64,000 nucleotides of DNA from the NCBI GenBank assembly GCA_013036105.1, contig JAAXCX010000003.1, forward strand, positions 62,001 to 126,000, given 5' to 3'. Below the pieces are notes generated by a model, which saw only the letters and a program-made list of their open reading frames with translations, was not told the DNA's origin and ran no database searches. Positions 1-64,000 of this stretch are shown in pieces. The position numbers and the translations under genes are program-made. Origin of the DNA: Vulcanimicrobiota bacterium (GTDB lineage: Bacteria; Vulcanimicrobiota; Vulcanimicrobiia; Vulcanimicrobiales; Vulcanimicrobiaceae). Position 1 is the stretch's first letter; each line of letters starts with the position of its first letter.

Positions 1-1144
1 GCCGGTCCACTTTTGCAGGGACCAAGCAGCGGTAAGGAATTTCGTAACTCTCGCCCGCTCGCAGCCGGTGCGTCTGCGTGCCCGTGCCCGACGGGTTGTG
101 AATGTCGATCGGATACGCGCTACGCGCAACCGCGTCGTCGAAGTGTTTGCCTTGAAGCACGTCGTCGCGCGTCAGCGTGTATTCGCCAACGATGCGGCGC
201 GATTCGCGAATGCCGATTTGCGTCGCGGTCGCAGCGATTCGGCAGTTTTCGAACCCCGGCACGCGCTTGCGGAAAAAGTCGAAGAGCTGCATCGCTTGGG
301 CGCGCGCCTCAACTTCCGCGCGAGTCAGGTCGTCGGGGTCGAGCGGATCGATGTCGACGACGCGCGTCATATTCACCGTAACTTCGTCCGGATACGGCGA
401 AATGAAAAACGAGACGACCTCGCGGGGAATGGTGACGTCGCCTTTGGCTTGGGCCTCGTGCCACAATTCGTAGAGTCCAGCGACCGCCGTCAACGCCGGC
501 GCGGTGCGCTCGTGCGTTTTTAGCGACGTGCGCATTTGATCGGGATGCATGCGAACGTATGCGGCGGTTTTCGCGAGGTCGACATGACTCAAGCGAAAGA
601 TCAGCGTTGCGGGCTGCACCCGGCCGCGCTCGTCGCCTTGCTGCGTCTCGACGCCCGCTGAAGCGGCGACATACGCGTCCGCCGTCGCGTCGATCGTAAT
701 GCGCGCGCGGTATTCCCGTTCACCCGCAACGGTCGCAAAAACCGTGCCGGCGACGGCTTCACCATCCATCACGGCACGCAGGAAGTACGCGTGGACCAGC
801 AGATGCACCCCGGCCTCTCGCATCATCTCAAAGAGCAGCGCTTTATGTATCTCGGGATCGAAGGGCGTGATGGTCGGAACGTAATCGGAAGAGTCGTGCA
901 AGTGTCCGGGTGATCCGCCCATCGCCTGCAGCCGCGTGACGATCTCTTGCGCAATGCCGCCGACGATGCGCTTCTGCCCTGAGTGAAACGTCATCCAGGG
1001 TCCAACCATGGCTGCGGTCGCCGTCCCGCCCAAGAAACCGTAGCGCTCGACGAGCATCGTGCTCGCGCCACGTCGCGCCGCCGCAATCGCGGCGGCGCAG
1101 CCCGCATTTCCGCCGCCGACGACCAGGACGTCGTACTCTTTCAC
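1..1144 (-). CDS. FAD-dependent oxidoreductase (FAD_oxidored type), 3' end outside the window
   Basis: Partial gene, open from a GTG at 1144 to the window edge (about 381 codons seen). The N-terminus carries the Rossmann FAD motif VVGGGNAGCAAA at about residues 7-18, followed by an ERYGFLGGTATAAM segment typical of the FAD_oxidored family (PF12831). Further in, IGIRESRRIVGEYTLT and SAYPIDIHNPSG are family landmarks that lie in the C-terminal half of such enzymes. The family holds putative flavin dehydrogenases of unknown substrate, often next to transport or sugar-degradation genes. It is divergent from an amino-acid permease, with only about 75 bp between the starts. The substrate cannot be named. 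The family call is firm from the motifs; the missing C-terminus prevents a check of length. Confidence 0.85.
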   Translation of the reverse strand, partial: MKEYDVLVVGGGNAGCAAAIAAARRGASTMLVERYGFLGGTATAAMVGPWMTFHSGQKRIVGGIAQEIVTRLQAMGGSPGHLHDSSDYVPTITPFDPEIHKALLFEMMREAGVHLLVHAYFLRAVMDGEAVAGTVFATVAGEREYRARITIDATADAYVAASAGVETQQGDERGRVQPATLIFRLSHVDLAKTAAYVRMHPDQMRTSLKTHERTAPALTAVAGLYELWHEAQAKGDVTIPREVVSFFISPYPDEVTVNMTRVVDIDPLDPDDLTRAEVEARAQAMQLFDFFRKRVPGFENCRIAATATQIGIRESRRIVGEYTLTRDDVLQGKHFDDAVARSAYPIDIHNPSGTGTQTHRLRAGESYEIPYRCLVPAKVDR

Positions 1145-1218
1145 TCGCCGCGGCCTTCGACGCGAAAGCGCTGCCTCCGGCGACAGGGAGTAGCAAGGCA
1201 AGGGGTAAACGGCTCCGC

Positions 1219-2709
1219 ATGCTATCACGCGTAAAGCCTCTCGCGACCATTCTTGCCGAGGGCGCCGACCACGAACACGGTCTTAAACGCTCGCTCGGCC
1301 CTTGGGCGCTCACGGCAATGGGTATCGGCGCAATCATCGGCACCGGCATCTTCGTACTCACGGGAGTCGCCTCGGCGACACGTGCCGGCCCGTCCCTTAC
1401 GATTTCGTTCATCGTCGCCGGCATTGTCAGTGCATTGGCAGCGCTCTGTTACGCCGAAGTGTCAAGCAAAATTCCGATCTCGGGAAGCGCCTACACGTAC
1501 ACGTACGCAACATTTGGAGAACTGTTGGCGTGGATTGTCGGATGGGGCTTGATCCTCGAGTACGCCGTCGGTGCGGCGACAGTAAGTGTCGGATGGTCGG
1601 GTTACTTCACCAACATCCTGCATCAGTTCGGCCTCATTATTCCGCAAGCGTGGCAGCATAGCCACTGGGATCCTACGCCGGGCATCGCAAATTTGCCGGC
1701 GGCCGGAATCATATTGTTGATCACCGCGCTACTGGTACGTGGCACAAAAGAATCTGGAACCGTCAACGCTTGGATCGTCAGCTTCAAAGTGCTCGTCGTG
1801 CTCTTCTTTATTGCATTGGGCGTGGGCCACATCAACACCGCGAATTTCCATCTTCCGGCGGGACCGACGACGGGCGCGGGCGGCTTCTTCCCATTCGGAT
1901 GGGGCGGCATGTTGGGCGGTGCGGCGTTCATCTTCTTCGCCTACATCGGCTTTGACGCTGTCTCGACCAGCGCCGAAGAAGCGAAAAACCCCGCCAAAGA
2001 TTTGCCGTTTGGCATTTTGATGAGCTTGGCGGTCTGCACCCTTCTCTACATTATCGTCGTCTTTATCCTGAACGGTATGGTGCCGTTCGATAAACTCAAC
2101 GTTGCCTTTCCGGTAGCGTTCGCCATGAACTCGGTCGGCCTCGCTTGGGCAGGCACGATCATTTCCTTCGGCGCCATCGCCGGCTTAACGACCGTCCTCC
2201 TCGTAATGATGTTCGGACAGGCGCGCGTGTTTTACGCCATGTCGCGCGACCGGCTCATCCCGCCAAGCTTCACGACCATCCATCCAACCTGGCGCACGCC
2301 AATCGTATCGCAAATCTTTTTCGGCGTCTGTATTGCAGCCGCCGGTGCGTTCTTTCCACTCGGAATCTTGGGCTCGGTCACGAATTTCGGAACGCTGCTG
2401 GCGTTCATCCTTACTTCTCTGGCAGTACCGATTCTGCGGCGGCGTCATCCTGAATTGAAAGGCGCCTTTACCGTACCGTTGGGACCGTACTTTTTGCCGT
2501 ACCTCTCAGCCGTGGCAGCGCTCGGGCTGATCATCTTCTTGAAAGTCGGTAACCCCGTGCTCTTCGGATTTTTCCCGATTGTCTGGTTCATCGGAATTAT
2601 CTGGCTTGTCGGCGGACTCTTCTTCTACTTCTTTTACGGCCGCCGCAAGAGTACGGTCGCGCTGCAACTAGCTGAGGGTCTCGCGGTAAAACAACCTCGC
2701 GTCAACTAG
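1219..2709 (+). CDS. APC-superfamily amino acid permease (cationic amino acid transporter type)
   Basis: 496 aa inner-membrane protein with about 12 hydrophobic segments. The N-terminal GIGAIIGTGIFVLTG loop, which breaks the first helix and binds the substrate amino group and carboxylate, is the hallmark of the APC fold; SAYTYTYATFGE and FFAYIGFDAVSTSAEEAKNP are typical of the CAT/YfnA branch. The known role of this branch is proton-coupled uptake of amino acids, mostly cationic or broad-range; the specific substrate here is inferred, not shown. The start ATG follows an AAGGGG-type ribosome binding site. The stop codon lies right against the stop of the convergent gene at 2710. Confidence 0.9.
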   Translation: MLSRVKPLATILAEGADHEHGLKRSLGPWALTAMGIGAIIGTGIFVLTGVASATRAGPSLTISFIVAGIVSALAALCYAEVSSKIPISGSAYTYTYATFGELLAWIVGWGLILEYAVGAATVSVGWSGYFTNILHQFGLIIPQAWQHSHWDPTPGIANLPAAGIILLITALLVRGTKESGTVNAWIVSFKVLVVLFFIALGVGHINTANFHLPAGPTTGAGGFFPFGWGGMLGGAAFIFFAYIGFDAVSTSAEEAKNPAKDLPFGILMSLAVCTLLYIIVVFILNGMVPFDKLNVAFPVAFAMNSVGLAWAGTIISFGAIAGLTTVLLVMMFGQARVFYAMSRDRLIPPSFTTIHPTWRTPIVSQIFFGVCIAAAGAFFPLGILGSVTNFGTLLAFILTSLAVPILRRRHPELKGAFTVPLGPYFLPYLSAVAALGLIIFLKVGNPVLFGFFPIVWFIGIIWLVGGLFFYFFYGRRKSTVALQLAEGLAVKQPRVN

Positions 2710-3066
2710 TCATCTGCCAATCCGGCGATTGATCTCGGCCGCAATTCGGTCGGGATCGTCGTCGGGTTGGATAATCATGGTCTTGTAAGTCTCGTGCTCG
2801 GTTTCGAGCACGATGCAGTTTCGGCCGGTTCCGAAATCTAAGAACGCTAACCCGCCGTCGGCAAAGAATGTGCCGGCCGTCTTTAGCCCGGGCGCGACCG
2901 TTCCCGCGACCTTGCGCCACCAATAATCCCACCCGTTCTCGTCTTCAACTCTCGCCGATGTGATATGCGAAAGCGGAATTTTCAACCCGCCGTGAATGGC
3001 CCAGATTTTGTCCATTGTCGAGAGCTCGATGGTGAGCGTATTATTTTCGACCGTTATGTGCGCCAT
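2710..3066 (-). CDS. Hypothetical protein, PH-like fold suspected
   Basis: 118 aa, no signal peptide or membrane segment. The N-terminal alternating beta pattern (ITVENNTLTIELS, then LKIPLSHITSARVED) resembles the first strands of small bacterial pleckstrin-homology-like proteins, and the tail DDPDRIAAEINRRI would be the closing helix of that fold. The fold is an inference from pattern only, and no function is known. It follows the hydantoinase-like gene on the same strand after a gap of about 32 bp, so it may be the first gene of a separate short unit or a read-through neighbour. A normal small cytoplasmic protein by codon use. Confidence 0.55.
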   Translation of the reverse strand: MAHITVENNTLTIELSTMDKIWAIHGGLKIPLSHITSARVEDENGWDYWWRKVAGTVAPGLKTAGTFFADGGLAFLDFGTGRNCIVLETEHETYKTMIIQPDDDPDRIAAEINRRIGR

Positions 3067-3098
3067 ACGATCTCTCTATCGGCCCTTTGACCGCCAAG

Positions 3099-5195
3099 TT
3101 ACGCCGGACGGCGTGAGGTTATGATGAGAACCGGAGCGTCGGGCTCGCGGCCCGCGAGTTCTTCTTCGGCGAGCGCCACGGCTTGCTCCGCCGAGAGCAG
3201 CCCACTGTAATCGGCGATGCGCGCGCCGTGCAGGACGTACAGATTCGGCATCGCCCGTCCGACGTCGCCGAAAGCCGTGGCGTCTTCGATCGCGGCGCGC
3301 AAATCTTCGGCAGCACAGCCGGCCGCCGTGACGCGAACCGTGCCGTCCCGCAGGGTCAGCCGCCCGACGCCCCCGCGATCGAGCACGCGTACCATCGCGC
3401 CGGATTCGTAGATGGTCAAACCCGGAGTGCGCGCGACCGCTCGAACGTCTGCAACTGCCGCGCGCATTAAACGCGCGGCAGCGGCTAGGCGCGCGTCTTC
3501 GTCCAACGTTGCGTGCGAGGCAGCCTCCGCGAGCTCCGTCGCTCCCGACGCCGTGGCCCGCACGATGTTCCGCTGGGAATCTATCTCAACGACGGTCTCG
3601 ACGCCCTCAGGTGAAGCGCCGGCCGCAACAACGGCGTCTTGCGCCTCGCGCCGGATGCGCAGAATCTCGTCCGGCGACGGATCCACGACCGTTCGCTCTA
3701 CCACTTCGCGCACGAGCGCGAGCGCAACGCCAATCGGAGAGATCACTTCGGCATCGCGCGCGAGCCGGAAATCCAATCCGGTTTTCTTCGCGGCGTAAGG
3801 AATGAGTGCCGCCGCGCCGCCGCCGCCGCCAACCACGACGACCGCATGCCGGTCGAGTTCGTAATCGGCGATCAGCTCTTCGATCGCGGCGATGACTTTG
3901 GCCGCCGCGATATCCAGCATTTCGCGCGCGATGCCTTCCGCGGTCGAGCCGAAATACGCGCCGAGTATTGCGAGCGCTTTGCCCGCCGACTCGGCGTTTC
4001 CGTACGCGAATGCCGATGCGGGGACGTATCCCAAAAAGTTTGCGGCGCACGTCGGCGTGACGGCGATGTGCGCTCCGTCGTGGCCGCGCAATGCAACATA
4101 GTCGCCCGAGTCGTGCGCGCTCGGACGGAACAGCTCGAACCGCGCTCCTTCAATCGCGCCCGGCTCGAGAAAAGACGCATAGCTCAAACCCGCGATATGC
4201 GCGGATCGCGGGCCGACGTCGACAATCTTTCCGTCGGCCGCGCGCATCAGGCTGCCGCCCGCGATTCCGAGCGTTCGCACGTCCAGCGTGCGCAGCATCG
4301 TGCGGTGTCCGCCGACGCGCGCGGGACGCATCTGCGGCATGCCCGCGCGAATCGCCGAGCAATCTGAGCTCGTGCCACCCACTTCGATAAAGATGCCGTC
4401 GGTGACGTTTTCGTGCAGCAGCGCACCGGCGACGCCTGCAGCCGGTCCGGAGAGCAGCGTGAGAATCGGACGCCGCTCCATTTCGCGCGCATCCATCACA
4501 CCGCCGTCGCTGCGCATAACCATGAGCGGCGAATCGATCGCCGCTTCGCGCACGGCGCCGGCCGTCATGCGCGCGGTGCGCACCATCTTCGGAAGAATAG
4601 CCGCGTTGATCGCAGCCGTCCGCGTGCGCGCGCGCAAGCCGTACATCGTGCTGACGTCGTGACCGCTGGTTGCGAAGAGTCCAGCCCGGGACGCAATCGC
4701 CACTGCGTCAATCTCGCCTTGCGGGCGGTCGACCGAAAATGCTTCGGTCGCGGCGAGCGCCTCCGTTCCACTTTGCTTGAGCGCGCCGACCGCCGCCTCG
4801 ACTCCCTCGCGATCGTGCACCGAAGCGAATGCGAATTTCGGTTCGAACGGGAGACCAGGCGCCAATTGCAACCGTCCAAAGCGCATCTGCATACGCGCGA
4901 GCGGCCCGAGTCCGTTCAGTAATCCGAGCACGCCCACTTGGGCCACGTCGCCTTCCAGCAGCGCGTTCGTGGCTTGCGTCGTGGAATGCGCGATGAACGA
5001 AACGTCGGCCGGGTCGATGATCCCATCGGAAAAGAGCCGCGCAATTCCGTCTACGATGCCGGCCGCTACGCCCGCTGCCGCAGTATGCGTGGTCGGCACC
5101 TTCACGCGCGCCACGATTTCACGGTTCTCGGCATGGATCGCGACGACGTCGGTAAACGTCCCACCGACGTCAACGCCGAGGCGGAGTTTACGCAT
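3099..5195 (-). CDS. Hydantoinase/oxoprolinase family protein (HyuA-like)
   Basis: 698 aa. The N-terminus LGVDVGGTFTDVVAI is the phosphate-binding loop of the hydantoinase/oxoprolinase N-terminal ATPase-like domain; GGTSSDCSAIRAGMPQ and VVVGGGGGAAALIP mark the hydantoinase A core. Members hydrolyse cyclic amides (N-methylhydantoin, 5-oxoproline) with ATP or, in the acetone carboxylase group, activate ketones. They normally pair with a HyuB-type subunit, which is not adjacent here, so the reaction is open. The ATG at 5195 overlaps the stop of the methyltransferase gene (ATGCGTAA), which argues for this start over a GTG two codons upstream. It lies in a minus-strand run with a methyltransferase, a transporter fusion and a GH20 enzyme. 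Confidence 0.85.
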   Translation of the reverse strand: MRKLRLGVDVGGTFTDVVAIHAENREIVARVKVPTTHTAAAGVAAGIVDGIARLFSDGIIDPADVSFIAHSTTQATNALLEGDVAQVGVLGLLNGLGPLARMQMRFGRLQLAPGLPFEPKFAFASVHDREGVEAAVGALKQSGTEALAATEAFSVDRPQGEIDAVAIASRAGLFATSGHDVSTMYGLRARTRTAAINAAILPKMVRTARMTAGAVREAAIDSPLMVMRSDGGVMDAREMERRPILTLLSGPAAGVAGALLHENVTDGIFIEVGGTSSDCSAIRAGMPQMRPARVGGHRTMLRTLDVRTLGIAGGSLMRAADGKIVDVGPRSAHIAGLSYASFLEPGAIEGARFELFRPSAHDSGDYVALRGHDGAHIAVTPTCAANFLGYVPASAFAYGNAESAGKALAILGAYFGSTAEGIAREMLDIAAAKVIAAIEELIADYELDRHAVVVVGGGGGAAALIPYAAKKTGLDFRLARDAEVISPIGVALALVREVVERTVVDPSPDEILRIRREAQDAVVAAGASPEGVETVVEIDSQRNIVRATASGATELAEAASHATLDEDARLAAAARLMRAAVADVRAVARTPGLTIYESGAMVRVLDRGGVGRLTLRDGTVRVTAAGCAAEDLRAAIEDATAFGDVGRAMPNLYVLHGARIADYSGLLSAEQAVALAEEELAGREPDAPVLIITSRRPA

Positions 5196-5919
5196 CGGCA
5201 CGCAGTACGAAGCAGGTCATTGCGAGCGAAATGCGGCCGCGTTGCGCGAAGCGATCGAACAATGCTGAGGCTTCGTCGCGAAGCTCGTCCGCTTGCGCCC
5301 CGTCACGCGGCAGGTACGAGGTCGAAGCCATGCGGCCCAGCAGCTCGCCGCGGTCCAAACTCTGCGCGTAGCGATGCTCGCTGCGCACGCAGCTCGATCC
5401 CGCTAGCCGCGCAAACGTGTTGAGTACTTCGAACCGCTTTGGCTCAATCCGCTCAGTTGCGTAACGCCGCACGAGCTCACCGTAAGCCGCGGCGAACGGA
5501 TCGCTCTCGTCGCGTTCGTATTGGAGCATGGCGATGCGTCGCCGGCTGATGCGCTTGAACTCGGCAATGGCAGCTGTCGGATCGAACCAATGAAACGCTT
5601 GAAATGCGGCGGCGACATCGACAGACCGATCGGGCAGGCGCGTATCTTCGCCGGTTCCGTCGATCCACTCGATGCGCGGATCCGGCTCGGCTTGTTCGGC
5701 CATCGAATGATTCGGCTCCACCGCAAAGACCGTGGCTCCGCGCTCCGCGAATAGCCGCGATGCGATGCCTGTACCCGCTCCGATATCGGCGATCGTCAGC
5801 TTTTCGGGCGGCCCCAATCCTTCGAGCAGCGCATCGAGCGCTTCGGGGGGATACCCCGGACGGGTCTGCGCGTAGGCGCCGGCGCGCGCCGAGAAGCGCT
5901 CCGGCGGATGGTCGATCAT
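5188..5919 (-). CDS. Class I SAM-dependent methyltransferase
   Basis: 243 aa from the ATG at 5919, which shares four bases (ATGA) with the stop of the upstream transporter gene; the reading frame stays open further upstream, but coupling supports this start. SAM-binding motif I is IADIGAGTGIASRLF at about residues 40-54, followed by FAVEPNHSMAEQA (acidic residue contacting ribose) and AAAFQAFHWFD (motif IV region). It resembles small-molecule methyltransferases of the Methyltransf_11/25 group. The acceptor is unknown. Its tight packing between a transporter and a hydantoinase-like gene suggests a shared role in handling a nitrogenous small molecule, but that is only an inference. Confidence 0.85.
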   Translation of the reverse strand: MIDHPPERFSARAGAYAQTRPGYPPEALDALLEGLGPPEKLTIADIGAGTGIASRLFAERGATVFAVEPNHSMAEQAEPDPRIEWIDGTGEDTRLPDRSVDVAAAFQAFHWFDPTAAIAEFKRISRRRIAMLQYERDESDPFAAAYGELVRRYATERIEPKRFEVLNTFARLAGSSCVRSEHRYAQSLDRGELLGRMASTSYLPRDGAQADELRDEASALFDRFAQRGRISLAMTCFVLRADA

Positions 5920-7922
5920 GAGGCGAACGGTGCGCCGAGCTGGACGGCAATCGTCGAGCCGGACCGCTCGAGTTGGAACGAATGCGGTTTTCCATCGTAC
6001 GCGCGCGCCTGCGTTTGGTAGGTGCCGTACATCCACCAATCAAGTCCGTCGAGTTTGTCGACGATGTCGTCGGTACGCATGCCGGCCGCATAGGCGGGTC
6101 CGCCGGCGCGAACGTACGCGCGCATGTTTCCATCCACCGTCTTGTAAAGCGCGTAATAATATGAAGGCGGATCGCCCGGCGCAAACGCAAGTCCGCGCTG
6201 CTGCAAGTTGCTCCAGCGCTGCGGATTGCTACGGGCCCAGCCCATCAAACGGTCAACGCCCTGGCGGGCCAGCTGCGCAGCGTTCGTTTCGGTAGGCTGA
6301 GCGAACACCGCGTGGTCGTGCCATTCCGTCACTTCCCATCCGCCGCAATCGAAGAGCTGCACGCCGATATCTACGTCGGTCCCTTCGATGAGCGTAAAGC
6401 GTGTCGACGTCACGTTGACATAGGCCGCGTACCGTTTTGACGAGCAGTCCGAACCGTTGGGATCGTCTTGTTGAGCGAAGGCTTGCGTGCCGGGCACGCT
6501 TCGTAGCGCTTCAACGACCGCGGGAACCGCCGCTTGCGCATCGGGCGACGAGTCCGATCCGACGGCAATGCGCGACGCGGCCGGCGCCCCGGCAAACATT
6601 CCGGGCGGATAGAGCTCCTGCGCGCTGGCCGCCGGAATCGCGGCCGAAAACGGATGCACGCCGAACAAGTGCGGCGACGAAGTTACCACGACGATGCACG
6701 CGACAAGTGCAACCGCGACTTGATATGGCAACGTCCGTTTTGTGATGTCGACGATCTGTACGCCCGTAAAGTTGGCAATCCACACGTTGGCGGTGTTGGT
6801 CGGGTCGCAGACATTCTGCACTTGCACGACTGCCATGATTGCCGCCACCAGAATGACCGGCGGCATTGCATGACCCGATAGCAGAATCGTGAAGACGGCG
6901 ATGCCGACACCGACCGGGTTGAGCGGTCCACGATAGAGCGTGAGCGGGCTGAGGATACCGAAAACGGCGACGTAAACGAACGGATTATGCAACGCTTGCG
7001 TGGATCCAAGCCCGTGGAGCGCGGCCTTGAACTCCGGCGCCTGCGTCGCAGTGAACAGCATGCCGATGCCGATGAACAGCACGATTGCCGGTGCGGCGTC
7101 CTCAAGCCCGCGGATTGCGGCGGCTGTCAGCGTTTGAACGGACTGTGCCGGACGCGCCGTGACCGCGCCATAGATTGCAGAGATTGCAAAAGCCAATATC
7201 GGATCGAGATGAAATGCAAAATATAATACGATCGGAAGTATCGGCGTGATGAGCGCGTACGCCGGAACGTGGCGGGCTTGCGGTTCCGCTTTCGCGCGCA
7301 CCGCCCAAGTGGCATACCCTCGCGCCTTCCGGAATGAGACGAACGCGTACACGAGAAGCGCGATGAGGTCGATCGCGGCTAGATCGATGGCATAGCCGTA
7401 CATCTGCTGCTGGTTCACGCCGAAGTACAGCGTGTAAAACTTCCAGTTCACGATATTGAAGATGTACCCGAGCGCGAAGGCCATCAGGAACATCGTCGCG
7501 GTAATTTTCCTGGGCACGCCGATCGTCATCATAATCGGCAAGACAATCGAACCGACCATGATGACCGCGCCGAGTCCCGATAGCGATACGAACAACAGCG
7601 CAACCACGGCGCTGAGCGCTAGCGCCACCGCGAGCGGCTGCTCGCCGCCGAACTCGGCAGCGAAGTTGACGATGCTGCGCGCGATTCCCGTATCGAGCGT
7701 CACTCGTCCGAGCATCGCGCCGAAGATTACCGCAACATAAACCTTCACGAGCGCGGACGCGCCCGTTACGACAATCGTTCCTACGCCCGCAACCGGCACG
7801 CCCGTTACCAACGCCATGATAACCGCCATCGCCGGTAGCGCGAGCAAAGCGGGAACCTTCCGGGTGTACATCAGCGCCGCGAAGACCAAGAAGACGACGA
7901 GAATCAGCAACGGCGCAATCAT
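5916..7922 (-). CDS. IT-superfamily-like transporter fused to a C-terminal PDZ-like domain
   Basis: 668 aa. The first 430 or so residues are an integral membrane domain with many helices (start MIAPLLILVVFLVFAALM), with re-entrant-looking SLSGLGAVIMVGS and NVCDPTNTANVW segments like those in ion-transporter superfamily carriers (citrate, gluconate or C4-dicarboxylate type). After the last helix comes a region with small-residue linkers, then an outward-facing domain ending in a PDZ-like core (YVRAGGPAYAAGMRTDDIVD, about residues 605-624). Transporters of this type usually stop after the membrane domain, so the fusion is unusual. It sits 4 bp downstream of the GH20 gene and overlaps the methyltransferase start. 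Substrate unknown; uptake of a glycan breakdown product is a possibility from context. Confidence 0.75.
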   Translation of the reverse strand: MIAPLLILVVFLVFAALMYTRKVPALLALPAMAVIMALVTGVPVAGVGTIVVTGASALVKVYVAVIFGAMLGRVTLDTGIARSIVNFAAEFGGEQPLAVALALSAVVALLFVSLSGLGAVIMVGSIVLPIMMTIGVPRKITATMFLMAFALGYIFNIVNWKFYTLYFGVNQQQMYGYAIDLAAIDLIALLVYAFVSFRKARGYATWAVRAKAEPQARHVPAYALITPILPIVLYFAFHLDPILAFAISAIYGAVTARPAQSVQTLTAAAIRGLEDAAPAIVLFIGIGMLFTATQAPEFKAALHGLGSTQALHNPFVYVAVFGILSPLTLYRGPLNPVGVGIAVFTILLSGHAMPPVILVAAIMAVVQVQNVCDPTNTANVWIANFTGVQIVDITKRTLPYQVAVALVACIVVVTSSPHLFGVHPFSAAIPAASAQELYPPGMFAGAPAASRIAVGSDSSPDAQAAVPAVVEALRSVPGTQAFAQQDDPNGSDCSSKRYAAYVNVTSTRFTLIEGTDVDIGVQLFDCGGWEVTEWHDHAVFAQPTETNAAQLARQGVDRLMGWARSNPQRWSNLQQRGLAFAPGDPPSYYYALYKTVDGNMRAYVRAGGPAYAAGMRTDDIVDKLDGLDWWMYGTYQTQARAYDGKPHSFQLERSGSTIAVQLGAPFAS

Positions 7923-7926
7923 CTAT

Positions 7927-9960
7927 TTACCACGGTAGATCCGGGAGCGGTTTGCCCGCGTAGTAATCTAGCGTCCAAGCATACATCTTATCGGCACGCT
8001 CAATGTTTTGTTCGGCGGCAATGTCGTATCGCTGCAGATTGCTTGCCAAATGGCTTTCGCGATTCTCGTACCTCCAGGCAGCGGCGTAAAGCGGCCTTAT
8101 CTCTTCATATCGGTCGCGCAATTCCCAAAACCAATATTTGGCCCACAAGAGGTCGCGCCCGGTCGGAGAGTGCGGCTTGCCGGCCTGTGCTTGCGCATCG
8201 GCGTAGTAATCGCGGATCTCTTGCGCTGCCTGAAACTTGCGGCCGATGAAATCGTATTTGCGCGCGGCTAAGAACATGACGCGCGCGGCGTTGGCATGGA
8301 GTGGCGGCTTATTCTGCAGCAAATGCTGCTCGGCGTCTTCGGCCTCCAAGCGCAGCGCGCGCAAATCGAGCTTCGCCATGTGTGCCGACGCGCGCGGATC
8401 GAACGGATCGACCCAAAAGAGATAATTGCTCGAATAACTGTAGTCATCCGCCATGCGCGCCTGCGCGTCCGCAAGATCGGCAATGTCGCGTCCGTAGCGT
8501 ACGTCGTCGCTCCCAAAGAATGCGCTCGGGAAATCGGATTGAAAGCGCGCTGGGTCGACGGAGCGCCCGTCCCAACCGCTGGCGGCCGAATAAAGAACCG
8601 GATACCAAGTCGCTTCAAAAAGCGATTCGCCGTCGTCGTGCCACACGGTTTGAAAGAGGCCGAAAACGTGCGACGCCTTTCCTTCGTCGATGAAACGCTG
8701 CTCGTTGACAAGGGCCGTCCGGATATCCGGATAGACTTGGTTCCAGTTGTGATCGCCGGGCGCGACCATTTGCTGGAAACCTCCCGACGCGATCAGGTTG
8801 ATATATTTTTGGAAGCTTTTCTCGGCGCCGTAATGCCAATTGATAACCACGGTGCCCTTCGGAATCATCGTCATGATGGCCGGATCGTTTTCGATGCCGT
8901 CGTCCCACACCATCATGCGAGCGCCCGAAGGCGCGATGAGGCGATCCATCTGTTGCAAATGATTGGCATAGACTTGACTCAAGCCGCGCTGAGCAACCAG
9001 CGCTTTACTTTGACCCAAGCCGAGCACCGACGTTTCATCGGAGCCGATGTGAAAGAATACGGGATGCGGAATGACGGCGAGCTCGTCGCGCACGAGCTGC
9101 GTCAAATACTCCAGCGAAAGCGGCGACGCCGGGCTCAACAGAACGTCGTGCTGAAATTCCGCCGCGCTCGCATATTTCTCGACGGCCAGCGTATTGTGCA
9201 TATGCGCGAACGACTGTTGCTCCGGAATGAACGTGACATGATAGCGCTTCGCGTAATCGTAGAGCTCTCGCAGCTGTGCCGGCGTGATACCGTCAAGCGG
9301 TCCCGGGAGCGGATTGCGTGGATCGACGAAAACGTGCTCCATGTACGGCGAATAGCCGTTCATCTTGAAAGCTGCGATCGTGCGGATGCGCTCTTTGAAG
9401 TAGCGCATGTTCGGCAGCGGCCCGCGCGAGACGTCGTCGCTCAGCACCCGCCACTTCAGCGCCGGCGCATCGGAAATATCAACGCAGGGCAAAATCCATT
9501 TCCCGTTCACGCGCTGTGGCAATTGCGCCAGTGTCATCGCGGCGTAGAATGTTCCGTCACGATCGCCCGCCTGGATCTCGATCCCATGCTGGCTACTGAC
9601 GCGTAAACGGTAAGACTGTTGCGGCAGGGCCGTGCGTTCTACTGTTACATTCGGCAGCCGTTCGCCGCCGCGTGTGGAGAGGATGCTGAAAAACGTTATC
9701 CCTTGAAACCTGGATGTGTGGATCTCTGCTTTGGAAGGCTGTAAGAGCGGGATGCCAAGAGCTTTCCACCGGTCATTGATTTCATCCAGCGCGCCCGGAT
9801 CGAAATTATTTGCCGGCGCGATGAGAGAGCCGCGGATCGGAAAGGTGCAAGTGGAAACCCGCACGGACTGCGGTTGTGGAAGCAGGTGCAGCGAGAGCGC
9901 CGCTGCGAGCAGAAACACGCTACTGCTGCAGCATGGCCGCGTCGCGGCGATCGAAGGCAT
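7927..9960 (-). CDS. Exported glycoside hydrolase family 20 (beta-N-acetylhexosaminidase-like)
   Basis: 677 aa. An N-terminal hydrophobic stretch (SVFLLAAALSLHLLP) suggests a signal peptide; the ATG at 9960 overlaps the end of the upstream gene by 41 bp, and a GTG at 9918 is an alternative. An N-terminal GH20b-like domain (GDRDGTFYAAMTLAQLPQ) precedes the catalytic barrel. The catalytic Asp-Glu pair is seen in FHIGSDETSVLG, the signature of the family, which uses the substrate acetamido group as nucleophile. Family enzymes remove terminal GlcNAc or GalNAc from glycans. It is followed by the transporter-PDZ gene, suggesting coupled degradation and uptake. The C-terminal 200 residues are helical and not recognised. 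Confidence 0.85.
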   Translation of the reverse strand: MPSIAATRPCCSSSVFLLAAALSLHLLPQPQSVRVSTCTFPIRGSLIAPANNFDPGALDEINDRWKALGIPLLQPSKAEIHTSRFQGITFFSILSTRGGERLPNVTVERTALPQQSYRLRVSSQHGIEIQAGDRDGTFYAAMTLAQLPQRVNGKWILPCVDISDAPALKWRVLSDDVSRGPLPNMRYFKERIRTIAAFKMNGYSPYMEHVFVDPRNPLPGPLDGITPAQLRELYDYAKRYHVTFIPEQQSFAHMHNTLAVEKYASAAEFQHDVLLSPASPLSLEYLTQLVRDELAVIPHPVFFHIGSDETSVLGLGQSKALVAQRGLSQVYANHLQQMDRLIAPSGARMMVWDDGIENDPAIMTMIPKGTVVINWHYGAEKSFQKYINLIASGGFQQMVAPGDHNWNQVYPDIRTALVNEQRFIDEGKASHVFGLFQTVWHDDGESLFEATWYPVLYSAASGWDGRSVDPARFQSDFPSAFFGSDDVRYGRDIADLADAQARMADDYSYSSNYLFWVDPFDPRASAHMAKLDLRALRLEAEDAEQHLLQNKPPLHANAARVMFLAARKYDFIGRKFQAAQEIRDYYADAQAQAGKPHSPTGRDLLWAKYWFWELRDRYEEIRPLYAAAWRYENRESHLASNLQRYDIAAEQNIERADKMYAWTLDYYAGKPLPDLPW

Positions 9961-10297
9961 CGTTGATCGCCTTCAACGCATCGACCGGCGGCCCGGACGG
10001 ATCGAGTTTTTTCGCCGCAGCGATCAGTGCTGCATCAGCTTCGAGCACGGCTTTGATGCGGTTTTCGCTGCGATCCTCATCGAAGATCCGGAATGCTTTC
10101 TGGTTCATGAACTCGCAGCGAAATAACACGCCGTCGTAAAGAGCCTTCTCGTCGGCCGAAAGCCTGTCAAGGGGCAGCGCGGTCAGCCGCTCCCCCACAT
10201 ACGAGCGCACTTGCTCGTCGGAGGCGCGGCACTCTTCCTCGCCCTCGCACCCCGGAAAATCCGGAATGTCGGCGCGAATCTCTTCTATTGCGTTCAT
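9920..10297 (-). CDS. Hypothetical small protein
   Basis: 125 aa, acidic and mostly helical, with no signal peptide or membrane segment. Two cysteines near the N-terminus (FPGCEGEEECRA) are the only notable residues. It begins the minus-strand run that continues with the GH20 enzyme and overlaps that gene's longest start by 41 bp. The codon pattern looks coding and the overlap style matches the neighbourhood, so I accept it as a gene, but no family is recognised. The divergent gene on the other side is an ECF sigma factor, with about 90 bp between them that should hold both promoters. Confidence 0.55.
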   Translation of the reverse strand: MNAIEEIRADIPDFPGCEGEEECRASDEQVRSYVGERLTALPLDRLSADEKALYDGVLFRCEFMNQKAFRIFDEDRSENRIKAVLEADAALIAAAKKLDPSGPPVDALKAINDAFDRRDAAMLQQ

Positions 10298-10387
10298 CGC
10301 CCGAGCCTACGACGCGGCAATCCGCAAGGCCCGCCGAAGCGTTACCAGACCGGGGGAACCTCCCAATGAAGCGAACCGAAATAAGCC

Positions 10388-10918
10388 TTGGAAAACGCCG
10401 CCCGGCTCATGGCACGCGTACGGACAAAAGACGCGGCCGCGTTCGAGTCTTTATATGATGCGTATCACCGTTTGGTGTACGGCATCGCTTTTCGCGTCGT
10501 CAGCGACGCAACGGCGGCCGAAGACATCACGCAAGCCGTCTTCCTTAAAATATGGACCGCCCCCGAACGTTTTGCAGGCGGGAATTTTGGAGGCTGGATC
10601 GCGCGAGTCGCGCGCAACAAAGCGATTGATTCCGTCCGGCGCAAGTCGCCAGCCGAGACCGAATTGAGCGACGCGATGCCCGACAGCGACCTGCTCGAAG
10701 AACGGGTCTTTTCGGAAATTGATGCCGAGAGCGTGCGCCGCGCGCTGGCGCAGCTGCCCGCCGAGCAGCGCGAACCGATCGAGCTGGGCTTTTTCGGCGG
10801 CATAACGCACGCCGAGATCGCGCGACGCAGCGGCATTCCGCTCGGGACGATAAAAACGCGGATACGAACCGGCCTAGGAAAATTGCGAAGCGCGCTCGAG
10901 GGTACGGTGAGGGTATGA
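10388..10918 (+). CDS. ECF-family RNA polymerase sigma factor
   Basis: 176 aa from a TTG at 10388; an ATG at 10409 gives a slightly shorter protein and is equally possible. Region 2 is visible in FESLYDAYHRLVYGIAFRVV and the region 2.3-2.4 part AAEDITQAVFLKIW; region 4 ends with the HTH ITHAEIARRSGIPLGTIKTR. It directs RNA polymerase to a small regulon, usually including its own promoter. The next gene overlaps by four bases and encodes its likely anti-sigma factor, the standard arrangement for SigK/RskA-type pairs, so activity is likely controlled by release from that membrane protein. Confidence 0.93.
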   Translation: MENAARLMARVRTKDAAAFESLYDAYHRLVYGIAFRVVSDATAAEDITQAVFLKIWTAPERFAGGNFGGWIARVARNKAIDSVRRKSPAETELSDAMPDSDLLEERVFSEIDAESVRRALAQLPAEQREPIELGFFGGITHAEIARRSGIPLGTIKTRIRTGLGKLRSALEGTVRV

Positions 10919-11706
10919 ACCCGCACGACGCGATGCTCGACGACATCGCCGTCTACGCACTCGGGGCGCTTCCGCGCGGTCAGGCGCGCGCCGTGCGCGA
11001 ACATATGGCCACCTGTCCGGAGTGCACGGCCGAATACCGGCGGCTCAAACCCGCGGTCGATGCCGTCGCGTATTCGGCTGAAGCATGCCGCGATGCAGCC
11101 GGCGGGGCCGTGGTTCCGAGCCCACGGTTGAAAGCGCGCATTATGGACCAGGTTCGCGGCAGCGCTGCGAGGCCGCGCCCTTACAACGTCGGTGAAATGC
11201 GTGCTGTGCGGCCCATCGTCTGGCCGGCCTATGCTGTTGCCGCGGCATGCTTGGCCGTCGCGCTCGTCACGTCGGCGTTCAACATCTCTTTAAACGAAGA
11301 ACTGCATCAGTCGCAGGCGCAGCTCGCCCAGCTCGGCACGCATACAAAATTGCTAAACCGCCAAGTTGCCGCGCAACGGACGGAGCTTGCCGATCTTACG
11401 TCGACCGAATCGCAGCACTTCGCGGTCGAAGACGGTGAAGTCGTGCGGCATGGAAACCGGCTGTACATCGCGATGCAGTCGATGGGCATGCCTCCGCGCG
11501 GCAAGGTCTACCAGGCCTGGATCATGCGCAAAGGCGGCAAGCAAATGACGCCATCGGTAACGTTCATGCCCGACCACAGCGGCGTTGCCGTCGTTCACGT
11601 TCCGGCGCGAGCTTCGCAAATCGTCGAAGTCGCAGTAAGCGTGGAGCCCGAGGGCGGCAGTAAACAGCCGACGAGCAAGCCGGCCTTCGTCGTGAAACTG
11701 ACCTGA
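10915..11706 (+). CDS. Anti-sigma factor, RskA/zinc-finger type
   Basis: 263 aa. The N-terminal anti-sigma domain has the H-x3-C-x2-C zinc motif (HMATCPECTAEY, about residues 29-40). A single membrane helix follows at roughly residues 102-122 (WPAYAVAAACLAVALVTSAF), then a short coiled region and an extracytoplasmic RskA-type domain (YQAWIMRKGG and the beta-rich tail). It should hold the sigma factor of the preceding gene at the membrane until a signal triggers proteolysis. The ATG overlaps the sigma stop by four bases, indicating coupled translation. The inducing stress cannot be read from the sequence. Confidence 0.88.
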   Translation: MNPHDAMLDDIAVYALGALPRGQARAVREHMATCPECTAEYRRLKPAVDAVAYSAEACRDAAGGAVVPSPRLKARIMDQVRGSAARPRPYNVGEMRAVRPIVWPAYAVAAACLAVALVTSAFNISLNEELHQSQAQLAQLGTHTKLLNRQVAAQRTELADLTSTESQHFAVEDGEVVRHGNRLYIAMQSMGMPPRGKVYQAWIMRKGGKQMTPSVTFMPDHSGVAVVHVPARASQIVEVAVSVEPEGGSKQPTSKPAFVVKLT

Positions 11707-12530
11707 GCGCATACGAAACGCGGCCGATCCGCCGTACCGACACGGCAGCCGCCCTGGCGTATCTGGATCGCAACCCGTACGAGGACGTGTTCCTTAGCTG
11801 GATGATCGGCTCGCAGAATTCGCCGGCGCTCCGGCCGCATCTGTACGTGTGCCTAAACGGTTCGCAGATTGAAGGCGTCGCATTTTTCGGACGGCAGGTC
11901 GTGCTGTCAGCGCGGGACGAGTCGATCATCGGCGCATTCGCCGCAATAAAGACGGCGGCCACGTTTGAGCGCATGATCGTCGGGCCGAGAAAGACCGTCG
12001 AGCGCTATTGGGAATGCGTCGCAGCGCGTCACGCGGCGCCGCGCATCGTGCGCGAAAGTCAGCCGGTGCTGGCCGTCGATCGCGGCGCTTTGCGCGGTGA
12101 TCCGGGCGGCGTTTCTGTCCGCCGCGCACGCCCCGCCGAGTGGCAGTCGGTCGCCGTGAATTCCGCGGCGATGATTCACGAAGAGCTGGGTTACGATCCG
12201 CGCGTGGGGTCGGCGGAATTCGACGCCAACATCCGCGCGGCAATCGAACGGGGAACGTGGTGGGTCGGAGAGTTCGAAAATCAGCTCAGCTTCTATTGCA
12301 GCGAAGGGCCGTATAACGCGCGTACGTTGCAAGTGCAAGGCATTTGGACGCCGCCGCAGTTACGCAAGCGCGGGTTAGGAGCCGCCGCACTCTTCGGAAT
12401 ATGCGATAGTCTATTGAAAGACTATCCGACAATCTCACTCTACGTGAATGACTTCAACGCCGCCGGGCTAGCGCTATATAAAGCGCTCGGCTTCCATCAA
12501 GTCGCCGAGTTCACGACCTTGCTTTTTTAA
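11703..12530 (+). CDS. GNAT N-acetyltransferase with N-terminal DUF4081-like domain
   Basis: About 275 aa. The frame is open and conserved-looking from a CTG at 11703 that overlaps the stop of the anti-sigma gene (CTGA); the first standard start in frame is a GTG at 11787, which would remove family-like sequence (ALAYLDRNPYEDVF). The N-terminal half matches the DUF4081 pattern seen in front of GNAT domains (FERMIVGPRKTVERYW). The C-terminal half has the acetyl-CoA loop QLRKRGLGAAALFG and the closing NDFNAAGLALYKALGF segment. Substrate unknown. The CTG start is an inference from overlap and family length. It converges on the methyltransferase gene with a 20-bp 3' overlap. Confidence 0.75.
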   Translation: MSAYETRPIRRTDTAAALAYLDRNPYEDVFLSWMIGSQNSPALRPHLYVCLNGSQIEGVAFFGRQVVLSARDESIIGAFAAIKTAATFERMIVGPRKTVERYWECVAARHAAPRIVRESQPVLAVDRGALRGDPGGVSVRRARPAEWQSVAVNSAAMIHEELGYDPRVGSAEFDANIRAAIERGTWWVGEFENQLSFYCSEGPYNARTLQVQGIWTPPQLRKRGLGAAALFGICDSLLKDYPTISLYVNDFNAAGLALYKALGFHQVAEFTTLLF

Positions 12531-13278
12531 TTCGCCGCAGCCGCCAAATTTGTTCCGCGGGCCAGTTGCGGGCCCACTCGTGTGACACCCACTCTCGATA
12601 GGTTGATGTTGCGCCTTGCGGCGGCCGAATCTCAAGGAGATCCTCGACTTCAAAACCTGATTTCTTGAAGAGTTTGATCCATTCACCATATGGCAATGAG
12701 AAGCACACACTTCCGTCTCCCTCGTCGCTCCGCTTATCGAAGTAAGAAGCATGTAACTCCGTACTAATACGGTCTAGGGCTGTATCAAAGCAAATAAAAT
12801 GCAATGCGGTCTCCGCATTGAACGCGAACAAGCCGCCCGGCCGCAGCAGTCGCGCTACCTCGGGAACGGTAAGCGTAGGATCCGCGAATGTCATGGCCCC
12901 GTGATCGCAAAAAATTATGTCGAATGACTGGTCAGGTAATGGCACCGATTCGGCGCTAGCATGGATCAAAGAAATGTGTAGCCCGGCTTCTTCGATCGCC
13001 TTACGCGCGAACTCTAGCTGCCGTTCCGAATTATCGAGACCTACGCACCGCGCGCCTAGACGCGTCAATTCGATCGACCATTGCGCTCCGCCGCAGCCGA
13101 GTTCGAGCACATCTTTGTCGCGAACATTTCCGAGTACGCGCAGCTCGCTTTCGGGAATTGACCAAACGCCCCATCCGAGCGGTACGCGCGCGAGTTGTTC
13201 TCCGTGTTCGGCCTGATAGGAATCAGCTAAGCGATTCCAATGTGCGCGATTCTTACGGGCGTGCTCGGTTAGCTCCAT
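12511..13278 (-). CDS. Class I SAM-dependent methyltransferase
   Basis: 255 aa from ATG 13278, whose A is also the last base of the upstream small gene's TGA (TGATG), a clear sign of coupled translation. SAM motif I is VLELGCGGAQWSIELTRLG at about residues 55-73, motif II CVGLDNSERQLEFA, and FDIIFCDHGAMTF is the motif IV region. The architecture is like UbiE/Methyltransf_11 enzymes acting on small molecules; the acceptor is unknown. Its 3' end overlaps the convergent GNAT gene by 20 bp. Base composition is somewhat lower in GC than in the flanking genes. Confidence 0.85.
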   Translation of the reverse strand: MELTEHARKNRAHWNRLADSYQAEHGEQLARVPLGWGVWSIPESELRVLGNVRDKDVLELGCGGAQWSIELTRLGARCVGLDNSERQLEFARKAIEEAGLHISLIHASAESVPLPDQSFDIIFCDHGAMTFADPTLTVPEVARLLRPGGLFAFNAETALHFICFDTALDRISTELHASYFDKRSDEGDGSVCFSLPYGEWIKLFKKSGFEVEDLLEIRPPQGATSTYREWVSHEWARNWPAEQIWRLRRIKKARS

Positions 13279-13511
13279 CAGCGCGCGGCGTAGCGGTACT
13301 GGCCCGGCAGCCACTCGCAGATGCTACAGTCTTTCATCACGAACGATTCGCAGCCGTCCACTTCGGGATTGAAATCTTCGTTGCGCTCTTTGGTCGCCGG
13401 CCAATTGACCGCCGCGTCGCTGCGCGCCGCGGCACGAGCCTTGGTGTAGGAGAACTGAGGCGTCTTCGTGAGCGGATTGAGCGCCTGTGCCAGCCTTTGA
13501 GCATCGGTCAT
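13278..13511 (-). CDS. Small cysteine-containing hypothetical protein
   Basis: 77 aa from ATG 13511. The C-terminal third holds three cysteines in CESFVMKDCSICEWLPGQ, with a C-x2-C pair that could bind metal, preceded by a helical basic N-terminus. The reading frame continues open far upstream, but that part is antisense to the exported protein at 13593 and looks like a shadow. Support for the gene is the 1-bp stop/start overlap with the following methyltransferase and the coherent hydrophilic sequence. No family recognised. The two products may work together, but this is only inferred from coupling. Confidence 0.55.
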   Translation of the reverse strand: MTDAQRLAQALNPLTKTPQFSYTKARAAARSDAAVNWPATKERNEDFNPEVDGCESFVMKDCSICEWLPGQYRYAAR

Positions 13512-13592
13512 GCGCTTGGTTTCTAAGCGGCGGCTAACGTTCCCGCGCGCGTTTCCCAGGCAATTCCCCGGAAGCGCGTTTAGAAAGAGAGT

Positions 13593-14180
13593 ATGAAGAA
13601 ACTGCTCGCTCTCTTTGCTCTGGTCGCTTTGGTTCCGGCGTTCGCCATTGCACAGGCGCAGCCGCCCCCGGGTGCCGGAGGCAGTCCTTGGCCCCGCCCC
13701 GATTTCCGTGCGATGCGTCAGAACATGCAACAAATAGAAACGCTGCATAAACAGTTTCGCGCGAGGATTCTGGGAACGCTGACGCCGGCCCATCGCAACC
13801 TGCTTGCGTCGGTTGCCGGCCAGCTCGCGATCTCCACCAATCCCGATCCGAAAACCGCGATTCAAAAACTCGATGCAGCTTTAACCAGCGGTGAGAAGCA
13901 AGCGATTCTGAACGCCGCGCAGTCGTTCAGGACGCAAGAGCGTGCACTGTTCGAACAAACGCTTGCGAAAATGCGTGCCGCCAATCCGAATATGCCCTCA
14001 CCGCGCCCGCGGCCCAGCGGTATGGAGCGCGCGCGCCGTACGCCCGATCCAGGCGCACTCTTGCTGACGATCGCAACCGGCGGCCCTGGAATGATGGGGC
14101 CTCATCGATTCGGGCACAGTCGTGAATTCGGACCGCCGGGCGGCTTCATGCGCCGGCCGCGACCATCGCCGACTCCGTAG
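13593..14180 (+). CDS. Exported Spy/CpxP-like periplasmic protein
   Basis: 195 aa with a clear signal peptide (MKKLLALFALVALVPAFAIA, cleaved near AQA). The mature protein is rich in Gln, Arg, Met and Pro with helical middle segments (MRQNMQQIETLHKQFRARIL and LFEQTLAKMRAANPN). This pattern resembles Spy/CpxP-type periplasmic proteins that act as ATP-independent chaperones or metal-stress sensors, though the LTxxQ repeats that define that family are not clear (TPAHRNLLA is only a weak match). The C-terminus is Pro/Gly/His-rich. An AGAAAGAGAG ribosome site precedes the ATG, and a strong intrinsic terminator follows. Confidence 0.6.
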   Translation: MKKLLALFALVALVPAFAIAQAQPPPGAGGSPWPRPDFRAMRQNMQQIETLHKQFRARILGTLTPAHRNLLASVAGQLAISTNPDPKTAIQKLDAALTSGEKQAILNAAQSFRTQERALFEQTLAKMRAANPNMPSPRPRPSGMERARRTPDPGALLLTIATGGPGMMGPHRFGHSREFGPPGGFMRRPRPSPTP

Positions 14181-14203
14181 CTTTTACTAAGGGAGAGAGA
14201 CTG

Positions 14204-14232
14204 GCGCTCAGCAAATGAGCGCTCTTTTTTTT
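14204..14232 (+). terminator. Rho-independent terminator
   Basis: Perfect 7-bp stem GCGCTCA/TGAGCGC around loop GCAAA, then TC and eight T residues. It ends the transcript of the Spy-like gene. Its T-run reaches into the earliest possible start (TTG 14231) of the following permease. Confidence 0.9.
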
Positions 14233-14248
14233 GACGAAGCCCGCTTTC

Positions 14249-15730
14249 GTGCAATCGAACGAACTGCGGCGCGTGCTCGGCCTCTGGTCGGTGGTCGCCT
14301 TCGGCGTTACCAACGAGATCGCAGCCGGACTCTTCTTCGTCTCCACGCAGATCCAACAGACCGCGCCCGGCGTCGGCGACTTGGTGCCGTGGCTAATGAT
14401 CGTCGGCGGCCTGCTGACTTTTATGACGGTCATCGCTTACCGCTACTTCTTTGCATCAGGGCTGGTGGGCGCCGGGGGCGAGTACGTGATCATCTCGCGA
14501 GCGGTCAGCCCGTTTCTTGGTTTTTTAGCGACGTTCTTGTCGTGGTTTGGCGTCAGCGGTTCGCTGGGCGCGCTGGCCTATACGGCGCCAAAGTTTTTGG
14601 CCAATGCCTGCGACGCCCTGGGGGCGGTGGGCGCCGCGCAAATGCTCAGCTCGACCTCCGGTACGGTGATTACCGGCTTGGTATTGCTGTGGGGCATTTG
14701 GCTCATACACGTGCGCGGCGTCCGTTTGGCTGGAACGCTCGCCGTGATCGCCATGTGTTTCGTCGTCGCAGTCGCGCTGATTGTCATCGGATACGGCTTT
14801 TCCACAAGTCCACAAACCTTTGCGCTCGAAATGCAAAGCCATCTGCACGTTTCCGTGCAACATGTCCTCGCCGCAGCGCCGGTGACGCGCACGAATCCGC
14901 TCGCCGCGTTCGGGACAGCCCTGCCGGTTTTGTTTTTCGGATACCTCGGCCTGTCAACCGCAACGCAAACCGGCGCCGAAGCGCTGGATGCGCGCCGCGC
15001 CCTTTCCAAGGGAGTCGTCATCGCAGTTTCGCTGGTCACGGTCATTTATACGCTCTTCGCGTTCGCGGTCTATCATGCGGTACCGTGGCAACTGATCGCG
15101 GGTCTTTCCGCGATGAAGTTTACGACCTATACAACATCGACCGGCCTGTTGGGAATGGTAATGCCGGCTTGGTTAGCATCGCTCATGAACGTGTTCGTTG
15201 CGCTGATCGTCATCAAAACGTTCCTGCCGGCCTATCTAGCGCAATCGCGGTGGATTTACGCGTGGGCGCAAGACGGATTGTTGCCGCTGCGTTTGGCATC
15301 CACGCACATGCGCTTTCAAACGCCCGTGCTGGCATTGACGATCGCCGCCATCCTGGGATCGCTTGCGCTCGCCGAATCGATCCCGATGGGCTATGTGTTC
15401 GGCGTAAACGTGCGCGTTCTCGCCTCTATGGTTGTTTTTTTCCTCTTAGGATTGGGGATGCTGCTCTTTCCACGCACGGCGCCCGATCGCTACGCCGCTA
15501 ACGAATCCGCAATCGCGCACAACCGCCCGGTTCAGATTGCGGTCGGTGCCGTCATCATGGGATTTTCAATGTGGTTCGCGATTTCGATCATCGTGTCGTC
15601 GCTGGACAAGCCGGTACTGCTGCAGCCGGGTGTGCAGGCCGTTATCGTTGCGCTGATCGGCGTGCTTATTTACCGCTATCGATCCGGAGCGTCGCGTCGG
15701 GTTGGAGCAACTCTAACTCGGGAATTGTAA
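14249..15730 (+). CDS. APC-superfamily amino acid permease
   Basis: About 493 aa from GTG 14249; a TTG at 14231 in the same frame lies inside the terminator T-run and is less likely. About 12 membrane helices are visible. The helix-1 break FGVTNEIAAGLFF and the GLVGAGGEYVIISRAVSP segment place it in the APC amino acid/polyamine permease family, distinct from the CAT-type permease at 1219. Substrate unknown. The 3' end overlaps the convergent threonine synthase by 65 bp, an unusually long convergent overlap. Confidence 0.85.
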   Translation: MQSNELRRVLGLWSVVAFGVTNEIAAGLFFVSTQIQQTAPGVGDLVPWLMIVGGLLTFMTVIAYRYFFASGLVGAGGEYVIISRAVSPFLGFLATFLSWFGVSGSLGALAYTAPKFLANACDALGAVGAAQMLSSTSGTVITGLVLLWGIWLIHVRGVRLAGTLAVIAMCFVVAVALIVIGYGFSTSPQTFALEMQSHLHVSVQHVLAAAPVTRTNPLAAFGTALPVLFFGYLGLSTATQTGAEALDARRALSKGVVIAVSLVTVIYTLFAFAVYHAVPWQLIAGLSAMKFTTYTTSTGLLGMVMPAWLASLMNVFVALIVIKTFLPAYLAQSRWIYAWAQDGLLPLRLASTHMRFQTPVLALTIAAILGSLALAESIPMGYVFGVNVRVLASMVVFFLLGLGMLLFPRTAPDRYAANESAIAHNRPVQIAVGAVIMGFSMWFAISIIVSSLDKPVLLQPGVQAVIVALIGVLIYRYRSGASRRVGATLTREL

Positions 15731-16907
15731 CCTCCGGATATTTTAGGCCGCTGCCCGTGTTGATTGCCAGCACGCGATCGTGCGGAGCGATCCAGTCTCG
15801 GCGCCGCAACTCGTAAGCAGCAGCGATCGTCGCGGCTCCCTCCGGACAGATGAACAACCCTTCGCTTTCGCCTATGCGGCGCTGCATCTCGATGATGCTT
15901 GCATCGCTGACGGCGATCGCCGCTCCGCCGCTTTCATACAACGCCTCGAGCACCAAGAAGTCTCCGAGCGCTTTGGGAACGTTGATGCCGAAAGCTACCG
16001 TATGTGCATCGTTCCAGAACGTCGATTCGTTTTGATGCGCGTCGAATGCGCGCACGATCGGCGCGCAGCCCTCGGCTTGCACGGCGACAAAGCGCGGCAG
16101 CCGTTCTTCCAGTAGACCCATGGCCTGCAGCTCGCGTATCGCTTTGTAGATGCCGATGAGTCCGACCCCGCCGCCGATCGGGTACAGAATGACGTCAGGT
16201 ACGCTCCAAGCGAATTGCTCCACCAACTCAAAGCCCAGCGTTTTCTTGCCTTCGATACGGTACGGCTCTTTGAGCGTGGAGGCATCATAGAATCCGTATT
16301 CGGCGACGGCCCTTGCAACGATCTTACCCGCGTCGCTAATTAGCCCGTCGACCAGCCACACGTGCGCGCCCGCCATGACGCACTCGACTTTGTTGATCGC
16401 CGGCGCGCTCTTCGGCATCACGATGTAAGCCTCGATGCCCGCGCGCGTGCCGTATGCGGCCCACGCGCCGCCGGCGTTACCGTTGGTCGGCATGGCAAAT
16501 GCGCGGACGCCGAGCTCCCGCGCGCGGGAAACGCCGACCGCCGCGCCGCGTGCTTTGAAGGAACCCGTCGGCAGCAACCCTTCATCTTTTAGGGAGAGCC
16601 GATCCATTCCGAGCTCATCGCCGAGAACTCGCATCGGCACGAGCGGCGTAAACTGTTCGCCGAGGCTCACACGGTTCGCGGGATCGCGCACGGGTAAAAG
16701 CTCGCTATATCGCCATAACGACGCCTCCCGTGCCGCTAAATTCGCCCGCGTGAACGTTTTAGCGGCTGCGAACAGATCGTAACGCGCCACCAGCGGCGAA
16801 CCGCACCTGGACACATGCTGCTCGACGTCCGCTTCATAGCGGGCGGCGCATTTCGGACACTCTAAGTTCGAGAGCGCGCTCGGCGCGGTTAGGCCGTCAG
16901 TTTGGAT
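15666..16907 (-). CDS. thrC: Threonine synthase
   Basis: About 413 aa. An N-terminal zinc-ribbon-like part (LECPKCAARY, then a third cysteine in SRCGSPL) precedes a fold-type II PLP enzyme with the lysine in LLPTGSFKARGA, the phosphate-binding TNGNAGGAWAAYG and a late serine-containing NTGSGLKYPE. It converts O-phosphohomoserine to threonine. The frame runs open well past 16907, but upstream sequence is antisense-like shadow of the EAL gene. No ATG, GTG or TTG occurs where family alignment expects the start; an ATC at 16907 is the nominal position, and GTG (codon 32 of this call) would destroy the zinc part. The start is therefore uncertain. Confidence 0.85.
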   Translation of the reverse strand: MQTDGLTAPSALSNLECPKCAARYEADVEQHVSRCGSPLVARYDLFAAAKTFTRANLAAREASLWRYSELLPVRDPANRVSLGEQFTPLVPMRVLGDELGMDRLSLKDEGLLPTGSFKARGAAVGVSRARELGVRAFAMPTNGNAGGAWAAYGTRAGIEAYIVMPKSAPAINKVECVMAGAHVWLVDGLISDAGKIVARAVAEYGFYDASTLKEPYRIEGKKTLGFELVEQFAWSVPDVILYPIGGGVGLIGIYKAIRELQAMGLLEERLPRFVAVQAEGCAPIVRAFDAHQNESTFWNDAHTVAFGINVPKALGDFLVLEALYESGGAAIAVSDASIIEMQRRIGESEGLFICPEGAATIAAAYELRRRDWIAPHDRVLAINTGSGLKYPEVTIPELELLQPDATLRIDSGK

Positions 16908-17665
16908 GAGGAAAGCCGGTTTCGCAGCGTGGCCGCATTGAAATCGGCCGTGCCGGCAATTGCAGGTTCGGCGATTAAGAAGCCTTGCACGGCATGAACT
17001 TTTCCGATTCCCTGAATAAACTGCAGCGCTTCTTGCGTCTCGATACCTTCTGCAACCAGGACGCTTTCGGTCTCGTGCGCGATTGCCGCAATGCCGGCGA
17101 GTACGGCGCGGCAGGTTTTGTCGGTCAGCGCACGATTCACGATCGAGCCGTCGATCTTTATGTAATCGACCGGTAAGATGCTCAGCATCCACAATCCCGC
17201 GTTGCCGGCGCCCGCATCGTCGAGCGCGAGCTTCACGCCGAGTTCGCGAAACGAAAGCGCGCGTTCCACGACCCGTTCGATATCGGTGATCGCGCGTTCC
17301 GTCACTTCGAGCACGACGCGCGTGGGATCGAAGCCGCGCCGCGAGATTCCATAAGTCAGACGGCGTGGATCGAATTCGGGATGCTCGAGCGTCGCCGGCG
17401 AAACGTTGACGAAGAGCAGCACGTCGTCGGGAACGTGTTTGACCGAACGGACGATCGTTTCAAAGCACAATACGTCGAGCTCGTGCACCATTTTTGACCC
17501 GTGCGCAACGGTGAATAGCTGCTCGGGTCCGGAAAATCCGTAGTGCGCGGGCGGACGCGCGAGCGCCTCATAACCGAGGACGCGGTCTTCGCGAAGGTCC
17601 CAGATCGGCTGGAACGCCATATCCAGTTCGCGGTCGAGCAAAAGCTGTTGCAAGGCCTTTTTCAT
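16889..17665 (-). CDS. Stand-alone EAL-domain protein, probable c-di-GMP phosphodiesterase
   Basis: 258 aa from ATG 17665. It is a single EAL domain: the EAL signature at residues 33-35 in GYEALARP, FVNVSPATLEHPEF, VVLEVTER, the metal-binding pair in LALDDAGAG, the lysine in DYIKIDGSIV, AEGIET and VQGFLIAEP. All key catalytic positions seem present, although the usual DDFGTG loop is DDAGAG. It should hydrolyse c-di-GMP to pGpG in the cytoplasm. No sensor domain or membrane anchor is attached. The stop lies close to or inside the start of the threonine synthase gene on the same strand. Confidence 0.9.
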   Translation of the reverse strand: MKKALQQLLLDRELDMAFQPIWDLREDRVLGYEALARPPAHYGFSGPEQLFTVAHGSKMVHELDVLCFETIVRSVKHVPDDVLLFVNVSPATLEHPEFDPRRLTYGISRRGFDPTRVVLEVTERAITDIERVVERALSFRELGVKLALDDAGAGNAGLWMLSILPVDYIKIDGSIVNRALTDKTCRAVLAGIAAIAHETESVLVAEGIETQEALQFIQGIGKVHAVQGFLIAEPAIAGTADFNAATLRNRLSSSKLTA

Positions 17666-17734
17666 GAGGTCTGTGCTCGCCGATTCTCGCCCTAGGAAAA
17701 AAATTCCCACGCGGCAGCGCCGAATGCCCTCCCG

Positions 17735-18946
17735 GTGCTCCTGACGCCGCGCGGCGAGTCCCGCTCTTTCGTGCTCGCGCTCTTCACAGTATCGATGATC
17801 GCCGGGTCGATGCTCTACGGCGGCATCGGCGCGCTCGTTCCCTACGTCGGGCGCTCGTTTGACTTGCCGCATGCGCAGCTGGGCCTTATCGCCACCGCGA
17901 TGGTCGTGGGCGGTTTCTTGACCGTCGCCATAAGCGGAACGCTCTGCGACCGATATGGCGACAAGGCGATGCTGCTCGAGTCCGGTGTCCTGATGGGCGG
18001 CTCGATGATGGCGGCCGCAATTTTTCCGAACTATCTGTGGCTGCTCGGATGCATCTTTTTGTATGGCGTGGGCAACGCCGCGAGCAATCCGGCGGGCACG
18101 CATGCGATCCTCGCGTTCTTTTCACGCGAGCAACGCGGGCTGGCGATGGGTATCCGCCAAACGGGCATGCCGGTCGGCGGCGCATTCGGCAGTCTGCTTT
18201 TTGCACTCGTCGCCTGGCATTATGGCTATCGCGGGGCGCTACTTACGGCCGGCGCGGTCGTGCTCGTCGTTTGCACCGCAGCTGCGTCTCTGTACCGGCA
18301 GCCGAAAGAACTCTGCGGCGAACACGTCTCGATTGTGAAACTGCTCGAAGACATCGGGTGCATCGGTAAGGATCCGCGCCTAATTCTGGTGACGGTGACC
18401 GCGATGCTGCTGATGTCACTGCAGATCATCTTCATCACGTTCTTTCCGATCACGCTCGTTCGCGGCGGCGGGTATTCAGCGGAGATCGCCGCGCTGATAT
18501 TTGCGGGTGGACACCTCTCGGCCGGCGCCGGTCGCATGGCGTGGGGCGGACTGAGTGACCACCGCTATCAGGGCAACCGCACCATTCCCATGGTGTACTG
18601 CGCAATATTTGGTGCCGGCGCCGCAATGCTGTTGAGCGGCATCGGACATAACGGCATTTGGCTGCCCTGCATCGCCGCATTCGGATTGGGATTTGCGGGT
18701 GAGGGCTGGTTCGCGCTCGCGATGCTCGCGCTCGCGGAGATTGGCGGCGAAGAGCATGCCGGCGGTGCGGTCGGTTTCGGTATCATGTGGATGCTGGTCG
18801 CAGCGGCGATCGCGCCGCTGCTGATGGGGAACCTCGTCGGAAGCGGTGGTTACGGTATCGCCTGGCACGTCGCTGCGGGAATTGCCTTGGTCGCGGCGGT
18901 TCCGGCGCTGATGGTCAGCCGAATGATGCGAGCTAAGCCGGCATGA
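17735..18946 (+). CDS. Major facilitator superfamily transporter
   Basis: 403 aa, GTG start, about 12 helices. The loop-2 motif A is visible as GTLCDRYGDKAMLLES, and AMGIRQTGMPVGGAFGS is the helix-5 region typical of CynX/NimT-like and related MFS carriers. It transports an unknown small solute, probably by proton coupling. Its stop shares four bases with the start of the GNAT gene downstream, so the two are co-expressed. It is divergent from the EAL gene, with about 70 bp between them. Confidence 0.88.
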   Translation: MLLTPRGESRSFVLALFTVSMIAGSMLYGGIGALVPYVGRSFDLPHAQLGLIATAMVVGGFLTVAISGTLCDRYGDKAMLLESGVLMGGSMMAAAIFPNYLWLLGCIFLYGVGNAASNPAGTHAILAFFSREQRGLAMGIRQTGMPVGGAFGSLLFALVAWHYGYRGALLTAGAVVLVVCTAAASLYRQPKELCGEHVSIVKLLEDIGCIGKDPRLILVTVTAMLLMSLQIIFITFFPITLVRGGGYSAEIAALIFAGGHLSAGAGRMAWGGLSDHRYQGNRTIPMVYCAIFGAGAAMLLSGIGHNGIWLPCIAAFGLGFAGEGWFALAMLALAEIGGEEHAGGAVGFGIMWMLVAAAIAPLLMGNLVGSGGYGIAWHVAAGIALVAAVPALMVSRMMRAKPA

Positions 18947-19452
18947 ATACAATCGAAACCGAGAGACTGCTTATCAGAAAATGGGACGTCGAAAACGACC
19001 TTGATGATGCATTCTCATTTTATGGAGACGCCGAAACCATGCGATTTATCCCGGGAGGCGTGAAAGATCGCGAGAAAACGCGCGCGTCCTTACAACGCAT
19101 GTTCGATCGCGACAAAGAAGACGGCTTCGGGATATGGCCCGTCGTGCACAAAACGGACGGGCGTGTCATCGGCGCATGCGGCGTTTTTTACATTCCGGAT
19201 CATGGCACCGACGTCGAAATCGCGTGGCTCTTCGATAAAGCGTATCGCGGGCGCGGTTACGCGACGGAAGCGGCGCGTGCCGTCACCGTCTTTGCTTTCG
19301 CCGACCTTCGCCTCTCTGTTTTGTACGCACTGATACACCAAGCCAACACACCGTCGATCGGCGTAGCCGAACGGCTAGGAATGGAATTTCACCGAATGAT
19401 GTACGCATACGACCACGATCTCAGGCTTTATGAAAAACAGGCGCCCTCATGA
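18943..19452 (+). CDS. GNAT N-acetyltransferase (RimJ/RimL-like)
   Basis: 169 aa. The N-terminus ETERLLIRKWDVEN is the typical opening of Acetyltransf_3 proteins; the acetyl-CoA binding loop is AYRGRGYATEAARAV at about residues 100-114, and NTPSIGVAERLGMEF is the conserved C-terminal segment. Family members acetylate protein N-termini, amino acids or antibiotics; the substrate here is unknown. ATGA overlap with the MFS gene implies a shared transcript and perhaps a shared substrate. Confidence 0.88.
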   Translation: MNTIETERLLIRKWDVENDLDDAFSFYGDAETMRFIPGGVKDREKTRASLQRMFDRDKEDGFGIWPVVHKTDGRVIGACGVFYIPDHGTDVEIAWLFDKAYRGRGYATEAARAVTVFAFADLRLSVLYALIHQANTPSIGVAERLGMEFHRMMYAYDHDLRLYEKQAPS

Positions 19453-19495
19453 ACGCGAGTGTTATACCGGCCCCCCGCGAGGGGATGAGTGACGT

Positions 19496-19705
19496 ATGAA
19501 AACCATGCAATGTAAGGACCTCGGCGGAACCTGTGACGAAAAGTTGTCGGCTGGGTCGTGGGACGAAATGGTACAAACCATGACTAAACACGTCATGCAA
19601 GAACACCCGGACGTAGCCAAGCAAATGGAAGCGATGCATAACGACGATCCGCAAAAATGGGGCAAAGAAATGAAGCCCAAATGGGAAGCCGCCCCCGAGA
19701 GCTAG
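19496..19705 (+). CDS. DUF1059-family small protein
   Basis: 69 aa. The opening MKTMQCKDLGGTCDEKL, with two cysteines, and the following W-D-E-M-V-Q-T-M helix fit the small DUF1059 family, whose function is unknown. A GAGGGG ribosome site lies about 10 bases upstream of ATG. It ends one base before the stop of the convergent haemoglobin-ankyrin gene. Confidence 0.7.
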   Translation: MKTMQCKDLGGTCDEKLSAGSWDEMVQTMTKHVMQEHPDVAKQMEAMHNDDPQKWGKEMKPKWEAAPES

Positions 19706-19706
19706 C

Positions 19707-20729
19707 TTACGATGCGCGTCCCGCTAGCAACCGGGCAACCTCTTTCCGGCGGCAGTTAAGTGCGCGTTGCAGGGGCGAGTCGCCCTTGGTATCCTTGGCG
19801 TCGGCCGCCGCGCCGCAATCGAGCAATGCCTGCGCAATTCCCATGAATCCGCGCCTGGCCGCCATGTGCAGCGGAGTCGTCCGTGTGACGCCGCCGCTCG
19901 CGTTCACGTCGCCACCGGCTCGCACCAGCGCCCGCACGATCTCCGGTCCCGCCTCTGAAGCGCATTCGTTCGCCACGCGGTAGAGCGGCGTGTGGCCACC
20001 ATCATCCCGCGTGTTCGGATCCGCGCCGAGCCGGAGCAACGATTCCACCACATCCAGGCAACCTGCGCCGGATGCAAAATGCAGGAGCGTTTTTCCCGCG
20101 AAACGCCGCGTCATGAGCGACGGCTCTCTCTGGACGGCATCGATCACAAAGCGAATCAGTGGCTCGCGGCGGGATTGCATCATCCGCGCGAGCAGCCCAA
20201 CGAAAACCGATGGCCGGGACGCAAATCGCGGTGCAAAGGCCAAAGCTTCTTGGTCACGGCCGCCGGCAATCGCTGCGATGCATTCATCCAAGGCACGCTG
20301 CTCGGCCCAACGCGCGCCGAGTTCGCCGGACTCCCAAGCTGCTGTCTCTTTTCCAGTGACGTAAGCAGAGCTCTCGAAGAAGAATTGACGAAGCGCTTTT
20401 CGTGCGCCGTCATCCATCTGGACAGCATCGAGCGTTGCTTGCATGTGCTTGAGCCACGCGCCCCGTTCCGCAGCACCAATCTGGAAACGTGCATGCGATT
20501 CACGCAAGCTCAACCACCATCGAGATTGGGCTTGGTCCTCATCGCCACCCAGAAACTGAATGAGGAAAGCGGCAAACTCCTCGGTGGCGCATCGAAGACT
20601 CTTGCCCGGAAAGAGCGGGCGCAAGACCGGGTCCTTGCCAACGCGCGCGTAAAACTCCGCCGAAAGCCGTTTACAACCGGCTTCACCACCGAGCGTCTTT
20701 AAGAATCCGGGCCGCATGCCATTTTTCAA
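19707..20729 (-). CDS. Truncated haemoglobin fused to ankyrin repeats
   Basis: About 340 aa from TTG 20729, chosen because GAGG lies 8 bases upstream; ATG 20717 is the alternative. The longer open frame is rejected because its first 30 codons are the tRNA-Sec gene read as protein. Residues 9-115 match a group II truncated haemoglobin: LSAEFYARVGKDPVLRPLF, then FLGGDEDQA, and the proximal histidine in RESHARFQIG (H79), followed by WLKHMQATLDA. From about residue 215 to the end come ankyrin repeats (KTLLHFASGAGCLDVVESLL, HTPLYRVANE, TTPLHMAARRGFMGIAQALL). Such haemoglobins bind O2 or NO; ankyrin repeats bind proteins. The fusion suggests a gas-dependent protein interaction, an inference. Confidence 0.8.
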   Translation of the reverse strand: MKNGMRPGFLKTLGGEAGCKRLSAEFYARVGKDPVLRPLFPGKSLRCATEEFAAFLIQFLGGDEDQAQSRWWLSLRESHARFQIGAAERGAWLKHMQATLDAVQMDDGARKALRQFFFESSAYVTGKETAAWESGELGARWAEQRALDECIAAIAGGRDQEALAFAPRFASRPSVFVGLLARMMQSRREPLIRFVIDAVQREPSLMTRRFAGKTLLHFASGAGCLDVVESLLRLGADPNTRDDGGHTPLYRVANECASEAGPEIVRALVRAGGDVNASGGVTRTTPLHMAARRGFMGIAQALLDCGAAADAKDTKGDSPLQRALNCRRKEVARLLAGRAS

Positions 20730-20766
20730 GGATTTTACCTCGTAATGCGCGTCAATCGTGGAATCG

Positions 20767-20860
20767 TGGCGGGAAAGTGTAGGAATCGAACCTACCAGCC
20801 GGCTTGCACCGGCCTCAGCGGTTTTGAAGACCGTGCGGGCCACCAGACCCGTACTCTCCC
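20767..20860 (-). tRNA. selC: Selenocysteine tRNA (anticodon UCA)
   Basis: 94 nt including an encoded CCA. The acceptor stem is the 8-bp form special to bacterial tRNA-Sec: GGGAGAGT pairs with ACTTTCCC (one G-U), followed by discriminator G and CCA. The anticodon loop CTTCAAA carries TCA (20825-20827 on the plus strand). A long extra arm (GGCCGG..CCGGCT) and TTCGATTC T-loop complete the fold. It is charged with serine and converted to Sec-tRNA by SelA, then delivered by SelB; both genes are at 29.4-32.6 kb. Confidence 0.97.
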
Positions 20861-20902
20861 ATGAACGAGAAGAGCATCATTGTGATTTTGGGGCGATGGG
20901 CC

Positions 20903-21394
20903 CTAGCGTCCCAGAGCGTTTACAGAATCAATCCGCCACTCACCGCTGACGCGAACAATATGAACCTGCAGTGCATGATCGAAATGCACTCCTTTGAAAA
21001 ATACGTTCACCGTTGCAGTATTGTTCCACGACCGCAGAGCGGTAGCTGTAATGCGAGCTCGCCAACCCGGTACGTGCCGGGTCTGAAACGCCTCATCCAA
21101 GTTTTGAGCCTGCATAAAATAATCCGCATCGGGTCCCGTGGGGCCGCTATGCGCCTCAGCGTATCGCAGCTTGCGCAAGAGTGCCGTCGTCACATATCGG
21201 TCTAGCGGCGTATGTGGCTTCATGAAATCTCGGCTCGGCGATCCGAGCCCACTCAGGTACCAAACGTAAAAATTCTCAACGAATTGGCCAGGCGATACGG
21301 CACCCGCGCGTACCGGAATCCACACCAGCACCGCGGCCAGCACGCAGAGCAACATTCTTCGCTTGAATTGGGATGCGATCATGGGTTGTCTCAT
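20903..21394 (-). CDS. Exported DUF3828-like protein
   Basis: 163 aa from ATG 21394; an earlier GTG at 21424 is possible. A signal peptide is seen (MLLCVLAAVLVWIPVRAGAV). The mature part begins PGQFVENFYVWYLSGLG and ends with VSGEWRIDSVNA, the layout of DUF3828 proteins, a cystatin/NTF2-like fold of unknown function. It should be periplasmic or membrane-attached. It lies just upstream (in map order) of tRNA-Sec, on the same strand. Confidence 0.6.
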   Translation of the reverse strand: MRQPMIASQFKRRMLLCVLAAVLVWIPVRAGAVSPGQFVENFYVWYLSGLGSPSRDFMKPHTPLDRYVTTALLRKLRYAEAHSGPTGPDADYFMQAQNLDEAFQTRHVPGWRARITATALRSWNNTATVNVFFKGVHFDHALQVHIVRVSGEWRIDSVNALGR

Positions 21395-21434
21395 GCCATG
21401 AAATGCGCCGCGGGTCCCCGGCACCCTTCAAGCT

Positions 21435-21989
21435 CTATGAGGCCGATTCGCCCTCCAACACCGGACGCGGCTTGAGCCGCGGAAGACCGCGTGGATAGAG
21501 GGACGTACCGTGGCGCTTTTCGTAAGCGAGCTGCATAGCGACGAGCGCTTCAAAGTTCTCAAAGACTTCGTTGCCGCGCGTGCTGCGCGTTAGCGCGATA
21601 AAATCGCCGCCGATTTCCCACATCTCGCTCGGAAGCGTGAAATACCGCAGAACGAGCTGGAGATCGAGCGCGCGCGCGCAAACGAGCGCACCGACCGATT
21701 CGTAAAAGTTGAAAATTTTGTTCGCCTGACGGGCGGCGCCCGAGCTGGGACGTGCCGCTACGCCCGCGCGGACTGCCGGGTCGCGCAGATCCGAATTCAG
21801 CCTACCGATTACGTAATCGAGTGAATCTTGGATTTCGGGCGTCTGGTATTTTTCGGTCAACGGCAGTAGGGCTGCCACCTGGTTGCCCGACCGCAGGTGC
21901 GAAATTTGTCGCAGGGCAGCATACGCGGTCAGCCCGATGACGAAGAGCGTCGCTAAGGATGAGACTGCCGCTAGCCATTCGGGGCTCAC
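21435..21989 (-). CDS. Membrane-anchored DUF4760-like protein
   Basis: 184 aa from GTG 21989, placed after the stop of the DNA methyltransferase; the longer frame would overlap that gene by about 70 bp. An N-terminal membrane helix (WLAAVSSLATLFVIGLTAYA) is followed by a cytoplasmic helical domain with IFNFYESVGALVCARALD and FENFEALVA, features of the DUF4760 family (unknown function). It follows the methyltransferase with a 25-bp gap on the same strand and may be co-transcribed. Confidence 0.55.
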   Translation of the reverse strand: MSPEWLAAVSSLATLFVIGLTAYAALRQISHLRSGNQVAALLPLTEKYQTPEIQDSLDYVIGRLNSDLRDPAVRAGVAARPSSGAARQANKIFNFYESVGALVCARALDLQLVLRYFTLPSEMWEIGGDFIALTRSTRGNEVFENFEALVAMQLAYEKRHGTSLYPRGLPRLKPRPVLEGESAS

Positions 21990-22014
21990 GCCCCGTGGGT
22001 TCGAGGGCGGCCTT

Positions 22015-23007
22015 TTAAACTTTCTTCGTGCCGGCCGAACGCAGCCGCTTGCGGATTGCCCAAGCACCTCTTTCGAGTTCGGCACTTAGCGTAGCGACGA
22101 TCGCGCTGCGAGTCGCTCCCGATGCATCCAACTCGCGAAAGCGGCCCTCCAGCTGCTCGAGCTCTGCGGCACTCCATGACTTTCCGCGGTTGCGCACGAC
22201 ATGTGGATCCGGCTCCGCTTCGAGCAGCGAACCCGGAACGATCTTTCGCAGATCGGGAACGCGGCTCCGAAACGTCGGCTCTGATATTTCGAATCCGACA
22301 AAGCGGCGGTTCATGCCGATAGCCACCGCCGCAGTCGAGCCGCCGCCCAGAAAGAAATCGCAGACCAGCTCGCCTTCTTTACTACTGTAAGCGAGAATTT
22401 TTTTGAGCAGTGCTTTCGGCAGCTCGTTTTTGTTTTTGCGCTGCCCGGGTTTGTACTCGCGGTTGATGCTCCAAACGTCTTCGCGATCGCGGTAGTTGAG
22501 GGAACGCCCGTCCGCCGCCGTTTCGTCCAATGCAAAACGCGACTGCAAATTGAACCGGCGTCGGCTGCCCGGCTTGGCGTAGTACAGAATGTGATAATGC
22601 GACGAGACGAATTTCGACGACGTGTAGACGCCGAAGTTGTACTTCCAGATGATGTGATTGATTTCGCGCAGATTCGTCTTGCGCAGCGCGCCGAGCACGT
22701 CGTACAGGTTCGTGTATCCCGAGACAACGTAGAGCTGGCCGCCGGGTTTGAGCACGCGCTCGGCCTGCGCTATCCAGGCGCGGCTAAAGCTCGCATATTT
22801 GCGCGCATCAACTTCCACGTAGCCGTCGTCGACGAAGCGCTCGTCACGGTTGTAATGCCGGTCGAGCCGATCGCCCTCGATTCCGTACGGCGGATCGGTC
22901 ACAATCAGATCGACGCTGCCGTCGGCCAGATGTGCGGCGGCGCCGCGAATGCAGTCCGCATTGACGAACAGATGCTCGCCGATGCGTTCGATTGTTGGCG
23001 CTGCCAT
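22015..23007 (-). CDS. Site-specific DNA methyltransferase (N6-adenine/N4-cytosine, beta order)
   Basis: 330 aa from ATG 23007. The catalytic motif IV is LIVTDPPYGIEGD near residue 36, preceding motif I region VCDFFLGGGSTAAVAIG, the beta-class order. The KYNFGVYTSSKFVSSHYHIL segment is typical of N6_N4_Mtase proteins. The C-terminal 70 residues (SWSAAELEQLEGRF, then AIRKRL) look like a Myb/SANT-like DNA-binding tail. No partner endonuclease is adjacent, so this may be a solitary (orphan) methyltransferase with a regulatory role or a remnant. Divergent from typA with 37 bp between starts. Confidence 0.85.
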   Translation of the reverse strand: MAAPTIERIGEHLFVNADCIRGAAAHLADGSVDLIVTDPPYGIEGDRLDRHYNRDERFVDDGYVEVDARKYASFSRAWIAQAERVLKPGGQLYVVSGYTNLYDVLGALRKTNLREINHIIWKYNFGVYTSSKFVSSHYHILYYAKPGSRRRFNLQSRFALDETAADGRSLNYRDREDVWSINREYKPGQRKNKNELPKALLKKILAYSSKEGELVCDFFLGGGSTAAVAIGMNRRFVGFEISEPTFRSRVPDLRKIVPGSLLEAEPDPHVVRNRGKSWSAAELEQLEGRFRELDASGATRSAIVATLSAELERGAWAIRKRLRSAGTKKV

Positions 23008-23044
23008 ACCGGAAGCTTCGCGCCCGAGCGCGAACCCGCCCTTT

Positions 23045-24874
23045 ATGATCACCACCCGCCCGGATATCCGCAATGTCGCCATCATCGCGCACGTGGATCA
23101 CGGCAAGACCACGCTCGTCGACGCGATGCTCAAACAAAGCGGCATTTTCCGCGAGGGTCAGCACGTCGCGACGCGCGTGATGGATTCCAATCCGCTCGAG
23201 CGCGAGCGCGGCATCACCATCCTCGCGAAAAATACGGCCGTCCGCCACGGAGATATCAAGTTCAACATCGTCGACACGCCCGGCCACGCGGATTTCGGAG
23301 GCGAGGTCGAGCGCGTGCTCCAGATGGTGCAAGGCGTACTGCTGCTCGTAGACGCCGCCGAAGGGGTCATGCCGCAGACGCGCTTCGTTTTGCGCAAAGC
23401 ACTGGAACTCGATCTCAAAACGATCGTGGTGATCAACAAGATCGATCGAAAGGATGCGCGGCCGGCCGAGATCGTCAACGACGTCTTCGACCTCTTCGTC
23501 GAACTGGGCGCGAACGACGAACAAGCCGAGTTTCCGGTCGTCTACACCAATGCAAAGCTGGGCATCGCCAAGATCGAGCTCGACGACGAGAGCCAAACCC
23601 TCGAACCGCTTTTTGAGACGATCGCCACGCGCGTCCCCGAGGCGCCGGCCGAAGACGGCCCGCTGCAGCTGCTGGTCTCAGCCATCGATCACAACCAGTA
23701 CGTTGGCCGGGTCGGCATCGGCCGCGTCTTCCGCGGCGTCGCGCGCGTGAATGCACCGATCGTCAAAGTCTCGCGCGACGGAACCGTCGAGAGCGGCTTG
23801 CGACTGACGAAAATGCTGACGTTCTTCGGCCTGGAGCGAATCGAAGTCGAAGAAGCGATGGCCGGCGACATCATCTGCGTTTCGGGCATCGAAGGTTTGA
23901 ACATCGGCGATACGATCGCAGACATCAGCGAGCCCGAGGGCGTCCACGCGGTCGCGGTCGACGAACCGACCGTCTCGATGTTCTTTAGCGTGAATAACTC
24001 GCCGTTCGCCGGACGCGAAGGAAAATATTTGACGTCGCGCCAGATCCGCGACCGGCTGATGCGCGAGCTGGAATCCAACGTCGCTTTGCGGGTTGAGGAG
24101 ACGGATTCGGCCGACACGTTCGAAGTGCGCGGACGCGGCGAGCTGCATCTTTCGATTCTGATCGAGACGATGCGCCGCGAAGGTTACGAACTGCAAGTCT
24201 CGAAGCCGCAGGTGATCATCACCGAACGCAACGGCCAAAAGCACGAGCCCGTCGAGTACGTGGTCGTCGACGTTCCGGACGAATACTCGGGGCCCGTTAT
24301 CGAGGCGCTCGGTCAGCGTAAAGCGTTGATGTCGAACATGATATCGGTCGCCGGCTCGCGCAGACTCGAATACACGATGCCGACCCGCGCAATCTTCGGG
24401 TTGCGCGGAGAGTTGCTAACGCTGACGCGCGGCACGGCCGTGATGTCGCATACGTACTACGATCATCAGCCCTGGATGGGCGAATTACCGAGCCGCAATG
24501 TAGGCGCGCTGGTTGCGAGCGATACGGGCAGGACGACGGGCTACGCGCTGATGGGCGTGCAGCAGCGCGGCCGGTTTTTTGTCGGCCCTGGCGTTGAGGT
24601 CTACGAAGGCATGGTCGCCGGACGAGCCAACGATGACATGGATGTCGCGCTCAACGTCGTGCGCGCAAAGAAGCTCACCAACATGCGCGCGTCGGGCTCC
24701 GACGAAAACGTCAACATCGCGCCACCCGAGGAGCTTTCACTCGAGCGCGCCATCGAGTTTATTGAGGACGATGAGCTCGTCGAAGTAACGCCGAAATCCA
24801 TTCGCATTCGCAAACGCATCCTCAATGAAACGGCGCGGCTGCGCCAACGGAAAAAGGAGAAAGTCAACGCATGA
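23045..24874 (+). CDS. typA: Translational GTPase TypA/BipA
   Basis: 609 aa from ATG 23045; the open frame begins earlier but the usual family N-terminus ([20 protein letters not shown]) fits this start. G1 is [11 protein letters not shown]2 the ERERGITI loop, G3 [11 protein letters not shown]4 NKIDR. Domains II-V and the BipA-specific C-terminal domain (ending in [13 protein letters not shown]) are complete. TypA binds 70S ribosomes near the A site and supports 50S assembly and growth under cold or stress. Its stop overlaps the start of the chagasin-like gene by four bases. Confidence 0.97.
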
Positions 24875-25260
24875 ATTTTAAAGGCGCGTTTCTCGCCATG
24901 CTCTTCTCGCTTGGTGCAGCAGCACCGGCGCTCGCCGACACTTATAACGGAACAGTCTTCACGTCTTCGCCCGTCAGCGTCACCGCCGGACAAGAGTTTT
25001 TGATCGCGATCCCGAGCAATCCGACGACCGGGTATTCTTGGACCGGCAAGAGTTCGAATGGCGTCGTGACCGTGTGGGGTTCCGCATATCAGGGACCGCC
25101 TGCAACGGCGAAGCAGAAAATGGGCACGGGCGGCGAGCAGATTTTCGTCTGCAAGGCCAACAGCCCGGGCACCGCGCAGATTACGTTCTCCTATGCGCGG
25201 CCGTGGCAAAAGGGCGTCAAAGCCGCGCGCACGATGACCTTCAGCGTCACCGTGAAGTAA
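24871..25260 (+). CDS. Exported chagasin-like cysteine protease inhibitor (I42)
   Basis: 129 aa with a signal peptide (FLAMLFSLGAAAPALA, cleavage before DTYNG). The mature domain carries the three inhibitory loops of family I42: NPTTGYSW, the Gly-rich GTGGEQIFVCKA region and RPWQKG. Such proteins have an immunoglobulin-like fold and block papain-like (C1) cysteine proteases, either the cell's own or those of predators or hosts. ATGA overlap with typA puts an exported inhibitor on a housekeeping transcript, which is odd. Confidence 0.88.
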   Translation: MNFKGAFLAMLFSLGAAAPALADTYNGTVFTSSPVSVTAGQEFLIAIPSNPTTGYSWTGKSSNGVVTVWGSAYQGPPATAKQKMGTGGEQIFVCKANSPGTAQITFSYARPWQKGVKAARTMTFSVTVK

Positions 25261-25263
25261 GTC

Positions 25264-25818
25264 TTACGCGATAAGCCCGATCACGGCGATGGCACCGGCG
25301 GCGACGGTAGCTGAAAAAGCGAGCCGCTGCCGGTAGAGTTTGATGTCGCGGATATACGCCAGCGCCATCGCTTCAATCGCAAGCTCTTCCACCATTCCGT
25401 CGCGCGTTTCCGGCAGCGATTTTATGTACTCGTCCACCGTCTTCGACGATTGGACGCCCGGACGGTCACGCAGCGAATCGCGCCAGTCCAGCTTGAACAT
25501 TCCTCCCGCGTAAAACGTGTTCTGCACGCGGACGCCACGAATGTGCCCAGTCGCATCGCCTATGCCGACGAGCGTTTTGACCGCGACATAGATCGCGAGA
25601 ACATACATAACGACCGCGAGGACCATCACGACATTGCCCACCGTGGCAGAGAATCCGCGCGAATGCCAGTATGCGAAAAACAGAGCGACCTGCGGCAGCG
25701 GAATCGCAAGCGCGGCCAGCAAGATACTGACTTTCGTATCCACCGCGCGAATCGTTCCCTGTATATCTTTGATGGAAGAAAGCAGAAAGTGCATCTGCTC
25801 GCTGAACGCGAGTTCCAT
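25264..25818 (-). CDS. Three-helix membrane protein resembling Pycsar effector PycTM
   Basis: 184 aa. The N-terminus has an amphipathic segment followed by IRAVDTKVSILLAALAI, then two membrane helices (to about residue 80), a polar central region, and a last helix at the C-terminus (AFSATVAAGAIAVIGLIA). This layout, and the A/V-D-T-K before the first helix, resembles the PycTM (DUF5706) effectors of Pycsar antiphage systems. No pyrimidine cyclase is beside it, so it may be an orphan or only a related membrane protein. The neighbouring clpB starts downstream on the same strand with two bases between. Confidence 0.5.
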   Translation of the reverse strand: MELAFSEQMHFLLSSIKDIQGTIRAVDTKVSILLAALAIPLPQVALFFAYWHSRGFSATVGNVVMVLAVVMYVLAIYVAVKTLVGIGDATGHIRGVRVQNTFYAGGMFKLDWRDSLRDRPGVQSSKTVDEYIKSLPETRDGMVEELAIEAMALAYIRDIKLYRQRLAFSATVAAGAIAVIGLIA

Positions 25819-25820
25819 AC

Positions 25821-28448
25821 TTACACCACCGCTCCCGCGGGCTGTGCGTTGAACGTCAGCTCTCCGCGATTCTCATCGTAATCGACCTCCACGTGCTGTC
25901 CGTCGCGAACCTCGCCCGCTAGTATCTTGCGGCCCAGCGGCGTCTCGACTTCCTTCTGTATCGCGCGCTTGAGCGGACGCGCCCCGTAAACCGGATCGTA
26001 CCCGGTCTTGACCAGATGACGTTTGGCGGATTCCGAAAGGTCGAGCTCGATGCGCCGCTCCGCGAGCCGGCGGCGCACGCGTTCGAGTTGGATATCGACG
26101 ATCTTCTCGAGCTGCTCTTCGGTGAGCGCGTGGAAGACGATCACCTCGTCGACGCGGTTGAGAAACTCCGGCCGGAAATGCTGGCGCAGTTCGTCGAGCA
26201 CGGTCGCACGCATGACCGCGTAATCGGCGCCCGAGAAACCGCCCTTGTAATCCAGAATGCGGTGGCTGCCGACGTTCGAGGTCATGATGACGATCGTGTT
26301 CCGGAAATCGACCGTGCGGCCTTGCCCGTCGGTCAGCCGTCCGTCGTCGAGAATCTGCAGAAAGACATTGAAGACGTCCGGATGCGCCTTTTCGATCTCA
26401 TCGAAAAGAATTACGCTGTACGGGCGGCGCCGGACGGCTTCGGTCAGCTGCCCGCCTTCTTCGAATCCGATGTAGCCGGGCGGCGCTCCCAACAAACGCG
26501 CGACCGTGTGCTTTTCTTGGTATTCCGACATGTCGATGCGGATCATCGCGCGTTCGTCGTCGAACATGTACTCGGCCAGTGCGCGCGCCAGCTCCGTTTT
26601 TCCGACACCTGTAGGTCCGAGGAAAATGAACGAGCCGATTGGCCGGTTCGGATCGGCCAATCCCGAACGCGATCGCACCACCGCTTCAGCGACGGCGTCG
26701 ACCGCTTCGTCTTGACCTATCACGCGTTTGTGCAGCTCTTCGTCTAGATGCAGCAATTTTTGCACTTCGCCTTCGAGCACTTTCGTCACGGGGACGCCGG
26801 TCCAGCGGCTGATCACCTCGGCGATATCTTCCTCGTCGACTTCTTCCTTTGAAAGGCGCGTTTTGCCGTCGCGCTGAGCGAGGCTCTGCTCTTCTTGCAG
26901 GAGCTGTTTCTCTAACTCTGCCAGCGTGCCATACCGGAGCTCGGCGACGCGATTGAGATCGTACTGGCGCTCGGCCTGTTCGATTCCCACCTTGGTCTGC
27001 TCGATCTGCTCGCGCAGCGCGCGCGCCTTTTGCACGGCGTTCTTTTCGGATTGCCACCGCGACTGCAGCGCCAGCTGCTCTTCCTTCAAGCTCGCGAGTT
27101 CTTTCTCGAGCTGGGTAAGGCGGTCTTTACTCGCGCGGTCGCGTTCCTTGCGCAGCGCTTCGCGTTCGATCTCCAACTGCATGACGCGCCGCGTGAGTTC
27201 ATCAAGCTCTTGCGGCATCGAGTCGATCTCCGTCCGCAGTTTAGCGGCGGCTTCGTCGATCAAATCGATCGCCTTATCCGGCAAGAAGCGGTCGCTGATG
27301 TAGCGGTTGGAGAGCACGGCCGCCGCAACCAGTGCCGAATCTTTGATGCGGACGCCATGGTGCGCTTCGTACTTTTCCTTTAAGCCGCGCAAAATGGAGA
27401 TCGTATCTTCGACCGAGGGCTGATCGACGAATACGGGCTGAAAGCGGCGCTCCAGCGCCGCGTCCTTTTCGATATACTTGCGGTACTCGTCGAGCGTCGT
27501 TGCGCCGATCATGTGCAGCTCGCCGCGCGCGAGCATGGGTTTTAGGAGATTGCCCGCGTCCATCGATCCTTCGGTCTTGCCCGCGCCGACCACGGTGTGG
27601 AGCTCGTCCACGAAGAGTAAGATTCGCCCTTCGGCGCTTTGCACGTCTTTGAGCACCGCCTTAAGGCGCTCTTCGAATTCGCCGCGATATTTGGCCCCCG
27701 CGATCAGCGCGCCCATGTCGAGCGAAACGATCCGCTTGTCTTTTAGCCCTTCGGGGACGTCGCCGCGCACGATGCGCTGCGCGAGGCCTTCGACGATGGC
27801 GGTTTTGCCCACGCCGGGATCGCCGATCAGCACGGGGTTATTTTTCGTGCGCCGTGAGAGCACTTGAACGATGCGTCGTATCTCTTCATCGCGCCCGATG
27901 ACCGGATCGAGTTTTCCACGTTCGGCTTCTTGCGTGAGATCGCGCCCGTAACGCTCGAGGCTCTTATAGGTGCCTTCGGGATTCTGCGTCGTCACGCGCT
28001 GATTGCCGCGCACTTCACGCAGAGCTTGCAGCAGCTTGTCGCGCGTCAGGCCGCCGTCGCGCAACAGTTTGCCCACTACACCGGCGCTCTGCGCCAATGC
28101 GAGCAACAAATGTTCTACCGAGACGTAGTCGTCTTGAAGCTGCTTGGCTTCGACGTCGGCTTGCGAAAACAGGCGGGTCAGCTCGGGCGAAACCGTGACA
28201 TTAGCCGACTCTGCGCCGGCCCCGGTTAAACGCGGGAGCTGCCCGATGGCTTGCGTAACGCGCTGCTCGAGCGCCTTCGGATCGCCGCCGGCTTCGCGCA
28301 CAATTTCCGGCGTGATTCCACCGTCTTGGTCGAGCAGCGCGGCGAGCAGATGCTCGGACGCCGTCTGCGGGTTGTGCTCGTTGAGCGCTTTGGTATAGGC
28401 TGAGTTGAGCGCGTCTTGCACGCGCTCCGTCATGCGGTCTGCGTTCAT
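25821..28448 (-). CDS. clpB: ClpB disaggregase
   Basis: 875 aa, full family length. N-domain ([20 protein letters not shown]), first AAA+ module with Walker [16 protein letters not shown], a long coiled-coil M-domain (charged repeats around residues 400-540), and a second AAA+ module with [14 protein letters not shown] and [12 protein letters not shown]. The ClpP-binding IGF/L tripeptide is absent, consistent with ClpB rather than ClpA/C. It rescues aggregated proteins with DnaK. Its start shares ATGA with the stop of the adenine deaminase gene, so it is the distal part of the trx-selA-selB operon. Confidence 0.97.
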
Positions 28449-29446
28449 ATTGCCGCTACCAATCCGTCGATTTCAGCCATGTAAAGCTGCTTCGTATCGT
28501 CGTCGATGAACGACGAGGTAAACGAGTTGCGCGCCAGTTGCACCAGGTCATCGTCAGTGAGCTCCAGCGCCTCGTGGACGGCGCTGTAATTGTCGGCGAC
28601 GTAGCCTCCAAAATACGCGGGGTCGTCGGAATTCACCGTGCAGCGCAGACCCGCGTCCATCATGCGCTTTAACGGATGATCCTGCATGCGATCCACCACG
28701 CGCAGACGCACGTTTGAAAGCGGACAAACCGTCAGTGGGATCTGCATTTGCGCCAGGTGCGTGACTAATTTCGGATCTTCCATGCTGCGCACACCGTGAT
28801 CCACCCGTGATACTTTCAGCAAGTTCAGAGCCTCCCAGACGTACTCGGACGGTCCTTCCTCGCCGGCATGCGCGACGGTCAGGAATCCGGCCGCGCGCGC
28901 GCGATCGAAAACCCTTTGAAACTTCGACGGCGGGTTTCCGAGTTCGGCCGAATCCAGGCCAACGCCGATGATTTTGTCGCGGTGCGGAATCGCCAGCTCA
29001 AGCGTTTCCATTGCCGATGTTTCCGGCTGATCGCGCAGAAAGCACATGATCAACGCTGTTGTTATGCCGAATTCGCTCCTGCTCCGCCGCAGCGCGGCCC
29101 ATAATCCGTTCATGACAGTCTCAAAGCTGAGGCCGCGCTCCAAGTGCGCTTGCGGATCGAAGAATATCTCAGCGTGGCGTACGCCTTGAGCTTGCGCGCG
29201 CTGCAGATACGCAATCGTCAGTTCTTCGAAGTCACGCTCGGTGCGGATGGCCGCCAGCGCAGCATAGTAAAGGTCCAGAAATGACTGAAGGTCCGTAAAC
29301 TTGTACGCTTGTTCGAGCGCCGCGACATTAGGGTAAGCCAGTTGAACATTGTTGCGTTGCGCGAATTGGAAAATCTGAGCGGGCTCGAAGGTTCCCTCGA
29401 TGTGAACGTGCAGCTCCGCTTTCGGCAAGGCGCGTGGATCGATCAT
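28445..29446 (-). CDS. Adenine deaminase (adenosine deaminase family, ADE branch)
   Basis: 333 aa from ATG 29446, which overlaps the selB stop by four bases. Metal ligands are in ELHVHIEG (H13, H15), a later [18 protein letters not shown], and [11 protein letters not shown] with the catalytic aspartates. The pairs [15 protein letters not shown] and [10 protein letters not shown] are characteristic of the adenine deaminase branch rather than true adenosine deaminases; the expected reaction is adenine to hypoxanthine plus ammonia. The assignment within the family is from motif memory. Overlaps place it between selB and clpB in one transcript. Confidence 0.88.
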
Positions 29447-31305
29447 GCCTGCACCTCCTCCGCGGTGCGCAGCATCCGGTAATCTCCGCTGCGCACCGTT
29501 ATCCCTCGCGCATCGAACCACTCCAAGAGCGGAACGGCGTATTTTCGCGACGTGCCGATCAGGTCGCGAAACTCCGCCATCGTCATGCGGCCGTGCTCGC
29601 GCACGAAGCCCTGCAACCGCGCGCGAATCTGCGCGATTTGCGTACCGCGGTACAGCTCCTCATTGACCTTCACGAAGGCACCTTTGGCAAGGAGCATATC
29701 GAAAGCCCTCCCTGCGCCGATGACCGGTGATTGCCGGACGCGAGCCGCAACGGCCGCCAGTTCGGCGGGCAGAAACGGATTGGATGGATCTGTCGGAACG
29801 AGCTCTTCGAAAAACGCCTGTTGCTCCGTGGTGAGCTGCGGGCTGTGCCCGGTCGTCGAGAAAAAACCGGCGCGCCGCGCAAGGCGGCCCTCGTCGGCTA
29901 AGGCGTTCAGCACACGAACCAGCAACGCCTCAGGCACGTCGAGCGCACGCGCGATTGTCACCGATGTGGTGCCCATCGCCCACGGTTCGCGCGTTTCGGC
30001 TTCTTCCAAGTACCGCAGCACCGCTTGAAGCAGCTTCTCGGCCTCAGACGCTTCAATAAAAGCCGCCGGCCGCGATACTGCAAGCACGTCGCCGCTGCTC
30101 TCGAGGTTTTTGAGAAGCGCTTCGACGCGAGCTTCGCGCAGATTCGCTTCGCGCGAAATTTCCGTTGCGGTCATAGCCACGAACCCGCGCCTCAACACGC
30201 CAAGCACGGAATCCTCATCGTGAGATTTTACGTCGCTTTTTGCATTCGCAAACGCGGCGCTTTCGATGCGTCCGCCTCCAAGCAGGTTTTTCGGAGAGAG
30301 CCGCCGCACCACGAACGCCGTTCCGGGATATGCAACAGTGGCGCGCCGCAAGAACAGCGTGCCCCCGATCGTCGCGCCTTCACGCGGCTCCTCGTCGAGG
30401 ACGAGCGTCCCCAATATTTCTGCGGAGCCGACGTACGCGCGTACTGCGTTGCGCCGCCGCAAGATCGGCAGCGCCTCGGGAAGTGCCGCGAACTGCACGG
30501 CAAATGTTTGCGAAGGCTCCAGTTCGGACGCGGTCAGCACCTCGCCGCGCGCTATCTCCGAAACTTCGACGCCCGGCAAGTTTGCGGCGACGCGCGCCCC
30601 GCCCGCCACGGTTTGCTGCGGCTTTCCAAAACTTTGCAAGCTGCGAATTCGCACCGCCTTGCCGCTGGGTTCCAGTTTCACGCGGTCGCCGGTGCTCAAC
30701 GTTCCTTGCATGAGCGTACCGGTGACGATCGTTCCGTGGCCCGGCAAGACAAAAACGCGATCGATTGGCAAATATGCGGGCGCTTCGGGACTGCGCGGCG
30801 GGAACTGCATCAAGACGGATCGCATGCGCGTCTGCAATTCGTCCAAGCCGTCGCGCGTTGTGCTTGAGACAGGGATCAGCAGCGCTTCCTGCGCGATCGT
30901 TCCGTGCAGCGCACTCCGGATTTCATCGCAGCTTCGCGCGAGATCTTCGGGCGATAGGAGATCGGACTTGGTAACGGCGATGATCGTCGCGCGTACGTTG
31001 AGATAGCGAAGAATCTGCAAGTGCTCGACGGTCTGCGGCCGAACGCCTTCGTTCGCCGCGACGACCAGCAACAGCAGTTCCATGCCGGCCGCGCCCGCGA
31101 GCATGTTGTGCAAGAAGCGTTCGTGACCCGGGACGTCGATGATGCCGGCTTCGACGCCATCCAGGCTTAAATAAGCGAAGCCGAGGTCGAGCGTCATGCC
31201 GCGCATTTGCTCTTCAAGCCAGCGATCGGGATTGGTTCCGGTCAGTGCGTTGACGAGCGCCGACTTTCCATGATCGACATGACCCGCCGTTCCGACGATG
31301 TGCAT
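29443..31305 (-). CDS. selB: Selenocysteine-specific elongation factor SelB
   Basis: 620 aa. N-terminal EF-Tu-like GTPase with G1 [18 protein letters not shown]3 [12 protein letters not shown] and G4 TKSD; then two beta-barrel domains ([17 protein letters not shown]). The C-terminal 220 residues form the four winged-helix repeats that bind SECIS RNA ([20 protein letters not shown] at the end is the last). It delivers Sec-tRNA to in-frame UGA codons. It lies just downstream of selA (2-bp gap), and selC is 8.6 kb away. Confidence 0.96.
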
Positions 31306-31307
31306 GG

Positions 31308-32639
31308 TTACAGCGCTTTAAGCGCTGCTATCGCGACCGTATCTTCGGACGGCGCAATCGTCCGCAGGTCCAGGATGAGGCGGCCGTCTTCGATGCGCGC
31401 GATGACGGGCCGGTCGTTTTTTCGCAAGCGGGTGGCGGCCGCAGTCGCGCCGCCGGGCGGCCGCACCGCAACACCCAACGACGGCAGCGCGGATTGCGGG
31501 AGCGATCCGCCGCCCGCATACGACGTGGTTTCGATGATCTCCGCGCCTTCGACAGCTTTCACAAATGCGCCGGCGCGCTCGCGCAACTCGTCGAGCGAGG
31601 CCGATAGCATCGCGTAGAGCGGGAGCTCTTTGTGTCGTGCCGGCGCCGCCCAAATGCGCAGCGTTTCCGTGAGCGCGGCGAGCGTGAGTTTGTCGACACG
31701 GAGAGCTCGCAGCAGCGGATTAGCGCGCAAACGCGCGATCAAAGCCGCGGAACCGACGACGATCCCTGCTTGCGGTCCGCCCATGAGTTTGTCGCCCGAA
31801 AACGTGACCAGATCGATGCCGTCCGCGACTGCCTCTTGCACCGTGCGTTCGCGGGCCAGCCCATACTGCGCGAGGTCGCAAAGCGCTCCGCTTCCCAAAT
31901 CTTCGATCACGGGAATACCCGTACGCCGGCCGAGCTCCACAAGTTCTTTCGGATGCGGCTCGGCGGTAAATCCGGTTATCGCGTAGTTTGACGGGTGCGC
32001 GCGCATCAGCAGCGCGGTGTGGGCCGAGAGCGCGCGTTCGTAATCTTCGAGATAGATTTTGTTGGTGGCACCGGCTTCGACAAGACGCGCACCGGTGCGC
32101 TCCAAGACGTCGGGCAGGCGGAAACCGCCGCCGATCTCGATGAGCTGGCTGCGCGCGACGATGACGTCGCGGCCCCGAGCAAAAGTATCGAGCACGAGCA
32201 AAACAGCTGCCGCGCAGTTGTTGACTACGAGCGCGCTCTCCGCACCAGTTAGCGAAGCGAGCAACGACACAGCACGGCCGTAGCGCGATCCGCGCTCCCC
32301 GCGTTCCAAATCATATTCTACGTTCGAATAGCTTGCGCCGATGCGTTCGATCGCCGCTAACGCGGCGGGCGCTAGCGGAGCGCGTCCGAGGTTCGTGTGC
32401 AATAAAATACCCGTTGCATTAACGACCGGAACGAGCGATTCGAAGACGCCGGCTTGCAGCCGATCGATGATGGTCGCGGAGAGCGACTCGAAAGAGTACC
32501 CGCCGTTTAACGGGACGCGCCGCGCGTCTTCCAGTGTTTGCGCAATGCTGCGTTTGACGCTCTCTCTGCCCACAATGCCCTCGAACGTCGCAATTCGAGG
32601 GTTGTCTAAAAACCGGTTTACCGCCGGCAGCTGCCTCAA
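31308..32639 (-). CDS. selA: L-seryl-tRNA(Sec) selenium transferase
   Basis: 443 aa. Starts at TTG 32639, sharing TTGA with the thioredoxin stop, so translation is coupled. The N-terminal tRNA-binding part precedes a PLP fold-type I domain with NATGILLHTNLGRAPL and the PLP lysine in LVTFSGDKLMGGPQAG. SelA converts Ser-tRNA(Sec) to Sec-tRNA(Sec) with selenophosphate made by SelD, which is not in the window. Full length for the bacterial decameric family. Confidence 0.96.
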   Translation of the reverse strand: MRQLPAVNRFLDNPRIATFEGIVGRESVKRSIAQTLEDARRVPLNGGYSFESLSATIIDRLQAGVFESLVPVVNATGILLHTNLGRAPLAPAALAAIERIGASYSNVEYDLERGERGSRYGRAVSLLASLTGAESALVVNNCAAAVLLVLDTFARGRDVIVARSQLIEIGGGFRLPDVLERTGARLVEAGATNKIYLEDYERALSAHTALLMRAHPSNYAITGFTAEPHPKELVELGRRTGIPVIEDLGSGALCDLAQYGLARERTVQEAVADGIDLVTFSGDKLMGGPQAGIVVGSAALIARLRANPLLRALRVDKLTLAALTETLRIWAAPARHKELPLYAMLSASLDELRERAGAFVKAVEGAEIIETTSYAGGGSLPQSALPSLGVAVRPPGGATAAATRLRKNDRPVIARIEDGRLILDLRTIAPSEDTVAIAALKAL

Positions 32640-32962
32640 TTCAAATGTTTACTGAGCATCGACGTGATCGTTTGCTCCGAAACGTATCCTACGATGCGAT
32701 CGACGGCCTTGCCGCCCTTGAAAAGAATGAGGCACGGAATTCCCGAGACCTGGTACTCACCGGCTAATTGCGGGTTGTCGTCGGTGTTGAGTTTGACGAA
32801 CTTCGCGCGGCCTGCATGTGATGCCGCGACCTTCTCGACCACGGGCGAAAGCATCTTACACGGCCCGCACCACGGCGCCCAAAAGTCGACGAGAACGGGT
32901 TCCCCCGATCCTAAAACTTCCCGTTGAAAATCTATTTGCGATACGTCGGCTAAAGCGCTCAC
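32636..32962 (-). CDS. trxA: Thioredoxin
   Basis: 108 aa with the active site WCGPC at residues 31-35 in the DFWAPWCGPCKML context, the cis-proline loop SGIPCLILF (note an extra Cys after the proline) and a typical length. It is a general cytoplasmic disulfide reductant. GTG start at 32962, with GGAGG about 12 bases upstream. First gene of the trx-selA-selB-adenine deaminase-clpB series; thiol reduction is relevant to selenium metabolism, but the link is only positional. Confidence 0.95.
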   Translation of the reverse strand: MSALADVSQIDFQREVLGSGEPVLVDFWAPWCGPCKMLSPVVEKVAASHAGRAKFVKLNTDDNPQLAGEYQVSGIPCLILFKGGKAVDRIVGYVSEQTITSMLSKHLN

Positions 32963-33014
32963 TGGTGGTTCATTCCTCCAACTTGTTTAACATATGCGCG
33001 GGCCCCTTAGTTTC

Positions 33015-33164
33015 GCCCCTCGACAGACGCGCTTCCGGCGCGTTGCTCGGGGTCCTTCGACAAGCTCAGGATGACACTTGCGGCGGCGCTCCCTTTGTCA
33101 TGGTGAGCCTGTCGAACCACCCTGAGCAGCGCGCGTTCGGCGCGCCAGTCGAAGGGCGAGGGGC
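33015..33164. repeat. Long imperfect inverted repeat, REP/MITE-like
   Basis: Left arm 33015-33075 and right arm 33096-33164 are imperfect reverse complements around a 20-bp centre. Each arm contains TGTCAT..TGAGC..GTCGAA..-type sequence plus a GC-rich hairpin. It fills the space between gyrA and trx. A related single copy is found inside comEA (47118-47155). Confidence 0.75.
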
Positions 33165-33167
33165 GCG

Positions 33168-35672
33168 CTAGAGTTCCGTTTGTTGCGGTTCTCCCGTAAT
33201 CTCGGTGAGTTGCGCCGCCTGCTTGCCCAGGTTGGTGATGGCGATGACCTCGTCGCCTTCTCCCAAACGCTGCAGGCGAACGCCCTTGGTCGAGCGGCCC
33301 GCCTTGCGAATCTCGCCGACCTTGATGCGGATGACCTGATTAGCGGACGTGATCATCAGGAGCTGGTCTTCAGGCGCAACCAAGATCTGGTCAACGACCT
33401 GGCCGATGTCTTCGCGCTCCTTAGCAAACGCTTTAACGCCTTTGCCGCCGCGCGCGGTATGACGGTATTCGCTGATCGGCGTGCGCTTGCCGAAGGCGCG
33501 CGTAGTCACGAGCAGCACTTCGCGGCGCTCGTCTTCGACGACATCCATCGCGATGAGCGAGTCACCGTTATCGAGCGTCATCGCCTTCACGCCGCGCGCG
33601 TTGCGGCCCATCGGGCGCACGCCTTTCTCGTTGAAGTGCACGGCCATGCCGCGCACCGACGCGAGGATGATGTCGCGCGTGCCGTCCGACAAGTCGACCG
33701 AGAGCAGCTCGTCGCCTTCGTCGAGGTTGATCGCGTTGAGGCCGTTGCGGCGCACGTTGGCGAACTCGTCGAGTTTCGTTTTCTTGATGACGCCCTTGCG
33801 CGTTACCATCACCATGTAGCGTTCGCCGCCGAATTGCGTAACGGGGAAGACTGCGCTCACTTCTTCGCCCGGTGGCAGCGTCAAGAGATTGACGAGCGCC
33901 GTACCGCGGGCTTGCCGCGTGGTGTCGGGAATCTCGAACCCGCGCAACCTGTATGCGCGGCCTTTGTTTGTAAAGAACAGGACATGATCGTGCGTCTTGG
34001 TGATGAAGAAATTGCGCACGATATCCTCTTGCTTGAGGTTGGCGATGCCGATGACCCCTCGGCCGCCGCGGTTCTGCGTCTTGAACGTATCGACCGAGAC
34101 GCGCTTGATGTAGCCGCCGACCGTGTAGGTAACGACGACGTCGATGTTTGGAATCAACGCTTCGACCGAGAACTCGTCTTCGGCCGGAATGATCTCCGTG
34201 CGGCGGTCGTCGCCGAATCTCTTCTTGAGGTCCTGCACTTCGGCTTTAATGATGGCCAAGATGCGGCGCGGGCTCTTGAGGATATCTTGCAGTTCCGCGA
34301 TCAGTTTGATCAGATCGCGATACTCGTCTTCGATCTTCTGCCGTTCGAGGCCGACGAGGGTGCGCAGGCGCATGTCGACAATTGCGGCTGCTTGCACGTC
34401 GCTTAGTTTGAAGCGTTTGGTGAGTTTCTCGCGAGCTTCGTCGGTGGTCTGGCTGCCGCGAACGATCTCGATGACTTCGTCGATGTTGTCGAGCGCGATC
34501 CGGTAGCCTTCGAGCAGATGCGCGCGCTCCTCGGCTTTGCGCAGATCGTATGCCGTGCGTTTCTGCACGACGTCTTTGCGGTGCGCAATGTAATGCTCGA
34601 GCAGCTGCTTGAGCGGAAGCACCTGCGGCTCGAGCGGCACGGAGCCGTCCGGGCGGGCCGCACCGGCCGGTACGAGCGCCAGCATGTTGTATCCGAAGCT
34701 CGATTGCAGCGGCGTGTGCTTGTAGAGCTGGTTGAGCACGATCTTCGGCGTCGCGCTGCGTGAGAGCTCGACCACGACGCGCATACCCTTGCGGTTGGAC
34801 TCGTCGTGGAGCGCGGAGATGCCCTGAATGCGCTTCTCGGCGTGCGCTTCGGCTATCGCCTCAACGATGCGCCCGCGGTAGACCTGGTAGGGAATTTCGG
34901 AGATGATGATCTTGTGCTTGCCGCGCTCTTCCACAATCTCGGCCTTGCCGCGAATGACGATCGAGCCGCGGCCGGTCTTGTAGGCTTCCTTGATCGCCTC
35001 GTGTCCCATGACCGTCCCGCCGGTCGGGAAGTCTGGGCCTTGCACGATCGCGCACAAGGCGTCATCGTCAACCTTTGGATCGTCGATGATTGCGGCGATC
35101 GCGTCGGCGATTTCGTTGAGGTTGTGGGGCGGAATATTGGTTGCCATACCGACCGCGATGCCGCTGGAGCCGTTAAGCAGCAGCTGCGGCAGTTTTCCGG
35201 GCAGAACGCTCGGCTCCGTTCCCTGATTGTCGAAATTGGCAACGAACGGAACCGTCTCTTTGTCGATATCGCTCAGCACTTCGAGCGACGTGCGCGCCAG
35301 GCGCGCTTCCGTATAACGGTAGGCAGCCGGCGGATCCGGATCGATCGATCCGAAGTTACCGTGGCCGTCGACCAGCGGATAACGCAGCGTAAAGTCCTGG
35401 GCCAACCGCACGAGCGCGTCGTACACCGAACCGTCGCCGTGCGGATGATATGACTTCAAAACTTCGCCGATGATACCGGCGCATTTGCGGTGCTGCTTGC
35501 TCGGATCCAGCCCCATGTCGCGCATCGCATAGAGGATGCGGCGCTGGACCGGTTTGAGGCCATCGCGCACGTCGGGGAGTGCCCGCGATGCAATGACAGA
35601 CATCGCGTAGGAGAGGTAACTCTCCCGCATTTCGTCTTCGACGTTGATCTGCGTTATGATATCGTTATTCAC
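33168..35672 (-). CDS. gyrA: DNA gyrase subunit A
   Basis: 834 aa, GTG start. The breakage-reunion domain has the catalytic tyrosine in [10 protein letters not shown] (Y120). The quinolone-determining region reads [17 protein letters not shown]: the position equal to E. coli Ser83 is Gly81 and the Asp87 equivalent is Asp85. The GyrA box is QNRGGRG, which together with the six-blade C-terminal domain marks gyrase rather than ParC. The complex with GyrB introduces negative supercoils; gyrB is not in the window. Divergent from tsaE, with 25 bp between starts. Confidence 0.97.
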
Positions 35673-35697
35673 TGCACGACGCTGATTCGCCGTAAAG

Positions 35698-36099
35698 ATG
35701 GAACGAACATTTTACAATGAAGCGCAACTGCGCGCATTCGCAGCCGAGTTTGGACGGACCCTGAAAGCGGGCGACGTCGTCGGACTTTCCGGTGCCCTGG
35801 GCTCGGGAAAAACGGCCTTCGTAAAAGGGCTCGCCGAGGGGAGGGAGGCGACGAGTCCGTCCTTTACGTTCTGGCACCGCTACGACGGTACGCCGCCGAT
35901 CGATCACCTCGACCTCTACCGAATCGAGGACGACCGGGAGTTGACCGAGCTGGGTCTGGACGAAGCTTTTGACGGCACTTCTATCGTGCTGATCGAATGG
36001 TGCGAACGCGCCGGCAATATTTTGCCGCGGCCTAATTACGCAATCGTCATCGAAGGGAAAGGCGACGAACCGCGGAGCGTGCGCGTGCAAACGCAATGA
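35698..36099 (+). CDS. tsaE: tRNA t6A biosynthesis ATPase TsaE
   Basis: 133 aa. Walker A is GALGSGKTAFVKGLA at about residues 32-46, preceded by the family's SPSFTFWHRY and DLYRI segments further on (ATSPSF, then HLDLYRIEDDRELTELGLDE). TsaE is the ATPase that cycles the TsaBD complex making N6-threonylcarbamoyl-adenosine at A37 of ANN-decoding tRNAs. First gene of a tightly overlapped set tsaE-tsaB-rimI-yqeK-rsfS. Confidence 0.95.
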   Translation: MERTFYNEAQLRAFAAEFGRTLKAGDVVGLSGALGSGKTAFVKGLAEGREATSPSFTFWHRYDGTPPIDHLDLYRIEDDRELTELGLDEAFDGTSIVLIEWCERAGNILPRPNYAIVIEGKGDEPRSVRVQTQ

Positions 36100-36737
36100 C
36101 GGTACTCGGCATCGACGCGGGCTTGGGATCGTTTTCGGCCGCCCTTTTCGAGAACGGCCGCACCGGCGCGAGCCAAGAGCTACCGGGAAAAGTTGCGCTG
36201 GAAGGCGGGATGCGGGCTATTTCGGGCGTCGTGGAGGGCCGGCGCGTCGACCGTATCGGCGTCGGCATCGGGCCGGGAAGTTTCACGGGCGTCCGCATCG
36301 CCATCAGTTATGCCAAGGCGCTCGCGCTCGGCTGGAACGTACCGCTCTGCGGCGTCTCGACTTTCGACGCGATCGAATGCGGAATGGACGCGGCCGGCCG
36401 ACCGTTGCTTACCGTCGTCCGCGGGCGTGAAGGCGTCATTTCCGTTCGCTTGCGAACAAATGCCGGCGAACGGCGTGCATCGGGGTACATTCGCGACGTG
36501 CTCGAAACGCTGCGCCGCGATTTGCCGCCGGCGCTCGTCCTCACCGGGAACGGCGCGGAGGACGTGCGCGCCGCGCTTGGCGAACGCGCAGTTGAAGTGA
36601 CGATTCTTCCACGCGCCGTTGAGCCCGGCGCACTTGCGATCGCAATGCTGGCGGCGCGACGCGAACCGGCTAAGTCGCTGCACGAAGTGCGCGCCGATTA
36701 CGGCGAGCTTCCGGCAGTAAGCATTCCCAAGAAATGA
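36096..36737 (+). CDS. tsaB: tRNA t6A biosynthesis protein TsaB
   Basis: 213 aa. It opens with LGIDAGLGSFSAALF, an ASKHA-fold phosphate loop in degenerate form, and has GIGPGSFTGVRIAISYAKALA, the clearest TsaB motif. TsaB is the inactive scaffold that dimerises with TsaD and recruits TsaE. ATGA overlap with tsaE on one side and with rimI on the other. Confidence 0.95.
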   Translation: MTVLGIDAGLGSFSAALFENGRTGASQELPGKVALEGGMRAISGVVEGRRVDRIGVGIGPGSFTGVRIAISYAKALALGWNVPLCGVSTFDAIECGMDAAGRPLLTVVRGREGVISVRLRTNAGERRASGYIRDVLETLRRDLPPALVLTGNGAEDVRAALGERAVEVTILPRAVEPGALAIAMLAARREPAKSLHEVRADYGELPAVSIPKK

Positions 36738-37270
36738 AACTCGATCCGCGCCCCATCGCCGCCGGCGATGAACGTCTATCCATCGCGCCGATGGCCGGCG
36801 CCGATGTGCGCGAAGTCATGCGAATCGAACAACAGTCATTCACGACCACGTGGCCGGCCAACGCATTTTATCAAGAGCTCAACGATAACAAGCTCGCGCA
36901 CTATTACGTCGGGCGGGTGGGCGAAGACATCGTCGCGTACGGCGGCATTTGGGTTATCCTCGAAGACTCGCACATCACGACGATCGCGGTCGAGCCGCGC
37001 TATCGCGGGCGGCGGTACGGCGAGGTCATGCTGATCAAGCTGCTCGACGAAGCGATCGCGCGCGGCGCTTCTTGGATGACGCTCGAGGTCCGCGAAAGCA
37101 ACGAAGTCGCGCAGGCGCTGTACCGCAAGTACGGCTTCACCACCGTTTCCACGCGGCGCGGTTACTATAGCGACAACAACGAAAACGCGCTCGTGATGTG
37201 GGCCGGCAACCTCAAGAGCGAGATCTACGTGAACCGGCTGCGCACGCTGCGCTCAACGCTCGACGAGTGA
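36734..37270 (+). CDS. rimI: Ribosomal-protein-alanine N-acetyltransferase RimI
   Basis: 178 aa. GNAT fold with ITTIAVEPRYRGRRYGEVM (acetyl-CoA loop), TLEVRESNEVAQALYRKYGF and GYYSDNNENALVMW, the last being a RimI signature. It acetylates the N-terminal alanine of ribosomal protein bS18. Its position after tsaB is conserved in many bacteria. About 25 residues are added at the N-terminus compared with short RimI proteins. The stop overlaps the GTG of the next gene. Confidence 0.93.
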   Translation: MKLDPRPIAAGDERLSIAPMAGADVREVMRIEQQSFTTTWPANAFYQELNDNKLAHYYVGRVGEDIVAYGGIWVILEDSHITTIAVEPRYRGRRYGEVMLIKLLDEAIARGASWMTLEVRESNEVAQALYRKYGFTTVSTRRGYYSDNNENALVMWAGNLKSEIYVNRLRTLRSTLDE

Positions 37271-37863
37271 CCTTCACGGAGCTCTGTAAGCGCGTTCGCA
37301 AACACATCGGACAAGATCACCGGTACGCGCACTGCGTGCGGGTCGCGCGCATGGCCGAGAATTTGGCGCGCATTCATGGGGCGGATCCAAGCAAGGCGCG
37401 CACCGCCGGAATGCTGCACGATTTGGCGCGGCTCTATTCCGGGGAAGGGCTCCTCGAGGAGTGCAGGCGGCGCGGCGTGCCCATCAGCGATTTCGAACGC
37501 GCTCATCCGATCGTGCTGCACGCACCGCTCAGTGCGGAGTTGGCGCAAACCGAGTTCGGCGTGAGCGATCCCGCGATACTCTCGGCGATTGCCAAGCACA
37601 CACTTGCCGCGAGTGAGATGTCCGTGCTCGATTGCGTTCTCTATTTAGCCGACGGACTCGAACCCGGGCGCGACTATGCCGAACGGGCGAGCCTGGCGGA
37701 AATGGCCGAGCGAGACCTTCCCGGAGCGATGCGCGCAACGATCGAGTCGTCTCTGCGGTATCTTAGCAGCAAGCACTTGCCGCTCGCACCGCAAACGGCG
37801 GCTGCAATAAAAGCGTTCGGCGCACACATTATGATGGAGGCAACCACTGGCGGACATTCTTGA
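37267..37863 (+). CDS. yqeK: HD-domain phosphohydrolase, YqeK-like
   Basis: 198 aa from GTG 37267 (GTGA overlap with the rimI stop). HD motif residues are in HRYAHCVRVARMAENLA, AGMLHDLARLY (the HD pair) and ILSAIAKHT; VLYLADGLEPGRDY is the YqeK-specific C-terminal pattern. YqeK proteins hydrolyse diadenosine tetraphosphate symmetrically to ADP and are often found next to nadD and rsfS; here rsfS follows directly. Confidence 0.9.
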   Translation: MTFTELCKRVRKHIGQDHRYAHCVRVARMAENLARIHGADPSKARTAGMLHDLARLYSGEGLLEECRRRGVPISDFERAHPIVLHAPLSAELAQTEFGVSDPAILSAIAKHTLAASEMSVLDCVLYLADGLEPGRDYAERASLAEMAERDLPGAMRATIESSLRYLSSKHLPLAPQTAAAIKAFGAHIMMEATTGGHS

Positions 37864-38188
37864 GATCGTGCGGACGGCCGCCGCGGATAAGAAGGGCGAA
37901 CAGTTCATGGAGATCGACGTCGCGGGCAAGACGATCATCGCCGACAAGTTCGTCATCGTTACGGGCCGCTCGAAAGTGCAGACCAGGGCAATTGCCGACA
38001 GCATCGCGGAAAACATCAAATCCGCGGGCATGCGCGTCGGCCGTCTCGAGGGCTACAATGAAGGCACGTGGATTTTGCTTGACCTCGGGGATATCGTCGT
38101 GCATATTTTCACACCCGAGCAGCGCGCCTTTTACAACCTCGAGCGCCTTTGGGCCCCTGCTTCCGAACGGCAAGCGCAGAGCTCGTGA
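37847..38188 (+). CDS. rsfS: Ribosomal silencing factor RsfS
   Basis: About 113 aa. The family N-terminus (ADILEIVRTAAADKKGEQ) begins right after a CTG at 37847 that has GGAGG six bases upstream, so CTG is the probable start; the first usual start is a GTG at 37868, which would remove the first helix. The core TIIADKFVIVTGRSKVQTRAIAD and EGTWILLDLGDIVVHIF are diagnostic. RsfS binds uL14 and blocks joining of the ribosomal subunits in starvation. It overlaps yqeK by 17 bp. Confidence 0.92.
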   Translation: MADILEIVRTAAADKKGEQFMEIDVAGKTIIADKFVIVTGRSKVQTRAIADSIAENIKSAGMRVGRLEGYNEGTWILLDLGDIVVHIFTPEQRAFYNLERLWAPASERQAQSS

Positions 38189-38331
38189 GCGGAAAATCCA
38201 AAGTCAGGTATACAACGCAGTCGTCGCGGCGCCGCGGTCAAGCGCTGCTGCGGCTGGGCGTCTGGATTTTTATCTTCGTCTTCGCGCTGAGCGTGGTCGG
38301 CGGCCTGATCGGTTTCGTCTTCGTACACTGA
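38185..38331 (+). CDS. Small single-helix membrane protein
   Basis: 48 aa from a GTG overlapping the rsfS stop (GTGA). A basic N-terminus (SGKSKVRYTTQSSRRRGQ) precedes one membrane helix (LGVWIFIFVFALSVVGGLIG). In many bacteria a LytR-CpsA-Psr gene sits next to yqeK and rsfS and begins in the same manner, so it could be a shortened relic of one; a genuine small membrane protein is equally possible. No function assigned. Confidence 0.55.
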   Translation: MSGKSKVRYTTQSSRRRGQALLRLGVWIFIFVFALSVVGGLIGFVFVH

Positions 38332-38388
38332 CCGCCGGCCTTAGGCGCCGGACGAGGGCACGCCTAGAACGAGCGTGAAGCACCTCGC

Positions 38389-41300
38389 GTGCGACGATTT
38401 TATGCAGCCGCGCTCGCGCTCGCGTTTCTTGCCCCGCAAGTTTTCACAGCGCGCCCGGCGTCAGCCCAAACCTATCCCGCTTCCGCGCTCGGCGCGCTTC
38501 ACTGGCGTCTGATCGGACCCTTCCGCGGAGGTCGCGCGCTCGCGGTCACCGGCGTGCCGGGGCAGCCTGAGAAATTTTATTTCGGCTCGGTCGGCGGCGG
38601 CGTCTGGGAAAGCGACAACGCGGGCCGCACGTGGTCGCCGATTTTCGACAACGTTTCCGTCGCCTCGATCGGCGCGATCGCGGTGGCGCCGAGCGACACC
38701 AACGTTATCTACGTCGGCAGCGGTGAAGCCGACATGCGCTCCGACATTCAACACGGCGACGGCATGTACAAATCCACCGACGCCGGCAAGACATGGTCGC
38801 GCATCGGTCTGACCGACACACGGCAGATCGGCAAAGTCGTCGTCGATCCAAAAGATCCCAACATTGTCTACGTCGCCGCGCTGGGACATCAATTCGGTCC
38901 CAACGCCGAACGCGGCGTCTTCAAGTCGACCGACGGCGGCAAGAGCTGGAACAAGATCCTTTATAAGGATGAAAACACCGGCGCGATCGATCTTTCGATG
39001 GATCCGTCCAATGCAAATGTTCTCTTCGCATCGCTCTGGCAGACGCGGCGTCCGCCGTGGAACGTCTATCCTCCGAGTAACGGACCCGGCAGCGGACTCT
39101 ATAAGAGCACCGACGCCGGGGCGACGTGGACGCAGATTTCCGGAAACGGATTCCCGGCCACGGTGGGTCACATCGGCGTAGCCGTTTCCCCGGCCGATTC
39201 TAATCGTGTCTACGCAGTCGTCGACACAAACGCCGTTAAGACCGGCGGCATCTACCGTTCCGACGACGGCGGCGCGAATTGGACGAAGGCCGACGGTGAA
39301 ACGCGGATTTGGAATCGCGGCTGGTACTTCAGCAAAGTCACCGCCGATCCGAAAAACGCGAACGAAGTCTATGTCATGAACACTTCCACGTATCGTTCGA
39401 CCGACGGCGGCAAGTCGTTCACGGCGATTAAAGGCGCTCCCGGCGGCGACGACTATCATCAGCTCTGGATCTATCCGGACGATCCGAATCGCATGGTCCT
39501 CGGCAGCGATCAAGGCGTCGTCGTCTCGATCGACGGCGCGAAGACGTGGAGCTCGTGGTACAACCAGCCGACCGGGCAGTTCTATCACGCAATCACCGAC
39601 AACCGTTTTCCGTACTGGGTCTACGGCGCGCAGCAAGATTCGGGCGCGATGGCCGTACCCAGCCGGACGGCGGCGCGCGGAATAAGCTTCCGCGACTGGC
39701 ATCCGATCGACGTCGGCGGCGAGAGCGGAACGATCGCTCCCGATCTGCTGCATCCCGGACGCCTCTACGATGTCAACGGCGTATATGAAAACGTCACCAC
39801 CGGCTGGGAGCTTTCGATAGATCCGACGATCCAATATCCGGATCGCGTCTGGCGCAACACGTGGACGCTGCCGATTGTCTCGTCACCGCAGAATCCGCGC
39901 GTGCTCTACATGAGCCACCAGCAAATATTCCGCTCGCCCGACGGCGGCAACTCATGGTCGATCATCAGTCCCGACCTCACGCGGGAATTTACGACCGTAC
40001 CGTCCACGCTCGACGCGCCGACGGTCGCCGACAGCACGGGCCTTCCGCGCCGCGGCGTCGTCTATTGGATCGCGCCGTCGCCGGTCCGCGCGCACGAAAT
40101 TTGGGCGGGCACCGATGACGGACTCATCTGGATCACACGCGACGAAGGATCGCACTGGCAGAATGTCACGCCGCAGCAATTAACCCCGTGGAGCAAAGTC
40201 GGCATCATCGACGCGTCGCATTTTGACGCGGGGACGGCTTACGCGGCAATCGATCGTCATCGTCTCGACGACAACCATCCCTACATTTACAAAACGCACG
40301 ATTCCGGCGCGCACTGGACCGCGATAACGAACGGCATTCCCTCAACCGAATCGGTTAACGTCGTCCGCGAAGATCCGCGGCGCCGAGGATTGCTCTATGC
40401 GGGAACCGAGCGCGCGGTTTACGTTTCCTTCGACGACGGGGCCAACTGGCAGTCGCTTCAACTGAATCTGCCCACGACGTCGATGCGCGATATTGTTTTC
40501 AACGGCAGCGACATCGTAGTCGCCACGCACGGACGAGCGTTTTGGATTCTCGATGACGCTTCGCCGTTGCGGCAACTGAGCGCGGCGATCGCGAACTCGA
40601 GCGCGCATCTTTTCAAGCCTGCACTCACCTACGAATGGCAGCCCGGCTCCGATCAAGGCACGCCGATCCCGCCGGACGAGCCAACGGCGAATAATCCGTC
40701 GTCCGGCGCGGTCATCTATTACTCGATCGGACAAGCCTCCACGCCCGTTCGTTTGCAAATCTTAGGTCCCGGCGGAAACGTATTGCGGCAGTGGTCATCG
40801 GCGGACGCGCCGACCGTCGTGAATCCCAGCGCGCTCAACATTCCCGCGTTTTGGGTGAAACCGCAGCTTCCGCCGTCGAGCGATCCCGGCTTGCATCGAT
40901 ATGTGTGGGATCTGCACTACAGCACGCCCGGAGCAGCACCGCGCCGGGGAGGCGGCCCGATAGCGGCGCCCGGCCAATATACCGTGCGTATGCTCGTGAA
41001 CGGCGCGACGTACTCGCAGCCGCTCACGTTGGCCCGCAATCCGATCTACCCGGCAAACAATGCCGCCTTGCAAGCCCAGGTGCAGCTCGCGCGCTCGATT
41101 GAAACACTCAACGCACAAGTAACGGACGCGCAAAATCGCGCCGCGGCCTTGTTGAAGTCCCGCGGTTCGAAGCTGCCGGCCGCGCGACTGGCGCAGCTGA
41201 ACGCCCTTATCGGGAGCGCTCCGAAAAACACGCCCGACGATTCCGTCGGCAGGCCGGCGAACGACTTCAGGAGCTTGCGGTATATCGGTGTCGCGCTTGG

Positions 41301-41424
41301 AACGCTCGAAAGCGAGGTCGAAAGCGGCGCTGCCCGGCCCACTGCATCGCAGTACCTCTCGTTCCGGATCCTGCAAAGAAAAGCAGCGTCCGCTATGCGA
41401 ACGCTGCAGATGCTGGAGCGCTAA
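38389..41424 (+). CDS. Exported BNR/VPS10-like beta-propeller protein
   Basis: 1011 aa, GTG start, signal peptide (FYAAALALAFLAPQVFTARPA). It contains many BNR/Asp-box repeats (S-x-D-x-G-x-T/S-W): SDNAGRTWSPI, STDAGKTWSRI, STDGGKSWNKI, STDAGATWTQI, SDDGGANWTKA, spread over about 700 residues and likely forming two seven-blade propellers as in sortilin-like VPS10 proteins. The C-terminal 250 residues are a beta-rich domain and a coiled region (SIETLNAQVTDAQNRAAALL). Such proteins are secreted, with unknown ligand; a glycosidase role is often annotated but is not shown by the motif. Confidence 0.85.
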   Translation: MRRFYAAALALAFLAPQVFTARPASAQTYPASALGALHWRLIGPFRGGRALAVTGVPGQPEKFYFGSVGGGVWESDNAGRTWSPIFDNVSVASIGAIAVAPSDTNVIYVGSGEADMRSDIQHGDGMYKSTDAGKTWSRIGLTDTRQIGKVVVDPKDPNIVYVAALGHQFGPNAERGVFKSTDGGKSWNKILYKDENTGAIDLSMDPSNANVLFASLWQTRRPPWNVYPPSNGPGSGLYKSTDAGATWTQISGNGFPATVGHIGVAVSPADSNRVYAVVDTNAVKTGGIYRSDDGGANWTKADGETRIWNRGWYFSKVTADPKNANEVYVMNTSTYRSTDGGKSFTAIKGAPGGDDYHQLWIYPDDPNRMVLGSDQGVVVSIDGAKTWSSWYNQPTGQFYHAITDNRFPYWVYGAQQDSGAMAVPSRTAARGISFRDWHPIDVGGESGTIAPDLLHPGRLYDVNGVYENVTTGWELSIDPTIQYPDRVWRNTWTLPIVSSPQNPRVLYMSHQQIFRSPDGGNSWSIISPDLTREFTTVPSTLDAPTVADSTGLPRRGVVYWIAPSPVRAHEIWAGTDDGLIWITRDEGSHWQNVTPQQLTPWSKVGIIDASHFDAGTAYAAIDRHRLDDNHPYIYKTHDSGAHWTAITNGIPSTESVNVVREDPRRRGLLYAGTERAVYVSFDDGANWQSLQLNLPTTSMRDIVFNGSDIVVATHGRAFWILDDASPLRQLSAAIANSSAHLFKPALTYEWQPGSDQGTPIPPDEPTANNPSSGAVIYYSIGQASTPVRLQILGPGGNVLRQWSSADAPTVVNPSALNIPAFWVKPQLPPSSDPGLHRYVWDLHYSTPGAAPRRGGGPIAAPGQYTVRMLVNGATYSQPLTLARNPIYPANNAALQAQVQLARSIETLNAQVTDAQNRAAALLKSRGSKLPAARLAQLNALIGSAPKNTPDDSVGRPANDFRSLRYIGVALGTLESEVESGAARPTASQYLSFRILQRKAASAMRTLQMLER

Positions 41425-41426
41425 GC

Positions 41427-42932
41427 TTAGCGCGTCGCCGAGTCGTACCAGCGCGACAAGTCGGCCTTGAACTGCGCCAGCGACGGCGTATTCAAGTACA
41501 CCATGTGTCCCGACTGGTAGAATTTGTACGTGATGTTGCGCGCGATTGCCGGCGCCACGCCCAAATGGTTGAGCGTATACCCGGCCGCGAAATACGGCGT
41601 CGCGAAGTCGTAGTATCCGCCCGCGAGCAGCACTTTGAGGTGCGGGTTCTCGGTCATTGCCTGAGCCAGATCGGGCGCAACGTTCGCCGGCGGGTCGTTG
41701 CCGTTGTGATGCATATCCCAACGCGCGCCCAGCTGCGTGTAGGCTGTCGGACGGTACTGGAGGTTGGTCGAATAATGGAGCTGGTCGTGCAGGTACCGTT
41801 CAAAGGCGCCGACGTAGGCGCCCGTGATTGCTACATCGGCCGGATCCCATTCGGGTGAATCGGCTGCAGCATCTAGCCCAGACGTTTGAAAGCGCGCATC
41901 GAGGCGCCCGACGATCTGATCGCTGCCGCGCAGCAGTTCTTTTTGAAAGCGCGGATAGGAGATGCGCATGTTCGAATCGCGAATGTACGTTTCGGAGAGC
42001 CCGAGATATGCGTGCAGCTTACGCACGATGTCGTCGCGGCCAGACGCGCTCAACCGGTCGCCTTGCGCGAGTCCGTGCAAGTACTGCGTGCCGGCAAATT
42101 GCTGTACTCCCGCGAGAAACGCCGAAAGACTTGCCGGCCGGTTTGGAACCATGTGATGATACCACGCCGTGGCGGCTTCACTCGGCAGATAGAGCACGTA
42201 AGCCCAGTCGCCGCCGGCAATCGGATTCGAGCCGCCGAGTCCCGTCAGTCCGAAATTCAGGATCGCCGAGAGCAGCACGACGCCGTTGAACTGCACGCCT
42301 GCGTCTTGCAGCATGTTCACCAGCACGGCGTCTCGGGTCGTGCCATAGCTTTCGCCGAAAAGAAACTTCGGAGAATTCCAGCGGTTGAATTGCGTGATGT
42401 AGCGCTGGATGAACTGCGTGAACGCGCGCCCATCTTGATCGACGCCCATGAAGTCTTTGGGATCGCCATAGGCGATGACGCGGCTGAACCCGGTGTTCGG
42501 CGCATCGATGAAGACGAGATCCGACTTGTCGAGCAAGGTGTAGCGGTTGCTGTTCATTCCGTAGGGCGCGGATGCGGTCGGAACGGCATTGGCCGTCACG
42601 ACGCGCACGGGTGAAAACGAGCCCATGTGCAGCCAGATCGTCGAACTGCCCGGGCCGCCGTTGTAGAAAAACGTGACAGGCCTGCGGGTAAGATCTGTCG
42701 CGTCCTTCGTGTAGGCCACATAAAACATGTGCGCCGTGATCTGTTCCTTATCGTTGCGCAGCGTGATCGTACCGGCGCGCGCCGTGTACGCAATCGTTTG
42801 CCCGCCGATCGATGTCACATGATGGGATATCGCATCTGGCGGCGGAGCGGGTACGTAAGGTTTAGGAGCCGGCTTCGCAGCGAGCATCGAGAGCGCGCTT
42901 AGAGCGGTGAATATCGCAAGTACTTTTCTCAT
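41427..42932 (-). CDS. Exported S10 serine carboxypeptidase-like protein (paralogue 1)
   Basis: 501 aa with a signal peptide (LAIFTALSALSMLAAKPA). The oxyanion region VTFFYNGGPGSSTIWLHMG, nucleophile serine in LFGESYGTTRDA, the aspartate region GGYYDFATPYFAA and the histidine in SGHMVYLN give a complete Ser-Asp-His triad. The family S10 members remove C-terminal residues at acid pH. A close paralogue lies directly upstream in transcription order (42940-44493). The 3' end lies 2 bp from the convergent BNR gene. Confidence 0.88.
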   Translation of the reverse strand: MRKVLAIFTALSALSMLAAKPAPKPYVPAPPPDAISHHVTSIGGQTIAYTARAGTITLRNDKEQITAHMFYVAYTKDATDLTRRPVTFFYNGGPGSSTIWLHMGSFSPVRVVTANAVPTASAPYGMNSNRYTLLDKSDLVFIDAPNTGFSRVIAYGDPKDFMGVDQDGRAFTQFIQRYITQFNRWNSPKFLFGESYGTTRDAVLVNMLQDAGVQFNGVVLLSAILNFGLTGLGGSNPIAGGDWAYVLYLPSEAATAWYHHMVPNRPASLSAFLAGVQQFAGTQYLHGLAQGDRLSASGRDDIVRKLHAYLGLSETYIRDSNMRISYPRFQKELLRGSDQIVGRLDARFQTSGLDAAADSPEWDPADVAITGAYVGAFERYLHDQLHYSTNLQYRPTAYTQLGARWDMHHNGNDPPANVAPDLAQAMTENPHLKVLLAGGYYDFATPYFAAGYTLNHLGVAPAIARNITYKFYQSGHMVYLNTPSLAQFKADLSRWYDSATR

Positions 42933-42939
42933 TCTGTCC

Positions 42940-44493
42940 TCAGCGTGCGAGCGCGCTGTCGTACCAGCGGGCCAGGTCGTTCTTGAATTGCGCGAGCGCG
43001 GCTTCGTTGAGATAGACCATGTGTCCCGACTGATAAAAGCCGAACGTGATGTTCTTCTGCAATTGGGGCGCGATGCTCAGATGCTGCAGCGTATAAACTG
43101 TCGCAAAGTAGGGCGTTGCGAAATCGTAGTAGCCGTTCGCCGAAAAAACTTTCAGGCTGGGATTCTGCGTCATCGTTTCGGCCAAGTCGGGAGCGACGTT
43201 GGGCGGTTCGCGCCGGTTGTGCGTAAAATCCCAGGAATTGCCGTTGCCGTAGATGATTCCATAGATGTTCGGGCGGTATTGCAGCGTAGTCTCGTACTTG
43301 AGATCGCTGCGCAGATACTGATTGATCGCGGTCGTGTAGGGAGCATCGATCGACGAATCGGTCGGGTCCCACGCCGGGCCTTCGTCGGCGGCCCGGTCGA
43401 GCGCGAACGTTCGATAACGCGCGTCGAGCCGCCCGATGACCGCGTCCTGCGAGCGCAACAGCTGCTGCTCGAACCGCTGATAAGGAATGCGCAGGTTGCT
43501 TTCGCGCACGTACTGCTCGGAGACGCCGAGATACGCGCTCAGCTTGTGGACGACGTCGTTGCGTTCGGAAGCACTTAAGTTTCCGCCCTTATAAAGAGCG
43601 TCTAAATATTCGCCGAGCGCGAATTGTTCGACGGGCTGCAAGAACGCCGCGAGGTCGGCGGGCCTGTTGCGGACTTTTCCGTGATACCAAGCGGCGGCGG
43701 CTTCAGTTGGAAGGTACAGCACGTATGCCCAATCGCCCGCGGCGATCGGATCGCCGTTGCCGAAATCCAGCCCGAAGTTCAAGATCGAAGAGAGCAGCAC
43801 GACGCCGTTTAGCGCGATGCCTTGGTTGAGCAGCGTATTGGCCAGCGCGGCAGAACGCGTGGTGCCGTAACTCTCGCCGAACAGAAACTTCGGCGAATTC
43901 CAGCGTCCAAATTTCGTGATATAGCGCTGGATGAATTGGGCGAACGCGGCGACGTCTTGATCGACACCAAAGAACGTCTTGGGGGTGCCCGCGCCGGTAA
44001 TACGGCCGAAGCCGCTGTCGGGCATGTCGATGAAGACGAGATCGCTCTTGTCGAGCAAACTGTATGAATTATTGGCGATGCGGTAAGGCGGCGGGCCGGT
44101 CGCCGCGGCGTTGGCCGCCAGCACGCGGACCGGTCCGAACGAACCCATGCGCAGCCACATCGTCGAGCTGCCCGGACCTCCATTATAAATGAAGGTTACC
44201 GGCCGCGATCCCGGATCGGAACTCTCCAGCGTGTAGGCCGTATAGAAGACGCGCGCGGTCGGAACTTCCTTGTCGTTGCGCAGCGTAATCGTGCCGGCGC
44301 GCGCGGTGTATGCGTAGGGCTGTCCGTCGATCGTGACGGTATGCTGCGTAACCGCGTCGGGGGCTTCGCCGTCGGAAACTTCGGGCGGCGGCGAGGCCGC
44401 GGCTTGCGGCGGCATGTGCGGCGGTGCGGCCGAAACCGGCCCCATCGGTACGCCGAGGGCAAAGAACAACAGGAAAGCGGCGAGTTTTCTCAA
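42940..44493 (-). CDS. Exported S10 serine carboxypeptidase-like protein (paralogue 2)
   Basis: 517 aa. It has a signal peptide (LAAFLLFFALGVPMGPVSA) and a Pro/Ala linker before the catalytic domain. Motifs match the neighbouring copy: VTFIYNGGPGSSTMWLRMG, LFGESYGTTRSA, NGYYDFATPYFAT, SGHMVYLN. The two proteins align throughout and are clearly the product of tandem duplication; 7 bp separate them. The start overlaps the PadR gene stop (ATGA), so the regulator and the two peptidases form one operon. Confidence 0.88.
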   Translation of the reverse strand: MRKLAAFLLFFALGVPMGPVSAAPPHMPPQAAASPPPEVSDGEAPDAVTQHTVTIDGQPYAYTARAGTITLRNDKEVPTARVFYTAYTLESSDPGSRPVTFIYNGGPGSSTMWLRMGSFGPVRVLAANAAATGPPPYRIANNSYSLLDKSDLVFIDMPDSGFGRITGAGTPKTFFGVDQDVAAFAQFIQRYITKFGRWNSPKFLFGESYGTTRSAALANTLLNQGIALNGVVLLSSILNFGLDFGNGDPIAAGDWAYVLYLPTEAAAAWYHGKVRNRPADLAAFLQPVEQFALGEYLDALYKGGNLSASERNDVVHKLSAYLGVSEQYVRESNLRIPYQRFEQQLLRSQDAVIGRLDARYRTFALDRAADEGPAWDPTDSSIDAPYTTAINQYLRSDLKYETTLQYRPNIYGIIYGNGNSWDFTHNRREPPNVAPDLAETMTQNPSLKVFSANGYYDFATPYFATVYTLQHLSIAPQLQKNITFGFYQSGHMVYLNEAALAQFKNDLARWYDSALAR

Positions 44494-44792
44494 CGGTAGA
44501 GTTCCTTCTTTAGATCCTTAACGGCTGCGCTCATCGCATCGAGGTACGGCAGCATCGCGCTCTTTATGCGATTCAGCCGCGCCACTCCCTCCGGGGTGAC
44601 CACGTAGATGCGGCGCGACCGTTTTGAGGGATGGTCCCACTTCGCGGTCAGAAAACCGCGCTCTTCCAAGCGGCGCAGAAGCGGGTAGATTTTGTTGGTG
44701 TTGACGGCGATCAGGTCTCCGCACGTGTTTTCGATGCGTGCCATCAGTCCGTAGCCGTGATCCGGCTTCTTCTTGAGCAAGTGCAAGATCAA
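44490..44792 (-). CDS. PadR-family transcriptional regulator
   Basis: 100 aa from TTG 44792. The winged-helix core is LLKKKPDHGYGLMARIENTC, IYPLLRRLEERGFLTAKW and the wing SRRIYVVTPEGVARL, ending in a short dimer helix. The same frame is open and family-like upstream (HLDEVLRGPIKSKTLFPV) to a CTG at 44849, 5 bp after the stop of the ligase gene, so the real protein may be 19 residues longer. Such regulators repress neighbouring genes and often themselves; here the target is likely the peptidase pair. Confidence 0.85.
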   Translation of the reverse strand: MILHLLKKKPDHGYGLMARIENTCGDLIAVNTNKIYPLLRRLEERGFLTAKWDHPSKRSRRIYVVTPEGVARLNRIKSAMLPYLDAMSAAVKDLKKELYR

Positions 44793-44853
44793 GACGGGAA
44801 AGAGCGTTTTGCTCTTGATGGGTCCGCGCAGGACCTCATCGAGATGCAGCGAG

Positions 44854-46620
44854 CTAAGCGCGCGCGGTTTCTTCGGCGTAAAGGCGTCCTATCGGAGCTG
44901 CGTAACGACGCTCGACGACCCGGCGCTTGACTTTTAGGGTCGGCGAAAGCTCGCCGTCTTCTATCGTGAGATCGCGCGGCAGCACGGCGATGCGCCGCAC
45001 CTGTTCGAACGTCGCCAAGTCAGCCGTTTGCCGGCGCACTTGATCGGTCATGAAAGCGATCACGTCGCTGCGTTCGGCCATGGTTCCGGGTTGCACATCG
45101 GCCGCAATGCCGAGTTCCTGGCGCACCAAGTCCCAGTTCGGCGAAACCAGCGCCACCGGATGCGCGCGGCCTTCGCCCGCGATCAACACCTGGCTGACGT
45201 ACACGGACCGTTTGATCGCCGATTCCAGACGCGCCGGAGCGATGAATTTTCCGCCAGACGTTTTGAAGAGCTCGTTTTTGCGATCGGTAATGCGCAAGAA
45301 TCCGTCGCTGTCCAGTTCGCCGACGTCACCGGTGTGATACCACCCGTCTTTCAACGCTTCGGAAGAAGCCGCAGGGTTGTGATAGTAGCCCAGCATCACG
45401 CCGGGTCCGCGAACCAATATCTCGCCGTCGGGAGCGATCGCGATCTCGACGCCCGGAATCGGCTTGCCGACGGTTCCGTAGTGGTTGTCTCCAAACGTGT
45501 TGACGGTGACGACTGGTGAACATTCCGTCGGGCCGTATCCTTCAACGATGGGAATATCGCAGCCGAGCATCGTCATCGCAACGTCGAAGTGCAGCGGCGC
45601 CGAACCGCTGACAAAAAATACGAGCTTGTCCAAACCCAGACGCGGACGGATCTTGCGCAACACGAGCGAGTGCGCGAGACGGTACTGCAATGAAAGCGCG
45701 GCGCCGGGATCTTTGCCGCGCACTTTCGCAGTCATGTAATCGCGTCCGACGTTCAGCGCCCACGGCACGATCCTGCCTTGCAAGCCGCCTTCGGATTTCG
45801 CCGCGCCGACGATGCGCGCGATGACGCGTTCGAAGAGACGCGGAACGGCCGTCATGGTGACCGGATGCACGTCGCGGAGATCGTCGAGCAGTTTGTCGAC
45901 GTCGTGCGCGATGTAGTGGTGCATCCCCCGGAGCATGTAGCCATAGAGAATCATATGCTCGTAGATGTGCGAGAACGGCAAGATCGAGAGTACGTTCGAA
46001 CCGGCCGACAATATATCGAACGTATTGCTGAACGAGGACTCTGCGTTGAATGCGACGTTGTCATGCGAGAGCATCACGCCCTTCGGCTCGCCGGTCGTGC
46101 CGGATGTGTAGATCAGAACAGCGAGATCATCCGGTTTGAGCGCCGCTTCCCACTGCGCGGCGAGTCCTCGACCGCGGTCCTCGAACAGCGCGAGCGAATC
46201 GGCGCCGCCGTTCTGGAAGACGATGACCGGCGCGGCGGTCAGTTCGCGCACGCGGGCCGCCAATTCGGCCGAGCCGGTGAAGATGAGCTTTGCGTCCGAG
46301 TCCCGCAGGATGAACGAAACTTGGTCGGAGGCTTGCGTCGGAAAGATCGGCACGACCACGCAGCCCGCAAAGAGTATCGCGAAGTCCGCGATGATCCAGT
46401 CGACGCTGTTCACCGCCATTAGTGCGACGCGGTCTCCGGCTTGCAGACCGGATGCGCGAATCGCATTCGCTAGAGTCTCCACGCGTTCGATCACCTGCTT
46501 CGAGGACGTCGCCTTCCAACCGGTACCGTCGCGTTCCAGCAGCGCAGCTTCGCGCGGCTGCTCTAGGGAACGGCGGATAACCGCCGGCAAAGTTTCGCGC
46601 GGCGGCAGCGAGGACTGCAT
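44854..46620 (-). CDS. AMP-dependent acyl-CoA synthetase (long-chain fatty acid type)
   Basis: 588 aa. The adenylate-forming signature is LIYTSGTTGEPKGVMLSHDN at about residues 170-189; VEGYGPTECSPVVTVNTF and GWYHTGDVGELDSDGFLRIT are the A5 and A7-like motifs; ITDRKNELFKTSGGKFIAP is the hinge and linker. It matches the FadD15-type long-chain branch. It activates fatty acids to acyl-CoA for degradation or lipid synthesis. Followed by the PadR gene; the overlap suggests read-through. Confidence 0.9.
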   Translation of the reverse strand: MQSSLPPRETLPAVIRRSLEQPREAALLERDGTGWKATSSKQVIERVETLANAIRASGLQAGDRVALMAVNSVDWIIADFAILFAGCVVVPIFPTQASDQVSFILRDSDAKLIFTGSAELAARVRELTAAPVIVFQNGGADSLALFEDRGRGLAAQWEAALKPDDLAVLIYTSGTTGEPKGVMLSHDNVAFNAESSFSNTFDILSAGSNVLSILPFSHIYEHMILYGYMLRGMHHYIAHDVDKLLDDLRDVHPVTMTAVPRLFERVIARIVGAAKSEGGLQGRIVPWALNVGRDYMTAKVRGKDPGAALSLQYRLAHSLVLRKIRPRLGLDKLVFFVSGSAPLHFDVAMTMLGCDIPIVEGYGPTECSPVVTVNTFGDNHYGTVGKPIPGVEIAIAPDGEILVRGPGVMLGYYHNPAASSEALKDGWYHTGDVGELDSDGFLRITDRKNELFKTSGGKFIAPARLESAIKRSVYVSQVLIAGEGRAHPVALVSPNWDLVRQELGIAADVQPGTMAERSDVIAFMTDQVRRQTADLATFEQVRRIAVLPRDLTIEDGELSPTLKVKRRVVERRYAAPIGRLYAEETARA

Positions 46621-46654
46621 CGTTTCGGCTTCGCCGCCGAATAGGGCTCTCTTG

Positions 46655-47296
46655 CTATCGGAGCACGAGGTATTGCGCTAGCGCGTCGATACGCCGCGGC
46701 GTGAATCCGGAGACGTCCGCAAGCTCGTCCAGTGAGGCAAACGGGCCGTTTTGCGCGCGATAGGCCACGATGCGCTCCGCCAGCGTCTGACCGAGTCCGG
46801 GCACCCGCGCGAGTTCGCCGGCGCTTGCGGAGTTCACATTGAGGCTCATTCGGAGACGGGCGCGCTTCTTTCGCGCGATCTTGCGCGAGCGGGGCGCACT
46901 CTCGCCGGTGCGCGGAACGCGGATCTCTTCGCCGTCTTGCACGATCTCCGCGAGGTTCACAGCGGCGCGGTCGGCCGCATTCGAAAAGCTTCCCGCCTTC
47001 TCGACGGCGTCGTTCGCTCGCGCGCCGGGCGGAACGCGGTAGAGTCCGGGATGCCTGACTTCGCCGGCGACGTAGACGACGAGCTGCGGTGCGGGTCTCG
47101 ACTTCGCACGACCGTGCCCTTCGACTCGCGCGCACGCGCGCTGCTCAGGATGACAACCCGCCTCGCCCACCATGACACCAGGGGAGCCCGCGACAACGGG
47201 GGCTCTCGCCGAGATAGCGGGCGGCCGCGGCGCCGGATGCAAAAAAGCGAGCGCGACCAGGATAACGGCTGCGCCCGCGATAGCCAGAATTTTCAC
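46655..47296 (-). CDS. comEA: Competence protein ComEA (SLBB plus helix-hairpin-helix)
   Basis: 213 aa. An N-terminal membrane helix ([17 protein letters not shown]) is followed by a linker, an SLBB domain ([20 protein letters not shown], from residue 72) and a C-terminal double helix-hairpin-helix ([20 protein letters not shown]). ComEA binds incoming double-stranded DNA on the outside of the membrane and hands it to ComEC. Residues 48-62 of the linker ([15 protein letters not shown]) are the translation of a REP-like repeat, which must have entered in frame. comEC lies 5 kb to the right and is interrupted. Confidence 0.9.
47118..47179 (-). repeat. REP-like repeat inside comEA
   Basis: On the minus strand TGTCATCCTGAGC, a GC-rich palindromic middle, then GTCGAAGG (47118-47155). 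A partial second unit, GTGTCATGGTGGGC, is at 47166-47179. Same unit as in the inverted repeat at 33015-33164. Confidence 0.7.
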
Positions 47297-47325
47297 ACCG
47301 TACGTTCACGCCGGAACGCGAGCGA

Positions 47326-47347
47326 GGAAAGGGTTAGCGCCCTTTCC
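47326..47347 (+). other. Perfect hairpin in the leuS leader
   Basis: GGAAAGGG, loop TTAGCG, CCCTTTCC: 8-bp perfect stem in the 72-bp space between comEA and leuS starts, 21 bases before the leuS ATG. No T-run follows. It may affect leuS translation; no T-box features are seen. Confidence 0.5.
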
Positions 47348-47368
47348 GGCCCTATATGGGTGATTCCG

Positions 47369-49834
47369 ATGGCCGACGCGTACGATTATCGAGCCGTAGA
47401 ACAAAAGTGGCAGCAGCGCTGGGACGAGCAGGCCACCTTCCGCGCGCGCGAAGACGTGGAGAAGCAAAAATACTACGCGCTGGAGATGCTTCCGTACCCA
47501 TCGGGCGATCTGCACGTCGGCCACGCGAAAAATTATTCGCTAGGCGATGCGATCGCACGCATGATGCGCATGCTCGGCTACAACGTCATCCATCCGATGG
47601 GCTGGGATGCGTTCGGCTTGCCGGCCGAAAACGCGGCGATCGCGCACGGGGCCGATCCGGACAAGTGGACGCGGGCAAACATTGCGAACATGCAGCGTCA
47701 AGTCCGGCTGATGGGAACCAGCTACGACTGGTCCCGCGAGATTACGACCTGCGAGCCGGAGTATTACCGCTGGAATCAGTGGCTCTTCTTACGCCTCTAC
47801 GAACACGGCCTGGCGTACAAGCGCGAGGCGCCCGTCAACTGGTGCCCGCACGACCACACGGTGCTGGCAAACGAACAAGTGATCGACGGTCGCTGCTGGC
47901 GCTGCGAACATTTGGTCGAGCGCCGCAATCTGTCGCAGTGGTTTCTGAAGATTACGGAGTACGCGGACCGGCTGCTCGACGATCTCGAGAAACTGGATGG
48001 CTGGCCCGAGCGCACGCGCACGATGCAGCGCAACTGGATCGGGCGCAGCGAAGGCGCTCAGTTCACCTTCGCCGTCGAGAACTCCGAAGAGCGCATCAGC
48101 GTCTTCACCACGCGGCTGGATACGCTGTTTGGCGCCACATATCTGGCAGTTGCGCCCGAACATCCCACCGTTTCGAAAATCGTCACCAAGAAACAGCGCG
48201 CCGCGGTCGAGCAGTTCGTGCAAAGTCTGCGTTCCAAATCGGAGCTCGAACGAACGAGCCTCATGGAAAAGGAAGGCATTTTTACCGGCGCCTATGCGAT
48301 CAATCCGCTTTCGCACGAACGCGTGCCGATCTGGGTCACCAATTATGTGCTCGCCGAATACGGCACGGGCGCGGTGATGGGCGTGCCGGCGCACGATCAG
48401 CGCGATTTCGAGTTCGCGCGCAAGAACGCGCTGCCGGCCGCAATGGTGGTCGCGCCGCCCGGTGCCGACGTCAGCGCTCCGCTAAACGAAGCGTTTCTGG
48501 AAGACGGACGGCTGATCGCAAGCGGCGATTTCACCGGCATGTCGAGCGCGCGCGCGCGCAAAGCTATCGCAGACCGGCTCGTCGCGCTGGCCTTAGGCGA
48601 GCCCAAAGTCAATTACCGTCTTCGCGACTGGCTCGTCTCACGCCAGCGGTATTGGGGAACGCCGATTCCGATCGTCTATTGCGAAAAGTGCGGCGAGGTG
48701 CCGGTACCCGACGATCAGCTCCCCGTCTTGTTGCCGGCCGACGTTCCGATAACCGGCGAAGGCTCGCCACTTGCGAACGATCCGGCATTCAGCAACACGA
48801 CCTGCCCCACATGCGGCGGTCCGGCGAAGCGCGAGAGCGACACGATGGATACGTTCTTCGAATCGTCCTGGTATTATCTGCGTTATCTCGATCCGCACAA
48901 TTCGGGCAAACCCTGGGATCAGGAGATTGCGCGTTACTGGATGCCGATCGATCAATATATCGGGGGCGCGGAGCATGCGGTGCTGCACTTGCTCTACTCG
49001 CGTTTCTTCTATAAATTCTTTCACGACCGCGCTTGGGTCACAGGCGCCGACGAACCGATCACGCGGTTGTTCCATCAGGGCATGGTGCTCTACAACGGCG
49101 AGAAAATGAGCAAGTCGCGCGGCAACGTGATCGGCATCGACGAGATCGTCGAACGGCGCGGCGTCGACGCGATGCGCTTATTCTTACTCTACGTCACGCC
49201 GCCCGAAGATACGAGCGACTGGACCGACGAGGGCATCAACGGACGCGTCCGCTTCGTCAACCGAGTCTGGCGCGCGTGCGAACCCTTTTTGGCGCGCGCC
49301 CGGCAAGCCGACCCGCGTGCACTTCCGCAAGTTTCGGCCGACGACGAAAAGGCGCTGTTGCGTGCCGTGCACGTGGCCGCGAAGTCGGCCGTTGACGAAA
49401 CGCTCTCCCGGCGCTTTCATTATAATACGACCGTTGCGAAGCTCGACGAATATGTTAACGCGCTCACGACACTCGAACAACGGGCACCGGATTCGCCGGC
49501 AGTTGCCTATGCGGTGCACGCGCTGCCGTTGATCATCGCGCCCTTCGCGCCGCATCTCGCCGACGAGTTATGGGAACAATTAGGTCACACAACGACGGTA
49601 CATTTGGAGCGCTACCTCGAGCCCGACGAACGTGCGCTCGCCGTAGAATCCATTACGCTGGTCGTGCAGGTCAACGGCAAAATCCGCGCGCGCCTCGACG
49701 TTGCGCCGGGCATCTCGGAAGACGACGCATATGCGTTAGCAATCGCTCAGCCGCCGGTGCAAGCTCAGCTCGACGGGAAAGAGATCCGCAAGAAGATTTT
49801 CGTTGCGGACAAGTTACTCAATATCGTGGCTTAA
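47369..49834 (+). CDS. leuS: Leucyl-tRNA synthetase
   Basis: 821 aa from ATG 47369; a GTG three codons upstream is possible, and the much longer open frame is antisense to comEA. Class I signature HIGH-type [16 protein letters not shown] at residues 41-56, KMSKS loop [10 protein letters not shown] near residue 580, CP1 editing domain with [19 protein letters not shown] (threonine-rich motif) and the zinc cluster [15 protein letters not shown]. It charges tRNA-Leu. Ends 4 bp inside the convergent gene. Confidence 0.97.
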
Positions 49835-50607
49835 GGGACCTTCGCTCCCATCGAGTCGGTGAGAAGGCGGTAGACGGCATGCATTTGCAAGCGCAACGAC
49901 GACCCTAGCTCGTCCCCTGTTTGAAATGTGTCAAATTCGCCGTTGAGCAAGGTCGAATGCTTCAGGTCGTACTTCATGGTGCCGGTAAAACCGTACCTCG
50001 TAGCGGCAATATCCTTGCCGACCTCAGACCCTTTCACGAAAATTAAGGCATCGTCGCCGTCCCTCGATTTCACGGTGTAATCCGTCGTGCTGTCGCCCGC
50101 CCAGTGCTCTTGCAATTCCCACGAGCTCCCTGGGAAAATATTTTGACCCACTACGGAATAACGGGCCATCAAGGATGCCAGCTGGGCTTCCTCGGGCAAC
50201 AAATCGCGGTACGCTTGCGCAGAGAGAACCAATGATCCCTGAGCGGTAACTCCAACAAGCAATGGCTCCGTCCGGCGTCTCCCCGCCTTCTCCTCGACAA
50301 TCAGTACCAAGCTTCCGTCTCCTAGGACGTGCATCACGTCGACGGTGACGGTCCCTTGTCCGGAGTCTTGCCACGCGACCGGCGTCCCGCCGCCGGCGGC
50401 GCTGTGGTTGAGGTGATCAATGTCAACGCTCGAGTCGTGCGCGGCATCGCCTCCGGCCATGCCACTGACGCGCGCCGACATGTCGACGGAGTACACAATC
50501 CGTCTAATCGGCTTGGAAATGACGGAGCTTATGGTCTTCAGCGGAGTTGCTGACGGCGAAGGCGTGGGGCTTGCTTGCATCGCCGCGGCGAGGATCAGGT
50601 GCAACAC
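49831..50607 (-). CDS. Hypothetical protein, probably exported
   Basis: 258 aa with a short hydrophobic N-terminus ([17 protein letters not shown]), a Ser/Thr/Pro linker and a beta-rich mature domain, with [20 protein letters not shown] and [20 protein letters not shown] patterns that resemble outer-surface or periplasmic beta-structures. No family recognised. It follows the O-methyltransferase with a gap of 18 bp on the same strand. Base composition is lower in GC than its neighbours. Confidence 0.6.
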
Positions 50608-50625
50608 TCGCTTGAAGTTCTTGCC

Positions 50626-51705
50626 TTACGAGCTGAAGCTCCTCGCGACAAGAATCGACTCGGCTGCGGACGTCGGAATGATGCGCTTGACAGCGAGGCC
50701 GGCTTGGCGCAACAACTCCGAATACTCGGCGCGCGTTCGTTCGCGGTCGCGCACCAGCGTGAGCATCTGCATGTCGTTCAGGTTCCCGGCACTCCAGCGG
50801 TTCGGCTTGCCGTCAAGGACCGTTTCGACGACGAGCACGCGCCCGTCGGCCGGCAACTCCCGGCGGATGTTGCGCAGGATCTTTACTGCGCGCTCATCGT
50901 CCCAATTGTGCAGAACGTGACTGAGTACGTAGGTTCGCGCGCCGGACGGCGCCCGTTCGAAAAAGTCGCCGGCCTCAATACGAACGCGTGCGGATTCGGC
51001 GCCGAGAACGTGCGGAGCTCGCGAAATCGCGCCCGGCAGATCGAAGAGGACGCCTTTGGCGTCCGGATAGGCACGCAAGATCGCGCGTAACATCAAGCCT
51101 GCGCCCCCTCCGACGTCGGCGACCGGCGAAGCACGCGAGAAATTGTAGGCATGTGCTACCGCGACACCGTAGAGGGGCGCGACCGACGTCATCGCGCTGT
51201 CGAAGAGTTCGCCCATTTCGGGGTGCGAGCTTGCATATTCAAAAAACCCGCTCCCGTGCACGACTTCGAACGCCGGAACGCCGCTGCGGAGTGTTTCGTC
51301 CAGGCGTTCCCAAGCGCCCAGCTGCCAAGGCTCGCCTGCATAGCGCACGAAGTCCGCGACGCTTTCGCGCGTATCGTTAGCCGCGTAGCGTCCTATCCGC
51401 GTAAGTTCAAATTTCCCACCCGGCACCTCGCGCACGATGTCGTAGCCGGAGAGCAAACGCAATACGCGACGCACGCTTTGTTCGTGCAGATCGAGATCGC
51501 TGGCCAATTCCCCCGGTGTGGCTGAACTGTGGGCCAGCCGGTCCGCGATACCTACTTTGATGATCGCTCGTAGCGCGAGCGCGGGCCATGTCGCCGTCGC
51601 CAGTTCCAGGAGAGCAAACTGCGGCGGCAGCAAACGGCGCCGCAGGGAAGCTGCCCACATGACGAACGGCGTCGACGCGCGTACGAGCGCGAGTGGGATC
51701 TTCAC
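50626..51705 (-). CDS. SAM-dependent O-methyltransferase (Methyltransf_2 type)
   Basis: 359 aa. An N-terminal winged-helix dimerisation domain (IIKVGIADRLA, SVRRVLRLLSGYDIV) precedes a class I SAM domain with VADVGGGAGLMLRAIL, FFERAPSGARTYVLSHVLHNW (the catalytic His in the HNWDDE context) and LVVETVLDG. This is the hydroxyneurosporene/caffeate/antibiotic O-methyltransferase group. The substrate is likely a phenolic or polyketide-type metabolite. GTG start overlaps the epimerase stop (GTGA). Confidence 0.88.
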   Translation of the reverse strand: MKIPLALVRASTPFVMWAASLRRRLLPPQFALLELATATWPALALRAIIKVGIADRLAHSSATPGELASDLDLHEQSVRRVLRLLSGYDIVREVPGGKFELTRIGRYAANDTRESVADFVRYAGEPWQLGAWERLDETLRSGVPAFEVVHGSGFFEYASSHPEMGELFDSAMTSVAPLYGVAVAHAYNFSRASPVADVGGGAGLMLRAILRAYPDAKGVLFDLPGAISRAPHVLGAESARVRIEAGDFFERAPSGARTYVLSHVLHNWDDERAVKILRNIRRELPADGRVLVVETVLDGKPNRWSAGNLNDMQMLTLVRDRERTRAEYSELLRQAGLAVKRIIPTSAAESILVARSFSS

Positions 51706-52640
51706 CGGGTTACCGGCAGCGCATCCTTAAAATACTCATACGTTTCGCGAATTCCATCGCTCAGCTCCGTACCGGGAGACCAGCCCAGCTCTTTCTTTGC
51801 GAGCGCCCAATCGAATTGCGCGTCGCGCGCGTCGCCTGGACGCTTGGGAGCCTGCTCGGTCGGTGCTTCAAACCCCGATACCTTGCAGAGCTCGTCGTAG
51901 ATATGATTCACGCTCGTGCGTTTATTCGTTCCGATGCAATACATGCCGCCGCTGCCGCGTTCCAACGCTGCGAGGTTGGCGGATGCTACGTCGCGCACGT
52001 AAACGTAATCGCGCGTCTGCTCGCCGTCGGAGTCGATGCGCACACCTTCTTTAGCCAAGAACTTCCCGATGAAGATCGCGATCACACCGGCTTCGCCATT
52101 GGGATCCTGCCGCGGGCCGTACACGTTGCCGTAGCGCAGCGACGTGAATTCGAGCCCGCGCTCGTGTTGGAAGAAGCGCAGGTAGTGTTCGCCGGCCATC
52201 TTCGTAATGCCATATGGCGATTCGGGACGTTGCGGCGTGGTTTCGTTCATCGGCAGGCGTTCCGGCGTTCCGAATATTGCCCCGCTTGAAGCGTAAACAA
52301 TCTTTTGAACGCCGTGGCGGACGGAGTTTTCGAGGATGTTGAGCAGCCCGACGACGTTCACTTGCGCGTCGTAGATTGGATCGCGCGAGCCGATCGCCAC
52401 GCTCGCTTGCGCCGCGTGGTGGCTCACGATCTCCGGCTTGAACTCTTGAAAAATTCGGGCAATCGATTCGTCGCGGATATCCATGTGCATGAATAACGCG
52501 CGAGGGGGGACGTTTTGACGACGGCCGCCGCCATGTTCCCACAGCGCGTCGAGAACCAGCACCTCGTGGCCGGCCGCCAAGTACGCATCGGTCACGTGCG
52601 ACCCGATGAATCCGGCCCCGCCGGTGACCATGATCCGCAT
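51702..52640 (-). CDS. NAD-dependent nucleotide-sugar epimerase/dehydratase (UDP-glucose 4-epimerase-like)
   Basis: 312 aa from ATG 52640 with AAAGGAG six bases before; the open frame continues upstream but antisense to comEC. The NAD loop is VTGGAGFIGSHV at residues 5-16; the SDR catalytic triad shows as YASSGAIFG and the YGITK (Tyr-x3-Lys). RYGNVYGPRQDPNGEAGVIA is typical of extended SDR sugar epimerases. It supplies modified sugars for surface glycans or natural products. Its start codon overlaps that of the divergent comEC remnant by 11 bp. Confidence 0.92.
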   Translation of the reverse strand: MRIMVTGGAGFIGSHVTDAYLAAGHEVLVLDALWEHGGGRRQNVPPRALFMHMDIRDESIARIFQEFKPEIVSHHAAQASVAIGSRDPIYDAQVNVVGLLNILENSVRHGVQKIVYASSGAIFGTPERLPMNETTPQRPESPYGITKMAGEHYLRFFQHERGLEFTSLRYGNVYGPRQDPNGEAGVIAIFIGKFLAKEGVRIDSDGEQTRDYVYVRDVASANLAALERGSGGMYCIGTNKRTSVNHIYDELCKVSGFEAPTEQAPKRPGDARDAQFDWALAKKELGWSPGTELSDGIRETYEYFKDALPVTR

Positions 52641-53394
52641 TGCAGCTCCTTTAATTCTTGCCGTCTCGTCGCAGTTGCGATACGTGCCGGAACGTTCCCC
52701 GCTTTTGCTGTTAGGCGCCGCTGCCACGTTGGGCGCGGCCGCCGCGCAGCCTTTTTCCCCGGAGGCGCGCGGATTGACGCTGTGCGCATGCGTCGTGCTC
52801 TGCGGCTGGATTGCGCTCGCACGTTCGTCGCTTCTGCCGCTTCGCGCGTGCGCTGCGGTCGCCCTGGCGGCGGGTTGGTGCGTGGCGGCATTACACGTTT
52901 CGGCCCAGCCGCCCACGCTTTCGGGAAAAACGGCGCGTTTTGCGTGTACCGTTCTCGATCCGAATGGCGCTCAAAACGACGGCAGCGCTTTTATTTGCGC
53001 GGCAGACGACGGAGCGAAGCTGGCCGTCACAACACGAGGATCGCTTCCGCACGCGGGCGCTCGCGTGCTCCTGCGCGGACGGGTCGAATCTTTTGATTTA
53101 CCGCGCAATCCCGGCGAACCGGACCAGCGCGCGATCGAGCGCGAGCGCGGTATCAGCGCTCGCATGGGCAACGCGCGAATTCTTCGCCTCCTTCCTCCCG
53201 GCGCGCCGACGCTTGATGTGCTCATCGCAAAAGCCCACGAATGGGCGCTCGCGCAGCTTCGCGCGCGTCTTTCCGAGCCGTCGGCAACGATTTTGGCAGG
53301 CGAACTCTGGGGCGAGCGTTCGGCGCTGCCGCCCGAGCTGCGAACGGAGTTTCAAGAAACGGGAACGGTGCACGTGCTCGTCACCGCGGGATAG
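52630..53394 (+). pseudogene. comEC: 5' fragment of comEC, cut by the Cas1 element
   Basis: 254 codons survive. The N-terminal helices and the OB-like domain are visible (GARVLLRGRVESFDLPRNPG, and RAIERERGISARMGNARI), and then the start of the competence domain: LAGELWGERSALPPELR and FQETGTVHVLVTAG. In intact ComEC the last four residues continue as AGLH(L/V), the start of the first conserved helix, but here a TAG follows directly. The missing part, over 450 residues including the channel, must lie beyond the right end of the inserted DNA or be lost. ComEC is the DNA uptake channel, so natural transformation should be blocked. Confidence 0.88.
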
Positions 53395-53523
53395 GAGACA
53401 GGACGCCCGAAAACGAGGCCCCCCCTGTGCCGGGAGTGAGGCGGTTGGGTCGCTTAGCGCCTAGTGGCGGGGCACTATGCCTAGAAGCCGCGCGGCTTAC
53501 ACCCAGGCCGCGCGGGTTCGGAC
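53395..53523. repeat. Palindrome-rich left terminal region of the element
   Basis: Non-coding 129 bp between the comEC break and the first element gene. It holds TAGTG-GCGGGG-CACTA (53462-53477), a perfect 14-bp palindrome AAGCCGCGCGGCTT (53485-53498) and a second CCGCGCGG 20 bp after the first (53488 and 53508). This is a candidate terminal inverted repeat or integrase-binding site; part may serve as a terminator for the gene at 53524. Confidence 0.6.
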
Positions 53524-54420
53524 TTATCGAAGGGTTTCAAGATCGGGCGGCTGGTTCAGGAGAGCACAGAGCGTTAAATACCCTAACGCAATGCCACTCA
53601 GCCGAACTGCAAAGTGATTGGCGGTCAATGCGCCAGCGCTTCCAATCGTTTGAAACTGTCCGAATAACCAACGAACTGGTTCAGGGTCGGCAGTTACTTC
53701 GCCAGGAACAAAAAGTCTTCCGATTGCGTCTCTCGTTGGGCTTGAATCAAAGCTTGGGTCTCCAAAGCCGCTGGTCTTGTGACGAAATCTTACAATACCG
53801 AGCTCGTCAAGCAACAATGCGTCGTCATAGCGTAGAACCACCTCATTGAGAGCCTCGAAGTGGCACCGAATCCATGCGACCAGTTTAGCCTGCATCTGAA
53901 TACGATCGGCCTCAGTCGCAATTTCATCGATCTTAACCGGAGGCACTGCTTCCTTTACAAAATAAATTAGCGCGAGCTGACGTAAGTGCGTTGGACGAAG
54001 ATAATTTAACGCGTCAGTTGCCATGTCGATTACAGCTGAAGACGACGAGTCGCTCTTGCTCTGCAGGGCTAACGCCACGAGCTCCGCTAGGTTTCCATGA
54101 ACCAGAGAATCAGAACTGTTAGCGCCAATTCGGGTCGCCTTCGAAAGAATCGTTTGGATAATAGGTTCATTGAGGCGGCTATCTGCATCGCGAGATAAAA
54201 TGTGGCCATTGTTTATCTCGCGGGCTAGAGTCGAATCAATAGAACTGATATAATCACCGATGTTCACTATAATGGTTTGCTGTGTCGCAGCAGGAAAGAA
54301 CTTGCGCTCCTCATCCACGTTTTTTAAACCTGCGCCAAAAAGCTGTGGGACTCGGGCTTTTACCCAGTCGCTGGTAAGGTTGGCCGCAATGGCTATCCCG
54401 AGAAGGGTCAGTGGGTCCAA
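53524..54420 (-). CDS. Unknown protein associated with the restriction genes
   Basis: 298 aa. N-terminal hydrophobic stretch (LTLLGIAIAANLTSDWVKA) followed by a mixed helical protein with YISSIDSTLAREINNG and RYDDALLLDELGIVRF. The C-terminus contains a second hydrophobic segment (LSGIALGYLTLCALL). It recalls LPO_1073/Vpar_1526-type proteins that are seen near restriction systems, but I cannot confirm it. Lower GC than the chromosome. It follows the Mrr-like gene by 48 bp on the same strand and is the last gene before the element terminus. Confidence 0.5.
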   Translation of the reverse strand: MDPLTLLGIAIAANLTSDWVKARVPQLFGAGLKNVDEERKFFPAATQQTIIVNIGDYISSIDSTLAREINNGHILSRDADSRLNEPIIQTILSKATRIGANSSDSLVHGNLAELVALALQSKSDSSSSAVIDMATDALNYLRPTHLRQLALIYFVKEAVPPVKIDEIATEADRIQMQAKLVAWIRCHFEALNEVVLRYDDALLLDELGIVRFRHKTSGFGDPSFDSSPTRDAIGRLFVPGEVTADPEPVRWLFGQFQTIGSAGALTANHFAVRLSGIALGYLTLCALLNQPPDLETLR

Positions 54421-54468
54421 TTTCTCGCCGTCATCGACATTCAGCTATGAACTATCGTATTCATTCGG

Positions 54469-55497
54469 CTATGAGTCTTCAGCGACAGGCGCCCACACTC
54501 GCTTGAGAGGTAGCTCGCTCCGGATTTCATCCGGTAGGTTCTCGTAAACTCTTAGTATGGCGTCCACAAGATCGTCGGAATCCCAGAGCCGCACTTGAAA
54601 AAATGACCGACGGCCTTCGCCATAAACAGAGGAGCGAAAACCGCCCCACGACACAAACAGTCCATGATCCGCTCCAAAGTTTTTCAACGCCCCTTGAAGC
54701 TCGCGAATCGCACGCACGTCTTCAGGTGAATCGCTTGACTTTACCTGTACGCAGATTCGCGGTTCATCAAATCCCAGTTCGCCGCGTGCTGCCATTAAGT
54801 CTACGCCTCCGTCGGCGCCAGCTCGTGTTCGATCTACGTTGTATCCGTCGGCAGTTAGGATAGCAGCGATCAACCTTTCCAGATCGTGACCACGAAAGCG
54901 TTTGCCAATTAGCCGCACAATCGCATCGCGCGCTGCGCGTTCAACATCGAATAATTCCGCCGGTGGCTCCGGCGTGTCATCCACAGAAAGTTCGGGCACT
55001 CGCGCTATTGAATCCGGGGTTCCCTCTACAAGGAGTAAAACTCGCGCGGTCGCATTGTTTCGGCTTATCTTCGCGACCGTCATATACGCGCCAAGAGAAT
55101 ACAGCAGGTCCTGGTCTATATTGCTACGGGGAACGTCTTTCTTAATCCATTCAACGGTGCGAGCGTGACAAGCATCGATTTCCTTATATTGCTCAAGATA
55201 GTTGTATGCACTTCTAACATAACCGAAAGCAATTGCGGCCCGCTTTTTTAAAGGCATCGCAACGATGTCGCCGAGACTTATTGACTGGTAAAAAGCCCAG
55301 ACTTGCCCAGCCCAGTTTCGCAGCCGACCGATATTTGCATCTGGATGGCACTCGGCAAGGGCGCTCTGCACATCCGCTTTAGTCGGAAAACGAGACAAGT
55401 CACCGAGCTCGCCCCAACCAATCGTTGCAATGCCTTCGGCGAGTGCTAGGTCTTCGCGATCACCGCTTCGTCCTGCACGCACAAGCCATACATTCAT
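54469..55497 (-). CDS. Mrr-type restriction endonuclease with N-terminal EVE/PUA-like domain
   Basis: 342 aa. The N-terminal part (WLVRAGRSGD, then IATIGWGELGDL and LGDIVAMPLKK) resembles the EVE/PUA-like readers of modified DNA in type IV enzymes. The C-terminal Mrr catalytic domain has FRGHDLERLIAAILTADGYN, D233 in ADGGVDLMA and Q251-V-K253 in CVQVKSS, a complete PD-(D/E)xK set. Known Mrr proteins cleave modified foreign DNA. With the methyltransferase-nuclease gene upstream on the same strand, it forms the element's defence part. Lower GC than the chromosome. Confidence 0.8.
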   Translation of the reverse strand: MNVWLVRAGRSGDREDLALAEGIATIGWGELGDLSRFPTKADVQSALAECHPDANIGRLRNWAGQVWAFYQSISLGDIVAMPLKKRAAIAFGYVRSAYNYLEQYKEIDACHARTVEWIKKDVPRSNIDQDLLYSLGAYMTVAKISRNNATARVLLLVEGTPDSIARVPELSVDDTPEPPAELFDVERAARDAIVRLIGKRFRGHDLERLIAAILTADGYNVDRTRAGADGGVDLMAARGELGFDEPRICVQVKSSDSPEDVRAIRELQGALKNFGADHGLFVSWGGFRSSVYGEGRRSFFQVRLWDSDDLVDAILRVYENLPDEIRSELPLKRVWAPVAEDS

Positions 55498-55684
55498 GTA
55501 AAACTCCTTTGCGCACCGTCACTCGCATGCGGCGCGATATCTCGCTTCACGAGCCTCCGAGAAGTTCTCATTGTACTGCGTTAGCGAGGGACGGCCAAGG
55601 CCTTGTTAAAGCACCGAGACCGGCAGTGCGGCAAGAGCTACCCGGAAAAATCTTGCTCTACGAACTCCTGGTCAGTAGCGAATC
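55498..55684. other. Non-coding gap, nothing recognised
   Basis: 187 bp between the Mrr-like gene and the methyltransferase. No conserved frame, tRNA, repeat or clear terminator was found; it should contain the Mrr-like gene's promoter or leader (AAAGGAG-type site at its left side near 55505). Confidence 0.4.
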
Positions 55685-57148
55685 TTAGATCGGAAGTTCA
55701 GGCATCTCGGATACGATCCGCCTCGCCTTCTTGAAGGTCACGTCAGTCCTTTGGGATCGTGCCGGATAATCAATACTTTTGCCCGCCAGAAGTTGCTCAA
55801 TGGTAAGGATTTGGATTTTCGGATGCCTGCCGCCCATGGGTGATACGTAGAAACCGCTTTTCGCCGCGTCTTTTTCCATAGCTGGAGTAGGCCGCGCCAT
55901 CGTTATGAGAACCCCTATTTCTGCCTTTTCCCGTGACACTGTGCCATGAAGATCGCGCACCATCGCGGGGCCGATATTCTCTCCCGCCTTTACGGATAAA
56001 ATGATTCGTTTCGTTTTTCCGCGTGGGTCGTCATGAAAGTAAATGTTGCCGTCAATTCCGTAGTCTGCACCTTTCTTTTGTTCTGACTGCGCTGGTCGTG
56101 CGCCGACGAGCCCTAAGGCCCAGAACTGAAACTGATGTTCGTCCTCTTTCGCCAGGGCTTGAGCCTCTTCGAGGACGGTAGGCTCGCCCCGAACGCTATA
56201 CGTTTCGGTGATCGCATCACCAAATTGATTGATTAAACGATGCTTGATCAAGCCGATAGCCAAATGTGTTATATCGATACCGATCCAACGCCGTCCTAGC
56301 CGTTGCGCCGCTGCAATCGTCGTCCCGCAACCGCAAAACGGGTCTAGCACAATGTCGTCTGGATTGCTACTCGTCGCGATGATACGATCCAAGAGTACCT
56401 CGGGTTTTTGCGTAGGGTAGCCGAGCCGTTCTGCTCCTGAGCCAGCAATAATAGAAAGGTCCCAAACGTCGCGGCGCGGCAGGCCCTTTGACGGTTCATC
56501 CACTGGAATCTTTCGGGTCCTCGTTACCACGTCGAGGACTTGCGTGTTGCCCTTAAAGCGTTTTACGTAGCTCTCGCTATTGGGCTCGTACTCAACGTGA
56601 AACGTGCCTGGCCTTTGTGACTTGGCGTAAAAAAGAATAACGTCGTGCATCTTTTGATACCGTCGCGTTTTTGTCGGCCAGCGACGATAACTCCAGATGA
56701 TTTCGTTTTGGAAGCAACGCGTTCCGAAGATAGCATCCATAATGAGGCGGAGGTATGCGCTCGCAGTTGGGTCACAATGAAGATAAATGCTACCTTCACT
56801 CCTGAGAACGCGCCGCATTTCCGTTAGGCGCGGAACCATCATGATCAGATAAGCCATCGTGTTGGACGCGCCGAGTATCTTGTATAAACCTTGCAGCGTC
56901 TCGGAAACGATGCCGCCTTCTTCGACCAATTCTTCAAGCGTTCGCGCCGTTTCAATCGTCCATTCCCAAGTGTCCTCGAATGCTTTTATTTGCGCGGCGG
57001 CTTTTTCTCCGCCGTGTTCCGCGAAAAGTACGTTATAATCGGCGTTCGAATTGAAGGGCGGGTCCAGGTAGATGAGATCGATCGACTCGTCAGCCAGATA
57101 ACGACGCATTACATCCAGATTGTCGCCGTAAAAAAGTGTATTGCTCAC
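55685..57148 (-). CDS. DNA methyltransferase fused to a restriction-endonuclease-like C-terminal domain
   Basis: 487 aa from GTG 57148, which directly precedes the conserved SNTLFYGDNLDVMRRYL; a TTG 11 codons earlier is possible. Beta-class order: motif IV LIYLDPPFNSNADYN (DPPF near residues 29-32), then motif I DPFCGCGTT near residues 269-277, with GYPTQKPEVLLDRII before it. The C-terminal part has GADYGIDGNIYF and IILSVKAGENIG, resembling a PD-(D/E)xK nuclease core, so the protein may combine methylation and cleavage. Target base N6-adenine or N4-cytosine. Clearly lower GC than the chromosome. Casposons often carry methyltransferases. Confidence 0.82.
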   Translation of the reverse strand: MSNTLFYGDNLDVMRRYLADESIDLIYLDPPFNSNADYNVLFAEHGGEKAAAQIKAFEDTWEWTIETARTLEELVEEGGIVSETLQGLYKILGASNTMAYLIMMVPRLTEMRRVLRSEGSIYLHCDPTASAYLRLIMDAIFGTRCFQNEIIWSYRRWPTKTRRYQKMHDVILFYAKSQRPGTFHVEYEPNSESYVKRFKGNTQVLDVVTRTRKIPVDEPSKGLPRRDVWDLSIIAGSGAERLGYPTQKPEVLLDRIIATSSNPDDIVLDPFCGCGTTIAAAQRLGRRWIGIDITHLAIGLIKHRLINQFGDAITETYSVRGEPTVLEEAQALAKEDEHQFQFWALGLVGARPAQSEQKKGADYGIDGNIYFHDDPRGKTKRIILSVKAGENIGPAMVRDLHGTVSREKAEIGVLITMARPTPAMEKDAAKSGFYVSPMGGRHPKIQILTIEQLLAGKSIDYPARSQRTDVTFKKARRIVSEMPELPI

Positions 57149-57277
57149 CCTTCGCCTGGCGCTCCGTTGGAAGCATTGCAATTCATCGATTTCTGAAACA
57201 TGGCCGTGTGGCTGATGTTTAGTTATTACATAATCTACAGTCCTCCAACATTATGAAATCGCTCAAAATAAACTGGT

Positions 57278-57631
57278 ATGCAGGCTACGAAGTCCGCCAC
57301 AGTGGTAAAGACTATCGGCAAAGCGGTTCGAGCTGCCCGAGAGGCTCGTGGCCTAACTCTCCGCCAAGTCGCCAAAGCGGTTGGAATGTCAGTGCCTCAG
57401 CTCTCATCGCTAGAATCTGGACGGCCCGGGAATCCTGGTTGGAACACGGTAGTCCGGCTTGCGAGGGCTCTTGAGATTTCCTTGGACGAGGTTGCCAGTG
57501 GTAAGGCCGAAAGACCAGTCGAACCTTCGACGCCTCGCGCAATAAGGTTAGCTATCGAGCGCGCTCGCAGGGACGCCGAAAAATCCTCAAAGACGCTGGC
57601 TGATTTAACAGACTTATTGGGAAAGCCATAG
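57278..57631 (+). CDS. XRE-family HTH regulator
   Basis: 117 aa. A Cro/CI-type HTH fills residues 17-70: ARGLTLRQVAKAVGMSVPQL and SSLESGRPGNPGWNTVVRLA. The C-terminal tail (RAIRLAIERARRDAEKSSK) is a probable dimerisation helix. It is divergent from the methyltransferase, 129 bp from its start, and probably controls it, like restriction-system C proteins. It converges on cas1 with 24 bp between the stops. Confidence 0.85.
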   Translation: MQATKSATVVKTIGKAVRAAREARGLTLRQVAKAVGMSVPQLSSLESGRPGNPGWNTVVRLARALEISLDEVASGKAERPVEPSTPRAIRLAIERARRDAEKSSKTLADLTDLLGKP

Positions 57632-57655
57632 GCGTCGCCCAAAGCTTCTTTTCGA

Positions 57656-59206
57656 CTATTTATTAGCCAGCTGCAGTAGGGCTTTCCAATGGCGCTTGTG
57701 CGGCGTATGTTTACCGCTTCGAATCTTGCACGCATATGAAGGCGAGCACTGAAGCGCCTTGCTCAGAATATTTATCGGAACGCGCTGAACATTTGGCAGG
57801 ATATCCCGCGTGAAATCAACCCGCTCAAGCGATCCGTCGTCTTTCCAAGCCACCACTGCGCGACGATTCGCGCTGGCTTTTGCCCTTCGCTTTTGACGCA
57901 CAGGCTCAGTGTCTCTGGGATCGCGGCCTTGCGCCCGGAGCACGGCGAGTTTTTCGAGCCCGGCAAGTCTATTTCCAAAGTTCTCGCGGAATTGCTCCGC
58001 CTGACGCAGCGGCAGACACTCATCGCAAAACAATCTATCGGTGACGGGCAAGACCTTAGCGCAATTGCGACAAGCGTTGCGCAGACGCGGCAAAGCCGTC
58101 GGTGCTTTTGGAATACTCGGCAGTGCAATCTTCGCGGTGCGAATTTTTAAGCGGCCTCTGTTCAATGAACGCTTTTGCGGTTTATTTTGAATCATCGGAC
58201 CGAGATAGCCGCTCTTAGCCACGAGGACGACATGGCGCGTTATCATTTCAGCATACGGGCTAACCAGCTGCCCCCAGGTTGGCATGGTCGCTGCCAACTC
58301 GTGCGTGAGTGAAGCTGAAAGTCTACAGCCGCCCTCGCGTGTTTCGAAGAAATCTTTGGCCGCGAATGCCCGCGTCCTTAAAAGGTTCAGGACGAAGGCG
58401 TCAACGTGAGGGCGCACTGGCTCCATGACATCCGTTGCGAGCGATTGGCGATTGGCTGAGTCGGCGTGGAACAAGCCCAGGCCGGGGTCTAAGCCGCGCT
58501 CGATCAAGGCGATGCGCGATTCGACTTCGAGTAGCGTGTAGACGTAGTTTAATACGGCGTTTATCGGATTTGACGCATTGCGCGGCTGCGACGTTAACGG
58601 GGAGCGCCGAGTCCTAAATGTGCGCCAGTGATCGGGAACTGCGTCGCGCCGAGCGAATTGCATCGTGATCGGCGCCCACATATTCCAGTAGGTATTGGCT
58701 GCTTGCCGTTCCGCCAGCAGGACATCTTCGAATAAATCGGCGCGTTCGATTGCAGTAAGGGGCTCAGCTAACGCCTTTGCATCGGCAATCTCAAAGGATT
58801 CGAGGACAGCCGCCTGAGCCTGAATTTTCGGAGTGAGTAGCGAAGCCGCAAGCGTAACGCGGTTTTCGCCAACGGTCGCAAAGGCCTGTGCTCTTCGCAG
58901 GATGGCATTATCGAGGCCCCCTATCGAAGCGGCCAGGATTCGCGCATCATAGTCCAGTTGCACGAACGCCGCGCCAATGTCGTGGAGCCAGCGCAAAGCA
59001 GGCAGCGTAATGAAGCCTGTTTGGCCCATAATTAGCAGACGCTTTAAGCGGCTTGTCGCCTTGGCGAATTTGCCGCTGCGTCGATTGCGGCCAACGCCGT
59101 CGCGGACATGTAAGTGCCGAGCGTCCACACTGACGCGAATGCCGTAGCCGCTGAGCATCAAAACGCCGTCGCGGATCGGCGGGGCTGTGGTATCGTGTAC
59201 GTGCAT
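57656..59206 (-). CDS. cas1: Stand-alone Cas1 with C-terminal zinc motif and HTH (casposase-like integrase)
   Basis: 516 aa, much longer than CRISPR Cas1 (about 300-350). Residues 1-340 form a complete Cas1: N-terminal beta domain (MLSGYGIRVSVDARHLHVRD), then catalytic E166 in LLAERQAANTYW, the conserved NPINAVLNYVYTLLE, H247 in GLDPGLGLFHADS, and D259/E262 in SLATDVMEPVRPHVD. After the core come C379, C382, C394 and C397 (C-x2-C, x11, C-x2-C), a basic linker and an HTH-like tail (residues 477-516, LSKALQCSPSYACKIRSG). AGGAGAGG lies 10 bases before the ATG. No Cas2, Cas4, effector or array is near. Archaeal casposases also bear C-terminal HTH domains. Confidence 0.92.
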   Translation of the reverse strand: MHVHDTTAPPIRDGVLMLSGYGIRVSVDARHLHVRDGVGRNRRSGKFAKATSRLKRLLIMGQTGFITLPALRWLHDIGAAFVQLDYDARILAASIGGLDNAILRRAQAFATVGENRVTLAASLLTPKIQAQAAVLESFEIADAKALAEPLTAIERADLFEDVLLAERQAANTYWNMWAPITMQFARRDAVPDHWRTFRTRRSPLTSQPRNASNPINAVLNYVYTLLEVESRIALIERGLDPGLGLFHADSANRQSLATDVMEPVRPHVDAFVLNLLRTRAFAAKDFFETREGGCRLSASLTHELAATMPTWGQLVSPYAEMITRHVVLVAKSGYLGPMIQNKPQKRSLNRGRLKIRTAKIALPSIPKAPTALPRLRNACRNCAKVLPVTDRLFCDECLPLRQAEQFRENFGNRLAGLEKLAVLRAQGRDPRDTEPVRQKRRAKASANRRAVVAWKDDGSLERVDFTRDILPNVQRVPINILSKALQCSPSYACKIRSGKHTPHKRHWKALLQLANK

Positions 59207-59233
59207 CTGGAGCTAACCTCTCCTGGTGCGAAG

Positions 59234-59261
59234 CCCTCGGCCCGTTAGCGCGGGTCGAGGG
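59234..59261 (-). terminator. Hairpin between the HTH gene and cas1
   Basis: CCCTCGGCCCG / CGGGTCGAGGG, 11-bp stem with one G-U pair and loop TTAGCG. It lies after the stop of the gene at 59272 and 28 bases before the cas1 ATG. No T-run on the minus strand, so it could be a weak terminator or a leader element regulating cas1. Confidence 0.5.
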
Positions 59262-59271
59262 TCCTTTAGTG

Positions 59272-60198
59272 CTATTTAGGTTTTATGACGAGACGAAGAT
59301 CATCCAACGACGGAATTTCGGCCCTCTGCCATTGCCAAAGGTTTTCATTTTTGTGTGGGTCGCCAACAAATCCACCTTCGGAATACAGAGCCACTCTTGC
59401 AAAGTCAGCATATCCTTTGCAGACGGTATCGCACCAATGATGGACGTACTCCGCGACAATGGAGAGCTGCATCGGCGTACCATAAACGCGCCAAGGCAAA
59501 ATCTTCTCTGCTTCTTTCAAAGGTTTGCGCATGTGATAAAGATGCGATGGTACCCGCGCCACGTCAGCGAGCGATAACATTTCATCTGCGACAAGCGCCA
59601 AGTCTCTGATGAATGTAGGGACTTCTTTCTGCGACTTATCACCACGTCGAGGAAACATCCCAATGGCCAACAGAATTGCGCACGCCATCGGTCGTGGAAG
59701 CGCTATGGTTGCGAAGACGCCCGCTTGATTGTAGATTGTCGCGACATGGTACCGGTGCGCGAGAGTATCGGGCGGTTGCGATAAGTCAGCTTCGACCCAT
59801 TCCGTTCCGGCTGGCGGAGCGTAGTGTAGAAGAAATGCCGCACCGCGCTCGTCCAGATGCAAACGGTCGTCGTGCATCCACGCCCATCCGAGCTTATAGA
59901 GCTTATCGAAATAATCGAAAACGGCACTGTAATGGTGGCTGGACCAAAGTGCCTCTATAGGTGAAACGCCGACGGCGATGGCCAGTTTGCGAACCATGTC
60001 CGATCCCGGCACGATCTGCAGACGAAAATATTTGCCGACGCGCTCGGCATTGCGGTAGCCGATAGCGTCTGCGACGGCCCTCAGTGATAAACCGCGCTGC
60101 TCACGTTCGTCGTTCAGCCACTGCATCGTGCGGGAATTCGGAAGATTGGCCCGCCCACGGGTGACGTAGCGCTTCTTCTTGCCTTCTGCCGGACACAT
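59272..60198 (-). CDS. Large XRE-like HTH protein, likely element regulator
   Basis: 308 aa. N-terminal HTH at about residues 25-75: RTMQWLNDEREQRGLSLRAV, then ADAIGYRNAERVGKYFRLQI and LAIAVGVSPIEAL. The remaining 230 residues form an unrecognised helical domain (WAWMHDDRLHLDERGAAFLL, then FIRDLALVADEMLS). It lies upstream of cas1 on the same strand with 65 bp between and is divergent from the replication-side operon, so it is well placed to repress both. A phage-repressor-like role is an inference from position. Confidence 0.65.
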   Translation of the reverse strand: MCPAEGKKKRYVTRGRANLPNSRTMQWLNDEREQRGLSLRAVADAIGYRNAERVGKYFRLQIVPGSDMVRKLAIAVGVSPIEALWSSHHYSAVFDYFDKLYKLGWAWMHDDRLHLDERGAAFLLHYAPPAGTEWVEADLSQPPDTLAHRYHVATIYNQAGVFATIALPRPMACAILLAIGMFPRRGDKSQKEVPTFIRDLALVADEMLSLADVARVPSHLYHMRKPLKEAEKILPWRVYGTPMQLSIVAEYVHHWCDTVCKGYADFARVALYSEGGFVGDPHKNENLWQWQRAEIPSLDDLRLVIKPK

Positions 60199-60310
60199 TT
60201 TCAGAGTCTATATTTGAAAAAACCTCACAATATACCTCTGTATTATCGTGACAAATCCCTTGCCAAGGGGCTAAAATGAGGGCGGAAAGGAGCTGGACAC
60301 ACATTTCTAT
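60199..60310. promoter_or_regulatory. AT-rich divergent control region of the element
   Basis: 112 bp between two divergent HTH genes, clearly richer in A and T than the surroundings. ATAC-CTCT-GTAT (60234-60245) is a short inverted repeat that could be an operator. An AAAGGAG lies about 20 bases before the ATG at 60311, rather distant. Promoters for both operons are expected here. Confidence 0.55.
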
Positions 60311-60544
60311 ATGACGCTACTAGAGTTTATGCGGCGCTCGAACGGCTGGACCCAGGTTGCCCTGGCGAACGCCCTTGGTGAGGGTTTCACGGCGAGCGCG
60401 ATTTCGCTCATGGAGACCGGGCGGCTGCGACCCAGCTCGAAGCAGGCCGCGCAGCTCTCTCGGCTCTTCGCGCGCTCGGCGGATGAGCTCTTACAGCCGG
60501 TTGGTGATCGTGACGCCAGCCTTTCAAAGGAAGCGCGGTCGTGA
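60311..60544 (+). CDS. Small XRE-family HTH protein
   Basis: 77 aa, one Cro-like HTH: LLEFMRRSNGWTQVALANAL, then GFTASAISLMETGRLRPS and AAQLSRLFARSADEL. It is the first gene of a chain of overlapping plus-strand genes and likely acts at the control region just upstream, opposing the large HTH protein in the manner of a Cro/CI pair. GTGA overlap with the next gene. Confidence 0.8.
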   Translation: MTLLEFMRRSNGWTQVALANALGEGFTASAISLMETGRLRPSSKQAAQLSRLFARSADELLQPVGDRDASLSKEARS

Positions 60545-60894
60545 CTCGCGCCGAGTGCTTAGAGCTTACGAAGAAGCTGCTCGATGATGGCCGCCTATCC
60601 GATGATCAGATTGCGGATGTAGTCGGGCGCTCCAAGCGTTGGGTTAGAAAGATCGTGCGCGAGCATCCGCGTTACTCGAAAGTTGAAGTCATCTACGCTC
60701 CAACGCCGACCCCGAACATTACTGGAGAGCCACACCCCACTAACAAAAAATCACCATCGCTGCGGACACGCTGGCGTAAGTTCAAGAAAACCGTTGTCGG
60801 GGCGCTAGAAGCTGTCGGCATCGTTGCGCTGTTGTCGCTCTATGCCGTAGGTATAGTCCGTAATGCACAACGCCGGAAAGTGAATCATTCATGA
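60541..60894 (+). CDS. HTH protein with a C-terminal membrane helix
   Basis: 117 aa, GTG start inside the previous stop. The N-terminal 45 residues look like a simple HTH (LSDDQIADVVGRSKRWVRKI), followed by a Pro/Thr linker, a basic segment (LRTRWRKFKKTVVGAL) and one membrane helix (AVGIVALLSLYAVGIV). A DNA-binding domain tied to the membrane could anchor element DNA for replication or partition; this is an inference. No family recognised. Its stop overlaps the next ATG (ATGA). Confidence 0.6.
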   Translation: MTRAECLELTKKLLDDGRLSDDQIADVVGRSKRWVRKIVREHPRYSKVEVIYAPTPTPNITGEPHPTNKKSPSLRTRWRKFKKTVVGALEAVGIVALLSLYAVGIVRNAQRRKVNHS

Positions 60895-61670
60895 ACGCGA
60901 CAATTGAAACATTGCCATTAGATTGCATTGATCTCGACGCCGCTCTTCAACCGCGTTGCGGTCCCCTAGACAAAGAGCATATTGCGGCTCTCATGGAAGC
61001 GCCTGAGAATTGGCCACCCATAACCGTCGCGATGCGCGGCCAGAGCGCGGTACTAATTGACGGATGGCATCGATATGAAGCGGCGGCGCAGCTTGGACTT
61101 GAGTACATCACGTGCAAAGTAATCGACACGCCGCCCGAGGGCGATTATTTCCGGTTGGCTTTTGAGCTGAATGCGACGCACGGCAAGCCGCTGACGCAAT
61201 CGGATCGCAAAGCGTATGCGTCCAAATTACTGAGCGCTCATCCCGAATATTCCGACCGCGAAATCGGTCGGCGCACAGGCCTGCACCATGAAACTATCGG
61301 CGCGCTGCGATTGCAAAGCGGATTACCGAATTACCGCGTTCCCGAACGCAGACCCGGAGCGATTGAATCGGACATCGCCCTTCTGGACCCGATTCGCTTT
61401 GCTAAAGCAACCAAAGAGCAGAAATCCGTCAGCGGCTACATCAAGCGGCTGCTTCAGTCACTCGAAGACCCATATTCCGATAGCGACGGCTATTCGAACG
61501 TGGCAGGTTGGACCGACGACCCGCTTTCAATCGCGCAGGCTTGCTTCACCACGATGGGTCCTCAAAAAGCTTCGGATGTTCTCGAATTGCTAGAACAAGA
61601 GGCGCGCTTTCTATTGGACATCGGTAAGGCGCGCAAGCAAATAGCACAATCCTACAGGGAGAATCAGTAA
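60891..61670 (+). CDS. ParB/Srx-fold nuclease-like protein
   Basis: 259 aa. The N-terminal ParB-like domain has DCIDLDAALQPRCGPLDKEH, WPPITVAMRGQSAVLIDGWH and the HRYEAAAQLGLEYITCKVID core. An HTH follows around residues 118-145 (YSDREIGRRTGLHHETIGAL). The C-terminus is helical. ParB proteins of plasmids and phages bind DNA for partition; the related nuclease group cuts DNA. No ParA is adjacent. It lies in the chain of overlapping genes, and its stop shares one base with the next ATG (TAATG). Confidence 0.82.
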   Translation: MNATIETLPLDCIDLDAALQPRCGPLDKEHIAALMEAPENWPPITVAMRGQSAVLIDGWHRYEAAAQLGLEYITCKVIDTPPEGDYFRLAFELNATHGKPLTQSDRKAYASKLLSAHPEYSDREIGRRTGLHHETIGALRLQSGLPNYRVPERRPGAIESDIALLDPIRFAKATKEQKSVSGYIKRLLQSLEDPYSDSDGYSNVAGWTDDPLSIAQACFTTMGPQKASDVLELLEQEARFLLDIGKARKQIAQSYRENQ

Positions 61671-62035
61671 TGAAAACGACTACGAAACCACGTCGGCGCG
61701 CATCGTCAAATGGCGCCGCGTTCGCCTTCTCGTCGGCAATCCCGTATGCCGATAAGGGCGAGCTAATTGAAAAGGACCTCGCGTTCGCCGTCAAGGCCAT
61801 CGAGTTTCAACCCGAGCGCGGATTCGAAAACCAGGACCGTTGGGCTGTGACGATTGTACCGAATGACGGGCGTGGCGAAGAGCTCCTCACGTTCGGTTCC
61901 AACGAAAAGCGCGACGCGCAGATGAAATCGGCCCAAGCCTTCGTCAAGAAACATGGGGCGATTCCCGATGTGCGCCTGCGCAAATCCGGCAAAGCGTACT
62001 ACCTTCAGAGTTCATCCGGTTCCGATGCGGCGTAA
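61670..62035 (+). CDS. Unknown small protein, possible ssDNA-binding type
   Basis: 121 aa with a basic N-terminus (MKTTTKPRRRASS), a beta-rich middle (LIEKDLAFAVKAIEFQPERG, then QDRWAVTIVPNDG) and a C-terminal DVRLRKSGKAYYLQ. The beta-strand spacing is compatible with an OB-like fold that would suit a replication protein, but this is only a guess from pattern. Coupled to the ParB-like gene and followed by a strong hairpin. Confidence 0.6.
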   Translation: MKTTTKPRRRASSNGAAFAFSSAIPYADKGELIEKDLAFAVKAIEFQPERGFENQDRWAVTIVPNDGRGEELLTFGSNEKRDAQMKSAQAFVKKHGAIPDVRLRKSGKAYYLQSSSGSDAA

Positions 62036-62049
62036 TGCTACAAACGACG

Positions 62050-62076
62050 GGGCCGACGAAATGCACTCGTCGGCCC
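62050..62076 (+). terminator. Strong hairpin after the first replication-side operon
   Basis: GGGCCGACGA / TCGTCGGCCC, a perfect 10-bp stem with a 7-base loop, in the 64-bp gap between genes. The tail TCTAGGGTTG lacks a good T-run, so termination may be partial. Confidence 0.65.
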
Positions 62077-62099
62077 TCTAGGGTTGCTGTCGTTCAGCT

Positions 62100-62642
62100 A
62101 TGGCAATTATAAGGAAGAAGGGGCGCGTGCGTCAACGCGCCACGGTGCGACGACCGCGTAACGCCGGGCAATATACAGCCAGATCGCCAGAGTTCCAACA
62201 GCGCTGGAACGCTGTTACCCATGCCATTACTGCTATGCGCAGTGGCAAACTTTCGCTCACTAGTGCGGCACGCGAATACGGAGTTGATCCACGCACCGTC
62301 GCGCGCCTGGGCGCACCGGCACTGCGCAAGGGCGCGACTGGACGCTACGCGGCCAAGAGCAGCGACAGTCTGCTGCGCATGCTCGTGGTGCCGACACGTG
62401 AGGGACTGGCGGAAATCGCCACTCGCTCTTCGCGCGAGGCAACGCAGCTGGCCGAGTATTGGGAAGCCGTGCAGTGGTTCATCGATACCGGCGACACCTC
62501 GAAGCTACGAGCGTTTCGCGGCAAGAGCGTCAGCGGTGCCGACGGGAGCCGCTTACCGCTGATAACCGATCCGGATGAATTAGAGCGACTGGGGAACGTG
62601 GGCGAGCTGTCATTCGAGTCCATTTACGCGAAGGCTGCATAG
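62100..62642 (+). CDS. Unknown basic protein with an HTH segment
   Basis: 180 aa. A very basic N-terminus (MAIIRKKGRVRQRATVRRPR) is followed by an HTH-like stretch at about residues 50-70 (KLSLTSAAREYGVDPRTVAR) and a helical C-terminal half (ATQLAEYWEAVQWFIDTGDT). A DNA-binding protein is likely; family unknown. It begins the second plus-strand group (with the genes at 62645 and 63121) after the hairpin at 62050. Confidence 0.6.
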   Translation: MAIIRKKGRVRQRATVRRPRNAGQYTARSPEFQQRWNAVTHAITAMRSGKLSLTSAAREYGVDPRTVARLGAPALRKGATGRYAAKSSDSLLRMLVVPTREGLAEIATRSSREATQLAEYWEAVQWFIDTGDTSKLRAFRGKSVSGADGSRLPLITDPDELERLGNVGELSFESIYAKAA

Positions 62643-62644
62643 CA

Positions 62645-63169
62645 GTGGCAGCGCGACGGCAGCGCGATCCGATAGCGGCAGATGCTCGCAGCGCCGCTGC
62701 CGTGCGTCGTGCTGCGCAGCGGCGTTGCGCTACCTGTCCCCAGCTGCGACCGGGGGCGCAAGTCGAAACACGACCAGAAGCGCTGCTCACCAATCGCAAT
62801 CCGGTGATCTGCTATGAGTGCATGCTAATTGCCTCAGAAAAGTCATCCCAGGAACCGCATCACGTCGCGGGCCAACGCAACAGCGCGCTTACCGTCGCTC
62901 TTCCGGCAAATGACCATCGCGCGATCCTCTCGGTTAATCAGTACGACTGGCCTGCACGAACGCTGCAAAACCCGGACGGAAGCCCACTGCTTGCCGCAGC
63001 CGCAGCGCTCCGTGGATTCGCCGATCTGATTATCTATCTGTTGAACGCGCTTATCTATCCGGTTGCGCATTTACTCGAAGCGCTCGATGAGGTTCTGCAA
63101 AACGAGCGCGGGGAGCAGTGGTGGAAACAAACGCCAATTGCACAGTGGACTCCCCCGTGGCCAAAATAA
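62645..63169 (+). CDS. Unknown protein with two CxxC pairs
   Basis: 174 aa from a GTG two bases after the previous stop. The N-terminal half has CATCP and CYEC, two C-x2-C pairs about 25 residues apart that could form a zinc site. The C-terminal half has a hydrophobic segment (GFADLIIYLLNALIYPVAHL). No family recognised. It overlaps the likely start of the exonuclease/PolB-like gene by 49 bp, so the two are probably translated together. Confidence 0.5.
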   Translation: MAARRQRDPIAADARSAAAVRRAAQRRCATCPQLRPGAQVETRPEALLTNRNPVICYECMLIASEKSSQEPHHVAGQRNSALTVALPANDHRAILSVNQYDWPARTLQNPDGSPLLAAAAALRGFADLIIYLLNALIYPVAHLLEALDEVLQNERGEQWWKQTPIAQWTPPWPK

Positions 63170-64000
63170 CCCCCATTGATTCACTGCGCATGGCGCTGCG
63201 CGTCTTCCCCGATTTGGGAGATGCGAAGAAGCGCTCGAAGCGTGAGATAGCGCATACCGACCTTCCCACGCGCAGGCTTGTCCTAGATTTTGAAACCCGC
63301 ATCGATGCGTTGCAGGCTATGACGTTTGGTTGCTATCGCTACTATTCCGAGGGCGGGCCGTGCGTTGAAGAGGGATTGGTCTATTCACGCAACCTGAATC
63401 ACAACGAGCGGCGCACTCTCAAACGCTATGCGCAAAAGCGCCGGGCTGACACCGACTGGCCAGCGAGCCACGTTCTACAGCTGCTTCCGCTGTCCGAATT
63501 CGTGGAGAGGTTTTATCTAGCGGCTTACAAGGGACGCTGCCGCGTCGTGGGTTTCAATCTGCCTTTCGATGTGAGCAGAATGGCCAGCGGTTTTGCCAAA
63601 GCGCGCGGTCGATTCGCTGGCGGCTTCTCGCTCAATCTTTCGCAGTACGACGATGGAACCGGACGGCTGCGCGCCGATCGCTTCCGTCCCAATATCGCCA
63701 TCAAGCATATCGATAGCAAACGCGCTCTCAAAGGCTTTACTGGGAGGGCTACGCCGGACAAGGCGGATCGTATTCCGGAACATTCCCCTTCGGGCCAACC
63801 GGAAGAGGGCTATAAGTTTCGTGGTCATTTCTTAGACTTGCGAACGCTGGTTTTTGCGCTGACGGACCGAGGACACTCACTCGAATCGGCTTGCCGGACC
63901 TTTGCCGTTGAGCATCCGAAAACAAAGGCACAAGAGCACGGTACTGTCACCGATGAATATATCGATTACTGTCGGCGAGACGTTCGCGCGACTGCCGAGC
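63121..64000 (+). CDS. 3'-5' exonuclease domain, probable N-terminus of a family B DNA polymerase (partial)
   Basis: Open to the window edge (293 codons seen) from GTG 63121, which has GGGGAG six bases upstream; the frame opens at 63091. Three DnaQ-like exonuclease motifs in correct order: Exo I LVLDFETR (D56, E58), Exo II VVGFNLPFD (N146, D150) and Exo III YCRRDVRAT (Y283, D287). The Y-x3-D form of Exo III, preceded by FLDLRTLVFALTDRGHSL, fits the proofreading domain of family B polymerases rather than bacterial DnaQ, which has H-x4-D. The polymerase domain would start after the window, so the PolB call is provisional. Confidence 0.7.
   Translation, partial: METNANCTVDSPVAKITPIDSLRMALRVFPDLGDAKKRSKREIAHTDLPTRRLVLDFETRIDALQAMTFGCYRYYSEGGPCVEEGLVYSRNLNHNERRTLKRYAQKRRADTDWPASHVLQLLPLSEFVERFYLAAYKGRCRVVGFNLPFDVSRMASGFAKARGRFAGGFSLNLSQYDDGTGRLRADRFRPNIAIKHIDSKRALKGFTGRATPDKADRIPEHSPSGQPEEGYKFRGHFLDLRTLVFALTDRGHSLESACRTFAVEHPKTKAQEHGTVTDEYIDYCRRDVRATAE

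Follow-up and report, generated by a model that had tools for sequence, protein, structure and literature searches.

Sequence analysis of a casposon that splits the competence gene comEC in an uncultured soil relative of the Eremiobacterota

Introduction

Why does the comEC reading frame of an uncultured soil bacterium, a relative of the Eremiobacterota (Vulcanimicrobiota), end abruptly in a conserved part of its competence domain, and what would this mean for the host? ComEC is the channel through which DNA is imported. CRISPR adaptation is presumed to descend from casposases, and the casposon targets known to us are few, most of them harmless 3' ends or intergenic sites. Casposases integrate DNA with terminal inverted repeats (TIRs), generating duplications of 14-15 bp, and recognise leader and target site duplication (TSD) motifs (PMC6614799). 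The casposon MetMaz-C1 excises precisely, leaving a single clean target site, and re-integrates (PMC10359463). Cells can be cured of integrated elements by transformation, and elements benefit from disrupting competence genes (PMC4774983).

The window, that is, the whole stretch of 64,000 nucleotides that was analysed, corresponds to C3:62001-126000 of the genome G000; the locus L002, which reaches beyond its end, corresponds to C3:114001-133500.

Results

The two parts of comEC lie on either side of an element

The comEC gene begins with an ATG at 52630, and its frame is open through GTVHVLVTAG and then meets a TAG at 53392-53394. Intact relatives continue at this position with AGLHLG. A sequence-only reading of the window had described a frame running to GTVHVLVTAG and a stop where intact proteins read AGLH, and the open reading frame of the window and the comEC genes of relatives agree on this. 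The same reading placed the cut in the conserved part of the competence domain, and it does fall within VLVTAGLH, a conserved stretch one third into the gene (approximately codon 253 of 789). The actual break precedes the TAG by a few bases, after ...GTC ACC GC, and the TAG belongs to the left inverted repeat of a casposon (GGGATAGG..., starting at 53388). The features at the two junctions are as follows.

52630..53387, + strand: comEC 5' part (DUF4131 region and start of the Competence domain), from the open reading frame, PF13567 (3.8e-7), the start of PF03772 and the joined 789-aa ComEC
53374..53387, + strand: left TSD copy, 14 bp, GTGCTCGTCACCGC, directly outside the left end
53388..53436, + strand: left TIR, GGGATAGGAGACAGGACGCCCGAAAACGAGGCC..., which brings the in-frame TAG at 53392; 37-bp perfect match and a further 16-bp match
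53388..64000, no strand: portion of the casposon within the window, continuing to window-equivalent 68754; G+C 55% against 61% in the flanks
L002:16708-16754: right TIR, partner of the left repeat at 53388..53436
L002:16755-16768, outside the window: right TSD copy, 14 bp, GTGCTCGTCACCGC, directly outside the right end

The missing 3' part of comEC was found beyond the right end of the element, where it had been proposed to look, at C3:130755-132380 (window-equivalent 68755-70380), on the same contig and directly after the right inverted repeat. The only match to PF03772 (Competence domain) in the whole genome is at C3:130764-131483. Joining the flanks gives an intact ComEC frame of 789 codons without a stop (...GTVHVLVTAGLHLGVVAAL...). 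With perfect inverted repeats of 37 bp, a direct repeat of 14 bp placed precisely at the two ends and a stop-free joined frame of 789 codons, the split as read from these sequences is beyond chance. An assembly error that joined the element to comEC is exceedingly improbable; the genome is a draft in 29 contigs with a contamination estimate of 4%, but both junctions are on one contig with the matching 14-bp duplication and inverted repeats, and the same junction occurs in an independent genome (G069).

Both halves of comEC are open and show no decay, and the two TSD copies are identical. The dN/dS of comEC was 0.115 for G000 versus G068 and 0.093 for G000 versus G071, and the codon changes specific to G000 comprised 74 synonymous and 21 nonsynonymous ones. 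The comEC gene of G000 is under purifying selection, with dN/dS about 0.1 (0.09-0.12). This value and the lack of decay indicate a recent insertion, as the sequence-only reading had suggested, and together with the clean frames and the identical TSDs they rule out an old relic. A missing remainder, or an intact second comEC beside an old relic, had been named beforehand as grounds against that reading; the remainder is present, and a search of the genome found no second intact comEC, merely short 3' pieces on contig C2. Inactivation of comEC, as predicted from the split gene, is nearly certain. From the duplicated site onwards the right half retains a long open frame with a GTG (L002:16755-18380), and a C-terminal half of ComEC may therefore still be made separately.

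The element has the features of a casposon

The casposon is 15,367 bp long (L002:1388-16754, window-equivalent 53388-68754) and extends beyond the end of the window. Its ends are inverted copies of GGGATAGGAGACAGGACGCCCGAAAACGAGGCCCC..., with the first 37 bp identical within one or two bases of register and 16 bp more matching further inside. Since GGGA occurs in the target as well as at the start of the element, and a C precedes each copy, a direct repeat of up to 19 bp could also be read. A TSD of 18-19 bp was rejected in favour of 14 bp on the basis of the symmetry of the TIRs and of an element in G061 (3,057 bp, L064:10653-13709) with the same ends, whose 14-bp TSD is followed by CTAAATG and not by GGGA, which fixes the boundary. 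The G061 element has no cas1, lies just ahead of the stop codon of an mqnC-like gene and looks nonautonomous.

The genes carried by the casposon are listed below.

53524..54420, - strand: protein of no assigned function, 298 aa (weak NF045477, 8e-9, below its cut-off)
54469..55497, - strand: Mrr-type restriction endonuclease, 342 aa (PF04471, 1.8e-25)
55685..57181, - strand: DNA methylase with a C-terminal Mrr-like domain, 498 aa (PF01555, 2.9e-47; PF04471, 1e-7)
57278..57631, + strand: helix-turn-helix (HTH) regulator, 117 aa (PF13560, 3.8e-15)
57656..59206, - strand: Cas1 (casposase), 516 aa, with Cas1 domain, zinc ribbon (C379, C382, C394, C397) and HTH-like C-terminal region (PF01867, 1.6e-38)
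59272..60198, - strand: HTH protein, 308 aa (PF13560, 8e-5)
60311..60544, + strand: small HTH protein, 77 aa (PF13560, 1.1e-7)
60541..60894, + strand: HTH_23-like protein, 117 aa (PF13384, 1.1e-4)
60891..61670, + strand: ParB-like protein, 259 aa (phrog_1033, 2e-13)
62100..62642, + strand: HTH protein, 180 aa (PF05225, 0.0011)
63118..64000, + strand: start of a B-family DNA polymerase (PolB); whole gene L002:11118-14189, 1023 aa

The best match of Cas1 in the PDB was 6opm (E 4e-23), ahead of every CRISPR Cas1 chain; we take this structure to be the Methanosarcina mazei casposase. When five members of the family were aligned, E166, H247, D259 and the four zinc-ribbon cysteines were invariant and the C terminus was HTH-like. 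This Cas1 is the sole Cas1 match in the G000 genome, and a profile search of the casposon's scanned open reading frames found no other Cas genes. The polymerase matched phrog_1907 (7e-7) and, below the cut-off of that profile, PF03175 (4.8e-4); motifs A, B and C could be recognised by eye (DFLSMYP, KVLANATSYG and DTDS), and a homolog (E 1e-84) is present in a G052 casposon, while phmmer returned no PDB match. The G052 relative is complete (14.7 kb), with a Cas1 that is 38% identical, the PolB homolog and its own 15-bp TSD.

A stand-alone Cas1, a PolB, TIRs and a TSD of 14-15 bp are every feature of the definition that sequence can test, and by these the element is a casposon. All four (the TSD measuring 14 bp) bear out its earlier naming as one, and the same combination characterises the bacterial family 3 casposon AceAut-C1 (PMC4046053). 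As in AceAut-C1, when compared by domain order with its description, the zinc-binding and HTH regions are both C-terminal to Cas1 (PMC4046053). Unlike casposons of the AceAut-C1 type, this one carries Mrr nucleases, and no HNH nuclease was found in it by Pfam. Like MetMaz-C1, it has a casposase whose closest solved structure is 6opm (PMC10359463); MetMaz-C1 differs in that it targets tRNA-Leu-type sites and its excision has been demonstrated. Published casposon targets in genes overlap the 3' ends of those genes (PMC4046053), and unlike casposons at the 3' ends of tRNA or EF-2 genes, this one lies inside a protein gene and cuts it. The analogy to tRNA and EF-2 sites is accordingly weaker than first stated, since the published gene targets and the G097 subfamily described below are at gene ends and this casposon enters a third of the way in.

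A sister species is hit at the same comEC nucleotide

The sequence-only reading had also proposed a search of relatives for insertions at the same codons, and the comEC of G069, from the same genus, carries one: GTVHVLVTAG is followed by GGGATAGGAGACAGGAGCC... at the identical position (L063:3077). The N-terminal half of the G069 gene has a frameshift, and the 3' half is absent from the assembly. The site is empty in G072, the nearest relative of G069 (89% identical), in G068, G070 and G071 (84-86% identical to G000) and also in G073. The G000 and G069 elements have only about 56 bp of end sequence in common, and their interiors are unrelated by blastn; their target copies differ at three positions, all of them third-codon positions. 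Closer relatives of each with an empty site, differing targets and unrelated interiors point to two insertions.

The precise excision known for casposons (PMC10359463) would allow for one ancestral insertion in the genus that was later lost cleanly from five lineages. We consider this very improbable and rejected it on tree position and element content, as G069 groups with the empty-site G072 and G000 with the empty-site G068, G070 and G071, and both targets and interiors differ as described.

The TSDs of elements with this end-type share approximately GNNNNSGTNAC, which, scaled from the window, occurs roughly 2,900 times per genome on both strands. The reuse of one site therefore suggests specificity beyond the motif alone. 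At several sites of this end-type the reading phase is the same, such that GGGATAG gives an in-frame stop. Two independent insertions identify the comEC site, at the sequence level, as a recurrent target of this element lineage; they are few for claiming selection.

The end pattern occurs in one phylum among the genomes scanned

Among 84,980 genomes scanned, the end pattern GGGATAGGAG..AAACGAGGCCC matched only metagenome-assembled genomes of Eremiobacterota/Vulcanimicrobiota, in 11 stretches, many of them from palsa and fen. It was present in 9 of the 99 genomes of the window's family, the reversed control gave 0 matches, and viral contigs gave none. Relatives of Cas1 were found in 34 of the 99 family genomes. 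Cas1-like matches occurred at 18 places in G021 and 16 in G075, counting fragments, many of which cover solely the C-terminal HTH part; these two genomes show casposon expansion with many fragments.

A second casposon subfamily lies in G097 at the stop codon of a gene ending in PCGSGKKYKRCHGAAA (SEC-C motif, as in SecA), and matching TSDs were seen in G006 and G052. In G097 (L187/L188; C45: 181756, 186494 and 195191) several casposons stand in tandem with the repeated TSD between them, resembling a CRISPR array. Tandem arrays, a feature of described casposons (PMC4046053), are thus also present in relatives of this element.

Separately, a comM stretch of about 41 bp (coding EVMRQPLEEGTVT) lies outside seven inverted-repeat ends of the same type (L126, L127, L128, L129, L125, L075 and L123). 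The DNA beyond it is unrelated, and in G070 no partner end occurs within 38 kb; for these reasons we rejected comM as a site of further casposons of this type.

comEC is broken repeatedly within the genus

An undamaged comEC was present in only one of the seven genus genomes (G073). In G070 and G071 the gene is cut at codon 591 (HPHGD), directly after a GA dinucleotide, and in G070, where comEC is also frameshifted, a large serine integrase adjoins the cut (PF00239, 6.8e-19; phrog_95, 1.7e-48). The gene of G072 is cut near codon 350, and that of G068 has a nonsense codon at 322. In the rest of the family comEC is usually intact, with cuts in G093 and G018 (about codon 593) and in G045 (near 495).

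Cuts at codons 591-594, approximately, in the HPHGDH motif after GA were seen in L070 (G070), L071 (G071), L109/L110 (G093) and L119 (G018), and a large serine integrase gene adjoins the cut in G018 as well as in G070. G000 itself has, on contig C2 (L105:1836-3795), a serine integrase 67% identical to that of G070 next to a comEC 3' fragment (codons 587-709), and comEC codons 708-778 about 36 kb from that fragment (L106). Four other genomes (G065, G041, G084 and G096) have an intact comEC and, downstream of it, an additional 3' piece of the gene, as would be expected if elements brought along a replacement for the 3' end.

Other competence genes varied. An intact comEA-like gene is situated near comEC, outside the element:

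46655..47296, - strand: comEA-like gene with SLBB and helix-hairpin-helix (PF12836, 6.5e-20; PF10531, 5.3e-13)

Two genus genomes, G068 and G073, have an intact comM. In G069, G070, G071 and G072 the gene is cut, at differing codons, and some of these cuts may be contig effects; in G000 it was not found. Genes of the DprA family occur in all seven genus genomes, and G000 is without the copy that has the top score in the other six. Lacking comM and the main dprA-like copy, G000 may have begun to lose competence earlier; a gap in the assembly is the alternative.

Discussion

A recent casposon insertion that disables comEC at a recurrent target site is the best explanation of these data, and we consider it highly probable. 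The casposon, presumably moved by its own Cas1 casposase, inserted after ...GTGCTCGTCACCGC and duplicated those 14 bp. Its first bases, GGGATAG, place an in-frame TAG two codons beyond the cut, so that the host makes at most a stub of 254 codons. The channel and metallo-lactamase part of ComEC is left without its start, and, from the known role of ComEC, the host would be unable to import DNA by transformation. With comEC cut in this way, and a sister species hit independently at the same position, the casposon probably prevents its host from taking up DNA. The likely gain for the element would be that a nontransformable host could not delete it by importing an empty-site allele, an anti-curing reading that is attractive and unproven. 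Precise excision, by analogy with Methanosarcina mazei, could restore comEC.

The hit could also be incidental: if comEC were under relaxed selection in the genus, any element would be tolerated and the casposon would gain nothing. We give this a substantial but minority chance. The nonsense codon of G068, the frameshift of G070 and the lack of comM in G000 fit it, whereas the dN/dS of about 0.1 in G000 does not; damage to the relatives' genes comes mostly from insertions at recurring sites and not from scattered decay, and exact reuse of one nucleotide is improbable at random given the number of motif sites per genome. A recent, disabling insertion at a recurrent site remains our preferred reading. 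We advance only tentatively, as possible and somewhat short of an even prospect, the wider proposal that Eremiobacterota casposons and unrelated serine-integrase elements each use competence genes (comEC at two fixed sites, and perhaps comM), repeatedly and reversibly switching hosts out of transformation to avoid curing.

Mobile elements are known at comparable positions. Like prophage 1207.3 and Tn1207.1 in streptococcal comEC (PMC4260502), the casposon occupies a fixed comEC site, and like the insertions in comK, comYC, comFA and comM (PMC4774983), it interrupts a competence gene. Those elements, prophage 1207.3 included, use serine or tyrosine integrases, unlike the Cas1 casposase found here. 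The streptococcal prophage enters comEC at a GA site (PMC4260502), and the codon-591 insertions of the relatives, at GA and with a serine integrase in G070, resemble this type (serine recombinase, GA core). Elements have also disrupted comEC repeatedly in Piscirickettsia salmonis, where other uptake genes persist; unlike the present case, that one involves ordinary transposable elements in a fish pathogen, and no casposon (PMC12955456).

In the literature searched, we found no report of casposons or competence in this phylum, nor the combination of a casposon and a competence gene. Casposons and elements in competence genes are each known already; a casposon splitting comEC, with an independent second case, is a new combination. 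With two independent cuts at one fixed codon of a named gene, this bacterial casposon lineage provides a target sequence that can be tested and, in DNA uptake, a phenotype. It also brings a new class of element into the conflict already known between natural transformation and mobile DNA.

Two further features of the window were recorded. The sole tRNA identified in it by ARAGORN is a selenocysteine tRNA at 20767-20860, and two tandem serine-carboxypeptidase-like genes at 41427-44493 are about 73-75% identical in parts of their DNA.
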